Shown: in pieces, positions 1 to 64,000 of the stretch
Layout: every line of letters begins with the position of its first letter
Numbering within the stretch: position 1 is the first letter of the stretch
From: Fabrea salina
Taxonomy: Eukaryota > Ciliophora > Heterotrichea > Heterotrichida > Fabreidae
Direction of reading: 5' to 3'
Length of the DNA stretch: 64,000 nt
Assembly: GCA_022984795.1 (NCBI GenBank)
Contig: JALIHJ010000022.1
Span: 227,150-291,149, forward strand
The notes under the pieces: generated by a model
Seen by the model: the letters and a program-made list of their open reading frames with translations, nothing else
What the model was told of the DNA's origin: nothing
The model's database searches: none
Translations under genes and position numbers: made by a program

Positions 1-1805
1 GGTCTTTTGTAAGCTCATACTGGTATTCCGGAATAAGCTCTTGAGGCTCTTCTTCCAGTTGGGAGAACTTTAAGTTTTCAAGCATCTTCAGTGCTTTTTC
101 TTGGGCTTCTGTGAAAACTTGGTCTATTTCTGTAGTGCGCCAGTCTCTAGGAACTCCTCTTCTGTCTTTGAAAAAGAACCTGTTGAAGCACTTAGTCATG
201 TGCTCAGTTAAGTTAGAAATGTACTTTTGGATTTTAACTAGCAACACTTGCAAGCATCCACTTCTAGCCTTGTCCAAGTACACTTCAGTGTAACTATAGT
301 CCAAGCCTGCTAACACTCTCAGTACTCTAGGCTCTAAGTCTTGGAGCTTTAGTGTCTGGAGTTCTTTCAAGTTCTTCCAGAAGCTGTTTTGGTAGGACTT
401 TTCTAAGGTTTTATGTACAGCCTGGCAAAACTCTCCTGAAAAACTTGACTCAATTTCCTTTTCAAGTAAGTAAACCTGGTTTTCTTTTAGTGTTTGCACC
501 TTGTCTGCAATCATTTTGTCTAGTTCGTCCTTGAACTCTTCTGAGTTTATGCCTTCAACCACTACTTCACTGGACCTTTTCAAAAAGTTCTGTGTAACTT
601 TTTCTTGTTCTTCAAAAACAACTTCAGTAAAGTTTTCTACTGGAAAGTCCCTGGGTAAGTTTACTTGGGCTTTAAAGGCTTCAAAGCACTCGTAAACCAA
701 AAACCTCAGTTGAGAATGCACCATGTCTTTGATATGCTCCAGCACTGAAGAGTTAAGTTCGCTTCTAGTGGTTTTGTATACACTTAATTCGTAGTTGGAT
801 GCTTGCTGGTCGTACTGATCTAGGGCTGAGTTTACTTTGTCACTGCAAGTTTTAGCAAAGTCTTTAACTAGTTGTTTGCCTGAGACTGCCTTTAACTCTT
901 CAATGCTTTCAGAAAAACTTTTCAAAGCTTCAAGTTTCAACTCGTTGCACCTTAGACTTGACAGCATTTCTTTCTGAGAAGGTATGTTGATGTCTTTGTC
1001 GTTCTTAATTACACTCCAAATTTCTGAAAAGTACAAAAACACTCCGTCAACTGGAATGTCTGTTTTCTTTCCTCTAAACAAGTAGTTTTCCCTTTGAGAG
1101 TCCTTAAACCTGTTGCGCAAGTCACTAACATCCCTTTCAAACTCCGCAGGTTCGAAGTCCTTAACTGAAACAGTCACAAACTCAAATTCAAAGCACTCAA
1201 ACACTGACAACAAAGCGTAAGCAGGGGGTTTTTTAATGCTGTTCCACACTTCTTCCATAGTTTTGGAGATCTGTTGTTTCAGCTTCACTAAGTTGTCGGT
1301 TTGCTGGTTAAAGTCCCTCAGCACAAACAGTATTCTTTTTTGGCCTTCAGGGTTAAAAAGCTTCAAGTTGACTTCGAAAATAGTTTTCAAAAGACCTATG
1401 CTGGCTGCTTTGTACCTGCCTACTTCGCTAGTCCACATATTGACCATCAGAACGTCACTTACAGCCAAAGCAAACAAAGCTGACATGTGTTCAAAAGCCA
1501 CTCCGTCTTCGCCCCTAGCTTGCGAATCAGTGCCTTCGATATCCACAATTAAAGTTTTAGTTTGGGTGTCAGAACTCACTTGGATTCCTTTGGTGGTTTG
1601 GAACCTTCCTTTGGAAGAGTCTAGCATTTCAAACTCAGTCCCAAAAAGCATGTTCAGCAAGGTAGACTTGCCTGTTGCCTGACAGCCAATTATAGACACT
1701 ACATGGTAGTTAGTTGCTTTAAGTCCGCACTTCTGAAAGTACTGCTTTACTTTGACTCACAAACTCGCCTTCGAAGTTTACAACTTGAGCAGACTTTCTT
1801 GCCAT
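1..1805 (-). CDS. SEY1: SEY1/RHD3-family dynamin-like GTPase (3' end outside window)
   Basis: Members of this family (yeast Sey1, plant RHD3) are ER membrane GTPases that fuse ER tubules. After removal of a 16-nt intron near the start, the reading frame runs open to the window edge. The N-terminal GTPase domain shows the P-loop TGKSTLLN, followed by the family context LFGTEF, the G3 motif DIEGTD followed by RGEDGVAF, and an RD motif (FVLRD) at G4. A long helical middle domain follows, and near the left edge the conserved RGVPRDW motif appears. The C-terminal membrane hairpin lies outside the window. The start ATG is 3 nt downstream of the SWR1 stop codon on the same strand. Without the intron the frame stops after about 27 codons. 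Family assignment is confident; function is inferred from the family. Confidence 0.9.
1745..1760 (-). other. 16-nt spliceosomal intron in SEY1-like gene
   Basis: The minus-strand sequence is GTGAGTCAAAGTAAAG. Removing it joins the N-terminal exon (MARKSAQ...) in frame to the exon that leads into the GTPase P-loop. Retaining it gives a frame that stops before the P-loop. Both the GT-AG ends and the length match known heterotrich introns. Confidence 0.85.
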
Positions 1806-1808
1806 TTA

Positions 1809-4808
1809 TTAGTAAACAAAGTAATTCTTCTGTAAAAAGTCCATTTTTTCCTCAAAAATGCTTCTGCCGTCTGGTTCCCACTGGACTTTCATGTCTTCTT
1901 CTTCAGAGTCTTCTTCTTCCCGGTTTACTTGTTGCAAACTTTCTTCCTGTAAGGTTTCGACTGGGTTTTCTTCTAAGTAAAACTCAACACACCTCCGACT
2001 CACTGGGTCTAAGTCTTCGAACAAGTTTTGTTTTTCGTCAAACTCTTGTTGGTCCTTAAGTTCTTCTTCGCGGGCAGCTTGCAAAGCCTGGACGTCTTCT
2101 GTGTCTTCTACAGCTTTGCAGGCAGCTTCGAGTTCTTTTTCTCCAAGTTCTTCAAAAAACTCTTTGATGTGGACTTTTTTGCTTTGGAAAAACTCAGTAG
2201 TGAACTCTCCTCCTTCCATGATTAAGTTGTCAAGGTGTCTTTTTTGAAGTGACTTTTTGAGTATGTTTTCTTCAATAGTGTAAGAAGAAATCAACCTGTA
2301 AATGTGCACGTTCCGGAACTGCCCTATCCGGTGAGTTCGGTCCTGAGCTTGCTTGTCCATGGCTGGGTTCCAGTCTGTGTCGTAAAACACCACTGTGTCT
2401 GCACCTGTCAGGTTCAGGCCCAAGCCTCCACTCCTTGTAGAAGATATGAAACAAAACACTTTAGGGTCTAGGTTGAACTTGTCCACTGCGTACTGTCTGT
2501 CCTCAACTTTGGTGTTCCCGTCCAAACGCACATAAGAGTATCCGTGCAGGTTCAAAAACTTCTCGAGAACGTCCAACATCCTTGCCATCTGTGTGAACAC
2601 TATTACTTTGTGGTCGCCTTTGTGCAGGTTTCCCAACAAAACACTTAACTTCCTGAACTTCCCACAGTCGTTCTCTAGAGCCCTTTTCTCAGGAATTAGT
2701 AGGCGAGTGCGGGTCATGATTGAGTGCAAAATAGCCAAGTAAGGAAGCAGCTTTTTGTAAAGGTAGGCTTCTTGGCTTTTGAGTCTTTGAGACAAAGCAC
2801 AGTTGGAGTTCAAGTTGAGCTGCGGAGTGTCAGCTACTACTTTAGGTTGGATAACTTGGAACCTAGAAAGCAGTTCGTCCATCTGAGAGAGTCTTTCAGC
2901 AGGAAGCACTTTGTAGGGACACGGAGGGTGGAAGTAAAGCATTTGATGCAGTCCTTTTCCGTATACTGGGTTAATGTCTACGTGAGGCAAAGCTTTATCC
3001 CAGGACTCAGAGTAATCTAAAATGTCCGGGATGTCTGTAACAGCTACTTTCCTAAGCTTAGCTTCAATGAGTCCTTTCAACTGGGTTTTAGAAAAGCACT
3101 CTCTTTGCCAAAACTTAGTTCCGGGCACTTCTTTCAGTGTAAAAAGCATTGTTTTGTGGACTGAAATGTTTAGTTTTTCTATAAAAAAAGGAGAACTGAT
3201 GCTACGGGGAGCAAACAAGTCAGGGTGGTTGCAGACTTTCCTAAGCTGCATTAAGACGTTCATCATGCCTATGCAGTCAGTTGTTCCACTGAGGCGGCTT
3301 TCCAAGAACTCGTCATACAAAAACTGTTGTCTTCTGCTGAGTGGGCAAAACACTATGTGCTCGAACTTTTCAGGAAGTTGTTTTTCAACGTCTTTTTTCA
3401 TTCTGCGGAGCAAAAAGGGCCTGAGTATGGACTGGAGTCGCTTAATGATAGGCTGAGAAAAGTCTTTGTTCTGGGCAATTGCTTGGTTAAACGGACTCGA
3501 AAACCACGCTTTAAAGTCTTCGTGGGAAGTAAACATGTGAGGCATCAAAAAGTGAAGTAAACTCCAGATCTCTATAACGTCATTCTGCATAGGAGTGCCT
3601 GTGAGTAGGAGTCTGCGTTTGGAGCGGAAGTTGAGCAAAACGTTCCACCTTTGTGAGTGGAAGTTCTTGATATACTGTGCTTCATCCAGAATAAGGTAGT
3701 ACCACTGCTTCCTTTTAAAAGCAAACTGGTCCTGCACCACCAACTTGTAAGAAGTAATGCACACGTTGAAAGAACTCAGTTTAGACCACCCTATTCGCTT
3801 TTCTTTGCGTTGTTTTTGGTTCCCGAAGTAAGTAAGCACTTTTAACCCTGGACACCACTTCTTAAGCTCCATTTCCCAGTTAAGGATAATACTTGTAGGC
3901 ACTACTATTAAGTGGGGTCCCCAGATCCCTCTTTCGCAGGCTAAGTAAGCTAGCATGGCTATGGTCTGTATGGTTTTTCCAAGTCCCATTTCGTCAGCAA
4001 GGATTCCGTTGACTCTTTTGTCGTGGAGAGTAATCAGCCAGTCCACTCCTATGTGCTGGTACTCACGCATGTTGCCTCTGAGCAAAAACGCAGGTTTGGT
4101 GTAAACCTTGGCTGTTTCGAGTGTGTTGCCTTTGGGCTGGAAGAGTTCTTCTAAGTTTTCTTCTGGTTCGTTTTCAGTTGGCTTCCACCTGCCTTTTTCT
4201 TTTTTAAGCGTGACTTTGACTGCTCCTACTTGGCGCGAAAGCTTCTTAGCTACTTCGTTAGAAAGTTCAAGTTGCTGTTCTACTAGTTGTTCTAGTTTCT
4301 TGCTTCTGATAGCTTTTCTTTGCTGTTCTAGGTTTTCGGAACGTATGTGGGAAGCTAGTTTTTCAATGATTTTCCAGTAGTGCTTGGCAATCCTTCCTAC
4401 AGCAAAAGCAACCTTTTTTCTTTGGGCTTTGATTTCTTCTTCTTCTCGGAACTCTTGGTCCTTGATTTGGTTAAGTGAACTCTGCACTGCCTTCACTAGT
4501 CTTTTGGCGTTGTTTAGTTTGAGTTTGCGTTCTTTGTCGAAGTCCTGCGACATCCACTCCATCTCCCCCAACAAGTGGTCCCACATCGACGTGCTTCTTT
4601 GGGGCTCTGCAATTGGGTGGAGCTTCCTTCCGTACTCTGACTGCAAGTGTGTAAGTCTCTCGTATAGGTTTTCTCTGTGTGCGTAGAGTTCTTCTAGAGT
4701 GGGCTTTATAGGCAGCTTTTGCGGTGCAGGTCGTTTGCATGGCAGGGTTTCTGAGGCTTTGCCGTTCTTCGTAAGATTGCTTTGGAAGTTGCTATGGTCA
4801 GCGCTCAT
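1809..4808 (-). CDS. SWR1: SWR1/SRCAP-type Snf2 chromatin-remodeling ATPase
   Basis: Catalytic subunit of an SWR1-like complex, which in other eukaryotes exchanges H2A for H2A.Z in nucleosomes. The 999-residue protein has an HSA domain near residues 70-115 (MWDHLLGEMEWMSQDF), then a Snf2 helicase core. Visible motifs are Walker A DEMGLGKT, the SWR1-typical stretch VVPTSIILNWEMELKKWC, Walker B box DEAQ, and LLLTGTPMQN. The C-terminal helicase lobe carries FTQMARMLD, LDGNTKVEDRQ and QDRTHRIGQ. An acidic tail follows. The region between the lobes is long, as expected in the SWR1/INO80 class. It is shorter than yeast or human homologues, mainly in the termini. The start is the first ATG after the COMMD4 stop; the stop is TAA. 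Confidence 0.92.
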   Translation of the reverse strand: MSADHSNFQSNLTKNGKASETLPCKRPAPQKLPIKPTLEELYAHRENLYERLTHLQSEYGRKLHPIAEPQRSTSMWDHLLGEMEWMSQDFDKERKLKLNNAKRLVKAVQSSLNQIKDQEFREEEEIKAQRKKVAFAVGRIAKHYWKIIEKLASHIRSENLEQQRKAIRSKKLEQLVEQQLELSNEVAKKLSRQVGAVKVTLKKEKGRWKPTENEPEENLEELFQPKGNTLETAKVYTKPAFLLRGNMREYQHIGVDWLITLHDKRVNGILADEMGLGKTIQTIAMLAYLACERGIWGPHLIVVPTSIILNWEMELKKWCPGLKVLTYFGNQKQRKEKRIGWSKLSSFNVCITSYKLVVQDQFAFKRKQWYYLILDEAQYIKNFHSQRWNVLLNFRSKRRLLLTGTPMQNDVIEIWSLLHFLMPHMFTSHEDFKAWFSSPFNQAIAQNKDFSQPIIKRLQSILRPFLLRRMKKDVEKQLPEKFEHIVFCPLSRRQQFLYDEFLESRLSGTTDCIGMMNVLMQLRKVCNHPDLFAPRSISSPFFIEKLNISVHKTMLFTLKEVPGTKFWQRECFSKTQLKGLIEAKLRKVAVTDIPDILDYSESWDKALPHVDINPVYGKGLHQMLYFHPPCPYKVLPAERLSQMDELLSRFQVIQPKVVADTPQLNLNSNCALSQRLKSQEAYLYKKLLPYLAILHSIMTRTRLLIPEKRALENDCGKFRKLSVLLGNLHKGDHKVIVFTQMARMLDVLEKFLNLHGYSYVRLDGNTKVEDRQYAVDKFNLDPKVFCFISSTRSGGLGLNLTGADTVVFYDTDWNPAMDKQAQDRTHRIGQFRNVHIYRLISSYTIEENILKKSLQKRHLDNLIMEGGEFTTEFFQSKKVHIKEFFEELGEKELEAACKAVEDTEDVQALQAAREEELKDQQEFDEKQNLFEDLDPVSRRCVEFYLEENPVETLQEESLQQVNREEEDSEEEDMKVQWEPDGRSIFEEKMDFLQKNYFVY

Positions 4809-4864
4809 TACAAATAGTATTCTTAATAAGTGTTATCCATCCCACTCTCCATTTAAAGAAGTAC

Positions 4865-5431
4865 TTAAGCAAGCTTATCCATTATAGATTTTGCGCGTTC
4901 TAGCTCGCCAATCAGCAAGCACAGTTCGTCTTGGTTCATAACTACGTTTTGAAGCCCGAACTCCAGTCTGGCCCAACTGCGCTTAGTAGAAGTGTCCCAC
5001 TCCACAATGTAGTTGTCTAGTTTGGACTCAGAAGTCCTTAAAAAGTCTTTTTCCAGCTTCTTGCGCAGGTTTAAAAACTCAGAATCTACTGCTCTAGTCA
5101 AAGCTTGTGCGTTTTCCAAAGGCAAACCTAGTTGAGCTATTTCTTCAGTCAAAGCAGCTCCACTTACGCAGTACTTAACTGCCGAAGCAACTATGAAGTC
5201 CAGTGTAGAAACAGCTGCCCGGACTTCTAGTTCTGAGAGTCCTGAGTCTGCACACAGTTTCCAGACCCTTTCCATGTCAGCCCCAGTGCCCAGAATCTTC
5301 TTGACAATGTTTCCAGTTATAAGTTTCACACGCACAGCACTCTAAATTAACTTTACAATTTTAGAGATAAGGTTGACTTCCGAAAGGAACCATTCAGGGG
5401 GCTCTTTGTCTCCACAGAACTTAAATTTCAT
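4865..5431 (-). CDS. COMMD4: COMM domain-containing protein 4
   Basis: COMMD proteins form the Commander complex with CCDC22/CCDC93 and the retriever proteins for endosomal recycling. The first exon (ATG at 5431) encodes MKFKFCGDKEPPEW, the characteristic COMMD4 N-terminus. A 15-nt intron separates it from the second exon, which continues SAVRVKLITGNIVKKILG and contains the helical N-domain. A C-terminal COMM-like segment follows, ending in an ELERAKSIM helix. The second exon alone has no ATG at its beginning, so the intron is needed for a good start. The spliced protein is about 183 residues, close to the usual ~200. It sits 6 nt from NFU1. Confidence 0.88.
5342..5356 (-). other. 15-nt intron in COMMD4
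   Basis: The minus-strand sequence is GTAAAGTTAATTTAG. It contains an in-frame TAA, so it must be removed. Splicing restores the conserved COMMD4 N-terminus. Confidence 0.88.
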
Positions 5432-5437
5432 TTTTAA

Positions 5438-6037
5438 TTACTCTTGGGCGTCAACAGCTTCTACCTTGACGACCTGAGGCACGAAGTGAGTTAGCATGCG
5501 TTCGATTCCGTTGCGCAGAGTTACACTTGAAGAAGGACACCCTACACAGCTTCCCCTCATTTCTAGTTGGACTACTCCGTTTTCTTCGTCGAAGCCTAAG
5601 TACCTAACATCTCCTCCGTCTTCCTGGACAAAAGGTTTGATTCGGAACTCTATCATTTCTTTGATAGTAGCTACTATTTCAGAGTCAGTTTCTAGAATTT
5701 TGGTGTCCTCGGGCAAAGGAGTGTCAGTGATGACTTCTTCCCCACTAGCAATGTGGTTAGTAAGTGCTTCAAAAACCAAGGGTTTAACTACAGCCCAGTC
5801 TGTAGACTCTTGTTTGCCTATAGCAACGTAGTCTTGTCCCAATACTACTCTTTTGACTCCTTCAATTTGAAAAAGCTTAAGTGCTAAAGGCGAGTTAAGG
5901 GCTTCTCTAGGAGCGGAGAAGTCAATGCTTCCTTCCGAAAGAACTTGTTGGCCAGGCAGGAACTTAATGAACTGCGGGTTAGGCGAAGGTTGGGTTCTAA
6001 TGAAGATGCTCCTAACTAACTTGTGTCCTAACATCAT
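5438..6037 (-). CDS. NFU1: NFU1 iron-sulfur cluster scaffold, mitochondrial
   Basis: NFU1 carries and delivers [4Fe-4S] clusters to mitochondrial enzymes such as lipoate synthase. The 199-residue protein has a short N-terminal presequence rich in basic and hydrophobic residues. It is followed by the Nfu N-terminal domain (TQPSPNPQFIKFLPG, near residue 15) and the C-terminal NifU-like domain with VQEDGGDVRYLGF. The cluster-binding motif CVGC is in RGSCVGCPSSSVTL. Two ATGs lie at 6037 and 6034; the first is chosen because it is 7 nt after the next gene's stop codon. All key residues are present. Confidence 0.93.
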   Translation of the reverse strand: MMLGHKLVRSIFIRTQPSPNPQFIKFLPGQQVLSEGSIDFSAPREALNSPLALKLFQIEGVKRVVLGQDYVAIGKQESTDWAVVKPLVFEALTNHIASGEEVITDTPLPEDTKILETDSEIVATIKEMIEFRIKPFVQEDGGDVRYLGFDEENGVVQLEMRGSCVGCPSSSVTLRNGIERMLTHFVPQVVKVEAVDAQE

Positions 6038-6044
6038 TTTACAA

Positions 6045-6575
6045 TTACTTCATTTTTTGACAGAGTGCGTTCATCATGTCGTTTAAGTTAGAACCTGTTG
6101 CTGCCGATACCTCGAAGTAAAGGAACCTCCTGGACTGGGCCCAGTTCTCAGCTTCGTTCCTAGGAACTCCTCTGCGGGTTTCTAAGTCAGCTTTGTTGCC
6201 GCACACAGCTACAAGTATGTTCTGCGCTCCGTAGCGGTTGGCTTCTCGAAGCCACATGTCAAGTGAGTCAAAGCTTCTTCGGTTTGAAATGTCGTAAACT
6301 AGCAAAATGCCTTGGCAGTCTTTGTAAAACTCGTTCCTCACTTCAAAGAACTCAGAGTGTCCAGACATGTCCCACAGGTTGAGAGTGACTCCTTTGAGCT
6401 CCTTGCAGAAGAAGTCCACTCCTATGGTGGGTTCGTATTTCTGTTCAAAAGTATCAATTGACCACTTTTTGGCAATAGAGGTTTTTCCAGTGCCTGGTTC
6501 TCCTACAACTAATAGTTTGATACGAGTAGGTTCTTTAGGAGTTACAACATTAATGTTTCTAGAGTACTCTACCAT
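6045..6575 (-). CDS. RBJ/DNAJC27-like small GTPase
   Basis: A Ras-superfamily GTPase of 176 residues. Motifs: P-loop GEPGTGKTS, switch region PTIGVDFF, DMSGH at G3, NKAD at G4 and SAATG at G5. The stretch EVRNEFYKDCQGILLVYD is nearly diagnostic of the RBJ/DNAJC27 family, found in ciliated eukaryotes. Many family members carry a C-terminal J domain; this one ends right after the GTPase fold, with no J domain and no CAAX cysteine. The start ATG overlaps the 3' end of the upstream gene by 7 nt. A role in ciliary or vesicular signalling is inference. Confidence 0.82.
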   Translation of the reverse strand: MVEYSRNINVVTPKEPTRIKLLVVGEPGTGKTSIAKKWSIDTFEQKYEPTIGVDFFCKELKGVTLNLWDMSGHSEFFEVRNEFYKDCQGILLVYDISNRRSFDSLDMWLREANRYGAQNILVAVCGNKADLETRRGVPRNEAENWAQSRRFLYFEVSAATGSNLNDMMNALCQKMK

Positions 6576-6991
6576 TTATTTACTTTGCGTAAGTTAGCGT
6601 AACTTTTAAACCTTCTGTAAAGAGTTTTGTGCTGCGAGTGAAGTTCTTGGGCAGAGCGTTTGATGTTTTGTTGGTTTTGGTTTTGGGTGTTAAGGTTTTT
6701 TTCACACTTTGAAATGCGCCTTCTGAGTTCAGCAAGGTCGTCTTCGCGTTTTTTGAAGTTGCCAGATATAGAGTCTACTTGTTCAATTAGTTCTTGGTAG
6801 CTGTATTCTCTTTTGAGGGGTTTTGGGGGTTTTTCTTCTATAAAAGCTTCAGTTAAAAAAGCACTGTTTGGCTCGTTGTTTTGAAGAGTTGGTTTGTAAC
6901 TTGAAGTAGGCGTTGAGTTCTTCCAAACCTTTCTAATGATCTCTGAAATATTTCCTGACTTGACTTGTCGGGAGAGTCTATTAACTTCCAT
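6569..6991 (-). CDS. Hypothetical coiled-coil protein
   Basis: Not recognised. The 140-residue product starts MEVNRLSRQVKSG, has a proline/serine-rich middle, and ends in a charged helical segment of about 70 residues (ELIEQVDSISGNFKKRED onward) with heptad-like spacing and a very basic C-terminus. The ATG at 6991 is chosen because it lies 5 nt after the SF3B5 stop, following a typical AT-rich spacer. The stop TAG overlaps the next gene's ATG region by 7 nt. Confidence 0.6.
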   Translation of the reverse strand: MEVNRLSRQVKSGNISEIIRKVWKNSTPTSSYKPTLQNNEPNSAFLTEAFIEEKPPKPLKREYSYQELIEQVDSISGNFKKREDDLAELRRRISKCEKNLNTQNQNQQNIKRSAQELHSQHKTLYRRFKSYANLRKVNKW

Positions 6992-6996
6992 TTTAA

Positions 6997-7254
6997 TTAC
7001 AAACCCTTTTGAGGAGGTGGAGGACCGCACGGCTGGACCATTTTCCAAAGCATTTCACTTTTCATCCTTGAAAGGCTTTTGTTTTCCACCATCCCCATGT
7101 AAACAAGTCGTGAGTGGTGTCCAATGTGTGAAGCTAACGAGTCCCTTCGGATGTTGTTGCCCCACTCCCACTTGGTGGTATCTGCGTTGCCTGTTCCAAA
7201 GTACCTTTGGTGCAAGTGGTCCAGTTGGGCTTGGGCACTCCATCTATCCGCCAT
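6997..7254 (-). CDS. SF3B5: SF3b complex subunit 5 (SF3B5/SF3b10)
   Basis: A small subunit of the U2 snRNP SF3b complex, which binds the intron branch site. The 85-residue length matches the family (86 in human). Signature stretches are LDHLHQRYFGTGNADTTKW, EWGNN, a central IGH motif, and the C-terminal MVQPCGPP. The ATG at 7254 is 4 nt after the UFD1 stop codon; the longer open frame upstream is not used because it overlaps UFD1 completely. Its presence fits a genome with many tiny introns. Confidence 0.92.
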   Translation of the reverse strand: MADRWSAQAQLDHLHQRYFGTGNADTTKWEWGNNIRRDSLASHIGHHSRLVYMGMVENKSLSRMKSEMLWKMVQPCGPPPPQKGL

Positions 7255-7258
7255 ATTA

Positions 7259-8101
7259 TTACTTAAGAGTCTTTCCTCCTGAGAACCTTTCCCAGTAGTC
7301 TTGAGGTTGGTTGCTTTGTGTCTTGCGGACACCGTGCACGAGTCTGTGCTTCCTAGGGTCGTATTCTCTTTCTTTGGGTTCTGGCTTAGGAGGCTCTTGG
7401 GCTGGTCTGCCGTCGAGTCGGCGTCCTTGGCCTCCCCAAACGTTTCCTTGTTGTTTTTCAGGAGTGGACTCTTCTCTGAACTCCCAGGAGGGTTCTTTCT
7501 GAAGGGTGGGTTCTTCTTTGTAGTCTTTCGGAGTGGCAAAGTCTACTTCTAAGTCAGTTTGGATAGTCATAATCGCTTCGTGGGGTCTAGTTTCTATGAT
7601 GTCAATTTCATAAGTGTTTCCGGCAAACTCTATAACAATGGAGTCTCCTTTAGTTAAGCAAGCGTACTTCCTTAAAGCGTTTTCCAAAACAGCTTTGGGG
7701 TTAGGCAGGTCTATAAAAGCAGTTTTATGGGGTTGGAGCTTTACATAGGTTCCTTTAGGTAAAGTGGCACTTTCAATAGATACATCATCGCCTTCTTGAA
7801 GAGCCAAGTGCTGCAGCAACCAGAAAGGCAGGACCACAGTGCCTTCTTCAGCAGTGAACTCAAGCATTCCGCAGTGAGTGGAGAGTCCTATGGCGTTGTT
7901 GGTGATTCTGAACAGCATTGGGCCTTCAATATGCAACTCGGTCAGGTGTCGGGCAGCAGAAGGCGGCAGAAGAATCATGTTGCCCTTTTCAATGTCGTCC
8001 CTTCCGAAGAAACCCGCAGGAAACGCCTTGTACATTTCGAAGAAGGGCTGGGCTCTTCTTCTGGCCCTCACGTTCTCAGGACTAGGAAATCCGAAAAGCA
8101 T
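7259..8101 (-). CDS. UFD1: UFD1, ubiquitin fusion degradation protein 1
   Basis: UFD1 with NPL4 is the substrate-recruiting cofactor of the p97/Cdc48 ATPase in ER-associated and ubiquitin-dependent degradation. The 280-residue protein has the UFD1 double-psi barrel: GDDIEKGNMILLPPSAARHL near residue 35, PMLFRI, HCGMLEFTAEEG, and LPFWLLQHLALQEGDDV. The second subdomain has KGTYVKLQPHKTAFIDL and ENALRKYACLTKGD. The C-terminal tail is low-complexity and rich in charged and proline residues, as in other UFD1 proteins, where it binds p97 and NPL4. Confidence 0.95.
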   Translation of the reverse strand: MLFGFPSPENVRARRRAQPFFEMYKAFPAGFFGRDDIEKGNMILLPPSAARHLTELHIEGPMLFRITNNAIGLSTHCGMLEFTAEEGTVVLPFWLLQHLALQEGDDVSIESATLPKGTYVKLQPHKTAFIDLPNPKAVLENALRKYACLTKGDSIVIEFAGNTYEIDIIETRPHEAIMTIQTDLEVDFATPKDYKEEPTLQKEPSWEFREESTPEKQQGNVWGGQGRRLDGRPAQEPPKPEPKEREYDPRKHRLVHGVRKTQSNQPQDYWERFSGGKTLK

Positions 8102-8107
8102 ATTAGT

Positions 8108-9502
8108 TTATATTAGGTAAATGGAGTCTATTACTGCGTATCCCGCTGCCACTCCTCCTTCTGTAGCTTCGCTTGACTTAGTCCTTACGAGGTACCCTGC
8201 GTATTCGTTAGTGAGCACTGTTGTTCCTGATGCAACTAATGTGCCGAACATGCCTAGTTCACTGAGGGTTTTGGCTTTGTTGACTGATCCGTTCCGAGCT
8301 AGTAAGTTGTCTACTTCTGGAGCCTCAATTTTGCGCATCAGTATGTACTGTTTTAGTTTTTCTCTGACTTCTTGGGACTCGTAGTTTTCGAAGTGCTTCA
8401 GAATTTCTTCTCCGTAGATGTTGTTGCCCCCTCCTTCTCTCTGGGGTTTCAGTACGAAGTTCTGGGGAGCTCTTTGGACTTCCCTAAGGAGTTCATCTGG
8501 CAACTCAGAGTCGAACCCGTAAAGGTCAGTGAAGTACTTAGAAACTAAGTCTACTTTGTCTTGGGCAATGAACTTGGAAAGGGCTGCTTTGTCTGCTAAG
8601 CACTGCTGGACTCGTTTAGTTCCTGCTAAGTGGTAGAATACGTTGGGAGTTTTAATAGCTCTGCTGAGGTCTATCAGTTCCCTTGCTTTCCACTCACTTT
8701 CAGACTGGTAGTGGTCAGGAGAGTACCCGGCCCGCATGTAAACTACGCTTATTTCTTGGTCCTGGTAAATAAGGCACCCTCTTTCGTTGATAAAGCCCCT
8801 TTGGTAAACCTGCATCAAAGAAGCCCTTACTACAGGGATCCCCCAATTTTCCCAGAGTTTCTTTTCTAAGTAAGCTTGGTCGAAGTAGTTGTTTTCTACA
8901 CTCAGCACTAAAAACATAACACTTGATGAAGAGTTGTAGACTTCATGGGCTTTGGCAATGCTTTCAGAGAGTTTGTTAAGTGCGCAGTTGTCCTTAACAT
9001 GCAAGGGGTCAACACCTTGGAAGTGTTCAGAATACTGAGAAAGTATCAGCTTGTGGAGCTTGGGAATCTTAGTTGCAAGTGCTCCAAAAGAACTTGCCAT
9101 TGTGTTGAACTCTACTTGCTTGAGACTTTGTGTAGCTTTGTCTAACATAAAGTCGTTTCTGTTCATTCCTAAAAAACCAGGTTCTTCCCAGCCCTCAGTT
9201 TCTTTTTTCTTGGCAATAAACAAAAGCCTTCCAGTGAAGTCGTCAATCTGTCCTACTTGGTCCAAAACTTCAAAGATCCACTTCCGGTCAAGGTGGACGT
9301 TGTACATAAGCAAGTTGAAGTCAGGAGTTAACTCAGTGATTTCCTGAACTAGTTGACCTGAAAACTGAGTAGGCAGCAAGGATATGGGCAAGTGGCACTG
9401 GTGAGTTAAACCTTTGCTCATAAGCAACCCGTAGCCTCCTGCAAGGTAAATTATTCTTTCTTGCTGCTCTTCAGAAAAGTCTTTTTTAAGGTGGGACAGC
9501 AT
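8108..9502 (-). CDS. GSS: Glutathione synthetase
   Basis: Catalyses ATP-dependent addition of glycine to gamma-glutamylcysteine, the last step of glutathione synthesis. The ~464-residue protein belongs to the eukaryotic ATP-grasp GSS family. Motifs: LKPQREGGGNNIYGEE (glycine-rich ATP loop), YILMRKIEAP, SELGMFG, and the C-terminal RTKSSEATEGGVAAGYAVID. The start is ATG at 9502 (MLSHLKKDFSEEQQ). An extension to 9517 would need a TTG start and is not supported. The stop codon lies 6 nt from the UFD1 ATG. Confidence 0.93.
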   Translation of the reverse strand: MLSHLKKDFSEEQQERIIYLAGGYGLLMSKGLTHQCHLPISLLPTQFSGQLVQEITELTPDFNLLMYNVHLDRKWIFEVLDQVGQIDDFTGRLLFIAKKKETEGWEEPGFLGMNRNDFMLDKATQSLKQVEFNTMASSFGALATKIPKLHKLILSQYSEHFQGVDPLHVKDNCALNKLSESIAKAHEVYNSSSSVMFLVLSVENNYFDQAYLEKKLWENWGIPVVRASLMQVYQRGFINERGCLIYQDQEISVVYMRAGYSPDHYQSESEWKARELIDLSRAIKTPNVFYHLAGTKRVQQCLADKAALSKFIAQDKVDLVSKYFTDLYGFDSELPDELLREVQRAPQNFVLKPQREGGGNNIYGEEILKHFENYESQEVREKLKQYILMRKIEAPEVDNLLARNGSVNKAKTLSELGMFGTLVASGTTVLTNEYAGYLVRTKSSEATEGGVAAGYAVIDSIYLI

Positions 9503-9554
9503 AAATGATTTATACAAAGTCCATTTAACGGACTAACTTATAAATAATTAATTC

Positions 9555-11423
9555 ATGGAAGACCCCGAGATACTCAAACAGAAACTAGAGTTTATGCAAA
9601 TAGAGCTGGACGAAGCTAAGTCCAGAGAAGCCTCTCTTAAAAACATGTACGAATCTATGCTCAAGTCACTCACAAACAATACCGACTACTCAGTTCCTTC
9701 ACAAACTCCGCAACAATTAAAAGATGCACAGGACCAGCACACTGCCGAACTCAACGCTCTCAAGTCCAAACACAAAGAAGTCATAGACTCCTACGAGTCC
9801 CACCTTTCAGTTCTCAAAAACACCAACTCCGACCTAGAGTACCAATTACGTGAACAAAAAATGAAATCCGAAGACGCAGTTCTCAAACTCAAACAAGAGA
9901 ACTACCTACTCACTGAACAAAAACGCGAACTCGAAAACAAAATAGAAGAACTCAACTCTAAAAACGACAAAAAGAAAGCAGAAAGACTTGAGTCCGAAGT
10001 AGACAAACTCAACAAAGAACTCGAAAAGTCCAAACAAGACGCAGAAGAAGACTTGAAGTCAGCCCGCGAACAAACCCAACAGTGCTTACAAGAACTCAAA
10101 GAAATCTACCAACAAGACAAACAAGCCCTTGAAAAACAAGTGGAAAAGCTCCAATGGGAACTCAAACTCCAAAAAGAACAACTCGAAAACGAGTACCAAG
10201 AAAAAATCAATAGTTCTCTCAGCGAAAAACTAGAGTCTGCAATTGACGAAAGTTCCAAACAGATGCAAGAACTAGTCCACGCCAGACGAGAAGCCGAAGA
10301 AGCCGCTGAAAAGTGGAGAACTGAACTCCAAACCCTTGTGTCAGACATAGGCAGCAAACTCAACACCCGCAAAAAAAGCAACATCAAAGACAGAATCGAA
10401 AGCACACAACACATGCTCACCTTTGCCGAAAACACTCAAGAAGAACTTAAGAAACTCAGGACACAAATGAAGTCTTTCCAGAAACTAATCTCTTCCCTTG
10501 AGTCCACTTCTGCCCGCCAAAAAGAAGTCATCAAGCAAAAAGACGAAGAAATTGACCACTTGAAAAGAAACATCCGGCTGCGTGCCAGTGAAGAAAGAAA
10601 GCACTTAGACGTGAGCAACTCAAACAAGCAAAAAGAAACCCTTTCTGAGCAACTACTTGAAAAAGAAACTGAAATCTCCCGACTCAAAAGACAGCTTGGA
10701 GACCTCCGAGTTGAAATGAGTCTTTCAATCACCAAGCCTCCAGTGCCTTCGCCACGCAAGATCCACCATAGGTCCAACAGCTCAACTCCTAAGTTCGAGA
10801 ACCTCTCTAGTAACTTTATTCTGCCTACTAAAGAAGAAGAAGACTACAAAAGAGTTACTCTGGAGCACTACAACTACCTAAAGAGCTGCCAGAAACTAGT
10901 GGAGTCAGCCTCTAGTTTCGAATGCGAGAACTGCAAAGCTTTGTTCGAAGCCAGTCAGTTCCACGGACACTCTGGCAACTGCAAAATAAACACTGAAGAA
11001 AGCACAGGCTATAACTCCCCTGTAGTGTCTACCAAAGCTTCGCCCAGTCACTCTGAGTGTAAAGAAAACGACAGAAAGTTACCTAACTGCGACGAGTTAA
11101 AAATCCGCCTTAGAAAAGCCAAAAACCAAAGAGAAAAAGCCAAAATAGAAAACGAAAAGTTACTTATGCAACTTAAGCAAGTCAAGTTAGACTGGGCTAT
11201 TTCTGAAGAAAACAGTGCTGAAAAGATACTCCAACTCAAAAAAGAAATGAAAAGACTCATGCAGATAGCTGTGAAAACTCGGCAGTCCTTCCCCCTACCT
11301 CCTAACTTTTCTTATGAAATAGAGTCGGCAATCAAAAACTCAGCTAGGTTCTTTGGAGGTAAGTGTACATTTAAACCAAGATCTAGTCAGATGTCCCCCC
11401 AACGCCGGTCTAAACAAGTTTAA
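9555..11423 (+). CDS. Coiled-coil protein with a C2HC zinc-finger-like motif
   Basis: The product has 622 residues and is not assigned to a named family. Residues ~1-395 and ~500-590 are almost pure heptad coiled coil, rich in Glu, Lys and Gln. Between them, at about residues 455-477, is a CENCKALF...H.G.C pattern (C-x2-C-x12-H-x5-C) like the ZC2HC finger found in centrosomal and ciliary proteins. A basic Ser/Pro-rich stretch (SITKPPVPSPRKIHHRS) precedes it. A structural role at basal bodies or cortex is inference only. The stop codon overlaps the convergent gene's stop by 2 nt. Confidence 0.75.
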   Translation: MEDPEILKQKLEFMQIELDEAKSREASLKNMYESMLKSLTNNTDYSVPSQTPQQLKDAQDQHTAELNALKSKHKEVIDSYESHLSVLKNTNSDLEYQLREQKMKSEDAVLKLKQENYLLTEQKRELENKIEELNSKNDKKKAERLESEVDKLNKELEKSKQDAEEDLKSAREQTQQCLQELKEIYQQDKQALEKQVEKLQWELKLQKEQLENEYQEKINSSLSEKLESAIDESSKQMQELVHARREAEEAAEKWRTELQTLVSDIGSKLNTRKKSNIKDRIESTQHMLTFAENTQEELKKLRTQMKSFQKLISSLESTSARQKEVIKQKDEEIDHLKRNIRLRASEERKHLDVSNSNKQKETLSEQLLEKETEISRLKRQLGDLRVEMSLSITKPPVPSPRKIHHRSNSSTPKFENLSSNFILPTKEEEDYKRVTLEHYNYLKSCQKLVESASSFECENCKALFEASQFHGHSGNCKINTEESTGYNSPVVSTKASPSHSECKENDRKLPNCDELKIRLRKAKNQREKAKIENEKLLMQLKQVKLDWAISEENSAEKILQLKKEMKRLMQIAVKTRQSFPLPPNFSYEIESAIKNSARFFGGKCTFKPRSSQMSPQRRSKQV

Positions 11424-12931
11424 CTTATATACTTAAAGATATGCCCTCTGGGAGTAAAGACGTACTTGTCTTCCTTCAAAAAGGTTTCTGAGCTGTGCAG
11501 CAAGTAAAGGTACTTCAGAGTTTTGCTCAAGAAACTACTCGGCATTGTATCTGTCTGCTTGCCTTCTTGGTCCAGAGTGCTGTACCCATACTGGGCTTTG
11601 CACTGTGTTTTTACCTTTTCAAATATGCTCATGCTCACTTTTCTGTATCTTTGGTCTCCTGTAAGTCGGTAAAGGTGGAAAAGTCCTTCAAACACTTCTG
11701 AGTGCAGTTCAAACTCCCCTGGTAGGGGCTCAGTGGATTCCTTAGAAAACTTAAACGTGCTGCTGGGGAGTTCTTTTTCTGAAAACATCTCTAAGCAAGT
11801 TTCCATGAGCTTTTTGGCAAAGCCTACTTCTGTGGAGTTGTAGTCTTTAAGTAAGTTTTCAAGGGCAAGTTGACCTGCCCAGGCACAGGAAGCTTGGTGC
11901 AGTTCGTGCCGAGTGTCTCCTCTTTCAGTGACTACTGGGATAAATAGTTTTCCTTCTTGGTTGGTTAGGGCTAGGTCAATAACGTTCCACTTAGTGCGGT
12001 CGTAAAGTTCTTTGAAGTAAGAGTGTCCAGACAAAAGCCAGTTGTTAAACAAGTACCTGTGTAAGTGGGCTCCTTGCGAGTTTAAGATGAAAGAACCCCC
12101 AAACCTAGGCTGCATTCGTTTGAACTCGCGAGTGAAAAAAGAAACTGGAAGCAAACTAAGACCTTTGGACTTTTCCTGGATTAAGTTTTCAAGTGAGTTA
12201 ATGATTCTTTGGTAGTTTTGCGAGTTAGTGAGTTTATACAGCACCAACAACTCTGAAAGGTTCAAAAGTTCTGAGGACTTAACAATCTTATCAGGAACTG
12301 TTCCTTGTCCAGTTGTTAAGTTAAAGAACGGGTAAGGCAGCAGTTCTTTTCTGTAAGTGTAAATCTTCCAAAGCAACTCTCCAGCCTGCTTGGCTTTTTC
12401 CAAGGCTACAGGTTCCCCACTTAAAAAGTAAGCACTTAATAAACCCCCTACTAAGTCTTGTATGTACTCAGAAGTATGGATCTCTTTTCCAGTAGTAACA
12501 GAGTACTCTAAAGCTTCTTTAAAGTCTGTTAGGTTTCCCATCAAAAACAAGCTATCCAAGCTTGAATGGATCATGTAGCTGATGCTTCCAAATCCATCAA
12601 AAGGTTTTCCAGAAACAGGGAGGATAGTGTCACTGCCCCAAGCATACTTTTTGTAGTTACTCCACACAAAGTTAACTTCTTGCTTGATGGCTTGTCTAGT
12701 TGCGTTTAAGTGGGCTTTGTAAGATACGTAAACAAAGTCGTTTAGGTCAGCTTCTAAGCACTTGTGATTGAGGTTATCCCACAGGTGCACAAACTCTTTT
12801 ACTGAAGGTCTTTTGCAGGTGACTTCGTTGTACCTGTCCAGTTCAATGGACTTCTGAATGACTTTGTCGAGGTCTTCTTGAGGATTGAGTAAACTAGCAA
12901 AGGCTGTTCCGAGTAACACCAAAAGTACCAT
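11420..12931 (-). CDS. Glycoside hydrolase family 47 (class I mannosidase/EDEM-like), probably degenerate
   Basis: GH47 proteins trim alpha-1,2-mannose from N-glycans in the ER/Golgi. The protein (~503 residues from ATG 12931) begins with a clear signal peptide (MVLLVLLGTAFASLL). Family landmarks are NYKKYAWGSD, SLDSLFLMGN, LVGGLLSAYFLSGE, YRLTGDQRY and TLKYLYLL. Comparing from memory with ER mannosidase I, the acid in the GGLLSAY context and the LHSE glutamate are kept. The Asp expected before the YLL helix is Ala in SQGAHLHRYL, and the usual ETLKYLYLL Glu is Lys. It may be a lectin-like or inactive member. The TTG-initiated extension upstream is ignored because it overlaps the divergent gene. 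Confidence 0.82.
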   Translation of the reverse strand: MVLLVLLGTAFASLLNPQEDLDKVIQKSIELDRYNEVTCKRPSVKEFVHLWDNLNHKCLEADLNDFVYVSYKAHLNATRQAIKQEVNFVWSNYKKYAWGSDTILPVSGKPFDGFGSISYMIHSSLDSLFLMGNLTDFKEALEYSVTTGKEIHTSEYIQDLVGGLLSAYFLSGEPVALEKAKQAGELLWKIYTYRKELLPYPFFNLTTGQGTVPDKIVKSSELLNLSELLVLYKLTNSQNYQRIINSLENLIQEKSKGLSLLPVSFFTREFKRMQPRFGGSFILNSQGAHLHRYLFNNWLLSGHSYFKELYDRTKWNVIDLALTNQEGKLFIPVVTERGDTRHELHQASCAWAGQLALENLLKDYNSTEVGFAKKLMETCLEMFSEKELPSSTFKFSKESTEPLPGEFELHSEVFEGLFHLYRLTGDQRYRKVSMSIFEKVKTQCKAQYGYSTLDQEGKQTDTMPSSFLSKTLKYLYLLHSSETFLKEDKYVFTPRGHIFKYIS

Positions 12932-12940
12932 TAAATAAAA

Positions 12941-13987
12941 ATGAAGGCTGAAAGAAATCCTTACAAAATTAATAACCGCGAACACGAAAACATTTCTAAT
13001 TCAACAGTGTCCTTAGCTAAGGTACTTAAGCAACTCAAAACACAAGGCACTGGAAGCAAAACCTCTTCTACTTCTACTTTTCAGTCAGAAAAGCTGTCTA
13101 AGCTGCGGTCTCTTTACGAAAACTTAGAAAGCGGCCGGCTCTCTAGTCAAAAGTTCACGGAAAAGGTACAAGAAGACTGTGGAATCAAGCCTACTGAGCA
13201 GTTTTACAAAACCCTTGAAAACCCCAACAGAAACTATACAAAACTTTTAAGGTCCCTAGGAGAAACACCCAAAGCTAAGCAAGATGACTACTACTCCAAC
13301 CCTAAAACCCAACGAATTCTGAGCAGCACCAGCCTCACTACACTAGGCTCCCAGAAACTAGAAGCCAAACACTCATCAGAAGTAGTTCCTGCCCTCAAAG
13401 TAGACTGGGACTCACTGACCCAAAGAATCAAAGCTTACTCTAAAGGCAACTTATCCAAAGACGGTTTTTGCGAGTACCTCACTGAAAACAACATACCCAT
13501 TTCCTCTGAGCTCGAAAAAAACATTAGAGAACACGAAAGTTGCAACTCAGTTCCTTTCCAGAAAATTGGAAAAAGCATATACAACAGCCTGTATGAGTCC
13601 GAGCAAACCAGCCGTTTGGCAGGCAGTCCCCATAAAAAAGACCCCAGCACCTTTACTTTCCTCAATGGCCAAAAAGTCCACTCCAACCCAGTCCACAAAG
13701 AGAAGATGAAAGAAGAACTTTTGAAAAAAGAACTTGACCAAGTGGCAACTGGACAGCACTTAGTGCACCGAAGAAAAGCCCAACCAAGTTTTAAAGACAA
13801 CGGCGAAATCACTGCTTGGTCCAGCCAAGAAGTAAACTTGCCCAAACCTAAGAAAAAACAAGACCACCTTAAACACTCAAACATCTTTTCTTGGAACTCA
13901 GAACAACTAGAAACTCCCAGCAGCAGAAAAGCCAGAATCACTCAAAGGGCTGCTCTTGACTCTGGAAACATCATTAACTGGGGTTAA
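12941..13987 (+). CDS. Hypothetical protein with two helical repeats
   Basis: Not recognised. The 348-residue protein is basic and Ser/Lys-rich. It contains two similar segments of about 45 residues, one around LRSLYENLESGRLSSQKF...TKLLRSLG (near residues 50-110) and one around IKAYSKGNLSKDGFCEYL...IGKSIYNSLY (near 165-225). Both have the form helix-[GN]-x-[LS]-S/K-helix and resemble degenerate EF-hand or flagellar repeat modules. The ATG lies only 9 nt from the ATG of the divergent GH47 gene. Confidence 0.65.
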   Translation: MKAERNPYKINNREHENISNSTVSLAKVLKQLKTQGTGSKTSSTSTFQSEKLSKLRSLYENLESGRLSSQKFTEKVQEDCGIKPTEQFYKTLENPNRNYTKLLRSLGETPKAKQDDYYSNPKTQRILSSTSLTTLGSQKLEAKHSSEVVPALKVDWDSLTQRIKAYSKGNLSKDGFCEYLTENNIPISSELEKNIREHESCNSVPFQKIGKSIYNSLYESEQTSRLAGSPHKKDPSTFTFLNGQKVHSNPVHKEKMKEELLKKELDQVATGQHLVHRRKAQPSFKDNGEITAWSSQEVNLPKPKKKQDHLKHSNIFSWNSEQLETPSSRKARITQRAALDSGNIINWG

Positions 13988-13989
13988 AG

Positions 13990-14862
13990 TTAAATTAAGT
14001 AGTCTTCAGTAGAGATTTTGTGGTGTACAGGCCGCTCAAACTTGTCTTTGACAGCAGTAAGCGGGTGTATTTTTACAGAGTGGAGAATCACCAGCATTTC
14101 TTTAGCGCAGTCCCTGAACTCATCTTCTCTGTGGAACAGTTCTTCTGTTCCAGCCCAGACAAAGTCCTTTTCAAACATTTTGTGAGCAATGAAGGTAGCT
14201 GCCACAGCTTGCACAGAGGGCCTGTACCTTAGCATGAAGTACTCAACTAAAGACAGTTCAAGTAAGTAGTGGCCCAAGCTCCTTTTTTTGCCCTTCAACT
14301 TGCTCAAGTCACACAGTCTTTCAAAAAACCTCCAAGTGCTGGGGCCACTCATGTTGAACTCTAGGGCGTTGAGCATGTCTACCTCCATCTTGAGTAAGTG
14401 CTGTTTTGTGTAAGCTTTGTCTGCTAAGTAAAGCATTTCTGAAGCTGTGGGTGGGTAGATCTCTTCGTACTTGGCAGCTACAAACAAAGAGCAGATTCCT
14501 ACTAGTTGGAGTTGTTTGCGGTTAACACTGCGCTTTTCAAGGTACCTGTCTATAAGATTGACTGTTAGAAAGAGGGTTTCGGTGCTGAGTTTCAGCTTCC
14601 AATGCACGTTAACAGTCCAGTCTACAAGGACAGCACGCATTTTGTGGTTGATTTCTTCGTGGTTCTGGATGTAGTGGGGGTCTGGAATGTAGTTACGCTG
14701 AGTTTCCAGCAAGTTTTGGAATATTTGGAGAGCATAGGAAGGGACAGTCTGTGGACTAGGAACTGCAAGGTTTTCTGCAGAAATACTAGTTAGGGCTGGA
14801 CGGGCAGTTGAGTAGGACTTTTGGTCAGTTGGGGAGTTTTCTTGGTTTGTTCTGTGAGTCAT
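13990..14862 (-). CDS. B-type mitotic cyclin
   Basis: Activates a mitotic CDK. The 290-residue protein has the cyclin box N-fold starting at MRAVLVDWTVNVHWKLKL (MRAILVDWL-type motif) with FLTVNLIDRYLEKR and GICSLFVAAKYEEIYPP. The C-fold follows with YRPSVQAVAATFIAHKMF. Near the N-terminus, RPALTSISAEN fits the R-x2-L-x2-I-x3-N shape of an APC/C destruction box, so regulated proteolysis is likely. The protein is shorter than animal cyclin B because the N-terminal region is short. Confidence 0.9.
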   Translation of the reverse strand: MTHRTNQENSPTDQKSYSTARPALTSISAENLAVPSPQTVPSYALQIFQNLLETQRNYIPDPHYIQNHEEINHKMRAVLVDWTVNVHWKLKLSTETLFLTVNLIDRYLEKRSVNRKQLQLVGICSLFVAAKYEEIYPPTASEMLYLADKAYTKQHLLKMEVDMLNALEFNMSGPSTWRFFERLCDLSKLKGKKRSLGHYLLELSLVEYFMLRYRPSVQAVAATFIAHKMFEKDFVWAGTEELFHREDEFRDCAKEMLVILHSVKIHPLTAVKDKFERPVHHKISTEDYLI

Positions 14863-14922
14863 ATTTCCGTTAAATTAATCTATTGGGAATATATGCAAGT
14901 CCATTTACTCTAAAACCAATTA

Positions 14923-15318
14923 TTAACCTAGTACTCTGTATGCTAGTTGTTTAAAAGTCAAAGCATCCACTGACTCAGGTATAGGGACCTCTTCAACCTT
15001 GTCGTACTGAAAAGCAGAGTGCGAAATAGTCCTAAGGGCTTCTTTGCACTGGTTCTGCGAAAGAGTTCCTTGCTGGCGCAGGTCAAACAGCGTAAACACG
15101 TTTTTAAGTTCCTGGTCAGTGAACACAGCGTGTCCAGCGGGTCCTTTAGACTTCCTGCTTTTTAGTTCTTTGATCAGAAAGTCCTTGATGTCAGGAGGGC
15201 GTTCGTAAGCAAGCATGGTAGTTAAGTCTTCGAAGAGTTCGAGTATTTGGTGCTTGTAGAGGTACTTCCAGCCCTCTTCTATCATTTCGTTCGTAACTTC
15301 CGAGTTGCGCAAAGACAT
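14923..15318 (-). CDS. EFCAB10: EFCAB10-like protein (RIIa/DPY30-like plus EF-hand)
   Basis: The 131-residue protein has an N-terminal dimerisation/docking-like helix pair with KYLYKHQILELFEDLTTML and RPPDIKDFLI, as in EFCAB10 and other RIIa-type ciliary proteins. A degenerate EF-hand follows (FTLFDLRQQGTLSQNQCKEAL), in which the loop lacks several calcium ligands. EFCAB10 is found in ciliated organisms, and a radial-spoke or axonemal docking role is inferred. The ATG is 6 nt from the divergent gene's ATG. Confidence 0.75.
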   Translation of the reverse strand: MSLRNSEVTNEMIEEGWKYLYKHQILELFEDLTTMLAYERPPDIKDFLIKELKSRKSKGPAGHAVFTDQELKNVFTLFDLRQQGTLSQNQCKEALRTISHSAFQYDKVEEVPIPESVDALTFKQLAYRVLG

Positions 15319-15324
15319 TTTTGA

Positions 15325-16047
15325 ATGGGAAACACACTAGCACAAACTCAGTTAAATCATGAAAAACTAAGAAATGTTGGACTCAACAAGTTGTGGGGAC
15401 AGTTCACCAGCGAAAAGAACATGAACTACAAAGAGTTCTTCCAGTTCACCACTCAGCTTGCTAGGAACTTAGAACTTGCCGTTGGCGAAGAAACCATTGA
15501 AGAGGTGTTTGGAGTGCTCCAAAAAGACAACCAAGTAGCTTTTGGTGAGTTTTCTATGACTTTTGACTCTTGGTGCAAAAGGAAGATTGAAGAGTCACTT
15601 GGAACCGAAGTGCTGCAACCCACTCTCAAAGTCAGCAGAGTTAGCAAAGAGTACGAAGTCTGCAGCACTCCAAATAACACCCTTTACAAGAAGTTCCTTT
15701 ACAGCAACCCCAACACCTACGAAAAGCAACTCTTACTGACCAGCAGCAACCCTTCTGTGCTGGTGCTTAGAAAAAACACCCTTTGCATCAAACCCCAAAA
15801 CAAAGACTACATACACCTGAAGATAGTAACTCCAGAATCCCAAGGACAAATAGAAGCAACGCTTACTATAACTCACCAATACTCTGATGAAGTAGAAGAG
15901 GCTTTGCTGTTTAAGGTTTCTGTGGAGCCTGAAAGAGTAGAAACGCCTGTAATCAGACACAGCTCTCCAGGAGCTAGAAGCATCTCTAAGGGCAGGTCTA
16001 GTTGGGGCAGTTTTGGTAGGAATCCTTCCCCTAGACGTAACAGTTAG
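15325..16047 (+). CDS. N-myristoylated EF-hand-like/MSP-like domain protein
   Basis: Not firmly recognised. The 240-residue protein starts MGNTLAQ, a plausible N-myristoylation site. Residues ~20-95 form an EF-hand-like helical region (MNYKEFFQFTTQLARNL, NQVAFGEFSMTF). Residues ~115-205 look like a beta-sandwich of the MSP/nephrocystin-4 type (LYKKFLYSNPNTYEKQLLL, TLCIKPQNKDYIHLKI). The tail is Arg/Ser-rich. The combination suggests a cortical or ciliary membrane adaptor, but this is inference. Confidence 0.6.
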   Translation: MGNTLAQTQLNHEKLRNVGLNKLWGQFTSEKNMNYKEFFQFTTQLARNLELAVGEETIEEVFGVLQKDNQVAFGEFSMTFDSWCKRKIEESLGTEVLQPTLKVSRVSKEYEVCSTPNNTLYKKFLYSNPNTYEKQLLLTSSNPSVLVLRKNTLCIKPQNKDYIHLKIVTPESQGQIEATLTITHQYSDEVEEALLFKVSVEPERVETPVIRHSSPGARSISKGRSSWGSFGRNPSPRRNS

Positions 16048-16253
16048 TAATTTACAAGTTGTTTTTAAAACTTATTTAAGTTGAGTCTAGAAACTATTTA
16101 GCCAAATTAGTTACTTGTTGCATATTTTATTATTATTTCTCGTGGATTCCCCGCGCAGCTCTAAAGCCTTCACCTCGCGTCACACTACCGCTGTGCCTAC
16201 GAGTATAGGGGTCCGGGCCTGACGGTTTTTAATTTACTTGTTGCATATTTATT
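16048..16253. repeat. Intergenic GC-rich insert between 17-bp direct repeats
   Basis: The 206-nt gap contains two identical 17-bp copies of TTACTTGTTGCATATTT, at 16111-16127 and 16234-16250, the second ending just before the next ATG. Between them is a GC-rich tract (about 16139-16226), unlike the AT-rich spacers elsewhere in the window. CTCGTGG at 16139-16145 can pair with CCTACGAG at 16195-16202 apart from one bulge, and the tract ends in TTTTT on the plus strand, a possible Pol III terminator. It could be a small structured RNA or an insertion with target duplication; a tRNA fold was not found. Confidence 0.5.
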
Positions 16254-18224
16254 ATGGCAAAGAAGTACCTTTTATTGTTACTCCTTGCAGGCGTTTACAG
16301 CCAAGATTTTGCAGAATGTGCTTCTGAGTTAACTCAAATATTAACTAAAGGAGTTGCTGAGCTTGTGCCAACGGACTGGTACGGGCAGGCTGCTAGCTAC
16401 AGTGGATTGAGACTTAACTCACTCGGAGACTTTATGAAGTGCAACGCTCTTGAAGGAGCTAAGTATACTCTACTCATAGCCGAACGGAGTTACTTAAGTA
16501 TATGTGGCCCTAGCATATGCACCATTGAAGACTACTACAGAATTCTGGGCAGCTTGAATTTCTTACCAGAAGCTTATAAAGCAGAAGAAGCCTCTGCACC
16601 TCCTTATGCGATCTTGTTTCCTGAGGACTTTATTCATGAGAACTATAACAACTTAGACTCCAGAGCTATTGTTATGGTCATAGTGTGTCTACTGATTGGG
16701 TTGGTCTGTGTGGTAGGAACTGCTCTGGACGTTTTTACAAGCAAAGTCAACAAAAAGACTGAAGAAGCCAAAGCCTTGGTTTCTGCCGAAGAAACCCTAA
16801 AACCAGAGTTCAGCACTTACATAAGCTCTGACAATTTCCTGAAGGCCCTTTTGTGCTTCTCAGTTTACACCAACTTCAAAAAACTGGTTACTAGCCGGAG
16901 TTCGGAAAAAACAGGCGAAAAAAACAGACTGGACTTGCTGAACGCAGTCAGGGTGATGTCTCTTTGCTGGGTGATTATGGGGCATACCTTCTTGATGAGG
17001 GCCTTTTACTTCCCTGTGTACAATTACTATGATATTCCAGATTACTTTGGTTACAAAAAAACAGCTTTGGTTTATGGAGCGTTCTACGCAGTGGACACTT
17101 TTTTCTGGATATCTGGTTTGTTGATGGCTTACTTCTTTGTAGAGTTGCTTGCTAGAAAAGACGGTCTCAAAGTTCAGGAGTTCGCTATGACCTACCTGCA
17201 CAGGTTCATTAGGTTGCTTCCCACCTATGCTTTTTGCTTATTCTTTATATGGGCTTTTGCTAAGTATATGGGGTATGGGCCTATCTGGCTGGGAGGAGAT
17301 TCCCTAACGGCTGATTGTGGCGACTACTGGTGGACCAACTTGACGTTTCTCAACAACTTTATTCCAGACGGAAACGGGAATGGCTGCATTGGGTGGAGTT
17401 GGTACCTTGCAAACGACATGCAGTTTTTCATTATCTCCCCAATAATACTTTACTTCCACCACAAAGCTTCGAGATGGGTAGGTTGGGGAAGCATCTCAGG
17501 GTTGATTGTGTTAAACATTCTTTCAGGAGTCTTTATTTCAAGGCATTATGACTTTAGTGTAGGGGGTCCTCCTAGTGGAACCCGATTCCAACAACTCTAC
17601 ACAAAGCCTTATGGAAGGTGTGGAGCCTATGCAATTGGAATTGCTTGTGGACTTGTACTGCACAGCAAGCACTTTTGGGAAAAGAACAAGGAGCACTACG
17701 ACAGCTTTGCTAGTTTGATAGCTAGAGCATTTGATAACTGGATGGTGAGATGGGTGGTTTATGCAATGGGTGCAGCTCTGATAAACATCTTTATCTTTTT
17801 GCAGCACTCAGCTTGGAAGGACTATGCTTCTTACTTAGAAGAAGGAGAGTCTCCACACGATGACTGGGAGCACTACAACAGGTACCTATGGTTTGGTTTC
17901 CACAGAATACTTTTTATTTTAGGACTTTCTTGCATACTTCTTCCAATCCTGCTTGGTCACGGAACTCTTGTGTTTAAGTTTTTGTCTGCTGGTGTTTGGA
18001 CTCCTTTAGCTAGGATTTCCTTTGCGACTTACTTAATCCACTACATGATTCTTTACATCATTTTTGGAAGTTTAAAGACAGGGTACTACCTTTGCGACGC
18101 AAACCTTTTCACTGATGTGTTGACAGCTTGCATTTGTTCGTTTGCAGCGGGTTTGCCCATATCGCTGATGGTTGAGAGTCCTTTTATGGGGCTTGAAAGG
18201 ATACTGCTGCCTTCCAAAAAGTAA
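16254..18224 (+). CDS. Acyltransferase-3 (NRF-6/nose-resistant-to-fluoxetine-like) membrane protein
   Basis: The 656-residue protein has a signal peptide (LLLLLLAGVYSQ). A Cys-containing extracellular N-terminal region resembles the NRF domain. One membrane segment near residue 145 (IVMVIVCLLIGLVCVVG) is followed by the acyltransferase-3 domain with about ten membrane segments. The entry motif RLDLLNAVRVMSLCWVIMGH carries the His expected in this family. ATYLIHYMILYIIFG near the end matches the conserved last helices. Family members transfer acyl groups at membranes or affect lipid transport; the substrate cannot be read from sequence. Confidence 0.88.
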   Translation: MAKKYLLLLLLAGVYSQDFAECASELTQILTKGVAELVPTDWYGQAASYSGLRLNSLGDFMKCNALEGAKYTLLIAERSYLSICGPSICTIEDYYRILGSLNFLPEAYKAEEASAPPYAILFPEDFIHENYNNLDSRAIVMVIVCLLIGLVCVVGTALDVFTSKVNKKTEEAKALVSAEETLKPEFSTYISSDNFLKALLCFSVYTNFKKLVTSRSSEKTGEKNRLDLLNAVRVMSLCWVIMGHTFLMRAFYFPVYNYYDIPDYFGYKKTALVYGAFYAVDTFFWISGLLMAYFFVELLARKDGLKVQEFAMTYLHRFIRLLPTYAFCLFFIWAFAKYMGYGPIWLGGDSLTADCGDYWWTNLTFLNNFIPDGNGNGCIGWSWYLANDMQFFIISPIILYFHHKASRWVGWGSISGLIVLNILSGVFISRHYDFSVGGPPSGTRFQQLYTKPYGRCGAYAIGIACGLVLHSKHFWEKNKEHYDSFASLIARAFDNWMVRWVVYAMGAALINIFIFLQHSAWKDYASYLEEGESPHDDWEHYNRYLWFGFHRILFILGLSCILLPILLGHGTLVFKFLSAGVWTPLARISFATYLIHYMILYIIFGSLKTGYYLCDANLFTDVLTACICSFAAGLPISLMVESPFMGLERILLPSKK

Positions 18225-18245
18225 TAACTTAAACTTCTAGAAAAT

Positions 18246-19574
18246 ATGTCCCAGGTAAGTTACTCACAGCTAGAGGATAAACCCTCTGCTTGGAGCAAGT
18301 TCAAAGGCTCAGTTAGAAAACTAGGAACTGCTCCTAGTGAACTTTGGCTGGCGTTTGCTATAAACTTCGTTGCGTTCTGTGGGTTTGGGCTTTTGTCCTT
18401 TTCATTGGCTTTGTACCTGAGAGTAGTTCACGGTATGGACGACCAAACAGCAGGGTTTGCTTTTTCACTGAAAGGGGTTGTTTACTTTGTTTACTTGTTA
18501 GCTTTTGGAAATTTGCCAAGTAGATATGGAGTGCGTTTCACTCTAATAGTGAGTTCTGTGCTTGGAATGATAGGTTACTCTGCAGTGATTCTTTCAGGTA
18601 ACATCTACATACAACTGGGGTGTGTATATACTTTTGTAATGGTTTCTTTGGCAACAAGTGTACCTACAACTAAACTAGCAGTCAAGAACTACACGTATGA
18701 AAGTTACAGAAGCATTGCCTATTCCTTTTTTTACTTAGCTAACTCTGGAGCCGGAGTGCTGTCTGGAGTAGTTATTGACTACGTTCTGCACTTGTTCAAC
18801 TCTAGTGAGTTTGCTTTCAAGGTATTGTTCAGCTTGTCTGTGCTTTTGTACTTGAGTGCACTGATAATGAGTTTGTTTCTGAAGGAACTGGACCTTGAAT
18901 CTTCAGGCCAAAACGAAGTAAGGGTAACAGCTAAAACTAACTGGTGCAAATACAACAAAGAGGTACTTTCTTTAGCTAGTTTTTGGAGGTTTGCAGCACT
19001 GGTGGTCTTTTTGATAGTTTCTAAGTCAGTTTACTTCCAGCTGGGAGCTACTCTTCCAGTGTACATGATCAGAACTATGGGAGAAGGCGCTCACTATGGG
19101 TACATGCTTGCACTGCACGAGTTAGCTTTGTCAGTGTCAATGCCTAGTTTAACTATTCTTGTTTACTTTTTAAACAACTACTCACTTTTGGTTGTTGGGG
19201 GCACTTTAGTAGGAATTTCATCTGCTGCTATGTTGCTAGGAACTAGTTACTTTACCATTGGAGTGTTTGTGCTGGTGTTAGGAGTGGGTGATGGAATTTG
19301 GACTCCCAGACTGACAGAGTACACAACTCAAATAGCTCCTAAAGGCAAAGAAAGCATGTTTTTGGCACTTGCTGTTATACCTTACTCGTTGAGTGCTATG
19401 ATTGCTGGCATACTGTCTGGGGAGTTACTGAGTAAGTACTGTCCTTCAAATGACACAAGTGACTGTTCCTACGTATGGCTTTATGTGTGCTTGATAGCAA
19501 TGATGTCTCCAATTGTGATGGTAGCGTTTCGAAGGTTTTTGGAAGAACCCAAAGGCTCCTTTAAGAAAACTTAA
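18246..19574 (+). CDS. Major facilitator superfamily transporter
   Basis: The 442-residue protein has twelve predicted membrane segments in two six-helix halves joined by a charged loop near residues 215-240 (KELDLESSGQNEVRV). The helix 2-3 loop carries SRYGVRFTLI, a G-x3-R-type variant of the MFS signature. The substrate is unknown. A 15-nt GT-AG stretch right after the third codon (18255-18269) keeps the frame whether or not it is spliced, so the N-terminus may be MSQ-LEDK rather than MSQVSYSQLEDK. It follows the acyltransferase by 21 nt on the same strand. Confidence 0.85.
   Translation: MSQVSYSQLEDKPSAWSKFKGSVRKLGTAPSELWLAFAINFVAFCGFGLLSFSLALYLRVVHGMDDQTAGFAFSLKGVVYFVYLLAFGNLPSRYGVRFTLIVSSVLGMIGYSAVILSGNIYIQLGCVYTFVMVSLATSVPTTKLAVKNYTYESYRSIAYSFFYLANSGAGVLSGVVIDYVLHLFNSSEFAFKVLFSLSVLLYLSALIMSLFLKELDLESSGQNEVRVTAKTNWCKYNKEVLSLASFWRFAALVVFLIVSKSVYFQLGATLPVYMIRTMGEGAHYGYMLALHELALSVSMPSLTILVYFLNNYSLLVVGGTLVGISSAAMLLGTSYFTIGVFVLVLGVGDGIWTPRLTEYTTQIAPKGKESMFLALAVIPYSLSAMIAGILSGELLSKYCPSNDTSDCSYVWLYVCLIAMMSPIVMVAFRRFLEEPKGSFKKT
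18255..18269 (+). other. Candidate in-frame 15-nt intron in MFS gene
   Basis: GTAAGTTACTCACAG directly follows codon 3. Length, GTAAG donor and AG acceptor match the other introns here, but it has no stop and is a multiple of three, so the sequence alone cannot prove splicing. Confidence 0.45.
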
Positions 19575-19598
19575 CTAACTCAACAAACCCGGTTCTAG

Positions 19599-19634
19599 TC
19601 CTCCATATTTTCGCCAAATTTAAATAGGAGTAGT
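19599..19634 (+). promoter_or_regulatory. Shared 36-bp upstream element, copy 1
   Basis: A 36-bp tract beginning TCCTCCATATTTTCGCC and ending AATAGGAGTAGT lies 20 nt upstream of the ATG of the first Glu/Cys-rich secreted gene. It is identical to 20767-20802. It contains inverted CTCC/GGAG ends around an AT-rich core (ATTTAAAT), and a shared ATTATAAATCAA sits next to both start codons. It is probably a common promoter element or a 5' leader. Confidence 0.65.
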
Positions 19635-19654
19635 ACAATGTATTATAAATCAAA

Positions 19655-20122
19655 ATGTCTCCAAAGCCAATCCAGTTAGTTTTGGTTTGTTGCTGGATAA
19701 TTTTTATCCAAGCAGAAAGGGACGAAGGCCTTTCGGGGCTTTTGAGGAAACAATGTTTCGGAGACTGTGGTCTATTAGAGTCAGTACATCACGAGTACTT
19801 AGAGGAGTCTTCTGAGGAAGAATGCTACATGGAGGAAATCTGTTATACAGAAGAAATATGTTATGAAGAAGTGTGTGAAGAAGAGGAACTAAGCTACCCT
19901 AAGAAGCGTGTTCCTAAAAGAGACTGCACTAAACCCAAACAAAGAACTGAGAAAGTACATAAAAAGCACAAATACTCACCTAAAAAAGAGAAGAAATGCC
20001 AAAGGACTGGAAGAACCATAGACTTTTCTAGGACACCCCAAGGGCATCGAGTAAGACCTAAGTGCAACTCCAGACCTAAAAGTCGCTGGAACAGAAGGGA
20101 AAGTTTCAATAATCACTTTTAA
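19655..20122 (+). CDS. Secreted Glu/Cys-rich protein, paralog A
   Basis: Not a known family. The 155-residue protein has a signal peptide (MSPKPIQLVLVCCWIIFIQA) and a segment shared with paralog B (FGDCGLLESVHHEYLEE). A short acidic repeat follows, built on CYxEE/ICYTEE units (CYMEEICYTEEICYEEVC, near residues 57-75). The C-terminal half is the opposite: strongly basic, with many Lys, Arg and scattered Cys. The acidic-then-basic layout with regular Cys suggests self-association or matrix assembly outside the cell or in secretory granules. That is inference. Confidence 0.75.
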   Translation: MSPKPIQLVLVCCWIIFIQAERDEGLSGLLRKQCFGDCGLLESVHHEYLEESSEEECYMEEICYTEEICYEEVCEEEELSYPKKRVPKRDCTKPKQRTEKVHKKHKYSPKKEKKCQRTGRTIDFSRTPQGHRVRPKCNSRPKSRWNRRESFNNHF

Positions 20123-20141
20123 GTAATTAAATCTTCCACTA

Positions 20142-20495
20142 TTAGTCACACTGGTCTTTTTTCCCAAAAATACTGTATCTGTTCCTTGCAATGAATCGGT
20201 AGAGAGGGTTCCTTAAAAAAGCAGGGACCACAAGTAACCCTGACATAGTCCAGTAAGGAAAGCCTAGGTAACTGCACGCCATAAGCACTCCAGTGGACTC
20301 CAAGTAAACTTTTCCTTCGTCAATAAAAGCTACTGAGCTCATGTCTTTAGGGATTTCAGGGTATTGTTGGAAGACCTCAGGTTTTCTTTGGTAAGGTATG
20401 CACTGGATAAGTTCTGGCGGGCTTTTCTTCTTAACTATGCTGACTCCCCAACTGCAGAGTTTGCAGACTCCGTCGTACATCACTACTTTAGTCAT
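20142..20495 (-). CDS. DCC family thiol-disulfide oxidoreductase (DUF393)
   Basis: The 117-residue protein begins TKVVMYDGVCKLC, the D-G-x-C-x2-C signature that names the DCC family. The family is thioredoxin-like and thought to act in thiol-disulfide exchange. The C-terminal region has PLYRFIARNRYSIFG, typical of the family. It lies on the opposite strand between the two Cys-rich secreted paralogs; a role in folding them is possible but unsupported, since no signal peptide is visible. Confidence 0.85.
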   Translation of the reverse strand: MTKVVMYDGVCKLCSWGVSIVKKKSPPELIQCIPYQRKPEVFQQYPEIPKDMSSVAFIDEGKVYLESTGVLMACSYLGFPYWTMSGLLVVPAFLRNPLYRFIARNRYSIFGKKDQCD

Positions 20496-20766
20496 GTTTT
20501 AATAACCAGCATGGCAGGAGTTTAAGTTAACAACAAGTTGAGAGGTGGTATCAAAAGTTAACTTAATAGCTAGATGCTTTTTCCAAAGGGTGTTCTTAGT
20601 TGTCTTTATTAGCGGAAAAAACTCTCCATAAATCTTAATTTGCTTTTCTAGGATTTTAGAGGAACCAACAAGTTCCTTGTAAGAAGCTTAATCAATTCTT
20701 GATTACGAAGTAAGAAGCACTAACAGTTCTAGTAGCCCGATGGAGCCTTGATTAGTGCTTCAACTC
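20496..20766. other. 271-nt intergenic region without recognised genes
   Basis: AT-rich, with no convincing open frame, tRNA or repeat. It separates the DCC gene start from the element upstream of paralog B, so it may hold divergent promoters. Confidence 0.5.
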
Positions 20767-20802
20767 TCCTCCATATTTTCGCCAAATTTAAATAGGAGTA
20801 GT
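20767..20802 (+). promoter_or_regulatory. Shared 36-bp upstream element, copy 2
   Basis: Identical over 36 bp to 19599-19634 and placed 19 nt from the ATG of paralog B, almost the same distance as in paralog A. Flanking bases between element and ATG have diverged, apart from ATTATAAATCAA next to the start. Confidence 0.65.
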
Positions 20803-20821
20803 GGAATCAATTATAAATCAA

Positions 20822-21709
20822 ATGTCTCCGAAAGCAATCCAGTTAGTTTTAGCTTTTTCTTTGCTAATTTTTGCTCAGGCAGAAAGGGACCAAAGCATTC
20901 CAAGGCTTTTGGGAAGGCGAAGTTTCGGAGACTACGGTCTATTAAAGTCAGTACATCACGAGTATTTAGAAGAAGGGTATTTTGAAGAAGAATGCCAAAA
21001 GGAGTACTATTACGAAGAAGAATGTCAAGACCACTGGGAACAAGAATGCTACACTGAAGAGGTGTGCTATGAAGAAGAAATTTGCTACGAAGAGTATGAA
21101 GAAGAATACTATTGGGAAGAAGAATGCGAAGAGTATGAAGAAGAATACTATTGGGAAGAAGAATGCGAAGAGTATTGCTACGAAGAAGAGTATTATTGTG
21201 AGGAGGAATGCCAGGAAGAAAGCTGCGAATTCACAAGAACAGTAGAGTTTGAAAGTGAAGAGTTCAGTTCACATGAATTTGAATATGAAAGCTCTGACAA
21301 ATTTGAGTACGACCTAGAACTAGAATATAGGCAGGAAGAAGAATGCGAAGATGGCAGCTACATCTACATTGATGCTAACGGAGAATTCATGGAAGAAACT
21401 AGGACTGGCTATGATAGACAGCGAGAGTCGCAAATAGACTATTTCTCAGAGTCAGAAATTGAAGGAGACTGTGACGGTCTTGAAGGGTCTTGCCGAACAG
21501 AACTGGATTACTCAAGACAAAGCGAATCAGAAGACTGGTATCATAACGAAAGGGACGAAAACCACGAAATAGAAGTTGAGTTCGAGTATGAAGAAATCGA
21601 AGGAAGTCTAGACCTTTCTACTAGCAGTAGCAGCAAGACTGACTACAACAAGGAGAAAAGGAATGACTTTAGTCTGTTTATAGACAAGGCTGCAAGCTTC
21701 GATGAGTAA
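20822..21709 (+). CDS. Secreted Glu/Tyr/Cys-rich protein, paralog B
   Basis: The 295-residue product starts at ATG 20822; the GTG-initiated extension to 20801 is rejected because it runs into the shared upstream element. The signal peptide (IQLVLAFSLLIFAQA) and the segment FGDYGLLKSVHHEYLEE match paralog A. Residues ~55-140 are an extremely acidic array of EEEYYWEEEC-like units containing a 13-residue tandem repeat, with regularly spaced Cys and Tyr. The rest is acidic and Ser/Glu-rich with few Lys. No catalytic domain is visible. A calcium-binding, cross-linked matrix or granule-content protein is a reasonable guess. Confidence 0.78.
   Translation: MSPKAIQLVLAFSLLIFAQAERDQSIPRLLGRRSFGDYGLLKSVHHEYLEEGYFEEECQKEYYYEEECQDHWEQECYTEEVCYEEEICYEEYEEEYYWEEECEEYEEEYYWEEECEEYCYEEEYYCEEECQEESCEFTRTVEFESEEFSSHEFEYESSDKFEYDLELEYRQEEECEDGSYIYIDANGEFMEETRTGYDRQRESQIDYFSESEIEGDCDGLEGSCRTELDYSRQSESEDWYHNERDENHEIEVEFEYEEIEGSLDLSTSSSSKTDYNKEKRNDFSLFIDKAASFDE
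21089..21166 (+). repeat. 39-bp coding tandem repeat, two copies
   Basis: The 39-bp unit encodes a 13-residue block (EEYEEEYYWEEEC) and occurs twice with essentially no change at 21089 and 21128, which points to recent duplication. Shorter degenerate EEEC units flank it. Confidence 0.8.
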
Positions 21710-21764
21710 TGTAAATAAGCTTTGAGTATTCCACTAAGTTTTGTATATTCATGTTTAAATAATC

Positions 21765-24626
21765 ATGGAAGAAGACTTGCAGCATAACGAACCAGGAGAC
21801 GCTCTGAACTTAAAGTGGGTCGTGGGCTTCAACAAAGACATAGTGAACGGAGTCCACAACTTAACTTCCGAAGACAGAACTGAAATATTTTACACAGCAG
21901 CACACACTGGAGTTATTTACAACTACGAAACGCGGGAACAAAAACTGCTCCAAGGACACTGCAACCAAGTCAACTGCTGTGTAGTGTCTCCAGACAAGAA
22001 GTGGATCATCACTGCAGACAGAGGCAAAGACTCACTAATGGTAGTTTGGGATTCATTAACTGCCACGCCGGTAAGAACCATTTTCTCACCCCACGGAGAA
22101 GGAGTTCACAGAATAGACGTGTCAAGTGAAGGCCGGTTCATTGCAACTCTGTCCAACACCTTCCCACAAGAGATTGCTATATGGGACTGGAGTGCTGAAG
22201 CAGAAGAAACTGAAGAATTAATGATAGTTGCAGGGGACATCCCCAACACCCACGACCCAGAACACCCAGAAAGACTGCACCACTCTATTAGGTTCAACCC
22301 CAGCAACTCATTTGAGTTTGCTTCCAACAGTTCAGAGTCAGTGTTGTTTTGGCAGTGGGATGACTCAGAACAAACCTTGAAGTACGAAGACAACGAAAAG
22401 GAAATGAAGTTCTTTTTCAGACAGAAGATGGAACCACTAACCCAAACAGTGTTTATTCCAGACACTTCCCAAGCAGTGAGTGGAACTAAGAACGGAAGGA
22501 TTGTAGTTTGGGACGTAAACAACCTTATGGAGTCAGAAGACGCTGTTGACTCTAGGAAGCCTATCAAAGTGGTTCAGCTAGTGAACCGGGAAGTAACTTT
22601 TCTGCTGACCCAGGGAGAGTACTTAGTCGTGGGGTCCAGGGACGGAGCTGTGAGGTTCTACGACAAGCGGTACACTGTGGAAGCTTGGTTCGAGCACATC
22701 TCTGCAGAAAACATCACTTCTATATCATTTTCCAACTTGCCTCCTAGAAGAAGCACCGACGAACTTTCTAAAGTTTTTAACTCCGAGGACTCTTACTCGC
22801 CCGAAAAGGACTCTGGGTTTGCGTGCCCAGACTTCGTGGTAGCCTCCAACAACGCCAAAATCATTAGCTTGAAGTCAACTTACTTCGAAGAAGTGCCTCC
22901 TGTAGGAGAAGAGAACTTTGTGCAGGGAGAAACCCTGATTAAAGGAATGAAGTACCCTGTTTTGTGCTGTGCCTTGCACCCCAAAAAACCACTTATGGCC
23001 TTGGCTGGGGGGAGGCACGACTCCAGGAACTACATCCACATTTGGAACTATGAAACCAGAACTATGGAAAAAGACTCTTCGCTTAAAAGCGAAAAAACTC
23101 CAGAGGACGAAAACGCACAACCTCTGTGCATGGAGTACTCAAGTGAGGGCAACTTCCTCTGTGTAGGGCTGAGCAACGGAAACTTCTTGCTCCTCGACGC
23201 TGACAACCCAGACAAGTCCAGACAAGACATCATTAAGTACACAGAAAACCCCAAAGCTGTTGTTAAAATAGCGTTTTCCCCAGACGGAAACGCCATGGCT
23301 ATAGCAGAAGTCAACCACCGAGTTACCCTTTTTAGGTGGGAGTACAGAAGAGGCAACCCCGACCTCAACAAAGAGTGGGTGTTTTGTGGGTCGCACAAGT
23401 CCCACTACAAACAAGTAACTGGGATATGCTTCGGAGAAAGTGTGGACGAAAAAGAAGAAACAGTCCTGAGACTCTTCACTGTGGGCGACGACAGGAAACT
23501 GATTGAGTACGACACTTCTTCAACCGACACTACTCAGCTCCAAATAGTCAGCATGAACAAAATAGAACAAGAATGCAAACCCACCAATGTAATATGGTAC
23601 CCTGTTTCTACGGGCGAAGACTTGCTGCTCACAATCAACGACGCGCACAAAATCAAACTTTGGAACCCCAACAACAAGGACTGCCGACTCACTTGTTTAG
23701 GACCTACTTCAGGAGGCGCAGTGACTAAGATCAAGTTGGTTTCTAGACAGAAAGAAGCTAGAACTGCAATAGACGAGCCTGACTACTACCTTGCTTACAG
23801 CACCGACGAAAAAATCATAGGACTGATCAAGATGCCAGTAGACGGCAACCCCAACAAAAACATGGGCTTGATAGGGCACCCAGGAAAGATTTCCGATATT
23901 GTGGTGTCGGCAGACCAAAAGCACTTGTTTACAGCAGGACGAGAAGACCTTTGTGTGAACATGTGGGAAATAGACGCAGACTCCTTAGAAAGGCAAGTTT
24001 TGCTGGGAGGAGAAGGAATGGAGCCCTTTGAAGAGATGATTGAAGGCGGCAAGTACGGCAAGCCTTACAAAGACATGAAGGACTTTTTTTACTACTCGCA
24101 AATCAGAAGCAAAACTGAAAACACTACTAAAACCCGTAAGTTAGAAGGAAGTGTTCCTTTGGACGAGGTGGGGTACTTGATGAGTGCCATGGGGTACTAC
24201 CCTTCGAAGTACGAAATTGAAAACATGAAGAACGAAGTTAAGTACTCAAAGTTCACAGAAACTGGGAAGACCATTGACTCTTTGGACATAGACACGCTTT
24301 TGAAGGTGTTTGTGAACCATCGACCTGTTTACGCCGACGGAGAAGAAGAAATCAGGGAAGCCTTCAACTTGATTTCAGGCAACATCGGAGCAATACCCAA
24401 AGAAGACCTGTTTGACTTGCTGAAAAGAGAAGGCGAACCAATGAACGACAAAGAACTAAGGAGTTGCTTGGAAAGCTTGCTGCCAGAAAGCGAAGGCAAC
24501 CCTGAAGACCAGATTCCAAACGAAGTCACTCCTGAGTTCTTCATTGAAAAAATACTAGGCTTTGAAGAGATTGCTGAAGAGGAGCTTGAAGGTGAGTCCC
24601 AAATAATAGAAGTCGAAACAGAGTAA
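21765..24626 (+). CDS. CFAP251: CFAP251 (WDR66), cilia- and flagella-associated WD40 protein
   Basis: CFAP251 is part of the calmodulin- and spoke-associated complex at the base of radial spoke 3 in axonemes. The 953-residue protein opens with LNLKWVVGFNKDIVNGVHNL, typical of the family. About ten WD40 repeats follow (HCNQVNCCVVSPDKKWIITAD, VVWDS, IAIWDWS, IHIWNYETR, VNMWEID). The C-terminal ~170 residues carry helical EF-hand-like segments (SVPLDEVGYLMSAMGYYPS, NHRPVYADGEEEIREAFNLI). It lacks the long Glu-rich N-terminal extension of human WDR66. It is followed directly by another axonemal gene. Confidence 0.9.
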   Translation: MEEDLQHNEPGDALNLKWVVGFNKDIVNGVHNLTSEDRTEIFYTAAHTGVIYNYETREQKLLQGHCNQVNCCVVSPDKKWIITADRGKDSLMVVWDSLTATPVRTIFSPHGEGVHRIDVSSEGRFIATLSNTFPQEIAIWDWSAEAEETEELMIVAGDIPNTHDPEHPERLHHSIRFNPSNSFEFASNSSESVLFWQWDDSEQTLKYEDNEKEMKFFFRQKMEPLTQTVFIPDTSQAVSGTKNGRIVVWDVNNLMESEDAVDSRKPIKVVQLVNREVTFLLTQGEYLVVGSRDGAVRFYDKRYTVEAWFEHISAENITSISFSNLPPRRSTDELSKVFNSEDSYSPEKDSGFACPDFVVASNNAKIISLKSTYFEEVPPVGEENFVQGETLIKGMKYPVLCCALHPKKPLMALAGGRHDSRNYIHIWNYETRTMEKDSSLKSEKTPEDENAQPLCMEYSSEGNFLCVGLSNGNFLLLDADNPDKSRQDIIKYTENPKAVVKIAFSPDGNAMAIAEVNHRVTLFRWEYRRGNPDLNKEWVFCGSHKSHYKQVTGICFGESVDEKEETVLRLFTVGDDRKLIEYDTSSTDTTQLQIVSMNKIEQECKPTNVIWYPVSTGEDLLLTINDAHKIKLWNPNNKDCRLTCLGPTSGGAVTKIKLVSRQKEARTAIDEPDYYLAYSTDEKIIGLIKMPVDGNPNKNMGLIGHPGKISDIVVSADQKHLFTAGREDLCVNMWEIDADSLERQVLLGGEGMEPFEEMIEGGKYGKPYKDMKDFFYYSQIRSKTENTTKTRKLEGSVPLDEVGYLMSAMGYYPSKYEIENMKNEVKYSKFTETGKTIDSLDIDTLLKVFVNHRPVYADGEEEIREAFNLISGNIGAIPKEDLFDLLKREGEPMNDKELRSCLESLLPESEGNPEDQIPNEVTPEFFIEKILGFEEIAEEELEGESQIIEVETE

Positions 24627-24650
24627 CTTCTAATTAAATTATATTCGAAA

Positions 24651-26873
24651 ATGGATTCCATGACTGAGTTCGGCCAAGACTTAATTGACAAAAGAAGCAC
24701 AAGACTTGTAAGCACTTTAGACCAAAGTAAGTGACACTTAGAACACTTTGACGTTTTAGGAAGCAACGGCATTTTTGAGATCAAACCTCCAGTTTTGTGC
24801 TTTGCCGGTTATGAAGCCAAGAAGACCCAAGTGAAAAAACTATTTGTGAAAAACATATCTGGAGTTCCCCAAAGACTCAGCATCCTGCCTACCAACACGC
24901 CTTACTTCAAAGCTAGGTACAACAAGAAAGGCATGCTTGCCTCTGGAATGAACGAAGTAGTTTACGTGCAGTTCACTCCACCTGAGTGGAGGTACTACTA
25001 CGACTGTCTCAGAGTGCTTTCTGAAGGAGGCAACTTAAACGTTCCAGTGCACGCCTACCCAGTTATGAACTCAAAAGAAAGGTACCTTCCTTCGTTTTTG
25101 GACTTGGGCAAGTGCAGTTTGGGACAGACTCTGCAGAAACAAGTTTTTTTGGAAAACTCAGTCCCTGTCACTTTTGAGTACGAGTTAAGAGTAGTCCAGC
25201 ACCACCCTGACTTCAAAATAGAACCTTTAAGCGGAGACATCAACCCTAAGTCTAGTGAAGAAATAGTTATAACTTACCAACCAAAGTCAGCCTCAACAGC
25301 CACCATTGAAGTGGAACTTCTTTTGAGTGAGTTTGACTTCCAACCTGCCAAAATGAAAGTCATAGCTAGTGCTGTCCACGAAAACACCCTAGTTCTAAAC
25401 TCCCAAAAAACCCTTAAAAAAAAACCTTCCCAAACTACTCAAGAGAAATCCATTGAGAAACCCAGGAAACTTCCTGAACTCCTTTCAAAGCCCTCCAAAA
25501 CCCTAACTAAGGCAACTAAGTTTTTAGCTAAAACCAAACTCCTTGACAGAGTGATTTTTGAACAGCAGTTCAACACTGAGTTCAGAATCATAGAAGAAAA
25601 CGACAGAGAAAAAGAATTTAAAATCTTCCAGTGCTTAGGAATTGAAGAACCTAGTATCGACTTCGAAGACTCTGTGCACAACTCACGCGAAAACAAAGAA
25701 CAAAAACGCAGACAGCTCTTAAGGGAAAGAGACTGCATACGCAACTCCTACTGCCTAGACTCAGACAAGGTAGTTTACAACGTAAACAGCATTCCCCAAG
25801 TGAAGCCTTCCTGGAACTCCTACCAAAACGACGAATTTACTCTAAGACAGTTACCACTCAAAAAACTTGTAAAGGCTGCAAGTGTAGTGATGACCAGGAA
25901 CAGAGCCAGCAAGCGACTCCGTATGCTCAAAGAACGCTTGAACAAGCACAGAGTCCACAACAAAGAAGACGCATTGAACTTTGTAACTTGGGACTGGAAC
26001 CAAGCAGAACTAGTTGGCTTAGGATCAAAAGAACACATTCCTTTTGAGTTCAGCATCAAACAAGAAGACCTTAAAGGGGTGGACTTTCCTTTGGAGTTCC
26101 AAACTAGTTCAGAAGAGTCCCAAGCAAAGGTTGAAATAGAACCCCTTGAGTCCTTCGACAGTCTTAAAGCCATGAAGCAACTTGAAAGCCAAGACTTCCT
26201 ACTTGCGAACTATAAAGACTTTAGAACTCCCAGTGCAGGGGAGTATCTCCCTATTGAAAAAGAAAGGAGTTTCAGAAGTGGAGCTGAAGAAGAGTACAGT
26301 TCAGTTTTAAAGAAAGGCGAAGTAGAAGAACACCTAGCAGAGGACCTGCCCAACAACTCCTTGAAGCCCATGGCCATAGACCCTGTTTCTTTGGTGGGAC
26401 CCCACCCAACCCTTCGTCCATACTTAAAACTAACAGGTGAAACCGAAATATCAGGGGACTTTTGGTTGCGTGCTAGAGAGATGCCTAGAGCTCTGCCAGA
26501 AGACTACCCAGGTCTTTGCTACCCCCAAAGTGCCTTTTTGTACTCTGCTTGGCGTCCTAAAATGCAAAGAGCAAACTACCCAGTTCCACAGAAGCTAACA
26601 GGAGTTGCACCAGCAGAGGAACTCAGCGACTCCGACAGTGAAACTGAAACAGTCGAAGCAGAAGAGTTGCCTGAGTTAGAAGAGTACCTAAGTGCTTTTG
26701 AAGACGACAAAGTTCTTTCAGAAACAGGCACTCCGCAAGACCCTCAAGAACTCAACTTAGACCTGAAAAGCAGCTTCTTAGAAGACCAAAAGCGTAAAAG
26801 TTTTGCGTGGCTGAAAACTGGAATTTCAGAAGCAAACAAAGAAGTTAAACACCATAAAATAAGTCTTGTTTAA
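24651..26873 (+). CDS. CFAP221: CFAP221 (PCDP1) central-apparatus protein
   Basis: CFAP221 is a component of the C1d projection of the central pair and binds calmodulin. Translation from ATG 24651 (MDSMTEFGQDLIDKRS) requires a 15-nt intron at 24727-24741. The second exon continues KHFDVLGSNGIFEIKPPVLCFAGYE. An MSP/ASH-type beta-sandwich spans roughly residues 45-240 (VPVHAYPVMN, DFKIEPLSGDINPKSSEEI). The central basic helical region (FEQQFNTEFRIIEENDREKEF) and C-terminal block with HPTLRPYLKLTGETE agree with the family. The spliced protein is 735 residues, near the usual size. Confidence 0.87.
24727..24741 (+). other. 15-nt intron in CFAP221
   Basis: GTAAGTGACACTTAG contains an in-frame TGA when retained. 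Removing it fuses the 25-codon first exon to the main frame (codon split 1/2). Confidence 0.9.
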
Positions 26874-26879
26874 ATCAAA

Positions 26880-29800
26880 ATGCTAAGTAGGGAAGGAAAG
26901 AAAACACTTAGTCAAAACAGGTTTGAACTCAGGAAGAAACTGCTTGTTGAAGGCCAGGAAGGGAGTTCTTACAGCCGAAACAGAAAACTCAAAAAGATCC
27001 CCGACGTGCAACTAGTCAAAACCTTGGAACCCGAACAAGTAAGGAAGTTATTCCAAAAAGACAGGGAATTCAGCAAAACCAAGTTAGTTTCCAATAAAAG
27101 CAGAAGGGATGTCAGTTATCTGCGGGACTTCAGAAACAAAGACCTGCGCTTTACAAGACAAGGCTTTGGAGTCTACCCCACAGAAATCAGCCACTTGAGA
27201 AAACTGCTGGCTTGCTACGAAGAGAACTACGGGTCACCCATTCCACTCCACAACCCCCTAACTTGCACTAAAGAACAATGCGCAGACTTTTGTATAGCTT
27301 ATAAAAAACGAAGGAACTCAGGCGACATGGACGAAGACACTCCAGAGTGGCTGGAAAGGCAGTTCTTGGGGTACCCTACAGGACGCCAAGACATCAAGAA
27401 CTTAAGGAACTGGTTCAGGTACATGAAGGAGAACTTTGGAAGGGACTCGGAAAATATGAGGATAGTTTTTGAAATTTGCAAAAAAGAAATAATTAGGCAA
27501 GTAAGTGTGCAGTGTTTCGAACGAGGAGACCTTTTGGCAGAACTCTGGGAAGTGGACGAGAGCATCAACGCTGACCGGCAGAGTGAACTGAGGAGCGAAC
27601 TAGAGTCTGCTAAGAACTCTTTGCTAGCCCAGATTTCTGACCTCAAAAAATACATTGCAAAGCAAAAAGGTGACTCTGAAAAACAAAGGAAGGACTTCAA
27701 AGAAAGAATTCAAAAGAAAAAGAAAAAAGTTGAGTACTTGAAAGACTACTCTAATGAGTTGTACAAAAAACTAAACGAAATGCAAAAAAAGTACTACGAA
27801 GACCAAGCTAACTGGAGAGCTAAAGAAATCTCTTTGACCACACTGAGTCCTTTAGTGGGCTACAACAAGGAACCAGAAGACCAAAAGGTAGTAGTGGTTT
27901 CTTCTCAGAAAAAAGTTAAAAACACCCACTCAGAGCAACCATCTGCAAGAAGCATCCAAGAAGATTCTATTTTAGAAGAAGAAAGCAAAGTTCAAGATAC
28001 CCAAGCACAGGAAAGTATTGAAGAGGCACAAGAAACTCCTCAAGCAGAGGAAACTCCTGATGAAGTGCAAGAAACCCCTGATGAAGTGCAAGGAACCCTT
28101 GAAACAGTGCAAGAAACCACTAGTTCAGTAGAAATTGGAGTTCAAGTTAATTCACAAGGACCTGAAGTAGCTGTTAAGTGCCTGCAAACCTCATTTGACG
28201 AGTACAACTCTGAACAAGAGGTTAGTGAACCCGAAGCAGTCCAGGACTCAGAAGAGGCAGAAAACACCCAAGAAGAGGACAGCCAACTCCAAGAAAGTAC
28301 TGGAAAAGAACCAGAAAATCTAGAAGCTGCTGACCAAGCTCTGGAAAGTCCACAAAACCCAGAAATTGTGGGGGAAGACCTAGAAAGGCCAGAACAGAGC
28401 CCAGAAAACCCAGAAGGTCCAGACCAAGCCTCAGAAGAATCCCAAAAAGACGCCAAAAGCTCAAAAAAGCGTAATCAGAAAGGCAAGAACTCCCAGGAAA
28501 AGAAAGTAATAAAACCCAAGAAGTTTAAACCTGAAAAGAAACACATTGAGCTTAGCTCGCAAAAATCCTCAGAAGTGTTTATAGTCAGTAAAGCACTCAG
28601 TGGAGTCAGTAAAGGAACTGAGGAACTAACTACTCAAAAAAAGCAGAAAGAAATAAAAGAACTAGAAGCAACAGCAGAAAGCAAGAAAAAAGACCTAGAA
28701 GACCTAGAAGCAGCCATACTGAACAAAAGTTTGCAACTACAACAAATCCAAGCAGAAATGGAACTTAGTCAACAAGCCAAAGCTAATGAAGCTTTAGAAG
28801 ACGAGGAGCTAGATGAGTCTTTGAGAAGCTTAATTCCTAAAGGAGCGCATATTCCAAGTTGGAAAGCAGGTTATAACGTTGGGTACGAAAAAGGAGTAGT
28901 TGCTGGGTACAAAGACGGAGAACAGTTTGGCAAAGAAGAAGGAGTCATGGAAGGTTACCTGAAAGCCATTAAAGAAAGGTCTGAAGACAACTCTGAGCTG
29001 GAAGAACAAGAAAGCCAGTACATGCAAATGCACTCTTTTATAGAAGAAGACAGTGTAGTTGAACCCAAGCCAATTCTGCCTAAGATCGGAAACAGAATCA
29101 ACAGAATTACTAAGTTCCACGAATTCAACTTCCACAGAAAAGACCCCTCAGCCCACAAAAAGTCAAGTCCTGCTTTGGGCCTCCTGCAGAACTTTCTTCG
29201 AAAAAAACTTGAAACTATCAAAAAGAAGTCTACAATGAGCCGCAAAATGGTCAATAGAATAGTTGCCAATTTATACCATAGCCTCTTTGACACTGAACTT
29301 AACCAAACCTTAGTGGAGTACATTTACGATGACTTTATCAATAAGTACGGACTTAAAAAGGTAGCGGAAAAGAAGTACTTGGAGTTCATTGCTTCAGTGA
29401 TAAGACACTCTGAGTACAGAAGAAGCAGGATGTTTGTGAAGTTCATTGGCATAGCTAAGAAGATAAACCTAGAAAACTACACCAAAATGGGCTTTGAGTT
29501 TTATCTGCCGTGCTTGCAGTTCATGATGAACTCCAAAATTGGAATAGTTATAAACTACGACGACACCGAAGACAAACAAATGTTTCCTGTGTCACGTGCT
29601 ATAGAATGCACTAGGGAAAACCTCCACTTTTTGTACGAAAAACAAAAACTGCAAGAAATAGTTAATAAAATCGAACGCTCAGCCACTGAAGACCCGAAAA
29701 AGATCAACAGAGGAGGACTGGTTGAACTAGAGTTTGTACTAGAAGTTCTCTGTGAAGCCTTTGAGTCACACCGAGAAAACATAGAAAATGGAGTTGGAGT

Positions 29801-30311
29801 TCTTTTAGATGCCATTGGCAACCAAGAAGACTCCATCACCAAAGCTGAGCTGGAAGTCTTAATCAGACAAATTTCCCCAGAAAGACTCATGATGCTTAAA
29901 GAAGACGAAGAAGACAGTAACTCCAGCAGAGTGAGGAGCGCAAGGGTTAACTCGGACATTTTGGAGAAACAAGAGTTCTCTTTAGAAGAGCTAATGAACA
30001 AGTGCATTTACAAAAACTTTTTGGGACTGAAGGACGTTAAGAACTTCTACGACCCAGAGTCTCAAAACTTAGAAGAAGACATCCTCAGCATGGCCCAGAA
30101 AAGACCAGTGCTTCAAACGATCATTGACCAAATAAACCAAGTTCCTGACAACATTAAAAAAATCATTCCTGCTTTGGAGTGGCAAACCAAACTGGACTTT
30201 TTGCTTGAAAATTCCAACACTTCTGAAGGGAAATACAAAGTGCTGGGCTGGAAAATCTTTGAAAAAGAACTAGAATGGATCCAAAAAGAGTATTTGGCAG
30301 ACACTCAGTAG
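26880..30311 (+). CDS. Large ciliary-type protein with axonemal-dynein-light-chain-like segment
   Basis: Not assigned to a named family. The 1143-residue product has a basic N-terminus, then a conserved-looking block around residues 190-220 (CKKEIIRQVSVQCFERGDLLAELW). This resembles the RQ-V-C-ERG-LL motif of axonemal dynein light chain/AXDND1 proteins. A coiled coil follows, then an acidic low-complexity region (residues ~370-560, rich in Glu, Gln and Pro). Next is a Gly/Tyr periodic stretch (GYNVGYEKGVVAGYKDGEQFG) of the deca-GX3 kind, and finally a helical C-terminal domain with an EF-hand-like part. The position after CFAP251 and CFAP221 supports an axonemal role by association only. Confidence 0.65.
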   Translation: MLSREGKKTLSQNRFELRKKLLVEGQEGSSYSRNRKLKKIPDVQLVKTLEPEQVRKLFQKDREFSKTKLVSNKSRRDVSYLRDFRNKDLRFTRQGFGVYPTEISHLRKLLACYEENYGSPIPLHNPLTCTKEQCADFCIAYKKRRNSGDMDEDTPEWLERQFLGYPTGRQDIKNLRNWFRYMKENFGRDSENMRIVFEICKKEIIRQVSVQCFERGDLLAELWEVDESINADRQSELRSELESAKNSLLAQISDLKKYIAKQKGDSEKQRKDFKERIQKKKKKVEYLKDYSNELYKKLNEMQKKYYEDQANWRAKEISLTTLSPLVGYNKEPEDQKVVVVSSQKKVKNTHSEQPSARSIQEDSILEEESKVQDTQAQESIEEAQETPQAEETPDEVQETPDEVQGTLETVQETTSSVEIGVQVNSQGPEVAVKCLQTSFDEYNSEQEVSEPEAVQDSEEAENTQEEDSQLQESTGKEPENLEAADQALESPQNPEIVGEDLERPEQSPENPEGPDQASEESQKDAKSSKKRNQKGKNSQEKKVIKPKKFKPEKKHIELSSQKSSEVFIVSKALSGVSKGTEELTTQKKQKEIKELEATAESKKKDLEDLEAAILNKSLQLQQIQAEMELSQQAKANEALEDEELDESLRSLIPKGAHIPSWKAGYNVGYEKGVVAGYKDGEQFGKEEGVMEGYLKAIKERSEDNSELEEQESQYMQMHSFIEEDSVVEPKPILPKIGNRINRITKFHEFNFHRKDPSAHKKSSPALGLLQNFLRKKLETIKKKSTMSRKMVNRIVANLYHSLFDTELNQTLVEYIYDDFINKYGLKKVAEKKYLEFIASVIRHSEYRRSRMFVKFIGIAKKINLENYTKMGFEFYLPCLQFMMNSKIGIVINYDDTEDKQMFPVSRAIECTRENLHFLYEKQKLQEIVNKIERSATEDPKKINRGGLVELEFVLEVLCEAFESHRENIENGVGVLLDAIGNQEDSITKAELEVLIRQISPERLMMLKEDEEDSNSSRVRSARVNSDILEKQEFSLEELMNKCIYKNFLGLKDVKNFYDPESQNLEEDILSMAQKRPVLQTIIDQINQVPDNIKKIIPALEWQTKLDFLLENSNTSEGKYKVLGWKIFEKELEWIQKEYLADTQ

Positions 30312-30336
30312 TTAATTAAATAAGAACATTCTATCA

Positions 30337-31299
30337 ATGTGGAGGAAGCTGATGATTCCAGCAGTCGTAGGCTTAGGTGGAGCCAACGCCTTTTTAAAAG
30401 ACTTAAGCACAGCAGAGGTCTGTGAAGGAACACTTCCTTCAGTTTTCAGAATACTTGTTTACCACCCTTTAAACGGAACACTTGTAGGAATAGGTTCTGG
30501 GTTCTTCATCAGACCTGACGGAACCGCTTTGACGGCGTGCCACGTGATCATTCCACAGCACAAACTCAAAGTTAAACTAGACAACGGAAAAGAACTAGAA
30601 GCTAAGTTTCTAGCAGGCCACCATCCCACCGACATAGGCCTCATTAAAGTCCACACACAAGACCCCATCATTCCTGTTAAAGTAGGCAACTCTGACCAAC
30701 TGAAGCGGGGGGAGCAAGTTATCCATATTGGCAACACAATGTTCAGTGACTCAAACGACATCGATGTAGGCTACGTGAACAAACTAGACGACGACACTCC
30801 AGAGTGGCTGAAGTCCCAACTAAAAGGAGACATAGCTCCTCCAGAGTCAGGACTGAGTTTCATAAAGACCACAGGCTCAGTGAGACCTGGATTTTCAGGG
30901 GGTCCTCTCGTGAACATGAAAGGTGAAGTTGTAGGACTCATTTCTAGAGTTTTTGTGCAGATGCACCAAACAGGTCCTGAACACGAAGGAGCTAGCATCC
31001 CTATGAACTTTGTAGAAACTATCATCAAGCAACTTGAAGAAAGAGGCCAGGTAGAAAGACCCTACATTGGGTGCAGCTTCATGAAAGTAGAAGACGGACT
31101 AGGGATCTTGAAGGTCCAGCCTGGTTCTCCAGCTGAAGCCTCTGGACTTAAAGTTGGAGACGTACTTTTAGCAGTCAACAACAAAAAGATGAAGCACCCT
31201 GAAGACTTCTTTAAAGTCATAGGCTACCAAAAAGGAGTGGAGTTTAACCTTGAAGTTCTTAGGTCCCAAAAAACAATCAACTTAACCATTAGTGCTTAA
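30337..31299 (+). CDS. HtrA/Deg-type serine protease with PDZ domain
   Basis: The 320-residue protein has a trypsin-like HtrA protease domain followed by one PDZ domain (YIGCSFMKVEDGLGILKVQPGS context, residues ~235-315). The catalytic triad is visible as H in ALTACHVI, D in HPTDIGLIKV and S in RPGFSGGPLV; the usual GNSGGP is GFSGGP here. The hydrophobic N-terminus (MWRKLMIPAVVGLGGANAF) could be a mitochondrial targeting or signal sequence. HtrA proteases act in protein quality control in mitochondria or the secretory pathway; localisation here is undecided. Confidence 0.9.
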   Translation: MWRKLMIPAVVGLGGANAFLKDLSTAEVCEGTLPSVFRILVYHPLNGTLVGIGSGFFIRPDGTALTACHVIIPQHKLKVKLDNGKELEAKFLAGHHPTDIGLIKVHTQDPIIPVKVGNSDQLKRGEQVIHIGNTMFSDSNDIDVGYVNKLDDDTPEWLKSQLKGDIAPPESGLSFIKTTGSVRPGFSGGPLVNMKGEVVGLISRVFVQMHQTGPEHEGASIPMNFVETIIKQLEERGQVERPYIGCSFMKVEDGLGILKVQPGSPAEASGLKVGDVLLAVNNKKMKHPEDFFKVIGYQKGVEFNLEVLRSQKTINLTISA

Positions 31300-31304
31300 T
31301 AAAA

Positions 31305-34300
31305 ATGCTTTTGATACTGCTGTTTGACTTAGTAACTGGGGGTTTGCTTGCCCCTGTGAATCCAAAACCTATCCAACTCTCCACTAACAACATCAACCAG
31401 CACTCTGACTACACATTCTTTTTCCAAATATCTTCTTATGTGCCTGAGTCTTCAGTCCTTAGGATCAAGTTTCCCGAAAACAACTACCAAGCAGGCCTGG
31501 GAATGGGTTCCTGCGTTGCTGAGAACTGGAGCCAGCAAACAGTTTCCTGCAGTGTTTCAGGAACCACATTAGAAGTTACTTTGAGTGAAATGAGTAATGC
31601 AGAGCCCAAAATCACCTACTCAGTAAAGGTTTTTGGAGTGCAGAACCCAGGTTCAAGGGGAGGAACTGGAATGTTTTCTTTAGAAACTAGGAAAGGAGTT
31701 AACATCCTTGACTACAACGACTACTTTGGCGAAATAGGTTTAACTGAAGAAGTAAGTGCCATTGTTTCCGCTAGTGTGGCTTGTGACTCCAACTGTAAGT
31801 CTGGCCAGGTTGCCCAGTACACCTTTTCTTACAATAATGTGGTGAATTACCTAGAAAAAACTAGGATCTTCATTGAGTTTCCTAGTACTTTGCAGTTAGG
31901 TACTGCTTGTTCTTCTTCTGAAATTCCAGCCATAAAGTGCTCGGTTTCAAACAACTTAGTTTCTATTGAAAAGGTTCCAGAGATGCCAAGTGGAACAAGC
32001 ATTTCAGTAACCTTCAGCAGTGTCCAGAACCCACCTTACAGTGGAAGCGTAGGTGACTTTAAAGTCTGGACTTACTCTCCCAAAGTAGAAACCAAACTTG
32101 AAGAATCAGCCTCTGTGCCAGGCCCCACGGTGATTGCTAACGACATTACTAACATAGAAGTCTGTCCCTCGGGCTCTTGTACTCAAAACTACTCCCGAAT
32201 CATCCAAGGCAACTCCCAAACCTACTACTTAAGTGTCACTACCACAAACCCTGTGCCTAACGGTGGAGTAGTTGTTATTGATTTTCTCTCTGGTTTCCAA
32301 ATACGCCAAAACTCTTGTTTAGTTACCTCAGGCCTTCAAAACCAAGGCTACACAGAAGAAGACCAAGTTTTGTGCGAATTAGTTTCTTCCCAGCTTAGAA
32401 TATCCAAGTTCGCAGAGTTCCAACCAGGCAGTTTTGAACTCCAACTAATAGCACAAAACCCCTCTCCAGGAACTCACACCCCTATTTCTGTAAGTACTTT
32501 TTATGACTCAGGCATGACTAAGGAGATAGACAACGGAAGCATGGGAAGTGTGGTGGTGGAAAGCACTACTTCTCTGGGCAAATTTGAAATATCTTGGAGT
32601 GGGTCCCTGAATGTGAATGTAGGAGTCACAGCTTCAATCATCTTTAGACCCACCACTGACCTGAACTGTCCTGACGTAACTATAGAAATGGAGTTTGGAG
32701 ACAGCTTTGGGTTCAATGGAAACCCAAGTGGAAAACTGACTCCGCATGACGTGTACCCTGAACTTGCAATAACGCCTGCTTGGTCTTCAGGGACTCTTAC
32801 TTTTCCAACAACTGGAACCAACACCCTTCTTTCTAATGAAGACAACCAAGTTGAGTTCGGAAGTAGTGGCACTGGCCTTGTGCTGCCCTCTACTCCTGGA
32901 ACTTACTTTTTCGAAGTAACAATTAAAACCACTACAGGACATATTGAAGCGAAGTTGTTTGAAATGGAAGTCCTTCCAGATAGTTTGTCTGGGAGTTTAG
33001 AAGTGTTCAGCGACGATGTGGAGGCTTTTTCTATATACGAAGTAAGCTTTACTCCCAGTATAGACATTCCTGATGGAAAAGTTCCTGAAGTAGTGTCTGA
33101 TTCTTGGGGAACTATTGACTTGCTGTTTCCTACCTTGGACTCTAACTTGCAGTACTTGTGGAAGACTGATTTAGGCACTTCTTTAGCCGAAGGAGGAACT
33201 GTTCCTTGCAAGGGCATCCAAAACATCCAGCCCTACCAAGACAATATTAGTTGCAAACTAATTCCTGCAACTTCTGTAGTCACCGACCAGTACTCTATTG
33301 TGAGAGTAACTAACTTTGCTGCAATTTACAGAAACCTCGAAGCTAAGTTGCACATCTCCAAAATCGAAAACATTCAAACAGCCCAACTAAAGCCAGAAAT
33401 CCAGGTTAAAACTTACTCCATCAACCAAAGAAAGTACCAACTACTCAATAGTGGAAGTTTCCAACTCCCCAGAGTTTCTTACCAAGACAATAACCCTGAC
33501 TTGCCTCCTGTGAACGGACGCTCTCCTCCTCCTTACGGAGACTCCCAAAACACTATTACTTTTTCTCCTAACACTGTCAACTCCCAAACTGTTTTGTCAT
33601 TTACTTTGTGGACTGAAAAACCAATAACTACCGGAGGTTCAATTATACTAAAGTTTCCGCAAACTTTTCCTCTTCCTCATACAGAAATTAATTGCTACAT
33701 TAACTACTCCCAAAAGCAAACTTGCTACACCTACCCTGATGCTGCTTGGATAGGAGTAACTACTTCAGTGCCTCTAACAGACCATGAAGAGTACTCATTC
33801 ACCATCACTGGACTCAAAACACCCAACCAGCGCGAAGAACCCCAAAGTGTTCAAATGGTGCTAGTTTCCTCCCACAAGGAGTCAGAGTATTCCTACTTCA
33901 CAGAATTAAACTACTTTGAACCAGGCAATATAGAGTCCGTAAACGTGTGGAGTGACTCTAAAGAAGCTATGCAGCCTGGAGTTACTTACACTTGGCAGTT
34001 TACTTTGACAAACAGCATTAATAAAGGTGGGCTTTTGGTTTTGACCTTTCCTAAGGAAAACTACGTGCTGGACCTTACTCCTTCACCTACTTGCGAGGTT
34101 TCCTCTGGACTGAGTGGTCAAATTCAGTGCAGTGTTGCAAGGAACTCTGTAAAGGTACTGAACTTCGAGAACCATACTGCAGGCAACGAAATACAAATAC
34201 TTATCCACAAAGTACTGAATCCCCAAAACCAAGGACTCACTGGCAAGTTCTCGATTGAAAGTTATTCAGAACAGTCCAAACTTGTCGATGCTGTTTATGA

Positions 34301-37300
34301 CATCACTGGGGTAGTTATAGAGTCCAAGTCAAAAATAGGGACTCTTAAGTTCCTGGACTTCTTTGCAGACCCCCTGAATGGAAACTCATTAGCTGACTAC
34401 ACTCTTTCACTTAAACCTTCAAAAAGTATTCCTGAGGGTTCAGTTATAAAAGTGACTTTCACTGGCTTTGCAACATTGCCAAACCCTCCTAGTTGCAGTG
34501 TTTCAGGAGGACTTGAGACTTTCGAGAGTTGCTTAAGCACTGGAAACACCATAAGTATAACTACAGACTTAACTTATCAAAAAACTTCAATTGCACAGCC
34601 CATAAACATGACTTTTCACGGAATCCAAAACTTTGCTTCAAACACTACTTCTGACTTGGTTGAAGTAAAGATTTCCAATGCAGGAGTTACCTTAGAAGAG
34701 ACTCCTACAAGTGAAGAAAACAGAAAAATAACTACTGTACAAGAACCCAAGTCGTTACAGTTGCTGAGTTTAAGGTACTCGCCTGTAACTCCTGCACAAA
34801 GGTCTGAGTACAACTTTACTTTTTCAGTCCAAGCTGGATTAGAGTGTCCTTTGGTGATTGAGTTCCCCCGAACATACCCCAGAGGACTTGCCCAAGGAAT
34901 TAAGTGCTACTCCACAGAACTTTCGAGGCGCTTTGACTCCCAAGTTAGCTGCAAAGTGGAATCAAGAAAGTTGGAGGTTTACAACACCCAACTTTTAGAA
35001 AACTTCACTCTTTCCGTCAGGTACATCCACAACCCTAACAGCGGAAATGCCCAGCAAAAGTTTTCATTCTACACAAAATGTGGCTACCAAATGCTTAGTT
35101 ACGGGGAGTACACTAATAAGGACATGTTCCAAACTCAACCCCTAGAAATGTTCCTAGACAGCACTACTATCAAAGAAAGCAGTATTTCTTACTCAAACGA
35201 AGAAATCACCCTTGCAGCAAACTCAAGTTTTGTTTTTTCTGGAGCTGACACTGACAGAATCATAGTTGACTTCCCTTTTGACTACAAATTAGATTACTTG
35301 CCAAACAACCTTTTCTGCGACTCAAGCTGCGTAAGTGGAAACTCAGAACCATGCACTTACTCTTCCAATCAGGTTTCTATACAAGGATTTGTTTACGCAA
35401 CCTCTTGTCCAGACCAGCTTGTAGTTAACCTCAGAGGACTAGAAAATCCCCATGTTGAGGGGCAGGCCAACTATATTTCAGTTTCGATTTACAACGGAGT
35501 GACTCAAAGAATCTTTGCCAAAACTTTTCCCAACCTTAATGTTGCCGAAGCTTTTAGTTACCAAAAGAAGGGCAGAGAAATCCTCATGAACCAAAAAAAG
35601 GAGTTTTCAGTAGTCAAAGGAACTATGACTAACTCTATGACAGCCCAAGTAGAGGGAGGTGCTAGTGCAAGTTTAAAGTTTAAAGGCCAAGTAAGCGAAA
35701 CTGAGTGTCAGCTAGAACCCCAAGAATTGAGTTTTGAGCCTGGAGAAGACCAAAAAACATGGGCAGTGTCTTGCAGTCCTTCTGCCTCAACAGGAGAGCA
35801 CTACATTCACTGGAGTTTTGACGAAAGTCTTCTGGATTACTACTCTCCAATAACTCGGAGTGTATTCTACGTAGAAGAAGGCTTTACTGAACTCATAAGT
35901 GCCAGTAGTATAGGAGTAGTGCCTTTAGGAGGTCAGAGCTTTCCTGTGACAGTTTCTTTGTCCCGACCTCCCAACTTCTTAGTAAAAGTAGTTTTGAGCA
36001 AGGTTGGAGTCTTACCTACAGGGGCTGTGATTTCTCCAGACGTTCTTGAGTTTGCTCAAGGGGAAACCACTAAGGACTTTAACGTTGAAGTAAGTCTAGA
36101 CTCCTACGGTTTGGAAGGCAAAGTAAGACTTAGTGTTTACGGACAAAATGCAAAGAGTTACTCACTTGAAAAAGAACTACTTACTTACACTGTAGGCAAA
36201 AAAGACGCTTTCAACCCCCTGATTATTGACTATCAGACTACAAAGGTAAGTAGAACATCTGCTACTTTTTCTGTAGTTGCTAACGAGCCATGCAACGTTT
36301 ACTGGATGCTCTCTAAGCACGGAACAAGACAGCCTACCTTAGCTGAAATAAAAGCCCAGGCTCTCAACGAAACAGGTTTGGAGGACCAGCCTAGGTTTGG
36401 AAGGACTTACTCCTATACTGCACCTGAGTCTAACAGATTCTTTTACACAGTAAGTGTAAGTGGCTTAGTTGCCCAAAATAACTATTCCATGTTCTTTGAA
36501 GTAGTTGACTTGGGCGGAAACAAAGCTCTAGAAAGTCCCTTTATACCATTCAGCACTCCAGACAGGTTTCGGTCTGCTACCTTTACTCTAGAGTTCACCG
36601 AAGAGATTGGCAATGTGGAAGAGGTGCTACAACTCATCAGCCAGCTCCTTCAGGTCAAACCAGAAAGAGTTATTCAGAGAAAGGACTACTCTGGAAGCAC
36701 AGGGTCTGCTCCTAAAACCACTTACCACTCCAAAAACTACACTACTTCTTCAGGAATTTCTCGAAGACTCCAAGGAGCAACCCAACTAGACGTTGTGGTA
36801 CTGCCTGACCCCCACTCTTCTTCCCAGGACTCTCCTAAAGCTCTAGCAGAGTCCCTGGACTTACAAGTTATAGCCAACAGGTTTCCTGAGTTCAAAAAGT
36901 CCAGTTCGCCACAAGAAATATATGGAGTTCTGCCTCTGCTTAAAACCAAGCCTAGAGTTGTCTCAGCTGTAAGTTCTAACTTGGTAGTAAGTGACTTATC
37001 ACTTTTTGAACCAGGAAAAGTCAGTTTGTGCTTAACTAAGTACAAAACAAGCATGGGCAGTCCTGTTCCAAGTCAGATTGTAAACGGACTGAATCCCAGG
37101 AATCATAAATGCGAGCACTTCCTTAAAGTTGAAGCAAACTCAGTTCCGCAGAAAGTGAACTTTGACCAAATAGCAAAAGACACAGAGTACAGACTGTTTG
37201 TGTCAGCTGAGAACACCCTAGAAGGGTACCCTGATGTTATGGACTACGTTTACCAAGTAGCTTTCACTACCTACGGAATGAACGACGAACAAAGCTGTCT

Positions 37301-37337
37301 TTACGTGCTGAGTTTAAGCTTGATGCTTTTAATTTAA
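31305..37337 (+). CDS. Giant secreted, probably GPI-anchored, beta-sandwich repeat surface protein
   Basis: The 2010-residue protein has a signal peptide (MLLILLFDLVTGGLLAP). About ten divergent repeats of 120-150 residues follow. Each repeat has a YTFxF/YTWQF strand, a hydrophobic I-x-FP strand, a Cys pair, and a closing V-x2-(V/I)QNP or LNPQNQG-like motif (for example VFGVQNPGSRGG, FSSVQNPPYSG, IHKVLNPQNQG). Residues ~1490-1640 resemble a Calx-beta-like region. The extreme C-terminus (DEQSCLYVLSLSLMLLI) is a hydrophobic tail after small residues, as in GPI signals. Many N-x-S/T sites are present. No enzyme motif is seen; an adhesive or surface-coat role is inferred. Confidence 0.8.
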   Translation: MLLILLFDLVTGGLLAPVNPKPIQLSTNNINQHSDYTFFFQISSYVPESSVLRIKFPENNYQAGLGMGSCVAENWSQQTVSCSVSGTTLEVTLSEMSNAEPKITYSVKVFGVQNPGSRGGTGMFSLETRKGVNILDYNDYFGEIGLTEEVSAIVSASVACDSNCKSGQVAQYTFSYNNVVNYLEKTRIFIEFPSTLQLGTACSSSEIPAIKCSVSNNLVSIEKVPEMPSGTSISVTFSSVQNPPYSGSVGDFKVWTYSPKVETKLEESASVPGPTVIANDITNIEVCPSGSCTQNYSRIIQGNSQTYYLSVTTTNPVPNGGVVVIDFLSGFQIRQNSCLVTSGLQNQGYTEEDQVLCELVSSQLRISKFAEFQPGSFELQLIAQNPSPGTHTPISVSTFYDSGMTKEIDNGSMGSVVVESTTSLGKFEISWSGSLNVNVGVTASIIFRPTTDLNCPDVTIEMEFGDSFGFNGNPSGKLTPHDVYPELAITPAWSSGTLTFPTTGTNTLLSNEDNQVEFGSSGTGLVLPSTPGTYFFEVTIKTTTGHIEAKLFEMEVLPDSLSGSLEVFSDDVEAFSIYEVSFTPSIDIPDGKVPEVVSDSWGTIDLLFPTLDSNLQYLWKTDLGTSLAEGGTVPCKGIQNIQPYQDNISCKLIPATSVVTDQYSIVRVTNFAAIYRNLEAKLHISKIENIQTAQLKPEIQVKTYSINQRKYQLLNSGSFQLPRVSYQDNNPDLPPVNGRSPPPYGDSQNTITFSPNTVNSQTVLSFTLWTEKPITTGGSIILKFPQTFPLPHTEINCYINYSQKQTCYTYPDAAWIGVTTSVPLTDHEEYSFTITGLKTPNQREEPQSVQMVLVSSHKESEYSYFTELNYFEPGNIESVNVWSDSKEAMQPGVTYTWQFTLTNSINKGGLLVLTFPKENYVLDLTPSPTCEVSSGLSGQIQCSVARNSVKVLNFENHTAGNEIQILIHKVLNPQNQGLTGKFSIESYSEQSKLVDAVYDITGVVIESKSKIGTLKFLDFFADPLNGNSLADYTLSLKPSKSIPEGSVIKVTFTGFATLPNPPSCSVSGGLETFESCLSTGNTISITTDLTYQKTSIAQPINMTFHGIQNFASNTTSDLVEVKISNAGVTLEETPTSEENRKITTVQEPKSLQLLSLRYSPVTPAQRSEYNFTFSVQAGLECPLVIEFPRTYPRGLAQGIKCYSTELSRRFDSQVSCKVESRKLEVYNTQLLENFTLSVRYIHNPNSGNAQQKFSFYTKCGYQMLSYGEYTNKDMFQTQPLEMFLDSTTIKESSISYSNEEITLAANSSFVFSGADTDRIIVDFPFDYKLDYLPNNLFCDSSCVSGNSEPCTYSSNQVSIQGFVYATSCPDQLVVNLRGLENPHVEGQANYISVSIYNGVTQRIFAKTFPNLNVAEAFSYQKKGREILMNQKKEFSVVKGTMTNSMTAQVEGGASASLKFKGQVSETECQLEPQELSFEPGEDQKTWAVSCSPSASTGEHYIHWSFDESLLDYYSPITRSVFYVEEGFTELISASSIGVVPLGGQSFPVTVSLSRPPNFLVKVVLSKVGVLPTGAVISPDVLEFAQGETTKDFNVEVSLDSYGLEGKVRLSVYGQNAKSYSLEKELLTYTVGKKDAFNPLIIDYQTTKVSRTSATFSVVANEPCNVYWMLSKHGTRQPTLAEIKAQALNETGLEDQPRFGRTYSYTAPESNRFFYTVSVSGLVAQNNYSMFFEVVDLGGNKALESPFIPFSTPDRFRSATFTLEFTEEIGNVEEVLQLISQLLQVKPERVIQRKDYSGSTGSAPKTTYHSKNYTTSSGISRRLQGATQLDVVVLPDPHSSSQDSPKALAESLDLQVIANRFPEFKKSSSPQEIYGVLPLLKTKPRVVSAVSSNLVVSDLSLFEPGKVSLCLTKYKTSMGSPVPSQIVNGLNPRNHKCEHFLKVEANSVPQKVNFDQIAKDTEYRLFVSAENTLEGYPDVMDYVYQVAFTTYGMNDEQSCLYVLSLSLMLLI

Positions 37338-37340
37338 TAA

Positions 37341-37706
37341 ATGTTTGAAACAAAACAACTAGAAAAGGAGTACCAAAAGGCCCAGCAAGAACTAGAAGAA
37401 GTTTCACACCAAATGAGGAAAGCTGAAATGAAGTGTTACTTGAAAGAGAACTACAAGTGCGTGCAAGAATTCGACGAGTTCAAACTAAGACACGCTATGC
37501 TGTACAGAAGACGCAACTTGGACATGGAACTGTGCCAAGAGTCCTGTAAGCCCTTAAAAGTTCACTCTAAACAGGATCCAGAAGTCCTCAATAAGTTCTA
37601 TGAGTGCATTTCTCCTTGTTACCACATAGCAATAGACTACTTTGGCCAAGAAACCCAACTCATGGCTTCTGCTCTTAAAAACTTCAAAAGCAAGTACTTA
37701 CACTAG
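37341..37706 (+). CDS. Small twin-CX3C protein
   Basis: The 121-residue helical protein has two CX3C motifs, CQESC and CISPC, separated by 19 residues, plus two further Cys near the N-terminus (KCYLKENYKC). Twin-CX3C proteins such as the small TIMs and FAM136A fold in the mitochondrial intermembrane space by disulfide relay, with no cleavable presequence; none is visible here. The spacing does not match any one small TIM exactly, so FAM136A-like is an alternative. Confidence 0.6.
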   Translation: MFETKQLEKEYQKAQQELEEVSHQMRKAEMKCYLKENYKCVQEFDEFKLRHAMLYRRRNLDMELCQESCKPLKVHSKQDPEVLNKFYECISPCYHIAIDYFGQETQLMASALKNFKSKYLH

Positions 37707-37711
37707 TATAA

Positions 37712-38854
37712 ATGGACTTAGCAAGTAAGTTCTTGGAAGAACTGGACCCGCCAGAAAACCCCAAAAAGCCTAAATTGGCTGAAGAAGATTCAATTCTGAG
37801 TTCTTGTCTTTTGCAAACCCAAAAGATTCCTGAGTTGTTGAAATCAATTAGTGAAGGAAGTTCTGATACTTTCACTTTGATCAAGCACAGTAGTGAGTTA
37901 ATCTTTGAGATAGAAAGTGAAGTTGCAGGCTTATGCAGAAGCATCAAAAACATTTACAAAAAGAAGTTTCCCGAACTAGAAGAAATAGTTACTTCTCACT
38001 TGGAGTACTCCAAAGTGGTTACAGAAATAGAAAACAACCAGTGCTTGCCCGTAGAGAACTTGAAGGAAATCCTAGACCTTAACCTTGTGAACGCAATAGC
38101 TATGGCAGGGAGCTGTGGAATGGGAACTATTTCTGAAAGTGACCGAGACCAAGTGGTGGGCATATCCCAGGAAGTCTTTAGTTTGGACGAAAAGTACAGA
38201 GTCATTTTGGAGTTCGTCAAAACTAAAGTAGGCCAAATAGCGCCTAACTTAAGTGAGCTTCTGGGAAGCAGAGTTGCTGGGAAAGTCTTGGGAAAGGTAG
38301 GAGGACTGGACAAACTAAGCAGAATGCCTGCTTCCAGCACCCAGGGCTTGCTCAGCAACTTAGTTTGCGAAACAGAAGTGATGCAAGGCATGCCTCAATG
38401 GCTAAACTCAAAAGCCAAACGAATTCTAGCTTCCAAAACAGTTTTGGCTGCAAGGGTAGACTTCAACAAAGGGTCTCCAGAAGTAGGGAAGGACCTTAAA
38501 GCCCAAGTTCAGCAAAAACTCGAAAAAGCCATAGAACCCCCTCCTATGATTCCGCGCAAGCCCTTGCCTGTGCCTGAAACGCGTCCTAAAAAGCACAGAG
38601 GAGGCAAGCGAATAAGGGCAGCTAAGCGGAAGCACCAAATAACTGAAACCCAGAAACAAGTCAACAGAGTGAAGTTCGGAACAGAAGCCCAGGAAGAGTT
38701 CCGGGAAACAGGGCACAGTTTTGGAATGCTCGGGAAAAGCGGCAAGGTAAGAGAGTACTCACTGAACAACCCACAGGCAGTTCAAGGAACCTCTTCTGCT
38801 TACTTCGACCCTAAGTCAGGGTTCTCGACTGTGATTAAGAATAAAAATGACTGA
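37712..38854 (+). CDS. PRPF31: PRPF31, U4/U6 snRNP Nop-domain protein
   Basis: PRPF31 binds the 15.5K/U4 RNA complex and bridges U4/U6 to U5 in the tri-snRNP. The 380-residue protein has the NOSIC region (YSKVVTEIENN), and the Nop domain with AIAMAGSCGMGT, IAPNLSELLGSRVAGKVLGKVGGLDKLSRMPAS. The C-terminal PRP31 segment has KKHRGGKRIRAAKRKH, KVNRVKFG-like sequence and FGMLGKSGKVR. It is shorter than human PRPF31 (about 500). The only in-frame end is TGA at 38852-38854, inside the next gene; if TGA were read through, TAA follows after two more codons. Confidence 0.93.
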   Translation: MDLASKFLEELDPPENPKKPKLAEEDSILSSCLLQTQKIPELLKSISEGSSDTFTLIKHSSELIFEIESEVAGLCRSIKNIYKKKFPELEEIVTSHLEYSKVVTEIENNQCLPVENLKEILDLNLVNAIAMAGSCGMGTISESDRDQVVGISQEVFSLDEKYRVILEFVKTKVGQIAPNLSELLGSRVAGKVLGKVGGLDKLSRMPASSTQGLLSNLVCETEVMQGMPQWLNSKAKRILASKTVLAARVDFNKGSPEVGKDLKAQVQQKLEKAIEPPPMIPRKPLPVPETRPKKHRGGKRIRAAKRKHQITETQKQVNRVKFGTEAQEEFRETGHSFGMLGKSGKVREYSLNNPQAVQGTSSAYFDPKSGFSTVIKNKND

Positions 38855-39131
38855 TGTTGTTAAGTCTGAAGACGGGTGGGTTCTCTTTGTAAGGGGAATT
38901 CACGAAGAAGCCTCTGAAGACAGGATTTACGATGCGTTTGCTGAGTTTGGCAGAGTGAAGGCTTTGCACTTGAACTTAGACAGGAAAACAGGCTACAACA
39001 AAGGATACGCAATGGTGCAGTTCGAAGAGTTCGAAGAAGCACAAGAAGCCCTGAACGAACTGAACGGGAAAAGGATTCTGGGAAAAGAAATCTGTGTAGA
39101 CTTTGCTTTCAAAAAACCTAAAAGTGATTAA
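38847..39131 (+). CDS. RBM8A: RBM8A/Y14, exon junction complex RRM protein
   Basis: Y14 pairs with MAGOH in the exon junction complex deposited upstream of splice junctions. The 94-residue protein is essentially one RRM: WVLFVRGIHEEASEDRI (RNP2 region), LHLNLDRKTGYNKGYAMVQF (RNP1 region), then NGKRILGKEICVDFAF. The HEEA motif and LNLDRKTG are diagnostic for Y14. Flanking N- and C-terminal tails are shorter than in animals. Its start overlaps PRPF31's end by 8 nt and its stop overlaps the convergent gene's stop. EJC function in a genome with 15-nt introns is noteworthy. Confidence 0.92.
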   Translation: MTDVVKSEDGWVLFVRGIHEEASEDRIYDAFAEFGRVKALHLNLDRKTGYNKGYAMVQFEEFEEAQEALNELNGKRILGKEICVDFAFKKPKSD

Positions 39132-39484
39132 TTAAAAGTAGTTTTGTACTTGTGAATGGCATTCATGGTTTTGAGAAGGGTCTGTACGAGTTTGCAGTGC
39201 TCCTGAAGAGCGAAGAAGTCGTGTTCTTCAAGGGACTGCAAAGAAACTTTGTGGATCTTTTCTTTGAAGTTTTCGAGAGAACTGCTGAGGGGAGTTAGTG
39301 TTTGTTCAGGAGTATCTTCGGGGATGGGAAACAAGTTGGAGTCCAGTCTGCTGTTGCACTTAGGACAAAACTTCTTTCCTTCTTTAGAAAGAACCATGCT
39401 GGAGCACTCTCCACACTGCATGAAAGTTATGTACACTCCTAAGTCGCACTTCTGAGAAGACCTGTCAAAGGAATCCTGTGACAT
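39128..39484 (-). CDS. Small zinc-ribbon protein, function unknown
   Basis: The 118-residue protein has one zinc ribbon (MQCGECSSMV...KFCPKCNSRL, two C-x2-C pairs) near residues 23-45, then a helical C-terminal half. It resembles the isolated zinc-ribbon proteins that often bind RNA polymerase or membrane complexes, but no family was recognised. The ATG at 39484 and the divergent ATG at 39523 share a 38-nt upstream region. Confidence 0.65.
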   Translation of the reverse strand: MSQDSFDRSSQKCDLGVYITFMQCGECSSMVLSKEGKKFCPKCNSRLDSNLFPIPEDTPEQTLTPLSSSLENFKEKIHKVSLQSLEEHDFFALQEHCKLVQTLLKTMNAIHKYKTTFN

Positions 39485-39522
39485 CTTGCAGGGGGATTAT
39501 TGAGTTAATTCTTAATTCGAAT

Positions 39523-41157
39523 ATGGAGTTCAAAAGAGCCTCGAACTGGACTGATTCCATTGCTGCTATTTTGAGGAAGACTGAAATGAACCTAATAAAA
39601 ATACAAAGAGGCACTCCTGAGGACTTTTCCAGACCAGGTTCTTCTTTCCAGCAATTCCCATCTTACTATGAGTACCCGGAGTCCAGAAAAGCTCCCCAAG
39701 TGGACTCTGAAGAGACAGTTTCTACAATTCAAAAAGAAATTGGAAATGCAAGAACTGCCATTGAGAAACTCATCAACGAAAGAGACAAAACTTGGAAAGA
39801 AGACCTCAGTGGACTCAAACAGCGGTTAGGACATCTAGAACAAACTGAAGACTCCCTCCGCAAGGAGTGGTCTGAGTCGTACCAAACCTTCAAACAAGCC
39901 GAAACTCGGGTTTTGAGGGAGTGTGAACAACTCTCAAACCAAATCGGAGGATTCGTCACTGAAGAAACTCTTAAAGTAACTGCTGAGTCCCTTAAAAACA
40001 CCCACCTGCACCAAATCAACCAAATCGAACTCGAACTTAAAGAAGTGAAGTCCTTCAACGAAGACATCAAAGAAGAAGTGCACTCTACTGTTGAAAAGCG
40101 CCTGCGGGAACATGGAGGAGTCACTCAAGAACAAATCAACTCTTTGAAGTCACAAATCTTAGCTGAAGTGCAAACTTCCATCAAGCAGTCATCCACTAAC
40201 TTAGAAGCCCAAGTTAAAACTCTTTCAGAAGAAAAAGAAAACTTACAAAACCAAATTGCTGACCTGAAAGAAATGCTTCTCCAGCGCCAGGAAACCTCAG
40301 AAGAACAACTGAGAAGTTTCAAACAAAAACTAGAACAGTTCCAGTCTGAAACCTCTAAAGAAATCAACACTCTTAATTCGAACTTCACAAAACTAGAAAA
40401 CGCCTTTGACACAGAAGACTTAGAAGCAGAAGTCCAAGAAATCAAAAAGAACCTAAACAAAATCCCTGAACCCCAAGAACAACCTGACGTAAGTCACTTA
40501 GCTACTCAGCAAGAAGTCGAAAGCCTAAAAGCCCAACTGAAGTCTTTGCAGGAACCCATAAGTTCCCGAATGGAGCAGTTGGAAGAAAGAATCCGCCAGA
40601 TCGAAATGGAAGAGTCTGCTTCAGAAGAAGGCAGTTTGGAAATAGAAGCCCCCAAAGAAGAACAAAAACCCGAAGAAAAGGGACTTGCTACGTTTGGCAT
40701 TGAACAAAAACAACAGTCTAGAGACCAGTTCATGGCTATTTCCCTAAACGACATGGGCGAAAGCGACGACGAAAGCGCTGGCTTTGTTTCTCCCACCATA
40801 TCCCCCATGAACCAAGTCGTTGGGCAGTACGGAAAGGGCAAGAAGTTCAACTTCCAGGACGCCAGCATCATCAAGGAAGAACCCCAGGAAGAAGAAACCC
40901 TCACTCCTGAAAACCGAACTCCAAACAAGTCTGTCGAAATGGACCACTTCGTAGACAGCTTTGCCAATGAGTTTTTAAGGGAAGAAATGGACAAAGGACT
41001 CTTTGTAATCCAGGAAGTTTTCAACCGAGTGTCCAAAAAGTCCTCTGAACCTTCTCCCCAAAGGCCTCTTGAAGACTCTTCCCACAAGTCTTTTGAGGAC
41101 TCCCAGGAGTCAGATAGTGACCTTGACTTTGAAGAAGACTTACCTCTTCCTGCTTAA
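39523..41157 (+). CDS. Long coiled-coil protein
   Basis: The 544-residue protein, starting at ATG 39523 (MEFKRASNWTDSIAA), is coiled coil from about residue 65 to 360, rich in Glu, Gln and Lys. Its C-terminal third is acidic and Ser-rich with SP/TP sites (SPTISPMNQ, TPENRTPNK, SEPSPQRP), suggesting phosphorylation. No named family is recognised. A GTG-initiated extension to 39478 would overlap the divergent gene and is not used. Confidence 0.7.
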   Translation: MEFKRASNWTDSIAAILRKTEMNLIKIQRGTPEDFSRPGSSFQQFPSYYEYPESRKAPQVDSEETVSTIQKEIGNARTAIEKLINERDKTWKEDLSGLKQRLGHLEQTEDSLRKEWSESYQTFKQAETRVLRECEQLSNQIGGFVTEETLKVTAESLKNTHLHQINQIELELKEVKSFNEDIKEEVHSTVEKRLREHGGVTQEQINSLKSQILAEVQTSIKQSSTNLEAQVKTLSEEKENLQNQIADLKEMLLQRQETSEEQLRSFKQKLEQFQSETSKEINTLNSNFTKLENAFDTEDLEAEVQEIKKNLNKIPEPQEQPDVSHLATQQEVESLKAQLKSLQEPISSRMEQLEERIRQIEMEESASEEGSLEIEAPKEEQKPEEKGLATFGIEQKQQSRDQFMAISLNDMGESDDESAGFVSPTISPMNQVVGQYGKGKKFNFQDASIIKEEPQEEETLTPENRTPNKSVEMDHFVDSFANEFLREEMDKGLFVIQEVFNRVSKKSSEPSPQRPLEDSSHKSFEDSQESDSDLDFEEDLPLPA

Positions 41158-41169
41158 TTGTAATTTATC

Positions 41170-41586
41170 TTAGTCACTGATGCTTAGCAAATGCCGGTAA
41201 CGCTTATTAAACACCTCAGTCAAGGGGTTGTAAAATTGGTCAACGGCTCTGTACACTGCAAACTCTCCGCAGTAGTGAACCACCAAACCTCCCAGCAAGA
41301 TTTTACTGATAGGTCGCCAATTCTTGAAAAGTGTGTTCCAGCAAACTCCCATCAGAAGAATTCCAGCGTAGTTCCCAAACCTCCTGTGCCTCAAGTAGCA
41401 GTTAAACAAGTTCTCAACTAAGTCCAGTTCGTTCAGTTCTTCTATTTTGTTGATTTGTTTGTAGTCTCTGTTCCAGAAGAAATTCAAAAGTTCTCTTTTT
41501 CGGTAGTAAGGAACACTCACTTCCTTCAAGCCGTACTCTAGTTCTTCTATTCGTTCAGCATTTCTTCTGCCGAAGTTTTTCTGCAT
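41170..41586 (-). CDS. Hypothetical small protein with one possible membrane segment
   Basis: Not recognised. The 138-residue basic protein has a helical N-terminal half and a hydrophobic stretch around residues 70-105 (NYAGILLMGVCWNTLF, ISKILLGGLVVHYCG). It sits directly downstream of the guanylyl-cyclase fusion, 15 nt after that gene's stop. Confidence 0.55.
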   Translation of the reverse strand: MQKNFGRRNAERIEELEYGLKEVSVPYYRKRELLNFFWNRDYKQINKIEELNELDLVENLFNCYLRHRRFGNYAGILLMGVCWNTLFKNWRPISKILLGGLVVHYCGEFAVYRAVDQFYNPLTEVFNKRYRHLLSISD

Positions 41587-41601
41587 ATTTATTGTTTTAC
41601 A

Positions 41602-44600
41602 TTAAAAGTTTACCTTAAAAGTCTCAACAGTCCTTTGTAGTTTTTCTATCGAGAGTTGGGAGTGTTCTTCAAAGGAGCACTTGCCTTGTAGTAAATCTTT
41701 TACACTTTGACTGCACACTATTTGTCCTGGAACCCCCCCGCTTTCAATCTCGTTTGCAATTATAACATCCTCCCCAAAAATGTCGTACCTCACAATACTA
41801 GTTCCTATTATTGCACCAGTGACTTGCCCCACATGGACTCCTATCCTCATGTTGAGTTCTAGTTGCTGTTCTTGGTTCACTGTTTGGATATGCTTAATCA
41901 TTTCTTTTGCAAACTTAATCACATTTAAGCACTCCCTAACTGGGTCTCTGTCTTCTCCAGTGACTCCTAGAACTACGTAGCAGTCCCCAATAGTATGCAC
42001 TTTGTAAACTCCGTTTTCTATGCATGAAGTGTCGAACTTAGTGAACAAGTCCGAAAGCATTCCAACAATCTCTGTAGGGTCTTTACCTGAAGACCAGGAA
42101 GTGAACCCTACAATGTCTGCATAAAGCAAAGTAGCTTGACTGAACCTGTCTATTTTAACTACTTCTTGTTTGAGGTTCTGGTATACATGCTCTGGCATTA
42201 GCCTTGACAAAGCTTGTTCTAAGGACTCTAGTTGGGTGTTTAAGTTTTCGCTAGAAACGGTAAGTGCCCTGGTTTGTTTTTCCCTGTAAAACAAAGTAAC
42301 AGATGCTGACAGGAAGAAAAGGGTTATAATTGTGTACTTGAAGTAGTTTTCGGGTGCAATGGTATACTGAAGTACCATCACTGACACATAGGAAACCAAA
42401 CCAAACAAGCACGCAAAAGGTAACTTTAAAAGACTGCAGTGAGTCATCAACAGAATCATGTAAAGGCAAAATACTATTGCGTTTGACTTGTCTAAGTCTC
42501 CGAAAATAAGTGTTGCTGAGTAAACCTGCAAAATGGCAAACAAGAACAGTTGGTAGAACCAAGCAAACCTAGCTTTCTTCCAGTGTTTTTTCATCAGTAA
42601 AGAAAAGAGACCAAGTAAGACTTGAACACCAAGTTGCATTGCAATCCTAAATCCAAGGTCTTCCTCCTCGGTAACTAAATATTCTGCTACCAAAACCAAG
42701 GTGTTGGCCCCTATTCCAAAAAAGAAAATAGTGTTGCTCAGTTTAAACATCCCCAGAAAGTTTGCTTTGGTTTTGTAATTGATCTCCTCTTTGGTGTACT
42801 TGTGGGATTTAGGTGAGTTCATTTTATTTGGTTCAGGATGAGGTTTGCTTTTAGTTTTGCTTGAACTTGCCGAAGTAGAGTCTGAGTCTTTGTGACCTAC
42901 AGCTAAGCTGACTTTGCATATTCCAGAACTAAATCCATCAGAGGGACTAACTAAGTATGTTTGCATAAAACCTTTTCCTTTAACTTGGGTGTTTTTGGAC
43001 TGAAAATCCAAACCACAAAGATCCTCTAGTTCCAAAAACGTTGAGTTTGAAATCTGGATCGAATTAGAGACTTCAAGAGTCGAAGCCATTCTACTGGCAG
43101 TGTTGACTGTGTCCCCGACTAGAGCAAACTGGGGTTTGTGGTATCCTGCGACTCCTGCAGTAACACTTCCACTGTTTATGCCTATCTTGAGTTTCAGAGG
43201 GTTGTTTCTTGTCCAGTAAAGTCCTTGGACCTCCCTGATCATAGCTAGTCCCAGTTCAATGCTTCTTCTTGCATGACTGATTCTTCTTATCTCGGGGTCC
43301 ATGTCTCCTTCGATCTCGTTTATTCCAGCACAAGCCAAGTAGGTGTAGCCAACTGTTTCGATCTTTGCAACTCCAAAAGCTTTGCACAGATTGTCAAATT
43401 TCCTGTAAACACTGTCTAGGAGCTCAGTGAGTTCCTGGGGAGGCAAAGTCTCAACTATTTTCTCGAAGTCGCAGAAGTTGCAAAACACAACAGTAACTGA
43501 GGGCTGGGCTGAACTCCCTCTGCACTTTTGGTTAGTGATGCAATTCGCAACGAAACTCGGAAACAGGAAGTTAAGTATTTCTTTAAGTTTCTTAGTTTCT
43601 GAATTCAAACGCTTTGTCAGAGAGTAAATCTTCCTGTCTTTCTTAGAGATTTTGTAGGCAAACACAGCAGCAGTGCTTATGATTCCTAACCCCAAAATGT
43701 TGTGGTGGACAGTCCGGAATATAGCACCATTTCTGTCGTCCATCAGGTTTGAGTAGTAAATATATGAGTTAAACCCCATTGCTAAAAAGCACGCAGTGTT
43801 CAAGCATACTGCATTTACCCACTCTACGTGAAACACCATAAAGAACACCAAGGGATACAAAGAAAACACCAAAGGGCATATCACAGCAAAATAACTGCAC
43901 AGAATTGATGCCACTACTAACAAGTAAACTCCGTACAAACTAAACACTGAGGGTACGAACTTCAGTAGCTTGGGTAAAAACATCAGGCAACATAAAACTC
44001 CAGTTAAGCCTGTGTTAATTTGCACTAAAGTAGCAAAGGACTCGCCGTAACCTTCAAAAGACCAAATTTGCCAGCCTGTTGAAATGATTAGAATTCCCAA
44101 GAAAAACAGTCTGTGCCTTTTTACGTTTTGGTGTAGTTTTTCTTGAGTGTACTTTTTTTCGGCCTTTTTGGACCAGAATCTGAGTTTCAAATTGTCAATG
44201 GAGTACTCAAGTAAACTTTCTGATTGGTGCTTTTTGTTTGTGGTTTCTTTCAACTTCTGAAAATTCTCTAAAGACTTAGTGAAAGGGTTCTTTTTAGGGA
44301 TTGATTCTCTAGGGAAGAACATTCCAAGTAGTTTCTTTACGTAGGAAACTTTGAAGTTAATCAAACTAATTAGTAGGCAGTTAACCACTAGCCAATGACA
44401 TTCCAGAATCATATCCATTAAAGGTGGTCTGCTCCCAAGCACAGCTAAAGCCAAGACTAAAAAACTAGTCAAGTGTCCAAGCAAAGTTCCAAAGCTAAAC
44501 TTTGAGGTTTGGAATAAGTAGGTGAGTGTGACTGTCAAGTAAACAGCTAAGTTGCAGTACCAAATTCCTAGTTCTCTGTGTTCGGTGTATCCCCTTGAGT

Positions 44601-47328
44601 TAACTGCACTAAGCAAAGAAACCAGCACAAAGCTGACAGTAATAGCTCCATGCAGAATTCCTTCAACCACAAAGTCTAGAACTCCAGGAGCCTCTGGACC
44701 AGACTTGTCATAAGCTCCTATAAATACTAAGGGCAAAAGGCTAGTTAAGTAAACTAGATCACTCCAGGTGTAAAACTCATCAATTCCGATTGTAAAGGAG
44801 TAGCATATTTTGACTGAAAAAAACATACAAGTTAAGTAGACGTAAAGGGAAACTACTTTTCTAAGGTTCCGGAGGTTTAGCTTTCCCCAGAGTTGAGTCA
44901 GTGGTTTTAATTGACTAAAAGTTTCAATAGAGAAGTCAGTGCTTTGGCAGAAGTGAGTGATTTGGTTTTCTTCTTCCAAAACAGTTTTGATGTTTGCATG
45001 TCGCACAAAAGCTAGGTCTGATTGGCTTTTAGCTACCCCCAAAGACACTACTCCTTGATCAAAGTTCTTAAGCAACTCACCCACTAAGCTTTTTTGGTAG
45101 GGAGAAAAGCCACAGAATATCACAACTTCAGCCTCAAAAATTAGCTCTAGAAGTCTTTTTGTGTTTTCTTGACTGAGAAGTGCAGCTTCGAACTGAGAGC
45201 CATTGAGTTCGAAACTGTAAGCACTTTGAAACAAAGGCGACTCAAGCAATGAAATACTTCTCCGAGTAAGACTGCTTAGTTGCATAAGGTTTCTGGAGTT
45301 TTCAATATCTTCAACTTTAAGGTCTTCTTCAACGTTGTTCAGTTCGTAAACAGGACAGGACTCCTTAACTATTTCTGCTGAAACTGCCAAACTTTTAGTT
45401 CTCTCTTTGGTGTCAGAACTGAATATCCAAAACCTAGCTCCAGAAGTTTTCAAACTCCCAATGAACTCTTTAGTTTCAGCAGTTACTTGCTCTTGAGCAC
45501 CCACCATTCCTATGTACTGAAGGTCTTCCTCGTACTCCTCAAACACCTCCTCAATCCTTTTTTCAGACCTAATCAAACTGTTTTTGGCGTTGTTGTAGGA
45601 AAAGCAAAAAGCTTTCATTTGGGACTCACTTAGTTCTCTGAAGCCGTAAAGTATAAGTCTTTGGCCTTCAAACTCTTCGGAGTTAAGTTGTGGGAAAACG
45701 TGGGTACTGAAAAAGGAGTCTTGGGAAAAGTGGGACAGCATTTTTTCCTTAGGGCCTCTGACTAGCAAGTAGTAAGACCCAGAGTCCTCCACAAAAATCC
45801 TAGTCTTAAGGGACTCTGACTGAAAGGGCTGGTTAGCCAAAATCTTGAAGTTGTAAGGACTCGAGTCGATTTGTAGAGTCAGAACTTGGTTGGTTTCGTT
45901 AGTAACTCGAGCTCCTAGGTCCTTTGCCAGCCACTCTAGAAAGTAGTCCTCTTCTCTTGAAAGCCTTCTGCACTGCATTGAAATTGTTAAGTTGCACAAA
46001 GCTAGTGCTTTCAAAAACATTATTGACTCCCAGTTCCCGAACTTTATGCTCTGCTTCAGGTCTGACAAGTTCAAATCTGGAATTTTATCCTCAATGAAGT
46101 TTTGGGTCTCGGGGTGTCCACAAGTAAAGTTCAGTTTATTGAAAGTGAAAAGTTGTTCTTCGCTTTCTTTGTTGTAGAAAACGTTGGGCCCCAAATAGCA
46201 CATGTTCACTTGCAATCCTTTCTTGCTCACAATGGCTGTTTTGTCCATAAGCACGTGGTTTACCTTTCCCAAGTCTTCGTTGAGGTTTAGGGTGTTGCAC
46301 CTTAAAAACAGTTTCCTCAGTCTGAAAGTCTGCACAAGCTTTACTAAGTCTAACACAACCCATAAGTAAACAGGAACTACAAAGCACAAAGAGTCCAAGT
46401 AGAAGAAAACACTTTCCCATAACCCATAGTCATTTTCTAAAGCTGCTAATAAACAAACTCCAGCAACGTACAAACCTAAAAGGCACCAAGTTACCTTTTT
46501 TGCAAGTCTTTCAGTGGTAGTTGGCTTTTTCGAGCTCATTTCTGAGCAAATGGATGCTTCTTTTCCAGTGTAAAGCACCATTCCTAGCAACCAAAGTGAA
46601 CAAAAAACAGAATCCTTGAGCAGAAGGTTATCAAGGCTTAACTTGTAGGCTTGGGGGTAGCCTTTGACCTTTAGTTTTCCTTCAAACTTAGTGTGATCTT
46701 CTAGATTCTGGTCCACTTTGACAGAAAGTTCTAGATTTCTAAGTGCACTAGGAACTTCTTCAGCATTGTCAGTGTTGATGAATTCGTAAGTGTCCCTCAC
46801 TGGCTTTTTTATAAGGAAGTCCTTGACTCCAGTGACCTTGGATTCGTTAGCAAAGCATCTGCAAAAACTAGGGGCGAATCTAAGAACTAGCACGTGGGCA
46901 GGTACTTTTTCGTTGTGCTCAAGCAAAATAACATCTCCAACTTTGATATTTTTTCGTTTTTTGGGTTCAAACTTGACTCCGTTCCATACTTGGTACACCT
47001 CATGGCTGATCTTTTTTCGTTTGATATGCCTTATGGACCACTCCAAACTGTTTTTAAGGAGCGCAACGAGTAAAGCCAAGCCTAAGGGAATTCCGACCCC
47101 TAAACTTTCATCCCCCAAGGCTACCTTAGATGCTAACAAGAAAAGCACTACCATTCCTGTGGGTTTTTTTAGCTCAGAAGTAATTACCTTCAAGGTAACT
47201 TTTAAGAAACAAAAGTCCTTTGTTTCGTTGCTAGGGAAGTCCGTACTGGAGCATTGACTTCCCTTGAAACTAACTTTGCGCTTGCCCAAGCCCTTGACAC
47301 TAGTGGTATCGATTGTGGCTAACTCCAT
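41602..47328 (-). CDS. P4-ATPase-like/guanylyl cyclase fusion
   Basis: This 1908-residue integral membrane protein joins an N-terminal flippase-like P4 ATPase module to a cyclase with two six-helix membrane units and two catalytic domains. The architecture is known for Paramecium, Tetrahymena and apicomplexan guanylyl cyclases. In the ATPase part the phosphorylation motif is DKTAI (near residue 362) rather than DKTGT, and no GDGAND hinge motif is found, so pumping is doubtful. Cyclase domain 1 (~1275-1460) has KIETVGYTYLACAG, with Glu at the purine-selecting site, and VGDTVNTASRM. Domain 2 (~1725-1895) holds the two metal Asp (LLYADIVGFTSW, HTIGDCYVV). The domain order is thus inverted relative to mammalian adenylyl cyclases. 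Confidence 0.92.
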   Translation of the reverse strand: MELATIDTTSVKGLGKRKVSFKGSQCSSTDFPSNETKDFCFLKVTLKVITSELKKPTGMVVLFLLASKVALGDESLGVGIPLGLALLVALLKNSLEWSIRHIKRKKISHEVYQVWNGVKFEPKKRKNIKVGDVILLEHNEKVPAHVLVLRFAPSFCRCFANESKVTGVKDFLIKKPVRDTYEFINTDNAEEVPSALRNLELSVKVDQNLEDHTKFEGKLKVKGYPQAYKLSLDNLLLKDSVFCSLWLLGMVLYTGKEASICSEMSSKKPTTTERLAKKVTWCLLGLYVAGVCLLAALENDYGLWESVFFYLDSLCFVVPVYLWVVLDLVKLVQTFRLRKLFLRCNTLNLNEDLGKVNHVLMDKTAIVSKKGLQVNMCYLGPNVFYNKESEEQLFTFNKLNFTCGHPETQNFIEDKIPDLNLSDLKQSIKFGNWESIMFLKALALCNLTISMQCRRLSREEDYFLEWLAKDLGARVTNETNQVLTLQIDSSPYNFKILANQPFQSESLKTRIFVEDSGSYYLLVRGPKEKMLSHFSQDSFFSTHVFPQLNSEEFEGQRLILYGFRELSESQMKAFCFSYNNAKNSLIRSEKRIEEVFEEYEEDLQYIGMVGAQEQVTAETKEFIGSLKTSGARFWIFSSDTKERTKSLAVSAEIVKESCPVYELNNVEEDLKVEDIENSRNLMQLSSLTRRSISLLESPLFQSAYSFELNGSQFEAALLSQENTKRLLELIFEAEVVIFCGFSPYQKSLVGELLKNFDQGVVSLGVAKSQSDLAFVRHANIKTVLEEENQITHFCQSTDFSIETFSQLKPLTQLWGKLNLRNLRKVVSLYVYLTCMFFSVKICYSFTIGIDEFYTWSDLVYLTSLLPLVFIGAYDKSGPEAPGVLDFVVEGILHGAITVSFVLVSLLSAVNSRGYTEHRELGIWYCNLAVYLTVTLTYLFQTSKFSFGTLLGHLTSFLVLALAVLGSRPPLMDMILECHWLVVNCLLISLINFKVSYVKKLLGMFFPRESIPKKNPFTKSLENFQKLKETTNKKHQSESLLEYSIDNLKLRFWSKKAEKKYTQEKLHQNVKRHRLFFLGILIISTGWQIWSFEGYGESFATLVQINTGLTGVLCCLMFLPKLLKFVPSVFSLYGVYLLVVASILCSYFAVICPLVFSLYPLVFFMVFHVEWVNAVCLNTACFLAMGFNSYIYYSNLMDDRNGAIFRTVHHNILGLGIISTAAVFAYKISKKDRKIYSLTKRLNSETKKLKEILNFLFPSFVANCITNQKCRGSSAQPSVTVVFCNFCDFEKIVETLPPQELTELLDSVYRKFDNLCKAFGVAKIETVGYTYLACAGINEIEGDMDPEIRRISHARRSIELGLAMIREVQGLYWTRNNPLKLKIGINSGSVTAGVAGYHKPQFALVGDTVNTASRMASTLEVSNSIQISNSTFLELEDLCGLDFQSKNTQVKGKGFMQTYLVSPSDGFSSGICKVSLAVGHKDSDSTSASSSKTKSKPHPEPNKMNSPKSHKYTKEEINYKTKANFLGMFKLSNTIFFFGIGANTLVLVAEYLVTEEEDLGFRIAMQLGVQVLLGLFSLLMKKHWKKARFAWFYQLFLFAILQVYSATLIFGDLDKSNAIVFCLYMILLMTHCSLLKLPFACLFGLVSYVSVMVLQYTIAPENYFKYTIITLFFLSASVTLFYREKQTRALTVSSENLNTQLESLEQALSRLMPEHVYQNLKQEVVKIDRFSQATLLYADIVGFTSWSSGKDPTEIVGMLSDLFTKFDTSCIENGVYKVHTIGDCYVVLGVTGEDRDPVRECLNVIKFAKEMIKHIQTVNQEQQLELNMRIGVHVGQVTGAIIGTSIVRYDIFGEDVIIANEIESGGVPGQIVCSQSVKDLLQGKCSFEEHSQLSIEKLQRTVETFKVNF

Positions 47329-47352
47329 TTATTTATTTATTTATTTATTTAT
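47327..47352. repeat. (ATTT)n microsatellite
   Basis: About six and a half perfect ATTT units lie directly upstream of the guanylyl-cyclase start codon, on the minus strand reading as AAAT units. Confidence 0.9.
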
Positions 47353-47370
47353 TGGAATTGTTGTAAGCCG

Positions 47371-47611
47371 TCTAGGCCTCTGCTTCGTGTCTTGGGAAGT
47401 TTTTTGGTTGGGTTGTCATTTTCTTCTGCCGTTCTTTTCCTCTTGAGTTCCGTTCGTGTTTCTTCGTGTTTTGGGAGCGTCATTGTTCCGTTTTCTAGGC
47501 CTCTGCTTCGTGTCTTGGGTAGTTTTTTGGTTGGGTTGTCATTTTCTTCTGCCGTTCTTTTCCTCTTGAGTTCCGTTCGTGTTTCTTCGTGCTTTGGGAG
47601 CGTGTTGTTCC
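47371..47611. repeat. 123-bp tandem duplication, in-frame
   Basis: Two copies with a 123-bp period (starting 47371 and 47494) differ by only a few bases. The period is 41 codons. On the minus strand the frame ending at TAA 47349-47351 is open through both copies (277 nt of codons) and encodes a very basic, charged product; its first ATG is at 47483 (44 codons). The plus strand is also open. No homology is recognised, so coding status is uncertain. Confidence 0.8.
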
Positions 47612-47838
47612 GTCTTCCTGCTTTGTTTCATCGTGTAGAATCTTTCTGGTTTTAATGATTGTGTTTACGTAGTTCTTAATCTCTCTGTCTAGTTTTTGCT
47701 TTTGTTTCGTCGTGAGCTGGTTGCTAACTCCATTTATAAATACTTGATTTTTTCAAATTTATATCAGTTTATTATGATATTAACTAAGACTCTCAGTAGT
47801 CCCATAAGATTCTTTACAACAGAATTTTGCTTGTATAA

Positions 47839-48726
47839 ATGGTTGGCCAAGACATTAAAATTCCTTTTGTGCCCACAATGGTTTGCGCAGGACTCGGGGG
47901 AAGCGTAGCAGAAACCTTGACCCTTCCCTTTGATACAGTGAAGGTAAGACTAATGACAAGCGGAGCTCATTACAAAGGGATGGTTGATTGTGGACTCAAA
48001 ATGGCAAAAGAAGAAGGAGTGGCTTCTCTCTGGAAAGGATGGACCCCTGGAATCCATAGACAACTTGTTTACTGCTCACTGCGTTTGGCACTGTACACTG
48101 AAATGTCAAAGTGGGTAATTGGCGAGGGCAACTCAAGTCCCACTCTGTTGCAAAAGATCCAGTTGGGATTGCTTTCTGGCGGAGTTGCTATTTCAATAGC
48201 CAATCCAACTGAAGTGGTCAAGATCCGTATTCAAGGAGACATGCGCAACCCAGGAGCAGCTCCTCGTTACTCAGGTGCCTTGAATGCTTACTCAACTATT
48301 TTGAAAGAAGAGACTTTGAAAGGGTTTTGGGTGGGCTGCTTGCCCAACGTGATCAGAAACTCAGTGATTAATGCAGCAGAGTTAAGTGCCTACTTCCAAA
48401 TAAAGCAGTGGATTCTAGAGTACAACCTTATGGAAGACAAACTCCCCTGCCACTTTTTCTGTGGGTTCATGGCCGGGTTTGTAGCTGTAGTGGTGGGCAA
48501 CCCAGTTGACATGATGAAGACGCGTATTATGAACGCCAAGAAAGGCACAGGAGAAGCTTACAAAAACATTGCAGACTGCTTTTTGAAAACACTCAAGAAC
48601 GAGGGCTTTGGTGCCTTTTACTCTGGATTCTTTGCAAACGTTATCAGAATAGGTTCCTGGAACATTGCTATGTTTGTAGCCTTTGAAGCTCTCAAGAAAA
48701 AGTATTACGATAAATTTATAGCTTAG
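47839..48726 (+). CDS. Mitochondrial carrier family protein (UCP/dicarboxylate-like)
   Basis: The 295-residue protein has three tandem ~100-residue carrier repeats. Each has the P-x-[DE]-x2-[KR] signature: PFDTVKVR, NPTEVVKIR and NPVDMMKTR. The second halves (GVASLWKGWTPGIHRQ, LKGFWVGCLPNVIRN, GFGAFYSGFFANVIR) follow the [FY]-x-G motif, and the WKGWxPxxxRQ form suggests the uncoupling-protein/oxoglutarate-dicarboxylate branch. It transports small anions across the inner mitochondrial membrane; the substrate is not determinable from sequence. Confidence 0.9.
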   Translation: MVGQDIKIPFVPTMVCAGLGGSVAETLTLPFDTVKVRLMTSGAHYKGMVDCGLKMAKEEGVASLWKGWTPGIHRQLVYCSLRLALYTEMSKWVIGEGNSSPTLLQKIQLGLLSGGVAISIANPTEVVKIRIQGDMRNPGAAPRYSGALNAYSTILKEETLKGFWVGCLPNVIRNSVINAAELSAYFQIKQWILEYNLMEDKLPCHFFCGFMAGFVAVVVGNPVDMMKTRIMNAKKGTGEAYKNIADCFLKTLKNEGFGAFYSGFFANVIRIGSWNIAMFVAFEALKKKYYDKFIA

Positions 48727-48730
48727 GTAA

Positions 48731-49756
48731 TTAGTAAGCTTCTTGTGAAGTTTCTATTCTGAACAGTATGTCTTCGAGAGTTCCTACTGAAGTTTTGCTT
48801 TTGCCAGTGTTGAGTCTGAGTTTTTCGTTGTCATACAAAATCCTCACGTAGCGGTATGGAGGTTCTGTGTCTGTTGAGTTCTGCACAGGAGTGTCGCTTT
48901 CCCATACTTCAAATACTAAGTAAGAACCAAAGTTAGGCAAGTTCACATCTATCAAGCAGTTCTTTTCGAAAATCGAAAGCAAAGTCATAAGTGTAGTGTC
49001 GTGAGCAGCAACGTACCTGACCTTAACAGATTCGCTCTCAGAGGGGTGGATGCACCTGAGCAAAAGGTGGGCCATGTCTTCCACAATGTGGTTGCGAACT
49101 ACTTGGTCCTGGAACTTGTGCCTAATTACCCACTCCCCTACCTCGTAAACCTGCTCCAAAACTTCTGGGGACAAAGGCAAAGGCATGTCTTTGTGGTTTT
49201 GCAAGTAACACTTAACTAAGGAACATAAAGAGTTCATGCTTGAAAGCGAAACATTCCACCCAGTCACTTCTGTCAAGTGTTTCCTAAGTTCTGCAGTTTC
49301 CTCTTCCTTAGCACTCCACTCAGGGTTCTTTCTGCTTTCATGAATCATTTGACGCACAGTTTCTTGTTTGTGCTTTTTGAACCAAATGTCTTCGCTTCGA
49401 GGAATCACTGTGAGTTGCTCCATAAAAGTCTCCATGTCCAGTTCTTGTCCCAGTAGTCCCTGCAAAAAGTGCCAAGCACTTTCAATGGTTCTTTGTGACT
49501 CAGTAGAGATCATGTGCACTTCTTCGCGTAGTGAGTTAAGTGAAATATTCAATCCTAGTTGATGGGAGTACTGTTGCCTTATGAACCTTCCCAATTCTTT
49601 CATTTGTTCTTCTCCGTAGCGAGTGAGTTCGCCCAACCTTTCGTCCCAGAGGTACCTGTGGTTGTGTATGCTAGGAGGCAGTTTTTTGGGGGCTCTAGCT
49701 CCGTGTCTGGCTAGTATTATTATTTTTTCAAGTCTTCTGTTTGGCTTTAGTTCCAT
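48731..49756 (-). CDS. Histidine acid phosphatase-like protein
   Basis: The 341-residue protein has the branch-2 histidine phosphatase motifs: ILARHGARAP near residue 15 (the catalytic His in RHGxRxP) and AAHDTTL near residue 255 (HD proton donor). TESQRTIESAWHFLQGL carries the second conserved Arg. Most relatives are secreted or lysosomal acid phosphatases, but no signal peptide is visible here, so it may be cytosolic. It is convergent with the carrier gene, with 4 nt between stops. Confidence 0.88.
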   Translation of the reverse strand: MELKPNRRLEKIIILARHGARAPKKLPPSIHNHRYLWDERLGELTRYGEEQMKELGRFIRQQYSHQLGLNISLNSLREEVHMISTESQRTIESAWHFLQGLLGQELDMETFMEQLTVIPRSEDIWFKKHKQETVRQMIHESRKNPEWSAKEEETAELRKHLTEVTGWNVSLSSMNSLCSLVKCYLQNHKDMPLPLSPEVLEQVYEVGEWVIRHKFQDQVVRNHIVEDMAHLLLRCIHPSESESVKVRYVAAHDTTLMTLLSIFEKNCLIDVNLPNFGSYLVFEVWESDTPVQNSTDTEPPYRYVRILYDNEKLRLNTGKSKTSVGTLEDILFRIETSQEAY

Positions 49757-49769
49757 TTTGTAGTACTTA

Positions 49770-50006
49770 TTAAGTTACTAGCTCCAGGTCTATTTCCAGC
49801 ACGGAAAACTGGCTTTGAAGGTAGGTTTTGTTGGTCTGTGAAAGGCCAGGACACTTAGACTTGACTACTTCTACAAGAGAAACAGCTTTTGAAGCTGCAA
49901 GGCCCTCACCTATTACTGTTACTTTTCCAGACTGTCTTAACTCGTTCAGGGCAGCTTCTAGCATCCTGTCTAACTTGCTCCGCAATGTTACTTTAAAGCA
50001 AGCCAT
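49770..50006 (-). CDS. Alba-domain nucleic acid-binding protein
   Basis: The 78-residue protein matches a minimal Alba fold: VTLRSKLDRMLEAALNELRQ, then VTVIGEGLAASKAVSLVEVVK (the G-x-A-x2-KAV-x2-E-x3-K pattern). Alba proteins bind RNA or chromatin, including the RNase P/MRP subunits. The C-terminus is shortened compared with longer Alba-like proteins. It lies 3 nt after the stop of the upstream gene on the same strand. Confidence 0.75.
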   Translation of the reverse strand: MACFKVTLRSKLDRMLEAALNELRQSGKVTVIGEGLAASKAVSLVEVVKSKCPGLSQTNKTYLQSQFSVLEIDLELVT

Positions 50007-50009
50007 TTA

Positions 50010-50993
50010 TTACATAATTTCGCAGTCTGCGCACTGATCTCTAGCTCTCTGCTTCTCAGCAGCCTTTTTTTCAAAGACTTCCCAAGGACGGACTCCGTCA
50101 AGAGTAGTCCGAGTGATGAATCTAGGCCTTTCTTCCCACTCTTCTGAGGAGGACCCTGAGTCTTCTGACTCCTCAACTGGCTGCTCTTCTGATTCCTCTA
50201 TTTGAGGTTGTTCTGAGTACTCCACTTGGTCAGTTTCTTCTCCTTGCTCTAAAGGTTCGACTTGTATTGCTTGGAGCTGACTTTCGGCCGGCTTTGTAAA
50301 GTACTGCGGAGTGGTTGCTTTGGGAGGTTTTAGGGGCTTTGCAAAGACTTCTTTAGAAGGCTTTCTAGATATGGATTTTTTTTTCTTGGGCTTTTGGTCA
50401 GTTTGTATATTCACAGACCGACTTTTGGTGTAAAATCCTTTTTTAAGAATGTTAAGCATTCCTTCAGGAATAAGTGGGTACTTAGTTTCGGCAGTAAAGG
50501 GATCGTACCCGTCAACATAGGTCATGTTGGGTGTGTAAAGAACGTAGTTGCTGCCTTTAATACTAAGTATGTACACAACTGGCCAGTTAAATCCATACTC
50601 AGGAGTCACTTCTTCTTGTGAAAGCAAGTTTCCGTCCCATTTGTAGATTATTTGCTTGACTTCTTCACGAAGCATGTTTAAGTCTTGCTTAGTAACCTTG
50701 TCGTGGAGACTGTGAATTAGTTCTTGGAATTCTGTAGTTTTGGAGTTTACTAGTGAAGAGTACTTGACAAAAAGTTCTTTGCGCATTCTTCCCAAACGCT
50801 CTTCACACTCTTTTAGGGGAGTTGAAACTCTGGCAAGGTGCTCAAGGTACCCAAACTTGGCAGCATCTCTTGGTACTCTTGAGTTGACTTGTCTGAACAT
50901 GTCAAACTTTTCGTTGAGTTTGCTCAGCTCTGAGTTGTCCTTTGGAAGGAGTTTATGAATGGGTTGTCTGGGCTCTGCGACCTTTTCTTCCAT
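50010..50993 (-). CDS. Hypothetical protein with basic and acidic low-complexity tail
   Basis: Not recognised. The 327-residue protein has a helical N-terminal half (about residues 20-125), a globular middle with SIKGSNYVLYTPNMTYVDGYD, and a C-terminal half that is first Lys-rich (KPKKKKSISRKPSKE) and then very Glu-rich. The last residues (RDQCADCEIM) contain three Cys. The ATG overlaps the upstream gene's TAA stop by one nucleotide (TAATG). Confidence 0.65.
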   Translation of the reverse strand: MEEKVAEPRQPIHKLLPKDNSELSKLNEKFDMFRQVNSRVPRDAAKFGYLEHLARVSTPLKECEERLGRMRKELFVKYSSLVNSKTTEFQELIHSLHDKVTKQDLNMLREEVKQIIYKWDGNLLSQEEVTPEYGFNWPVVYILSIKGSNYVLYTPNMTYVDGYDPFTAETKYPLIPEGMLNILKKGFYTKSRSVNIQTDQKPKKKKSISRKPSKEVFAKPLKPPKATTPQYFTKPAESQLQAIQVEPLEQGEETDQVEYSEQPQIEESEEQPVEESEDSGSSSEEWEERPRFITRTTLDGVRPWEVFEKKAAEKQRARDQCADCEIM

Positions 50994-51538
50994 TAACCGT
51001 TTGAATTATCATAGTTATCAAAAGCTAAGTCTAAAAGGTGAAAGTACACAGAATGCAACTCAGGGTGGCTCTTGAGAAAAGACTTTATGTGTTGCAAATA
51101 TTCCTGAGGCAAAGGAGCAGCGCCCACTACATGAAAGCCCTCTACAACAGGCAAAGGAGAAATTGACTTTTTGCCAAAAGGCAGTTTCTCTGTGTACTTG
51201 GCTTGGATGAAGTGGTCGTGTCTAGGAGTAAACACAACTTGCCCGTAACTCAGGTCTACCAAGAACTTTTGACTTTTCAAGTTGCCTTCCTTAGCTTCTT
51301 CTATTGTGTGGAGGAAACTTTCCTGGGACTTAATGAACTCATGGATCTTCGGAAGTTCTCTAAGGTGCTTTTGTCTTTTTAAAGTTTACTTTTTGAAGTT
51401 ATACAAAACAGTTCTGTGGATAAAGTGCTTCACAACAGGGTCCTTTTGAGTGCTAACTTGTTTGAGGATCTTTCTGAGGAGTCCTTGCACTAATGGCAGT
51501 CTAGTGGATAGTTTCAGTAAGTCTTTATTGAACTCCAT
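50993..51538 (-). CDS. Hypothetical protein with one 15-nt intron
   Basis: The ATG at 51538 begins exon 1 (MEFNKDLLKLSTRLP), which continues to an intron at 51375-51389; exon 2 reads on through KHLRELPKIHEF into LVDLSYGQVVFTPRHDHF. The spliced protein has about 176 residues, basic and helical, without a recognised domain. Without splicing the first exon stops right at the junction. The start codon is only 4 nt from the ATG of the divergent NTPase gene. Confidence 0.75.
51375..51389 (-). other. 15-nt intron
   Basis: Minus-strand GTAAACTTTAAAAAG; retaining it gives an immediate TAA stop. It ends in AAG rather than the more common TAG. Confidence 0.8.
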
Positions 51539-51542
51539 AAAT

Positions 51543-53772
51543 ATGAAAAATGCTTGGAAAAAACAACTAGCTAAACTAAGACCCCCTAACCACCCTTACC
51601 TAGAACAGGTTCCGCTGGAAGGAACTCAAAGCTAAGTGGGACTTTGACAAGTTCGTTAAAAGCAAAAGTGTACTTGAAAGTATGTTTTACGTTGGGTGGA
51701 TGCGCCAAGATGGGTCTGAGGGGTATCAAGGCAGGGATGAGTTCTTCTGGCCCCTTTACTTAAATGCCAGGTTCAACAGAGAACTCACTAAGTTTATGTT
51801 TAGCTTCAGATCCCAGCAAAGCACCAACAGAAACATCAACAACTTAATGTTTATTACAGGTCCCCACAACTCAGGAAAGTCCTGGTTTCTAAGGTACAAC
51901 CTTCAGAAGTTTGAAAACGCAGGCACTGAAATCCCCCCAATCCTCATAGATATTGACTTGAACCGGTGGAACTGCCTTAACTTCGACAACTTTCTAGAAA
52001 TATTTGAAAACACAACTATTGACTACTTGGCAAAAAGAAGTTCTGAAACTTTCAAAGACCAGCAACTCCTAACTCCTCAAATGTGCTTGGATGCTCTCCT
52101 TTTCAACAGGGACAAACTTTACCTAGAACTCAAACTAAGGGAACTGCTCGAAAAAAAGCAAGGAGACCTAAGACACCTGTTGGGCCACCAAAGAAAGTTT
52201 AGAGACACCTGGTTGCTGGACAATTGGGGCAAAGTAGCAGAAGCTGCAGGGGGAGTTAAGGGCACTCTACAACTTATAAAGGAACTTCTGGTCTTGGAAG
52301 AACATTCCGAAGCCCCTCCTGCCTACACTAACTCTTTATACAGAACAGGGATTAGAGTTTCTGCTTACTTGTTTGACGTCCTTAACCTCATAGGCGGTTA
52401 CCACCAACTCAGTGAAGGAGAGGACTTTCCTCACGTGTGTGTAGTGCTTGAAGCAGCTCAAAAGCTCCTTAACTTGGAAACTTGCGAAGACAGAGCATCT
52501 AGCTGGATAGAGCACATTTGTGTCCGTTTATATGTAAGTTCCAAGTAGAATGACGAAGGCTGGAGGAACCATGTTCCAATGATTATCGAGTCCAACGAAA
52601 ACAACTTTTTCAACACAGAAATTTACGACGACTTGGGAGTCTACGAAGACGCCTTCCCTACTTTAGAGTGGAAGGGACTAGAAACCCCTGGAGAACTAGA
52701 CAACTTACTGGGCCACATCTACAACACTGAACACACCCAACTCATTGCAAAGCACATAGGACTCAGTCCCCACCACATTAGGATCTTCACTGAAGGACTA
52801 CTTGACTCCCAAGAGCCCAACCCTGACTTTGTTGAACACCTGAAGTGTGAAGGTCCCAAGTGGAAGGAAGAGTACAACCGGTTCTTAGAAAAGTACCACT
52901 CGCTTTACTTAAGAGAAGAAGTTTCCCATCTCTTGGAGAACGGAACTCTGGACTTCGCCATACTGGATGCCTTAGAAAATATGCTTAAGGCTGAGGGGCA
53001 AATAATGACTTTGTCTGCTTGGGGCGAAGAAATCAAAAAGCAGTCCATAATCAAAGCAATGACCAATGCTGGACTTCTTTACTCAGAAAAGCACTGGTCT
53101 TACCTAATAGTTCCCAACAAAGTGATGCTTAAGTTCTTCAAAAACTTAACAAACCAAATAAAGTCACAAATGACCTGGAAAGAAAAACTGGAGTATAAGT
53201 GGTGGAGAGTATCTGAAGGACTGCACATGGCAGACATGGCTGTTAACAAAAACAGACAAGCAGATAGCAACTACAACGACTACAAAGAATGCGCTAACTG
53301 GGACCCTGACTTGTACGGAGGGAATTACGGGAAAAGGGCTGACCCAGGCAAAGAAGGGGTGGCTTTCATAGACCCAGGATCAAACGGACTCTTTACTTGG
53401 GAGTCTTACGGAAAGCTCAAAGAACTGCCAATTATCAGGTGGACTTTTATGCCAGCTCAGTTTATAGTGAGGTACATGTTTGGCTACCCAGACAAGTACA
53501 TGCACCTTCCTCAGAAACACATCAAAGAAGGAAACCCCGACACACCCATAACTCTCAACATTTACTCTTACTTTGCCAACAAAAGGGTCGACCCTAGTTT
53601 TTTGCCCCAGCACGGATCAGAACTTAAAATTGGAATGGACAAGTTAGAACACGAAAGAGCTATTCTCAAAATGGCTTACATGCTTGAAAACCCCCAAATG
53701 TTTGAGCGTGAAATCAAGTGGCGTTACGTTAGGCGGTTTATCAGGAACTATAACCATAAAGAAACTAGTTAG
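51543..53772 (+). CDS. P-loop NTPase of unknown family (frameshift plus intron)
   Basis: Translation from ATG 51543 starts KNAWKKQLAKLRPP, but the frame must move by +1 near 51603-51609 to continue FRWKELKAKWDFDKF and the rest. A 15-nt intron at 52534-52548 then joins the second half (NDEGWRNHVPMIIESNENN). The product is about 737 residues. Residues ~105-115 carry the Walker A motif FITGPHNSGKSW, and PPILIDIDLNRW is a likely Walker B strand, as in archaeal-type or STAND AAA ATPases. The C-terminal half is rich in Trp and aromatic residues and has no recognised domain. The frameshift may be an assembly error. Confidence 0.75.
52534..52548 (+). other. 15-nt intron in P-loop NTPase gene
   Basis: GTAAGTTCCAAGTAG ends in a TAG that would otherwise terminate the first half. 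Its removal joins two open frames exactly. Confidence 0.88.
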
Positions 53773-54490
53773 GTCTTTCAATGTAGTCTGGCATGTGTCT
53801 GAACCTTTTGCCTTTATGTCTTCTTTCTGTGTACTCTTTCTGAATAAGTTGGTAGTTGAAGGTGTAAAGCCACAATAAGTCGTCGTAAGTCCCTTGGTAA
53901 GGCTCAAAAAGGCCTTGCTGGTGCATGGCATTGTGGTAGTCAACCAGAAAGTGGTAAACAGCTTCAATAGTTGCCAGGGACTCTTTGCCTTTGTCTTGAT
54001 ACCTCCAAAACAAAGTTCTGTGAGACACCAGTTTTACCATTGGCAATTTGGCCAAAGAAGCACTGTTGAGCATTGCAAAGGTTTGGCGCCAAGTTGAGTC
54101 TATAAAAACTGCTGACTTAATAGAACTCAAGGCTTCTTTTGACATTTCCCAAATAGGAGTGGCTGACTCTCCAGGATAGACCAAAACAGTTCCTGGACTG
54201 AACTCAGATACTGAAGAAGGAAGGCAGTCTATAACTTCAACATTGGGACTCAAAACTGCTCCTGGAACTGCAGAACTTTTGCTGCGGGGTTCTTTTTTGC
54301 ACTTGAGTATTTGGACTTTAACAGGCAACTCAACTTGAGGTATATCTTCAACTAACCCAAGTTCGCAGTCGTAACAAAGGTACTTCCGTTTCCTGTTGCA
54401 CTTAGGACAAGTAGTTCTTTCAGCTTGTTCCAAGGGCTCATGAGAAGAGATGTTTAGGTTTTCTAGTTCATTAGGTCTTTTTTTTTCCAT
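53765..54490 (-). CDS. DTWD1: DTWD1-like tRNA uridine aminocarboxypropyltransferase
   Basis: DTW-domain enzymes transfer the 3-amino-3-carboxypropyl group of SAM to uridines in tRNA; DTWD1 acts at D-loop position 20. The 241-residue protein has an N-terminal zinc-binding pair (CPKCNRKRKYLCYDC) and the DTW region, here with FIDSTWRQT (DSTW in place of DTW). SHRTLFWRYQ and GKESLATIEAVYHFL are also family-typical. The end, LLWLYTFNYQLIQKEY, agrees with DTWD1. Its stop codon overlaps the convergent NTPase gene by 8 nt. Confidence 0.85.
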   Translation of the reverse strand: MEKKRPNELENLNISSHEPLEQAERTTCPKCNRKRKYLCYDCELGLVEDIPQVELPVKVQILKCKKEPRSKSSAVPGAVLSPNVEVIDCLPSSVSEFSPGTVLVYPGESATPIWEMSKEALSSIKSAVFIDSTWRQTFAMLNSASLAKLPMVKLVSHRTLFWRYQDKGKESLATIEAVYHFLVDYHNAMHQQGLFEPYQGTYDDLLWLYTFNYQLIQKEYTERRHKGKRFRHMPDYIERPN

Positions 54491-54495
54491 GTTAA

Positions 54496-55176
54496 TTATA
54501 AAACAGAGTTGTTTCTGATATGAGCAGAGCGGTTGCTTTTAAGATTTAATTCTTGCAGTTCTTCAGAAGTTAGTTGCTCTTTAATTCTACTGAGAAGGTC
54601 TTCTGAGTACAAGTTTTTGTACTTAGATTGGGTTTTTTTCATCATTTTGGGTAAGTAGTTTTTGGAGTAATTCAGTTCCATGAGTCCTTTCAAGGACTTT
54701 ATGTTGAACTCAGCACTGTTGTCAGCTTTGAAGTAATTCATCAGCTGTTTCTTCTCTGAGCAAATGCATACTTTATCCAGCAACTGCGACAAGTTCAGAG
54801 GCACAAGTTTTCCAGGACAGTTACGAGTCAAAACAGTTTCTCGAAAAACTAAGTAAATTTTACCCTTATTTGCATAGTCGTTAAAAATGAACTCAGCAAA
54901 CTCCTCAAGAGTAAGTGGACTCTTCTGGCGAGTTTGGCTCAGAAGTGAAAGAATTTCAGTTTTAGAAAGCTTCACACCTCCGGCCAGAAACAGTTTCTGG
55001 AGTTGGCCCATACTGAGCACTTGGTTGCTTGAGTAAGTATAAAATACTTTGGCTACTTTCCTTTTGGAGTCTAAGTTTTGCGAGGAGTAAATGTAGTCAA
55101 TCGAACTTGTGCGTTTGTGTCTGCTTTTCAGCCACTTGGCTGTAGACTGCTGCTGCAGCACATTATTTTTTTTCAT
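54496..55176 (-). CDS. Hypothetical EF-hand-like helical protein
   Basis: The 226-residue basic protein has a possible EF-hand pair in its first half (VLSMGQLQKLFLAGGVKLSK, SPLTLEEFAEFIFNDY). The loops lack the full set of calcium ligands. The C-terminal half is Lys-rich and helical. It is 5 nt from DTWD1 on the same strand. No named family is recognised. Confidence 0.6.
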   Translation of the reverse strand: MKKNNVLQQQSTAKWLKSRHKRTSSIDYIYSSQNLDSKRKVAKVFYTYSSNQVLSMGQLQKLFLAGGVKLSKTEILSLLSQTRQKSPLTLEEFAEFIFNDYANKGKIYLVFRETVLTRNCPGKLVPLNLSQLLDKVCICSEKKQLMNYFKADNSAEFNIKSLKGLMELNYSKNYLPKMMKKTQSKYKNLYSEDLLSRIKEQLTSEELQELNLKSNRSAHIRNNSVL

Positions 55177-55212
55177 ATTGCAAAAACTTTTCTAAGTCCT
55201 TTAAACTTAAAA

Positions 55213-57453
55213 ATGAGTATGCCTTACAGGTTCAGCGGCAAAACTACAGAAAAACTAGAGCACTCCGCCTTAAGTTCAACACTAGCGTCTCTTTTATCAG
55301 TTCCTAGTATAGTTCAAGCCTTAGACTCAACAGAACCTGAGATTCTACATCCAAAACTTAAGTCTGCACTAGTAGCCTTCCGCAACAACGCCTTAGACCA
55401 CTGCTCTAGTTTATTTCCCAGTGAATTCAAAACCCAGTCAGTCCTTTGTGAACAGTTTCTTGACTTTTTGTGTAACCAGTTTTCTGAAGCCCAGTTGCCA
55501 CTGAGTTTCGGAGAGCCCCTCGTTAGGCTTTCAGAACTGCAGGAGAACTTCGACACCTACGGAGACTCACTTGACCTAGCAAAGTTTTTGAGACAAACAC
55601 ACTTGAAAGAAACTGTGTTTGTGCAAGTCAGCTGGGACGAAGAGCCCAAACTCGAAACTATTGTTAAACTGCTTAAAAAAGTGCCTGACTCTTTCTTCCA
55701 CAAAGGAAACTACACCCTCAAAAGCTTTGTGGGCAGAGTTGGGTACTTACATTATACCTTTTCGAAACAAAAAGAAAAGTGGGAGTGCGAAGGGCGAGAG
55801 TTAACTTGGATAGAAGTTTGTTGGGAGTGCTTGACTAAAGGACTTGCTCCTGTAGTTTTGTGTTACAACAATGAACCTTACTCAACCTCACCTCACTTCG
55901 TTTCCAGTATGGAGTACCAAAAGTTACTGAGTCTAGCTCAGCTCCAGGACGAATTTGTCAAACTCAAACTGCCCAGAGTTGAAAAACCCCAGCAATTCCA
56001 CAGAAAAGACACTTTCGGAGAAACTAACTCCACTCCTGTAAAGAAACTAGACACTCAAGTCATCAAGGAACTCAAAACAGACGACTCTTCCGAAAGTAGA
56101 AATTCCAGAAATTATGAGGTGGACTTCAGAAGAACCCATGAACCCTTTACTAGCTGGAGGGCCTCAGAACCCTACAAAACAGAAAACTACAGACTTCACG
56201 GACGCCAAAGTTCTAGAGAAAGACCTAGTAGTTACCTCCAAACCGAACCAAGTCCTTATCAAAGTTACAAACCTCAAGAAGCCATCCAGAAGCCTACTAC
56301 TCCCCAAAATCACGAGTTCAGACCAGGTCTTCATCCAGAGAAGCCTAGAGAGAGTTCAAGGCCCAGTCCTTACTTCCAGGAGTTTGAAAAGTCCAGTGTC
56401 CGTCGAGAACCTTTCCAGAGAGTATCAACTCCAAGTTACCAAAGCAGACCTTACCCTCGAGACTTTAGTTATCAGCCCAGAACTTTTCAGCAACCAAGTT
56501 ATGAAAGGCCTCAAGAACTCACTAAGTCTAGAGAAAGACTTCACACTCCTAACGCTTTTCAGGAATCAAGTTACGAAAGACAAGAACTTACTAAGTCTAG
56601 AGAAGGACTGTACACTCCTCAAGAAACAAGTTATGAAAGGCCTCAAGAACTTAGAAACTCCAGAGAAAGACTGCACATTCCCAACACTCCTCAAGAAACA
56701 AGTTATGAAAGGCCTCAAGAACTTAGAAACTCCAGAGAAAGACTGCACATTCCCAACACTCCTCAGGAAGGGACTTATAAACCAAGTTACAAAGTCTTCA
56801 GCAGAGAAAGTTCCCAGCCCAGAAAAGAACCTAGACAATTTTCTTTTGACAATTTTGAAGAAAACAGAAAAACTCTCCCAAGAAACAACTCTTACAACGA
56901 AATAGGCCACGGAAGAAGCACTCCAAAAGAACCCAAGAACCCCGAGTCTTTTGAAAAGGAATCCATGCCTAGGTACATATTCAACAAAGGTTTGGAAAGC
57001 CCGCGTGAAGTGCCTAAACAAGATTTTCCAGATCCTCAGAACCGCACCTACTCTTTCAACACCAGGCCTCCTCCTAGAGACCCTTACAACTCTAAATACG
57101 AATTCTCAAACAAGGAAACCAACATTAAAATTCCTGCGGACTCTTGGACTTGCCCTAAGTGCGCCCACCAAGAACAGCCCGACAAGTACGAGTGTTCTGC
57201 GTGCAGACAGATCAACTGGGACAAATTTTACGAGATAAAGTCGAGACAAAGGTCAAGCAAACCTAGCTACAACATGACACCAAAGTCCAGAAACCCCGGA
57301 ATTCACCCAGAGTACTCTCCTAGGTCACGTCCCCACACGCCTAACCTTCCTCCAAGGCCTGACTCTAGGTCCTGTCCCAACTGCAGTTCTCTCAACAGTG
57401 CTTATGCAATGACTTGCTACGCCTGCAACAAAATGCTTCCTCAAAAAATCTAG
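55213..57453 (+). CDS. USP-like (probably inactive) protein with RanBP2 zinc fingers and tandem repeats
   Basis: The 746-residue product starts at ATG 55213 (MSMPYRFSGKTTEK); the upstream GTG-initiated frame is not used. Residues ~1-235 resemble a ubiquitin-specific protease fold lacking visible catalytic Cys and His boxes (LKSFVGRVGYLHYTFS, WIEVCWECLTKGLAPVVL). The middle (~300-560) is low-complexity with a 24-residue repeat. Two RanBP2-type zinc fingers close the protein (SWTCPKCAHQEQ...C..C and SRSCPNCSSLN...C..C). Such fingers bind ubiquitin or RNA. An inactive-deubiquitinase reading is tentative. Confidence 0.65.
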   Translation: MSMPYRFSGKTTEKLEHSALSSTLASLLSVPSIVQALDSTEPEILHPKLKSALVAFRNNALDHCSSLFPSEFKTQSVLCEQFLDFLCNQFSEAQLPLSFGEPLVRLSELQENFDTYGDSLDLAKFLRQTHLKETVFVQVSWDEEPKLETIVKLLKKVPDSFFHKGNYTLKSFVGRVGYLHYTFSKQKEKWECEGRELTWIEVCWECLTKGLAPVVLCYNNEPYSTSPHFVSSMEYQKLLSLAQLQDEFVKLKLPRVEKPQQFHRKDTFGETNSTPVKKLDTQVIKELKTDDSSESRNSRNYEVDFRRTHEPFTSWRASEPYKTENYRLHGRQSSRERPSSYLQTEPSPYQSYKPQEAIQKPTTPQNHEFRPGLHPEKPRESSRPSPYFQEFEKSSVRREPFQRVSTPSYQSRPYPRDFSYQPRTFQQPSYERPQELTKSRERLHTPNAFQESSYERQELTKSREGLYTPQETSYERPQELRNSRERLHIPNTPQETSYERPQELRNSRERLHIPNTPQEGTYKPSYKVFSRESSQPRKEPRQFSFDNFEENRKTLPRNNSYNEIGHGRSTPKEPKNPESFEKESMPRYIFNKGLESPREVPKQDFPDPQNRTYSFNTRPPPRDPYNSKYEFSNKETNIKIPADSWTCPKCAHQEQPDKYECSACRQINWDKFYEIKSRQRSSKPSYNMTPKSRNPGIHPEYSPRSRPHTPNLPPRPDSRSCPNCSSLNSAYAMTCYACNKMLPQKI
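56493..56772 (+). repeat. 72-bp coding tandem repeat
   Basis: A 72-bp unit (24 codons, with ETSYERPQELRNSRERLHIP) is present in two identical copies at 56629-56700 and 56701-56772. Two degenerate units precede it from about 56493 (YERPQELTKSRERLH, YERQELTKSREGLY). Exact identity suggests recent slippage. Confidence 0.85.
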
Positions 57454-59211
57454 TCTTTAACATTATAATTTCTCACGACGGGTTTGGCTTGGGTCTTTTT
57501 AAGGTTGGACTGTTTGATTTTCTCTTTCGTTTCTTTTTGAGACTCAGTTTCTCTTTGGGAGTTAGTGATAGGCCTCTTTTTTTGCTCTGATGGAACTTCT
57601 TCAGGATTCACCTGGGGTTCCAGTTTAAGTTGCGACTTTTTGGGAGTTTTCGATCGTTTTTTGGGTTTGGGGTGAGTCACTACTCTAGGACGGTAAGGAG
57701 GTGGAGAAAGGGGCCTAAGTTGGGATTTGAGTTCTTCAATGTCATTTTGGAGTTTTGAAATGTGTTCAGTGTACTCTGTGTCTGGTTGCTCTTGTCTGAG
57801 CTTGGCTTTGAGTTCTGCACTGATTTCTAGGAGTTGGTCTCGCTCGCTTGCTACTCTAGAAACTTCATTTTTCAACTTTTTGCAACTAAGTAAAAGTTAC
57901 TTTTCCTGAAGTTGGGCATTTTCTTGTCTGAGACTTTGCAGTTCAGGGGGTTCTTTAGCAATTTCTTCCATGTCTTGTCTCATTTGGGAGATTATGTCCT
58001 TGAGTTCTTGGTTTTCTTTTTCTAAAGAATTTGAAAGGTAGGACCTCACTGGACTTGCAAACCCCAGGTCTTCTGAAAAGAGTTTTTGTGAATTCTGTTC
58101 TCTTCCAAGGTTTTGTTCTTTTTCAAGTTTGAGTTGTTGGTACTCTACTTGTAAAGACCCCAATGCGTCTTCCTTTTCCCAAAGTTTGCTTTTAAGTTCG
58201 TGAATTTCGGACTCTAGTTTCGATAATTGGTCTTTGCTAGGTCCTTGTTGGATTATCACTGGCTCTTGGGATAGTTTTTCCCTTTGAAGTCTGAGTTGGT
58301 TGTAGGCTTTTTCTAAGTCTTCTTCGGATTCTTTGAGTCTGGACTTGAGTCGGTCAACTTGGTTTTGGTGGGCTGTTTTTAGTCGTTCTTTCTGGATTTC
58401 TGTTTCTTCTTTTACAAACTTTAGTTCGTCATCATAGTTACTTCTGAGTTTCTGGATTTCTTTTTTTAAAAGGTCATTTTCTAATTGAAGTGCTTTTTCA
58501 GACTCACTTAAGCTGGAACAAGTAAGCTTTTCACTGAGGCTTTGGTTTTTTTGTAGGAGTTCTTGTTGCAGTTTATCTCTTTGGCTTACTTCTTCGTTCA
58601 AAAGGGTAATTTTAGATTCAAAGGAACACTTTAAGTCGGCTAGTTGGCGGGAGTGGCTAGCTTTGAGTTGGTTTATAGTTTGTCTAAATTGACTGCTGAG
58701 TTTTTGGACTTCTTTAAAACAGTAAGACCGAAGTTGGCCAACTTGAGAAGTAAAGTTTCCGCGGTTCCAGTCTAGTTTTAAGTGGTGCACCTTTTTAAGT
58801 ACTTGGCCAAGCAGGCCTGTCGTAATAGAGTTTCTGCTCTTTCAAAAGTTGGGATTGGTCTTGATGGAGGTATTTCTGGTTTCTAGAGATGGTTTCTAGT
58901 TTGTGTTGGTAGTGAGTTTTGATTTCTTTTACCTGGGATTCAAGATCCTTGATTCTGCAACAGTCTTTTTGGGACTTTTCCTGGGCTTCTGAAAGGAGTG
59001 TTCTGAGTCTACTTATGTCCTTTTTCTGGCTTTTGCAGTTCTGAAGTAACTCTTGGTGTTTGTCTTCAAGTTCATTCAGTTCTGAGTCCCGCGAGTCTAT
59101 CAATTTCAAGTTGTAGTTGAAGTCCTTAAGCAGGTTCGAGTATTTCTGGTTCAGTGCCCAGAGTTCAGACTCCCTAGACTCTAGTTGGCTTTCTAGTTCT
59201 ATTTTTCTCAT
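57450..59211 (-). CDS. Coiled-coil protein (intron plus apparent +1 frameshift)
   Basis: Three open frames on the minus strand form one gene. From ATG 59211 (MRKIELESQLESRES) the frame runs to about 58815, where skipping one nucleotide in the AGGCCT at 58813-58818 continues LLGQVLKKVHHLKLDWN. The second frame runs to a 15-nt intron at 57886-57900, then continues CKKLKNEVSRVASERD. The total of about 581 residues is nearly all heptad coiled coil (Leu, Glu, Lys, Gln), with a basic Pro-rich C-terminal tail. The centrosomal/ciliary coiled-coil class is likely but no name can be given. Confidence 0.7.
57886..57900 (-). other. 15-nt intron in coiled-coil gene
   Basis: Minus-strand GTAACTTTTACTTAG; the retained form stops at its TAA. 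Removal restores continuous coiled coil with a split AAT codon. Confidence 0.88.
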
Positions 59212-59513
59212 TTACCTAGTCTTGATTAACTCTACATCGATTATTAAGTCTTTTACTTGCTAACTAATCAAGTTCTAGGTGTGTTAAACATTGCTCTTCC
59301 AGATGTTGATCTGTGTGTCTGATGCTTAATTATCTGTGTCCAATGCTTAGATTCTAACCCTAGAGTTCCAACTCATAAAAGAATAGCAATAATTCTCTTT
59401 AACCGAAGCAAAACCAGCTGAACTCCGAATGAATTAGTTAGATTCAATCTTTGTTGAACTAGTTCTAGTTCGCTTAAGCGTAGTCCTTAGACTTTTCTGG
59501 TAATGCCTGATAA
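59212..59513. other. 302-nt intergenic region
   Basis: AT-rich, with no supported gene. It contains an imperfect direct repeat of about 20 bp (around TCTGTGTGTCTGATGCTTAA and TCTGTGTCCAATGCTTAG at 59309-59350). It marks the start of the subtelomeric part. Confidence 0.5.
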
Positions 59514-60179
59514 ATGGAACCTAGGCTGATTGTGAGCGCGAGTGAAGATCGGACTGTCAGACTTTGGAGAGAATCAAAAAAACTATTCACCTTTAGAGAA
59601 GTAGGTAATCTAAGACCTATTCTTGAGGTGTTTAAGTTCCTGAGTCCTGAGGAGGTAATAGGAATTGCAAGAGTCAACAAGCAATTCTATGAAGCCTCCT
59701 TCCACTCTGAAGTATGGAAACCTGGGTTTAGACAGACTAAGATCCTTGAAAGCCATACTGGAATTGTCTTCTCAGTTGCTGTGTCTCTTAAGAAAGGGAT
59801 AGTAGTGTCTGCTAGTTCTGATTCCACCATTCGAGTGTGGAGCCTAGCTACTACACAAGTAACCCAAGTACTCCAGGGACATAGTAGTGGAGTATTGTCT
59901 GTAGCCATTTCTAGTGGTGGCAAGTGGATTGTGTCGGGGAGTGAAGACAAGACACTTAGAGTGTGGAGTCTAGCATCTGGAAAAACCACTCTAGTGCTTA
60001 AAGGCCATAGTGATTATGTTAGTTCAGTGGGCATTTGTAGCAAGGACCAATTCATTGTCTCTTGTAGTTATGACACTACACTCAGAGTGTGGAGTCTACC
60101 TACTGGAGAAGTGATTAGAGTCCTTGAAGGTCATAGTGATTATGTCAATTCAGTAGCCATTTCCAAGACTGATCAATTA
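59514..60179 (+). pseudogene. F-box/WD40 repeat protein, 3' end interrupted
   Basis: The frame from ATG 59514 encodes an opening WD40 blade (SASEDRTVRLW), an F-box-like helix region (LSPEEVIGIARVNKQFYEA), and then about three WD40 blades (GHSSGVLSVAI, VSGSEDKTLRVWSL, GHSDYVSSVGI). After KTDQL near 60179 it runs into a hairpin and an insert and ends a few codons later. Adjacent WD repeats are nearly identical at DNA level (CATAGTGATTATGT appears twice). It is likely a truncated member of a large WD40 family, common near chromosome ends. Confidence 0.75.
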
Positions 60180-60226
60180 TATGGCGGGTGGGTGGGCCTT
60201 TTTTTTTAAGGCCCGCCGCCATATAG
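60178..60226. repeat. GC-rich hairpin (inverted repeat)
   Basis: TATATGGCGG and CCGCCATATA form a perfect 10-bp outer stem; GGGCCTT and AAGGCCC form a 7-bp inner stem around a run of T. It sits between the WD40 frame and the insert's telomere-like end, so it may be part of the insert or a folded end. Confidence 0.8.
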
Positions 60227-60231
60227 GGGGT

Positions 60232-60855
60232 TGGGGTGTTAGGGAGTCCAAAATTCCCTAATGAAAATTAGTGGACTTTTATAGGGAGAAAGTGGGGGAA
60301 TTAATAGACAAGGGGTTAATAAAATGTCAGGGATGCTACCAGCTAAGAGATCAAGGAGAGAAAGAAGAAAAGAAGGGAAAAAAGGAGTGTATTGAAATAT
60401 CGGAAAGGAATCTACTGGAGAGATTAGAAACTTACTGCCTTGCGAGATTCCTGACTTTGAAAGAGCTATGGACAGGTTCCCTGAATCAGACATTCTACCG
60501 GAAGTTGGATCAATGAGCAGTAAAGAGCAGAAGAGGCACAAGTTTTTGAGTTCGGAGAAAGTGCTGAATCCAGATTTCAAGGAAGTGAGGAGCATGATGA
60601 TGCACTTTGTCAACGTCTTTGCCTACCGCAGACTATTGAAGTGGAAAGGACCAGGGAGAGCAAAGTTTACGGACGAGGTGACGAAGAAGATCATGGAGGA
60701 AGAGGAGCAAATCAAGTTATCTTTTGAAGAAACGCACCTCAAGTGGAAGGCTAAGATGGGTCGAGCGAGTCTACTGGAAGAAGGCTACAAGAAGATTTGG
60801 TTGGTTCTAAGTAAGTATAACATTTTCTAGTAAGTGTTTGTTAACTAACACCCCA
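60232..60855. mobile_element. Insert with telomere-like terminal inverted repeats
   Basis: TGGGGTGTTAG at 60232-60242 is exactly inverted as CTAACACCCCA at 60845-60855. Both are close to one telomere unit (TTAGGGTG). The 624-bp interval is purine-rich and unlike neighbouring genes in codon use. It separates two WD40 fragments and contains one long frame broken only by a single TGA. Ciliate elements such as TBE transposons carry telomeric repeats at their ends; whether this belongs to a transposon class is inference, since no DDE motif was recognised. Confidence 0.5.
60324..60830 (+). pseudogene. Unknown ORF in insert, one in-frame TGA
   Basis: From ATG 60324 the frame is open for 169 codons except one TGA at 60393-60395. 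The N-terminus is very basic (KRSRRERRKEGKK), a possible nuclear localisation or DNA-binding segment. The main part reads IPDFERAMDRFPESDI, then VNVFAYRRLLKWKGPG and a Lys/Glu-rich helical end. TGA interrupts GVY-NIGKES. No homologue is recognised. It is either decayed by one nonsense mutation or UGA is read as an amino acid. Confidence 0.45.
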
Positions 60856-60938
60856 GGAATTGGCAAAAAGGTGTCTGTGAATTTCCTGGAGAGCCTGGGA
60901 GCCATTTTAATGTGAAATTAAAGTGGGGGCTTTTGAGT

Positions 60939-61100
60939 TCAGTGAAATTCTTAACTGACTTTTCTGACGAGTGGAAAACTTGGTACTTGGTGTCTGGAGG
61001 TGGCACTAGAGACTACTCAGTGAGAGTTTGGGACCTATCTACAGGCAAACAGACTCAAGAACTAAAAGGCCATACCCGGGCTGTATGGTCAGTCACAGTT
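60939..61100 (+). pseudogene. WD40 repeat fragment truncated by the telomere
   Basis: The frame reads SVKFLTDFSDEWKTWYLVSGG, then DYSVRVWDLSTGKQTQELKGH and AVWSVTV, about one and a half WD40 blades, and ends in AT-rich DNA 65 nt before the telomere. It could be the displaced continuation of the WD40 gene before the insert, or a separate subtelomeric family piece. Confidence 0.7.
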
Positions 61101-61163
61101 AATTTAATTTTGTTAATTCTTGATTAAATTGTTTATTGCTAGTTCTTGATTCTCTGTTGGTGT

Positions 61164-61942
61164 TTAGGGTGTTAGGGTGTTAGGGTGTTAGGGTGTTAGG
61201 GTGTTAGGGTGTTAGGGTGTTAGGGTGTTAGGGTGTTAGGGTGTGGTGTTAGGGTGTTAGGGTGTTAGGGTGTTAGGGTGTTAGGGTGTTAGGGTGTTAG
61301 GGTGTTAGGGTGTTAGGGTGTTAGGGTGTTAGGGGTGTTAGGGTGTTAGGGTGTTAGGGTGTTAGGGTGTTAGGGTGTTAGGGTGTTAGGGTGTTAGGGT
61401 GTTAGGGTGTTAGGGTGTTAGGGTGTTAGGGTGTTAGGGTGTTAGGGTGTTAGGGTGTTGGGGTGTTAGGGTGTTAGGGTGTTAGGGTGTTAGGGTGTTA
61501 GGGTGTTAGGGTGTTAGGGTGTTAGGGTGTTAGGGTGGTGTTAGGGTGTTAGGGTGTTAGGGTGTTAGGGTGTTAGGGTGTTAGGGTGTTAGGGTGTTAG
61601 GGTGTTAGGGTGTTAGGGTGTTAGGGTGTTAGGGTGTTAGGGTGTTAGGGTGTTAGGGTGTTAGGGTGTTAGGGTGTTAGGGTGTTAGGGTGTTAGGGTG
61701 TTAGGGTGTTAGGGTGTTAGGGTGTTAGGAGGGTAGGGTGTTAGGGTGTTAGGGTGTTAGGGTGTTAGGGTGTTAGGGTGTTAGGGTGTTAGGGTGTTAG
61801 GGGTGTTAGGGTGTTAGGGTGTTAGGGTGTTAGGGTGTTGGGTGTTAGGGTGTTAGGGTGTTAGGGTGTTAGGGTGTTAGGGTGTTAGGGTGTTAGGGTG
61901 TTAGGGTGTTAGGGTGTTAGGGTGTTAGGGTGTTAGGGTGTG
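61164..61942 (+). repeat. Telomere array, (TTAGGGTG)n
   Basis: About 95 octamer units of TTAGGGTG, with a few one-base or partial variants (for example TTAGGGGTG, TTGGGGTG, AGGAGGGTAGGG, shortened GTGTGG). The G-rich strand runs 5'->3' to the right, so the chromosome ends at the right. The unit is the complement of CCCTAACA, as described for heterotrich ciliates. Confidence 0.97.
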
Positions 61943-61944
61943 CC

Positions 61945-62627
61945 AGGTAGCCGTGGTGCACCTCTGCTACGGGACCAGCGCCGTCGCGTGGTGGCCCTTG
62001 CGAGCCGCATGTTGGAGATCGGTCTCGTCCAGGAAGAAGCGGAAAACGGGGTCGAAATCGGCCACTGCCGGCGAGCCACCTCGCGGCGGACGGCCATGTT
62101 CGTGCCCTCGGTCTTGATCGCGCGGCCGGGGGCGGCCGTCGGCACCGCGGGCGCCCCCTCCAGGCCAAGCTGACGAGGCTCGCCGTGCCGGTCCCACCTC
62201 GCGCGCGCCACTGGAATGAGATGCCGTTGCGTCCGCGCACGAAACCACGGCGGCCACGAGTGGGGTCCGGCGAAGGGCTGGCAGAGGTGGTGCAGCCACA
62301 ACGGCTCGGGCACCGCGCGTCGTCGATGAAGGCCAGGATCTCGCCGGCGGCTTCGGCGATGCCGAGGTTGCCCGCCTCGGAGATATTGGGCCGGTCGAAG
62401 GTACCACGCACTTCAGGGGGCGGGCCGCCGCCCAGTGCCCGGCCGCCCGGATACCGGCCGGGTCGGCCACGACGACGAGCTTGAAGCTGGGGTAATCAGC
62501 TGCAGCCAGCCCGGTGAGGCAGAGGCGCAGCGTAACGCCGCCCGCGCGAGACGACGATGACGCTGACGGCGCGCCCTCGGTCACGGCCGCACCGCGCGCC
62601 GGAGGGGGCCACCGCCGCTGCCGTCAT
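61945..62627 (-). pseudogene. Glycosyltransferase family 2 gene with sequencing frameshifts (bacterial)
   Basis: Fragments in different minus-strand frames give LRLCLTGLAAADYPSFKLVV, then FDRPNISEAGNLGIAEAAGE and ILAFIDD, the GT-A fold's nucleotide-sugar binding region with the DxD-like acidic end. The likely start is the ATG at 62627, just after the cysQ stop codon on the same strand. Frame breaks prevent a single translation; the 3' end is lost at the telomere join. Confidence 0.65.
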
Positions 62628-63400
62628 TCAGCCCTGCTTCAGATCGACGCCCGGCGCGTCGGGCGATGAAGAAGGGATTGGGCGTATCCACCTGCCGTAG
62701 GTCAGCGCGGCGCGTCGGTCGTCGAAGCGCGCACCACGTGGCCGCCCGCGCCCGAGAGCACCGTGACTCGGCGGTGTCCCATTCCATCGTCCGCCCGAGG
62801 CTGGGTAGAGGTCGGCCTCCCCGGTTCAGCCACCAGGCAGAACTTGAGCGAGGAGCCCGCGCTCGTCATTCCCTGACCTCGTAGAGGCCGATGTCGTCCG
62901 TCGCCTGGTCGCGGTGGGATTGCGAGGCGACGACCATCAGCGCGGAATTGTCCGGGTCGGTCACCTTGATGTCCTTGGTCTCGCCGGGCCGCATCCTTGT
63001 AACAGTCTCCGGTTCCTCCACGGACTGGCCGGCGGCCTGGTGTAGAACACCTTCGCTTGCGGGAGGGGAGACCAGGCACCGGCACCCCTTGTTCTCGACG
63101 AAGGCGATGTTGACGGTGAAGGCTATGGCGGTGCACGAACTCCTTGGTGCCGTCCAGCGGATCGACAATCAGAAGCTGTCGGCGCGTTCACTGTGGCTCT
63201 CTGCCTGCTCCTCGGTGACGAGCGTCACGTCGGGGAACGCCTCGCCGAGCGCGTCGCGGCCTCTTGGTCACCGGGCTGGGTCGGACTTGGTCTTCACTCG
63301 AACTCGGGCGACTCGTAGATCTCCATGATCTTGTCGCCGGCCTCGAGCGCCAGCCGGCGCATCACCTCGGTCAGTGTCGTATGGTCAAATCGGTCTCCTG
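62628..63400 (-). pseudogene. cysQ: cysQ, 3'(2'),5'-bisphosphate nucleotidase, frameshifted (bacterial)
   Basis: CysQ hydrolyses PAP to AMP in sulfate assimilation. Pieces in three frames follow the family order: VMRRLALEAGDKIMEIYESP, DVTLVTEEQAESH, a DPLDGT-type region before AFTVNIAFVENKG, then SSLKFCLVAE, MEWDT, LSGAGGHVVRA and NPFFIARRAG at the end (TGA at 62628-62630). The order is intact but several single-base indels shift frame. The start lies near 63400 and is not certain. Confidence 0.75.
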
Positions 63401-63528
63401 TCCCCTGCCGCAGTCGGTTCTGATAAATGCACGCTGCCCCCTTATGCTTTTCCAGCGGATCGGCAAGAAGTCCGCGCCAGGTTGAGCCAGAGATCGCAGT
63501 ATGACCGGCGAACTGGGGACATATAGGC

Positions 63529-64000
63529 ATGTTCGAGATCCGGAAGCCTCGGTCAGGTTCTCCAGCGCCGTCGCCACGTTCGAAGTGATCACCACGCCAG
63601 CGTACGCCAGGTCCCAGAGCCATTCCAACGCGCTCATGGCGATCTTCATGAACATGCTGCAGACGGTGATCTTCGTGCTCGCCTTCTACTTCATGTTCCA
63701 GACCTCAGGATGCGCGGGGTGCAGATCCGCGGTGACCCTGATCTACATCATGACCGGCGTCTTCCTCTACATGACGCGCGTGAAGACGCTGGGCGCCGTC
63801 TCAGGGGCCGAGAGGCCGACTTCGCCTATGATGCGGCACGCCGATGAACCCAGCCATCGCCGTCGCCGCGGCCATGCTCCAGCACGCTCTACATCCAGAT
63901 CCTGTCGGTCTTCGTTTCTCTTCATCTACGACGTCGCCTTCACCCCGGTCGAGCTCACGATTCGATCGGCTGCCTGGGGATGATCCTGCTGGCGTGGTTC
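63529..64000 (+). pseudogene. ABC-2 type polysaccharide export permease, 5' part, frameshifted (bacterial)
   Basis: ATG at 63529 begins MFEIRKPRS; other frames continue RFSSAVATFEVI, NALMAIFMNMLQTVIFVLAF, YIMTGVFLYMT and VKTLGAVSGAE. This pattern matches inner-membrane permeases of capsule/polysaccharide ABC-2 exporters. It is divergent from cysQ and runs off the window's right edge. Small indels break the frame repeatedly. Confidence 0.65.

Follow-up and report, generated by a model that had tools for sequence, protein, structure and literature searches.

Two neighbouring genes of the ciliate Fabrea salina, A and B, belong to a family of eight genes (A–H) that encode secreted-looking proteins, and all eight carry the same short module at a fixed position upstream of the ATG. 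The module, the case for which is strong, consists of CCATATT (CCATTTT in E), a gap of 5–7 nt, CAA and a TATA-like stretch. As an explanation of the whole we lean towards joint regulation of A–H, with products that make up an extracellular matrix of this heterotrich.

Results

The gene pair and its setting

The window, the whole stretch of 64,000 nt that was analysed, is the end of contig C18 in an assembly of 18.33 Mb, and it is gene-dense and eukaryotic. Tiny introns are typical of heterotrichs; an intron scan of the window gave no consistent 15–16-nt peak (the maximum was 17 on one strand and 16 on the other), and this argument for a heterotrich was dropped for that reason. A telomere-like array of about 98 copies of GGTGTTAG lies at 61159–61941. 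Read on the other strand, GGTGTTAG is a permutation of CCCTAACA, which excerpts of PMC9942806 give as the repeat of the heterotrich Blepharisma; this speaks for a heterotrich here too. From the 3′ side of the array up to the contig end (64000), the DNA is G+C-rich and resembles bacterial DNA: it matched 92 plasmid records, 77 of them from Sinorhizobium, and the best match by score was cysQ of Pseudooceanicola algae (70.6% over 38% of the query). The contig end is probably chimeric, with bacterial DNA fused behind the telomere in assembly.

Several other features of the window were recorded along the way. Long reading frames at 24795–38854 stand only a few bases apart (26873/26880, 31299/31305 and 37337/37341), an intergenic spacing that is very short for a eukaryote. 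A 123-bp tandem duplication (2.0 copies, 96% match) occupies 47371–47617, near an (ATTT)n tract at 47327–47353, and a 72-bp repeat array of up to 4 copies (56483–56769) falls within a long reading frame at 55078–57453.

The preliminary description had presented A and B (Table 1) as paralogs, and their protein alignment is indeed beyond chance (z = 14.5 against 100 local shuffles). The parts that it had named as common to the two, namely a signal-peptide-like start, the segment FGDxGLLxSVHHEYLEE and Cys-Tyr-Glu repeats, are shared in the alignment. Also as described, A turns basic (pI 11.3 for residues 81–155) while B stays acidic, with a pI of about 4.05 for residues 21–80 of A and for the whole of B; the 39-bp tandem repeat in B was confirmed. 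The statement that the coding parts have diverged widely needs amending: similarity does fade later, but over the first 51 codons the DNA keeps 79% identity, with 33 of 51 residues identical, dN 0.18 and dS 0.58. Similarity between the genes runs from the upstream block through the leader and the ATG into these 51 codons and then fades, and it is absent in the 200 bp 3′ of the stops. For B we used the ATG at 20822; the listing of open reading frames (ORFs) opens this frame at an upstream GTG, 20801.

Table 1 Features around genes A and B, in window coordinates
Feature	Position	Strand	Remark
MFS transporter, neighbour; 3′ end carried along in the duplication	18246–19574	+	PF07690, E = 3.5e-20
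Promoter-like block of A (CCATATT box, CAA and TATA-like stretch)	19599–19634	+	
Gene A, 155 aa, secreted-looking; Cys-rich acidic middle and basic tail	19655–20122	+	
DCC1-like thiol-disulfide oxidoreductase gene, between A and B	20142–20495	-	PF04134, E = 2e-19
Decayed copy of the MFS transporter 3′ end (source 19466–19581)	20581–20698	+	
Promoter-like block of B	20767–20802	+	36/36 identical to the block of A
Gene B, 295 aa, secreted-looking, acidic; C-terminal domain common to B, C, D and F	20822–21709	+	
39-bp tandem repeat within gene B	21088–21175	+	2.3 copies, 100% match

The DCC1-like gene that separates A from B was considered as a functional partner of the pair and rejected, because a tblastn comparison with the stretches around C–H (L014, L025, L045, L046 and L047) found no relative there (best E 3.2). 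We treat it as what it probably is, a bystander.

A family of eight genes joined by protein similarity

A search for further related proteins, which the preliminary description had proposed, turned the pair into a family of eight. The six additional secreted-looking proteins lie on four other contigs of the same assembly: C on contig C11, D on C10, F and G on C50, and H on C75, with E, a secreted-looking Cys-rich gene, adjoining D. Members were gathered by protein similarity and not by the motif; E alone was brought in by its adjacency to D. The queries of the genome searches were A, B, C, E and F, and D, G and H did not serve as queries. With A, only B was recovered (the next match had E 0.4). 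B retrieved A and C (C at E = 3.7e-15), its five other matches falling within C or at E 0.04–2.5, and C in turn retrieved B (1e-13) and D (E = 1.1e-6). On the other side of the family, E found G (7.5e-64), F (1.4e-34) and H (1e-6), and F found E, G and H. The halves B/C/D and E/F/G/H stayed separate in the genome searches that used C, E and F: B, C and D were not listed with F as query (E up to 10), nor was F with C.

All 28 pairs were also compared directly, each scored as z against 100 local shuffles. Only the C-terminal part was entered for D (217 of 777 residues) and for H (560 of 1160); the other six chains were entered without the signal peptide. Besides A–B, high values were obtained for B–C (11.0), B–D (6.8), C–D (11.0) and D–F (9.3), and for E–F (21.9), E–G (31.0), F–G (15.5), F–H (10.0), E–H (7.0) and G–H (4.1); C–F gave 2.5, and the other 16 of the 28 pairs lay between −2.5 and 1.8. 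By these whole-chain scores A resembles B alone, and none of E, F, G and H is directly similar to B.

The two halves are bridged by F, which carries both domain types. Its C-terminal domain scored z 8.0 to D, 5.4 to C and 2.8 to B (300 shuffles), and a profile of the B/C/D domain built without F found F (E = 4e-10, with Z fixed at 1000); A, E, G and H stayed unmatched by this profile at an E threshold of 100. In its other domain F aligns with E, G and H, and the profile of that alignment recovers only its own four rows among the eight. The bridge rests on the pairwise z values of the F domain together with the B/C/D profile test. A short motif, [CIS][FYS]GDx[NG], recurs in six of the eight proteins (A, B, D, E, F and G), at residues 34 to 172.

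A small acidic secreted-looking protein is encoded divergently from H (6837–7511 of L047, + strand), and an inverted CCATATTT box precedes its ATG by about 50 bp. It might be a further member of the family or a partner. It was left out as a ninth member, since its z of 3.5 was to H only and over acidic repeats, and since the box is inverted.

Features of the encoded proteins

Hydropathy gives all eight proteins a signal-peptide-like hydrophobic N terminus and four of them (C, D, F and H) a hydrophobic, GPI-signal-like C terminus; by the same measure A, B, E and G lack a hydrophobic C terminus. Chains range from 155 to 1160 aa and differ in architecture, with 7 to 32 Cys per chain past residue 20. 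The calculated pI is 4.05–4.76 for seven of the eight and 8.6 for A, where the basic residues 81–155 follow the acidic part and account for the higher value. That this basic tail might be a frameshifted acidic domain was tried and rejected: its +1 and +2 frames have no similarity to B, C, E, F or G (z at most 1.5).

Database comparisons placed the two shared domains in no accepted Pfam or PDB entry. The earlier view that no known family fits was borne out for A and B, neither of which had a Pfam match at E up to 0.1. At E up to 1, there was no Pfam match for F and G, and all matches of C, D and E were below the cut-off. H exceeded the cut-offs of DUF7553 (60.9 bits; cut-off 27) and DUF892 (25.7 bits; cut-off 23.7), its other matches being below theirs. 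Both matches fall on acidic helical repeats (best stretches 574–652), for which reason we set the two families aside as probably compositional. Profiles of the two shared domains had no PDB match at E up to 1. A search for relatives of B in prokaryote genomes returned 89 stretches that matched a pattern, none of which was confirmed, and a structure model of B (AlphaFold2, single sequence) was uninformative, with a mean pLDDT of 39.

A shared module upstream of all eight genes

In the eight genes, the CCAT of the module starts 49, 50, 51, 52, 53, 54, 54 and 57 bp before the ATG. The background consisted of 66 ORFs outside the family (120 aa or longer), some of which are perhaps not genes, from 122,658 bp of DNA made up of the window minus its last 2.85 kb and further stretches (L014–L016, L025, L026 and L045–L048). 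CCAT[AT]TT at −65 to −40 from the ATG was found in 8/8 family genes and 0/66 background ORFs; elsewhere in the last 100 bp it occurred in one of the 66. The same motif in the same position marks every member and none of these other ORFs. Leave-one-out matrix scores separated the groups widely, with 22.9–32.7 for the family and background maxima of 5.7–9.2, in a comparison that is not fully blind because the two matrix words had been picked by eye in the eight upstream regions. B was always excluded from the training sets, as was A when A or B was scored.

Several patterns were searched for in the whole assembly. The 20-bp core of the block, allowing up to 3 mismatches, occurred in 2 places, the blocks of A and B, and the reversed-pattern control also gave 2. 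A pattern built from A, B and C found those three genes and nothing else (control 0), and a composite pattern found 8 places, which are the eight genes, with a reversed control of 0 and 0.8 expected from Markov simulation (six runs gave 0 to 2). Because the composite pattern was written from the eight, its informative part is solely that no other place matches. Random occurrence across the genome, which the preliminary description had set against its own proposal, was not seen for the full element.

Shorter patterns behaved differently. The first-guess pattern CCATATTTTC...AATTTWWAT was discarded as a family marker after it found A and B only. CCATATTTN{2,8}MCAAA gave 21 matches, with about 20 expected and 7 in the reversed control, and was rejected as a genome-wide marker for being at chance level; five of its matches stand 51–57 bp before signal-peptide-like ORFs and are those of A, B, C, F and H. 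By comparison, CCATATTTN{6,14}TATAAA, that is CCATATTT near TATAAA, gave 12 matches against about 1.3 expected (control 2). Two of the 12 belong to C and D, a third to an orphan copy, on contig C35, of the promoter of D, and five sit 19–67 bp before other ORFs (L029, L031, L032, L034 and L037). The CCATATTT box may therefore serve more widely as a promoter word. The ORF behind the box in L032 also starts like a signal peptide. The full module in register was seen at the family alone.

The orphan D promoter (L033 and L048, the latter being G000:C35:245000-250500) has its breakpoint at the start of D, and no ORF of at least 40 aa starts within the next 260 bp. It is accompanied on C35 by a second copy of the gene preceding D, which we take to be phosphatase-like.

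Duplication and constraint at the 36-bp block

The block upstream of A and B had been described as 36 identical base pairs at the same distance from both ATGs. The identity is exactly 36 bp; the distances differ by 1 bp, the block ending 20 bp before the ATG of A and 19 bp before that of B. Ahead of B lies a decayed copy of the end of the transporter gene, with 80 of 111 aligned positions identical to the source (72%) and 12 gap positions; its local score is 29, and 1000 single-base shuffles reached 22 at most. This copy indicates that a segment of transporter end plus gene was duplicated in tandem. A and B accordingly stem from a tandem duplication that took along the 3′ end of the upstream transporter; since then the flank copied with them has decayed, and the promoter block has been kept.

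Because the copied flank is only 72% identical, the 36/36 identity points to constraint. The chance of such identity is 7e-6 at 72% per site (0.72^36) and 2e-4 at 79% (0.79^36). As a gauge of drift the flank is approximate, because of the two transporter ends one remains coding sequence. The earlier suggestion of strong constraint on a regulatory-looking element gains from the presence of a form of the block at all eight family genes. Gene conversion, offered in the same place as the alternative, is not favoured, as C–H keep a degenerate block over the same extent; because these genes retain the module, we rejected gene conversion or leftover identity as the sole cause of the block.

Alternative explanations

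The block could still be read as a functionless residue of the tandem duplication or of conversion between neighbours. A and B are tandem duplicates, as the copied transporter end ahead of B attests, and 79% identity persists across their first 51 codons, both of which speak for such a reading. Against it, the flank copied in the same event has dropped to 72% with gaps while all 36 bases of the block survive, and C–H, on four other contigs, keep the module in the same place. The idea is largely refuted thereby, and we consider it highly improbable.

A functional module need not serve a co-regulated matrix set. The eight genes might simply be very highly expressed, with the module as a strong general core promoter of such genes; the enrichment of CCATATTT close to TATAAA and its place before five other ORFs speak for this, but the full bipartite module occurs at no other place in the genome and no score among the 66 background ORFs exceeds 9.2, so that we hold it to be unlikely. 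The module might also act in RNA, as part of a short 5′ leader that affects translation or stability, instead of as a promoter. At no more than 60 bp from the ATG, it could fall in a 5′ leader, and the similarity of A and B continues from the block through to the ATG; the TATA-like stretches and the variable 5–7-nt gap between fixed words look more like protein–DNA recognition, and action in RNA strikes us as improbable. Finally, A–H could be variable surface antigens akin to the immobilisation antigens, sharing a promoter for mutually exclusive expression. GPI-like tails in four of the eight, Cys-rich segments and widely diverged paralogs would suit antigens, but none of the eight matches a Pfam surface-antigen family (E up to 0.1 for A and B, up to 1 for C–H), half lack the tail, and chains of 155 to 1160 aa with differing architecture fit poorly; we find this quite unlikely.

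Discussion

The explanation that we prefer, a co-regulated matrix set, would work as follows. A single transcription factor, or else an initiation complex dedicated to these genes, would read CCATATT...CAA beside the TATA-like core, and all eight genes would be switched together via the shared module. Their products would enter the secretory pathway, with C, D, F and H predicted to be tethered in GPI fashion and A, B, E and G to be soluble. Assembly may proceed by disulfides and charge, with Ca2+ or divalent ions bridging the polyacidic segments and a basic partner such as the tail of A possibly doing likewise. The end product would be an extracellular matrix in the form of a surface coat, a cyst wall or extrusome content.

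The preliminary description had pictured co-regulated polyanionic and polycationic secreted partners. A secreted set with a shared module is what we found, but it numbers eight genes and the basic tail is present in A alone, so a pairing of opposite charges is possible for A alone. Acidity fits secreted proteins exposed to salt in a hypersaline dweller. Since Fabrea salina makes resting cysts, according to excerpts of PMC2662865, the cyst wall is a candidate site beside the surface coat and the extrusomes. In a bolder form, put forward tentatively and with considerable doubt on our part, the eight co-expressed proteins would build an undescribed heterotrich extracellular structure in which polyacidic components, tethered or soluble, are condensed by one polybasic tail, under a dedicated factor and a bipartite core promoter exclusive to the eight.

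One genome yields a candidate regulon of eight genes with one short module at a fixed position, and the natural duplication of A and B shows which bases are under constraint. The transcriptional control of heterotrichs and the make-up of an extracellular matrix become directly testable. Ciliate core promoters are reportedly the subject of TATA-box work in Halteria (PMC7858049) and of a genome paper on Nyctotherus. The literature searched, which did not name the motif and included excerpts of PMC9942806, PMC10946202, PMC2662865, PMC11308186, PMC10980511 and PMC13059789, yielded no description of the family or the module. Nor did the literature search find a paper on a heterotrich granule proteome.

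Three known systems invite comparison. The immobilisation antigens of ciliates, with the Paramecium surface antigens, are secreted, Cys-bearing, repeat-containing and in several cases GPI-tailed, and their paralogs diverge, all of which recalls A–H with their partly GPI-like tails. A–H differ in being strongly polyacidic, in having no Pfam match to these antigens, in the absence of a tail from half of the members and in the basic tail of one. The TMP/Grl proteins of Paramecium trichocysts and Tetrahymena mucocysts are likewise secreted acidic multigene families, with products that co-assemble in granules. Compared through PDB and Pfam only, where the searches gave no match to TMP/Grl, the present family stands apart by its GPI-like tails in four of eight members and its 7–32 Cys. 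The cyst wall proteins of Giardia lie behind a shared stage-specific promoter site, and the likeness to them, which we draw without a claim of homology, is one of organization: the same upstream motif precedes every gene of a small group whose products are secreted, contain Cys and are structural, here putatively so.
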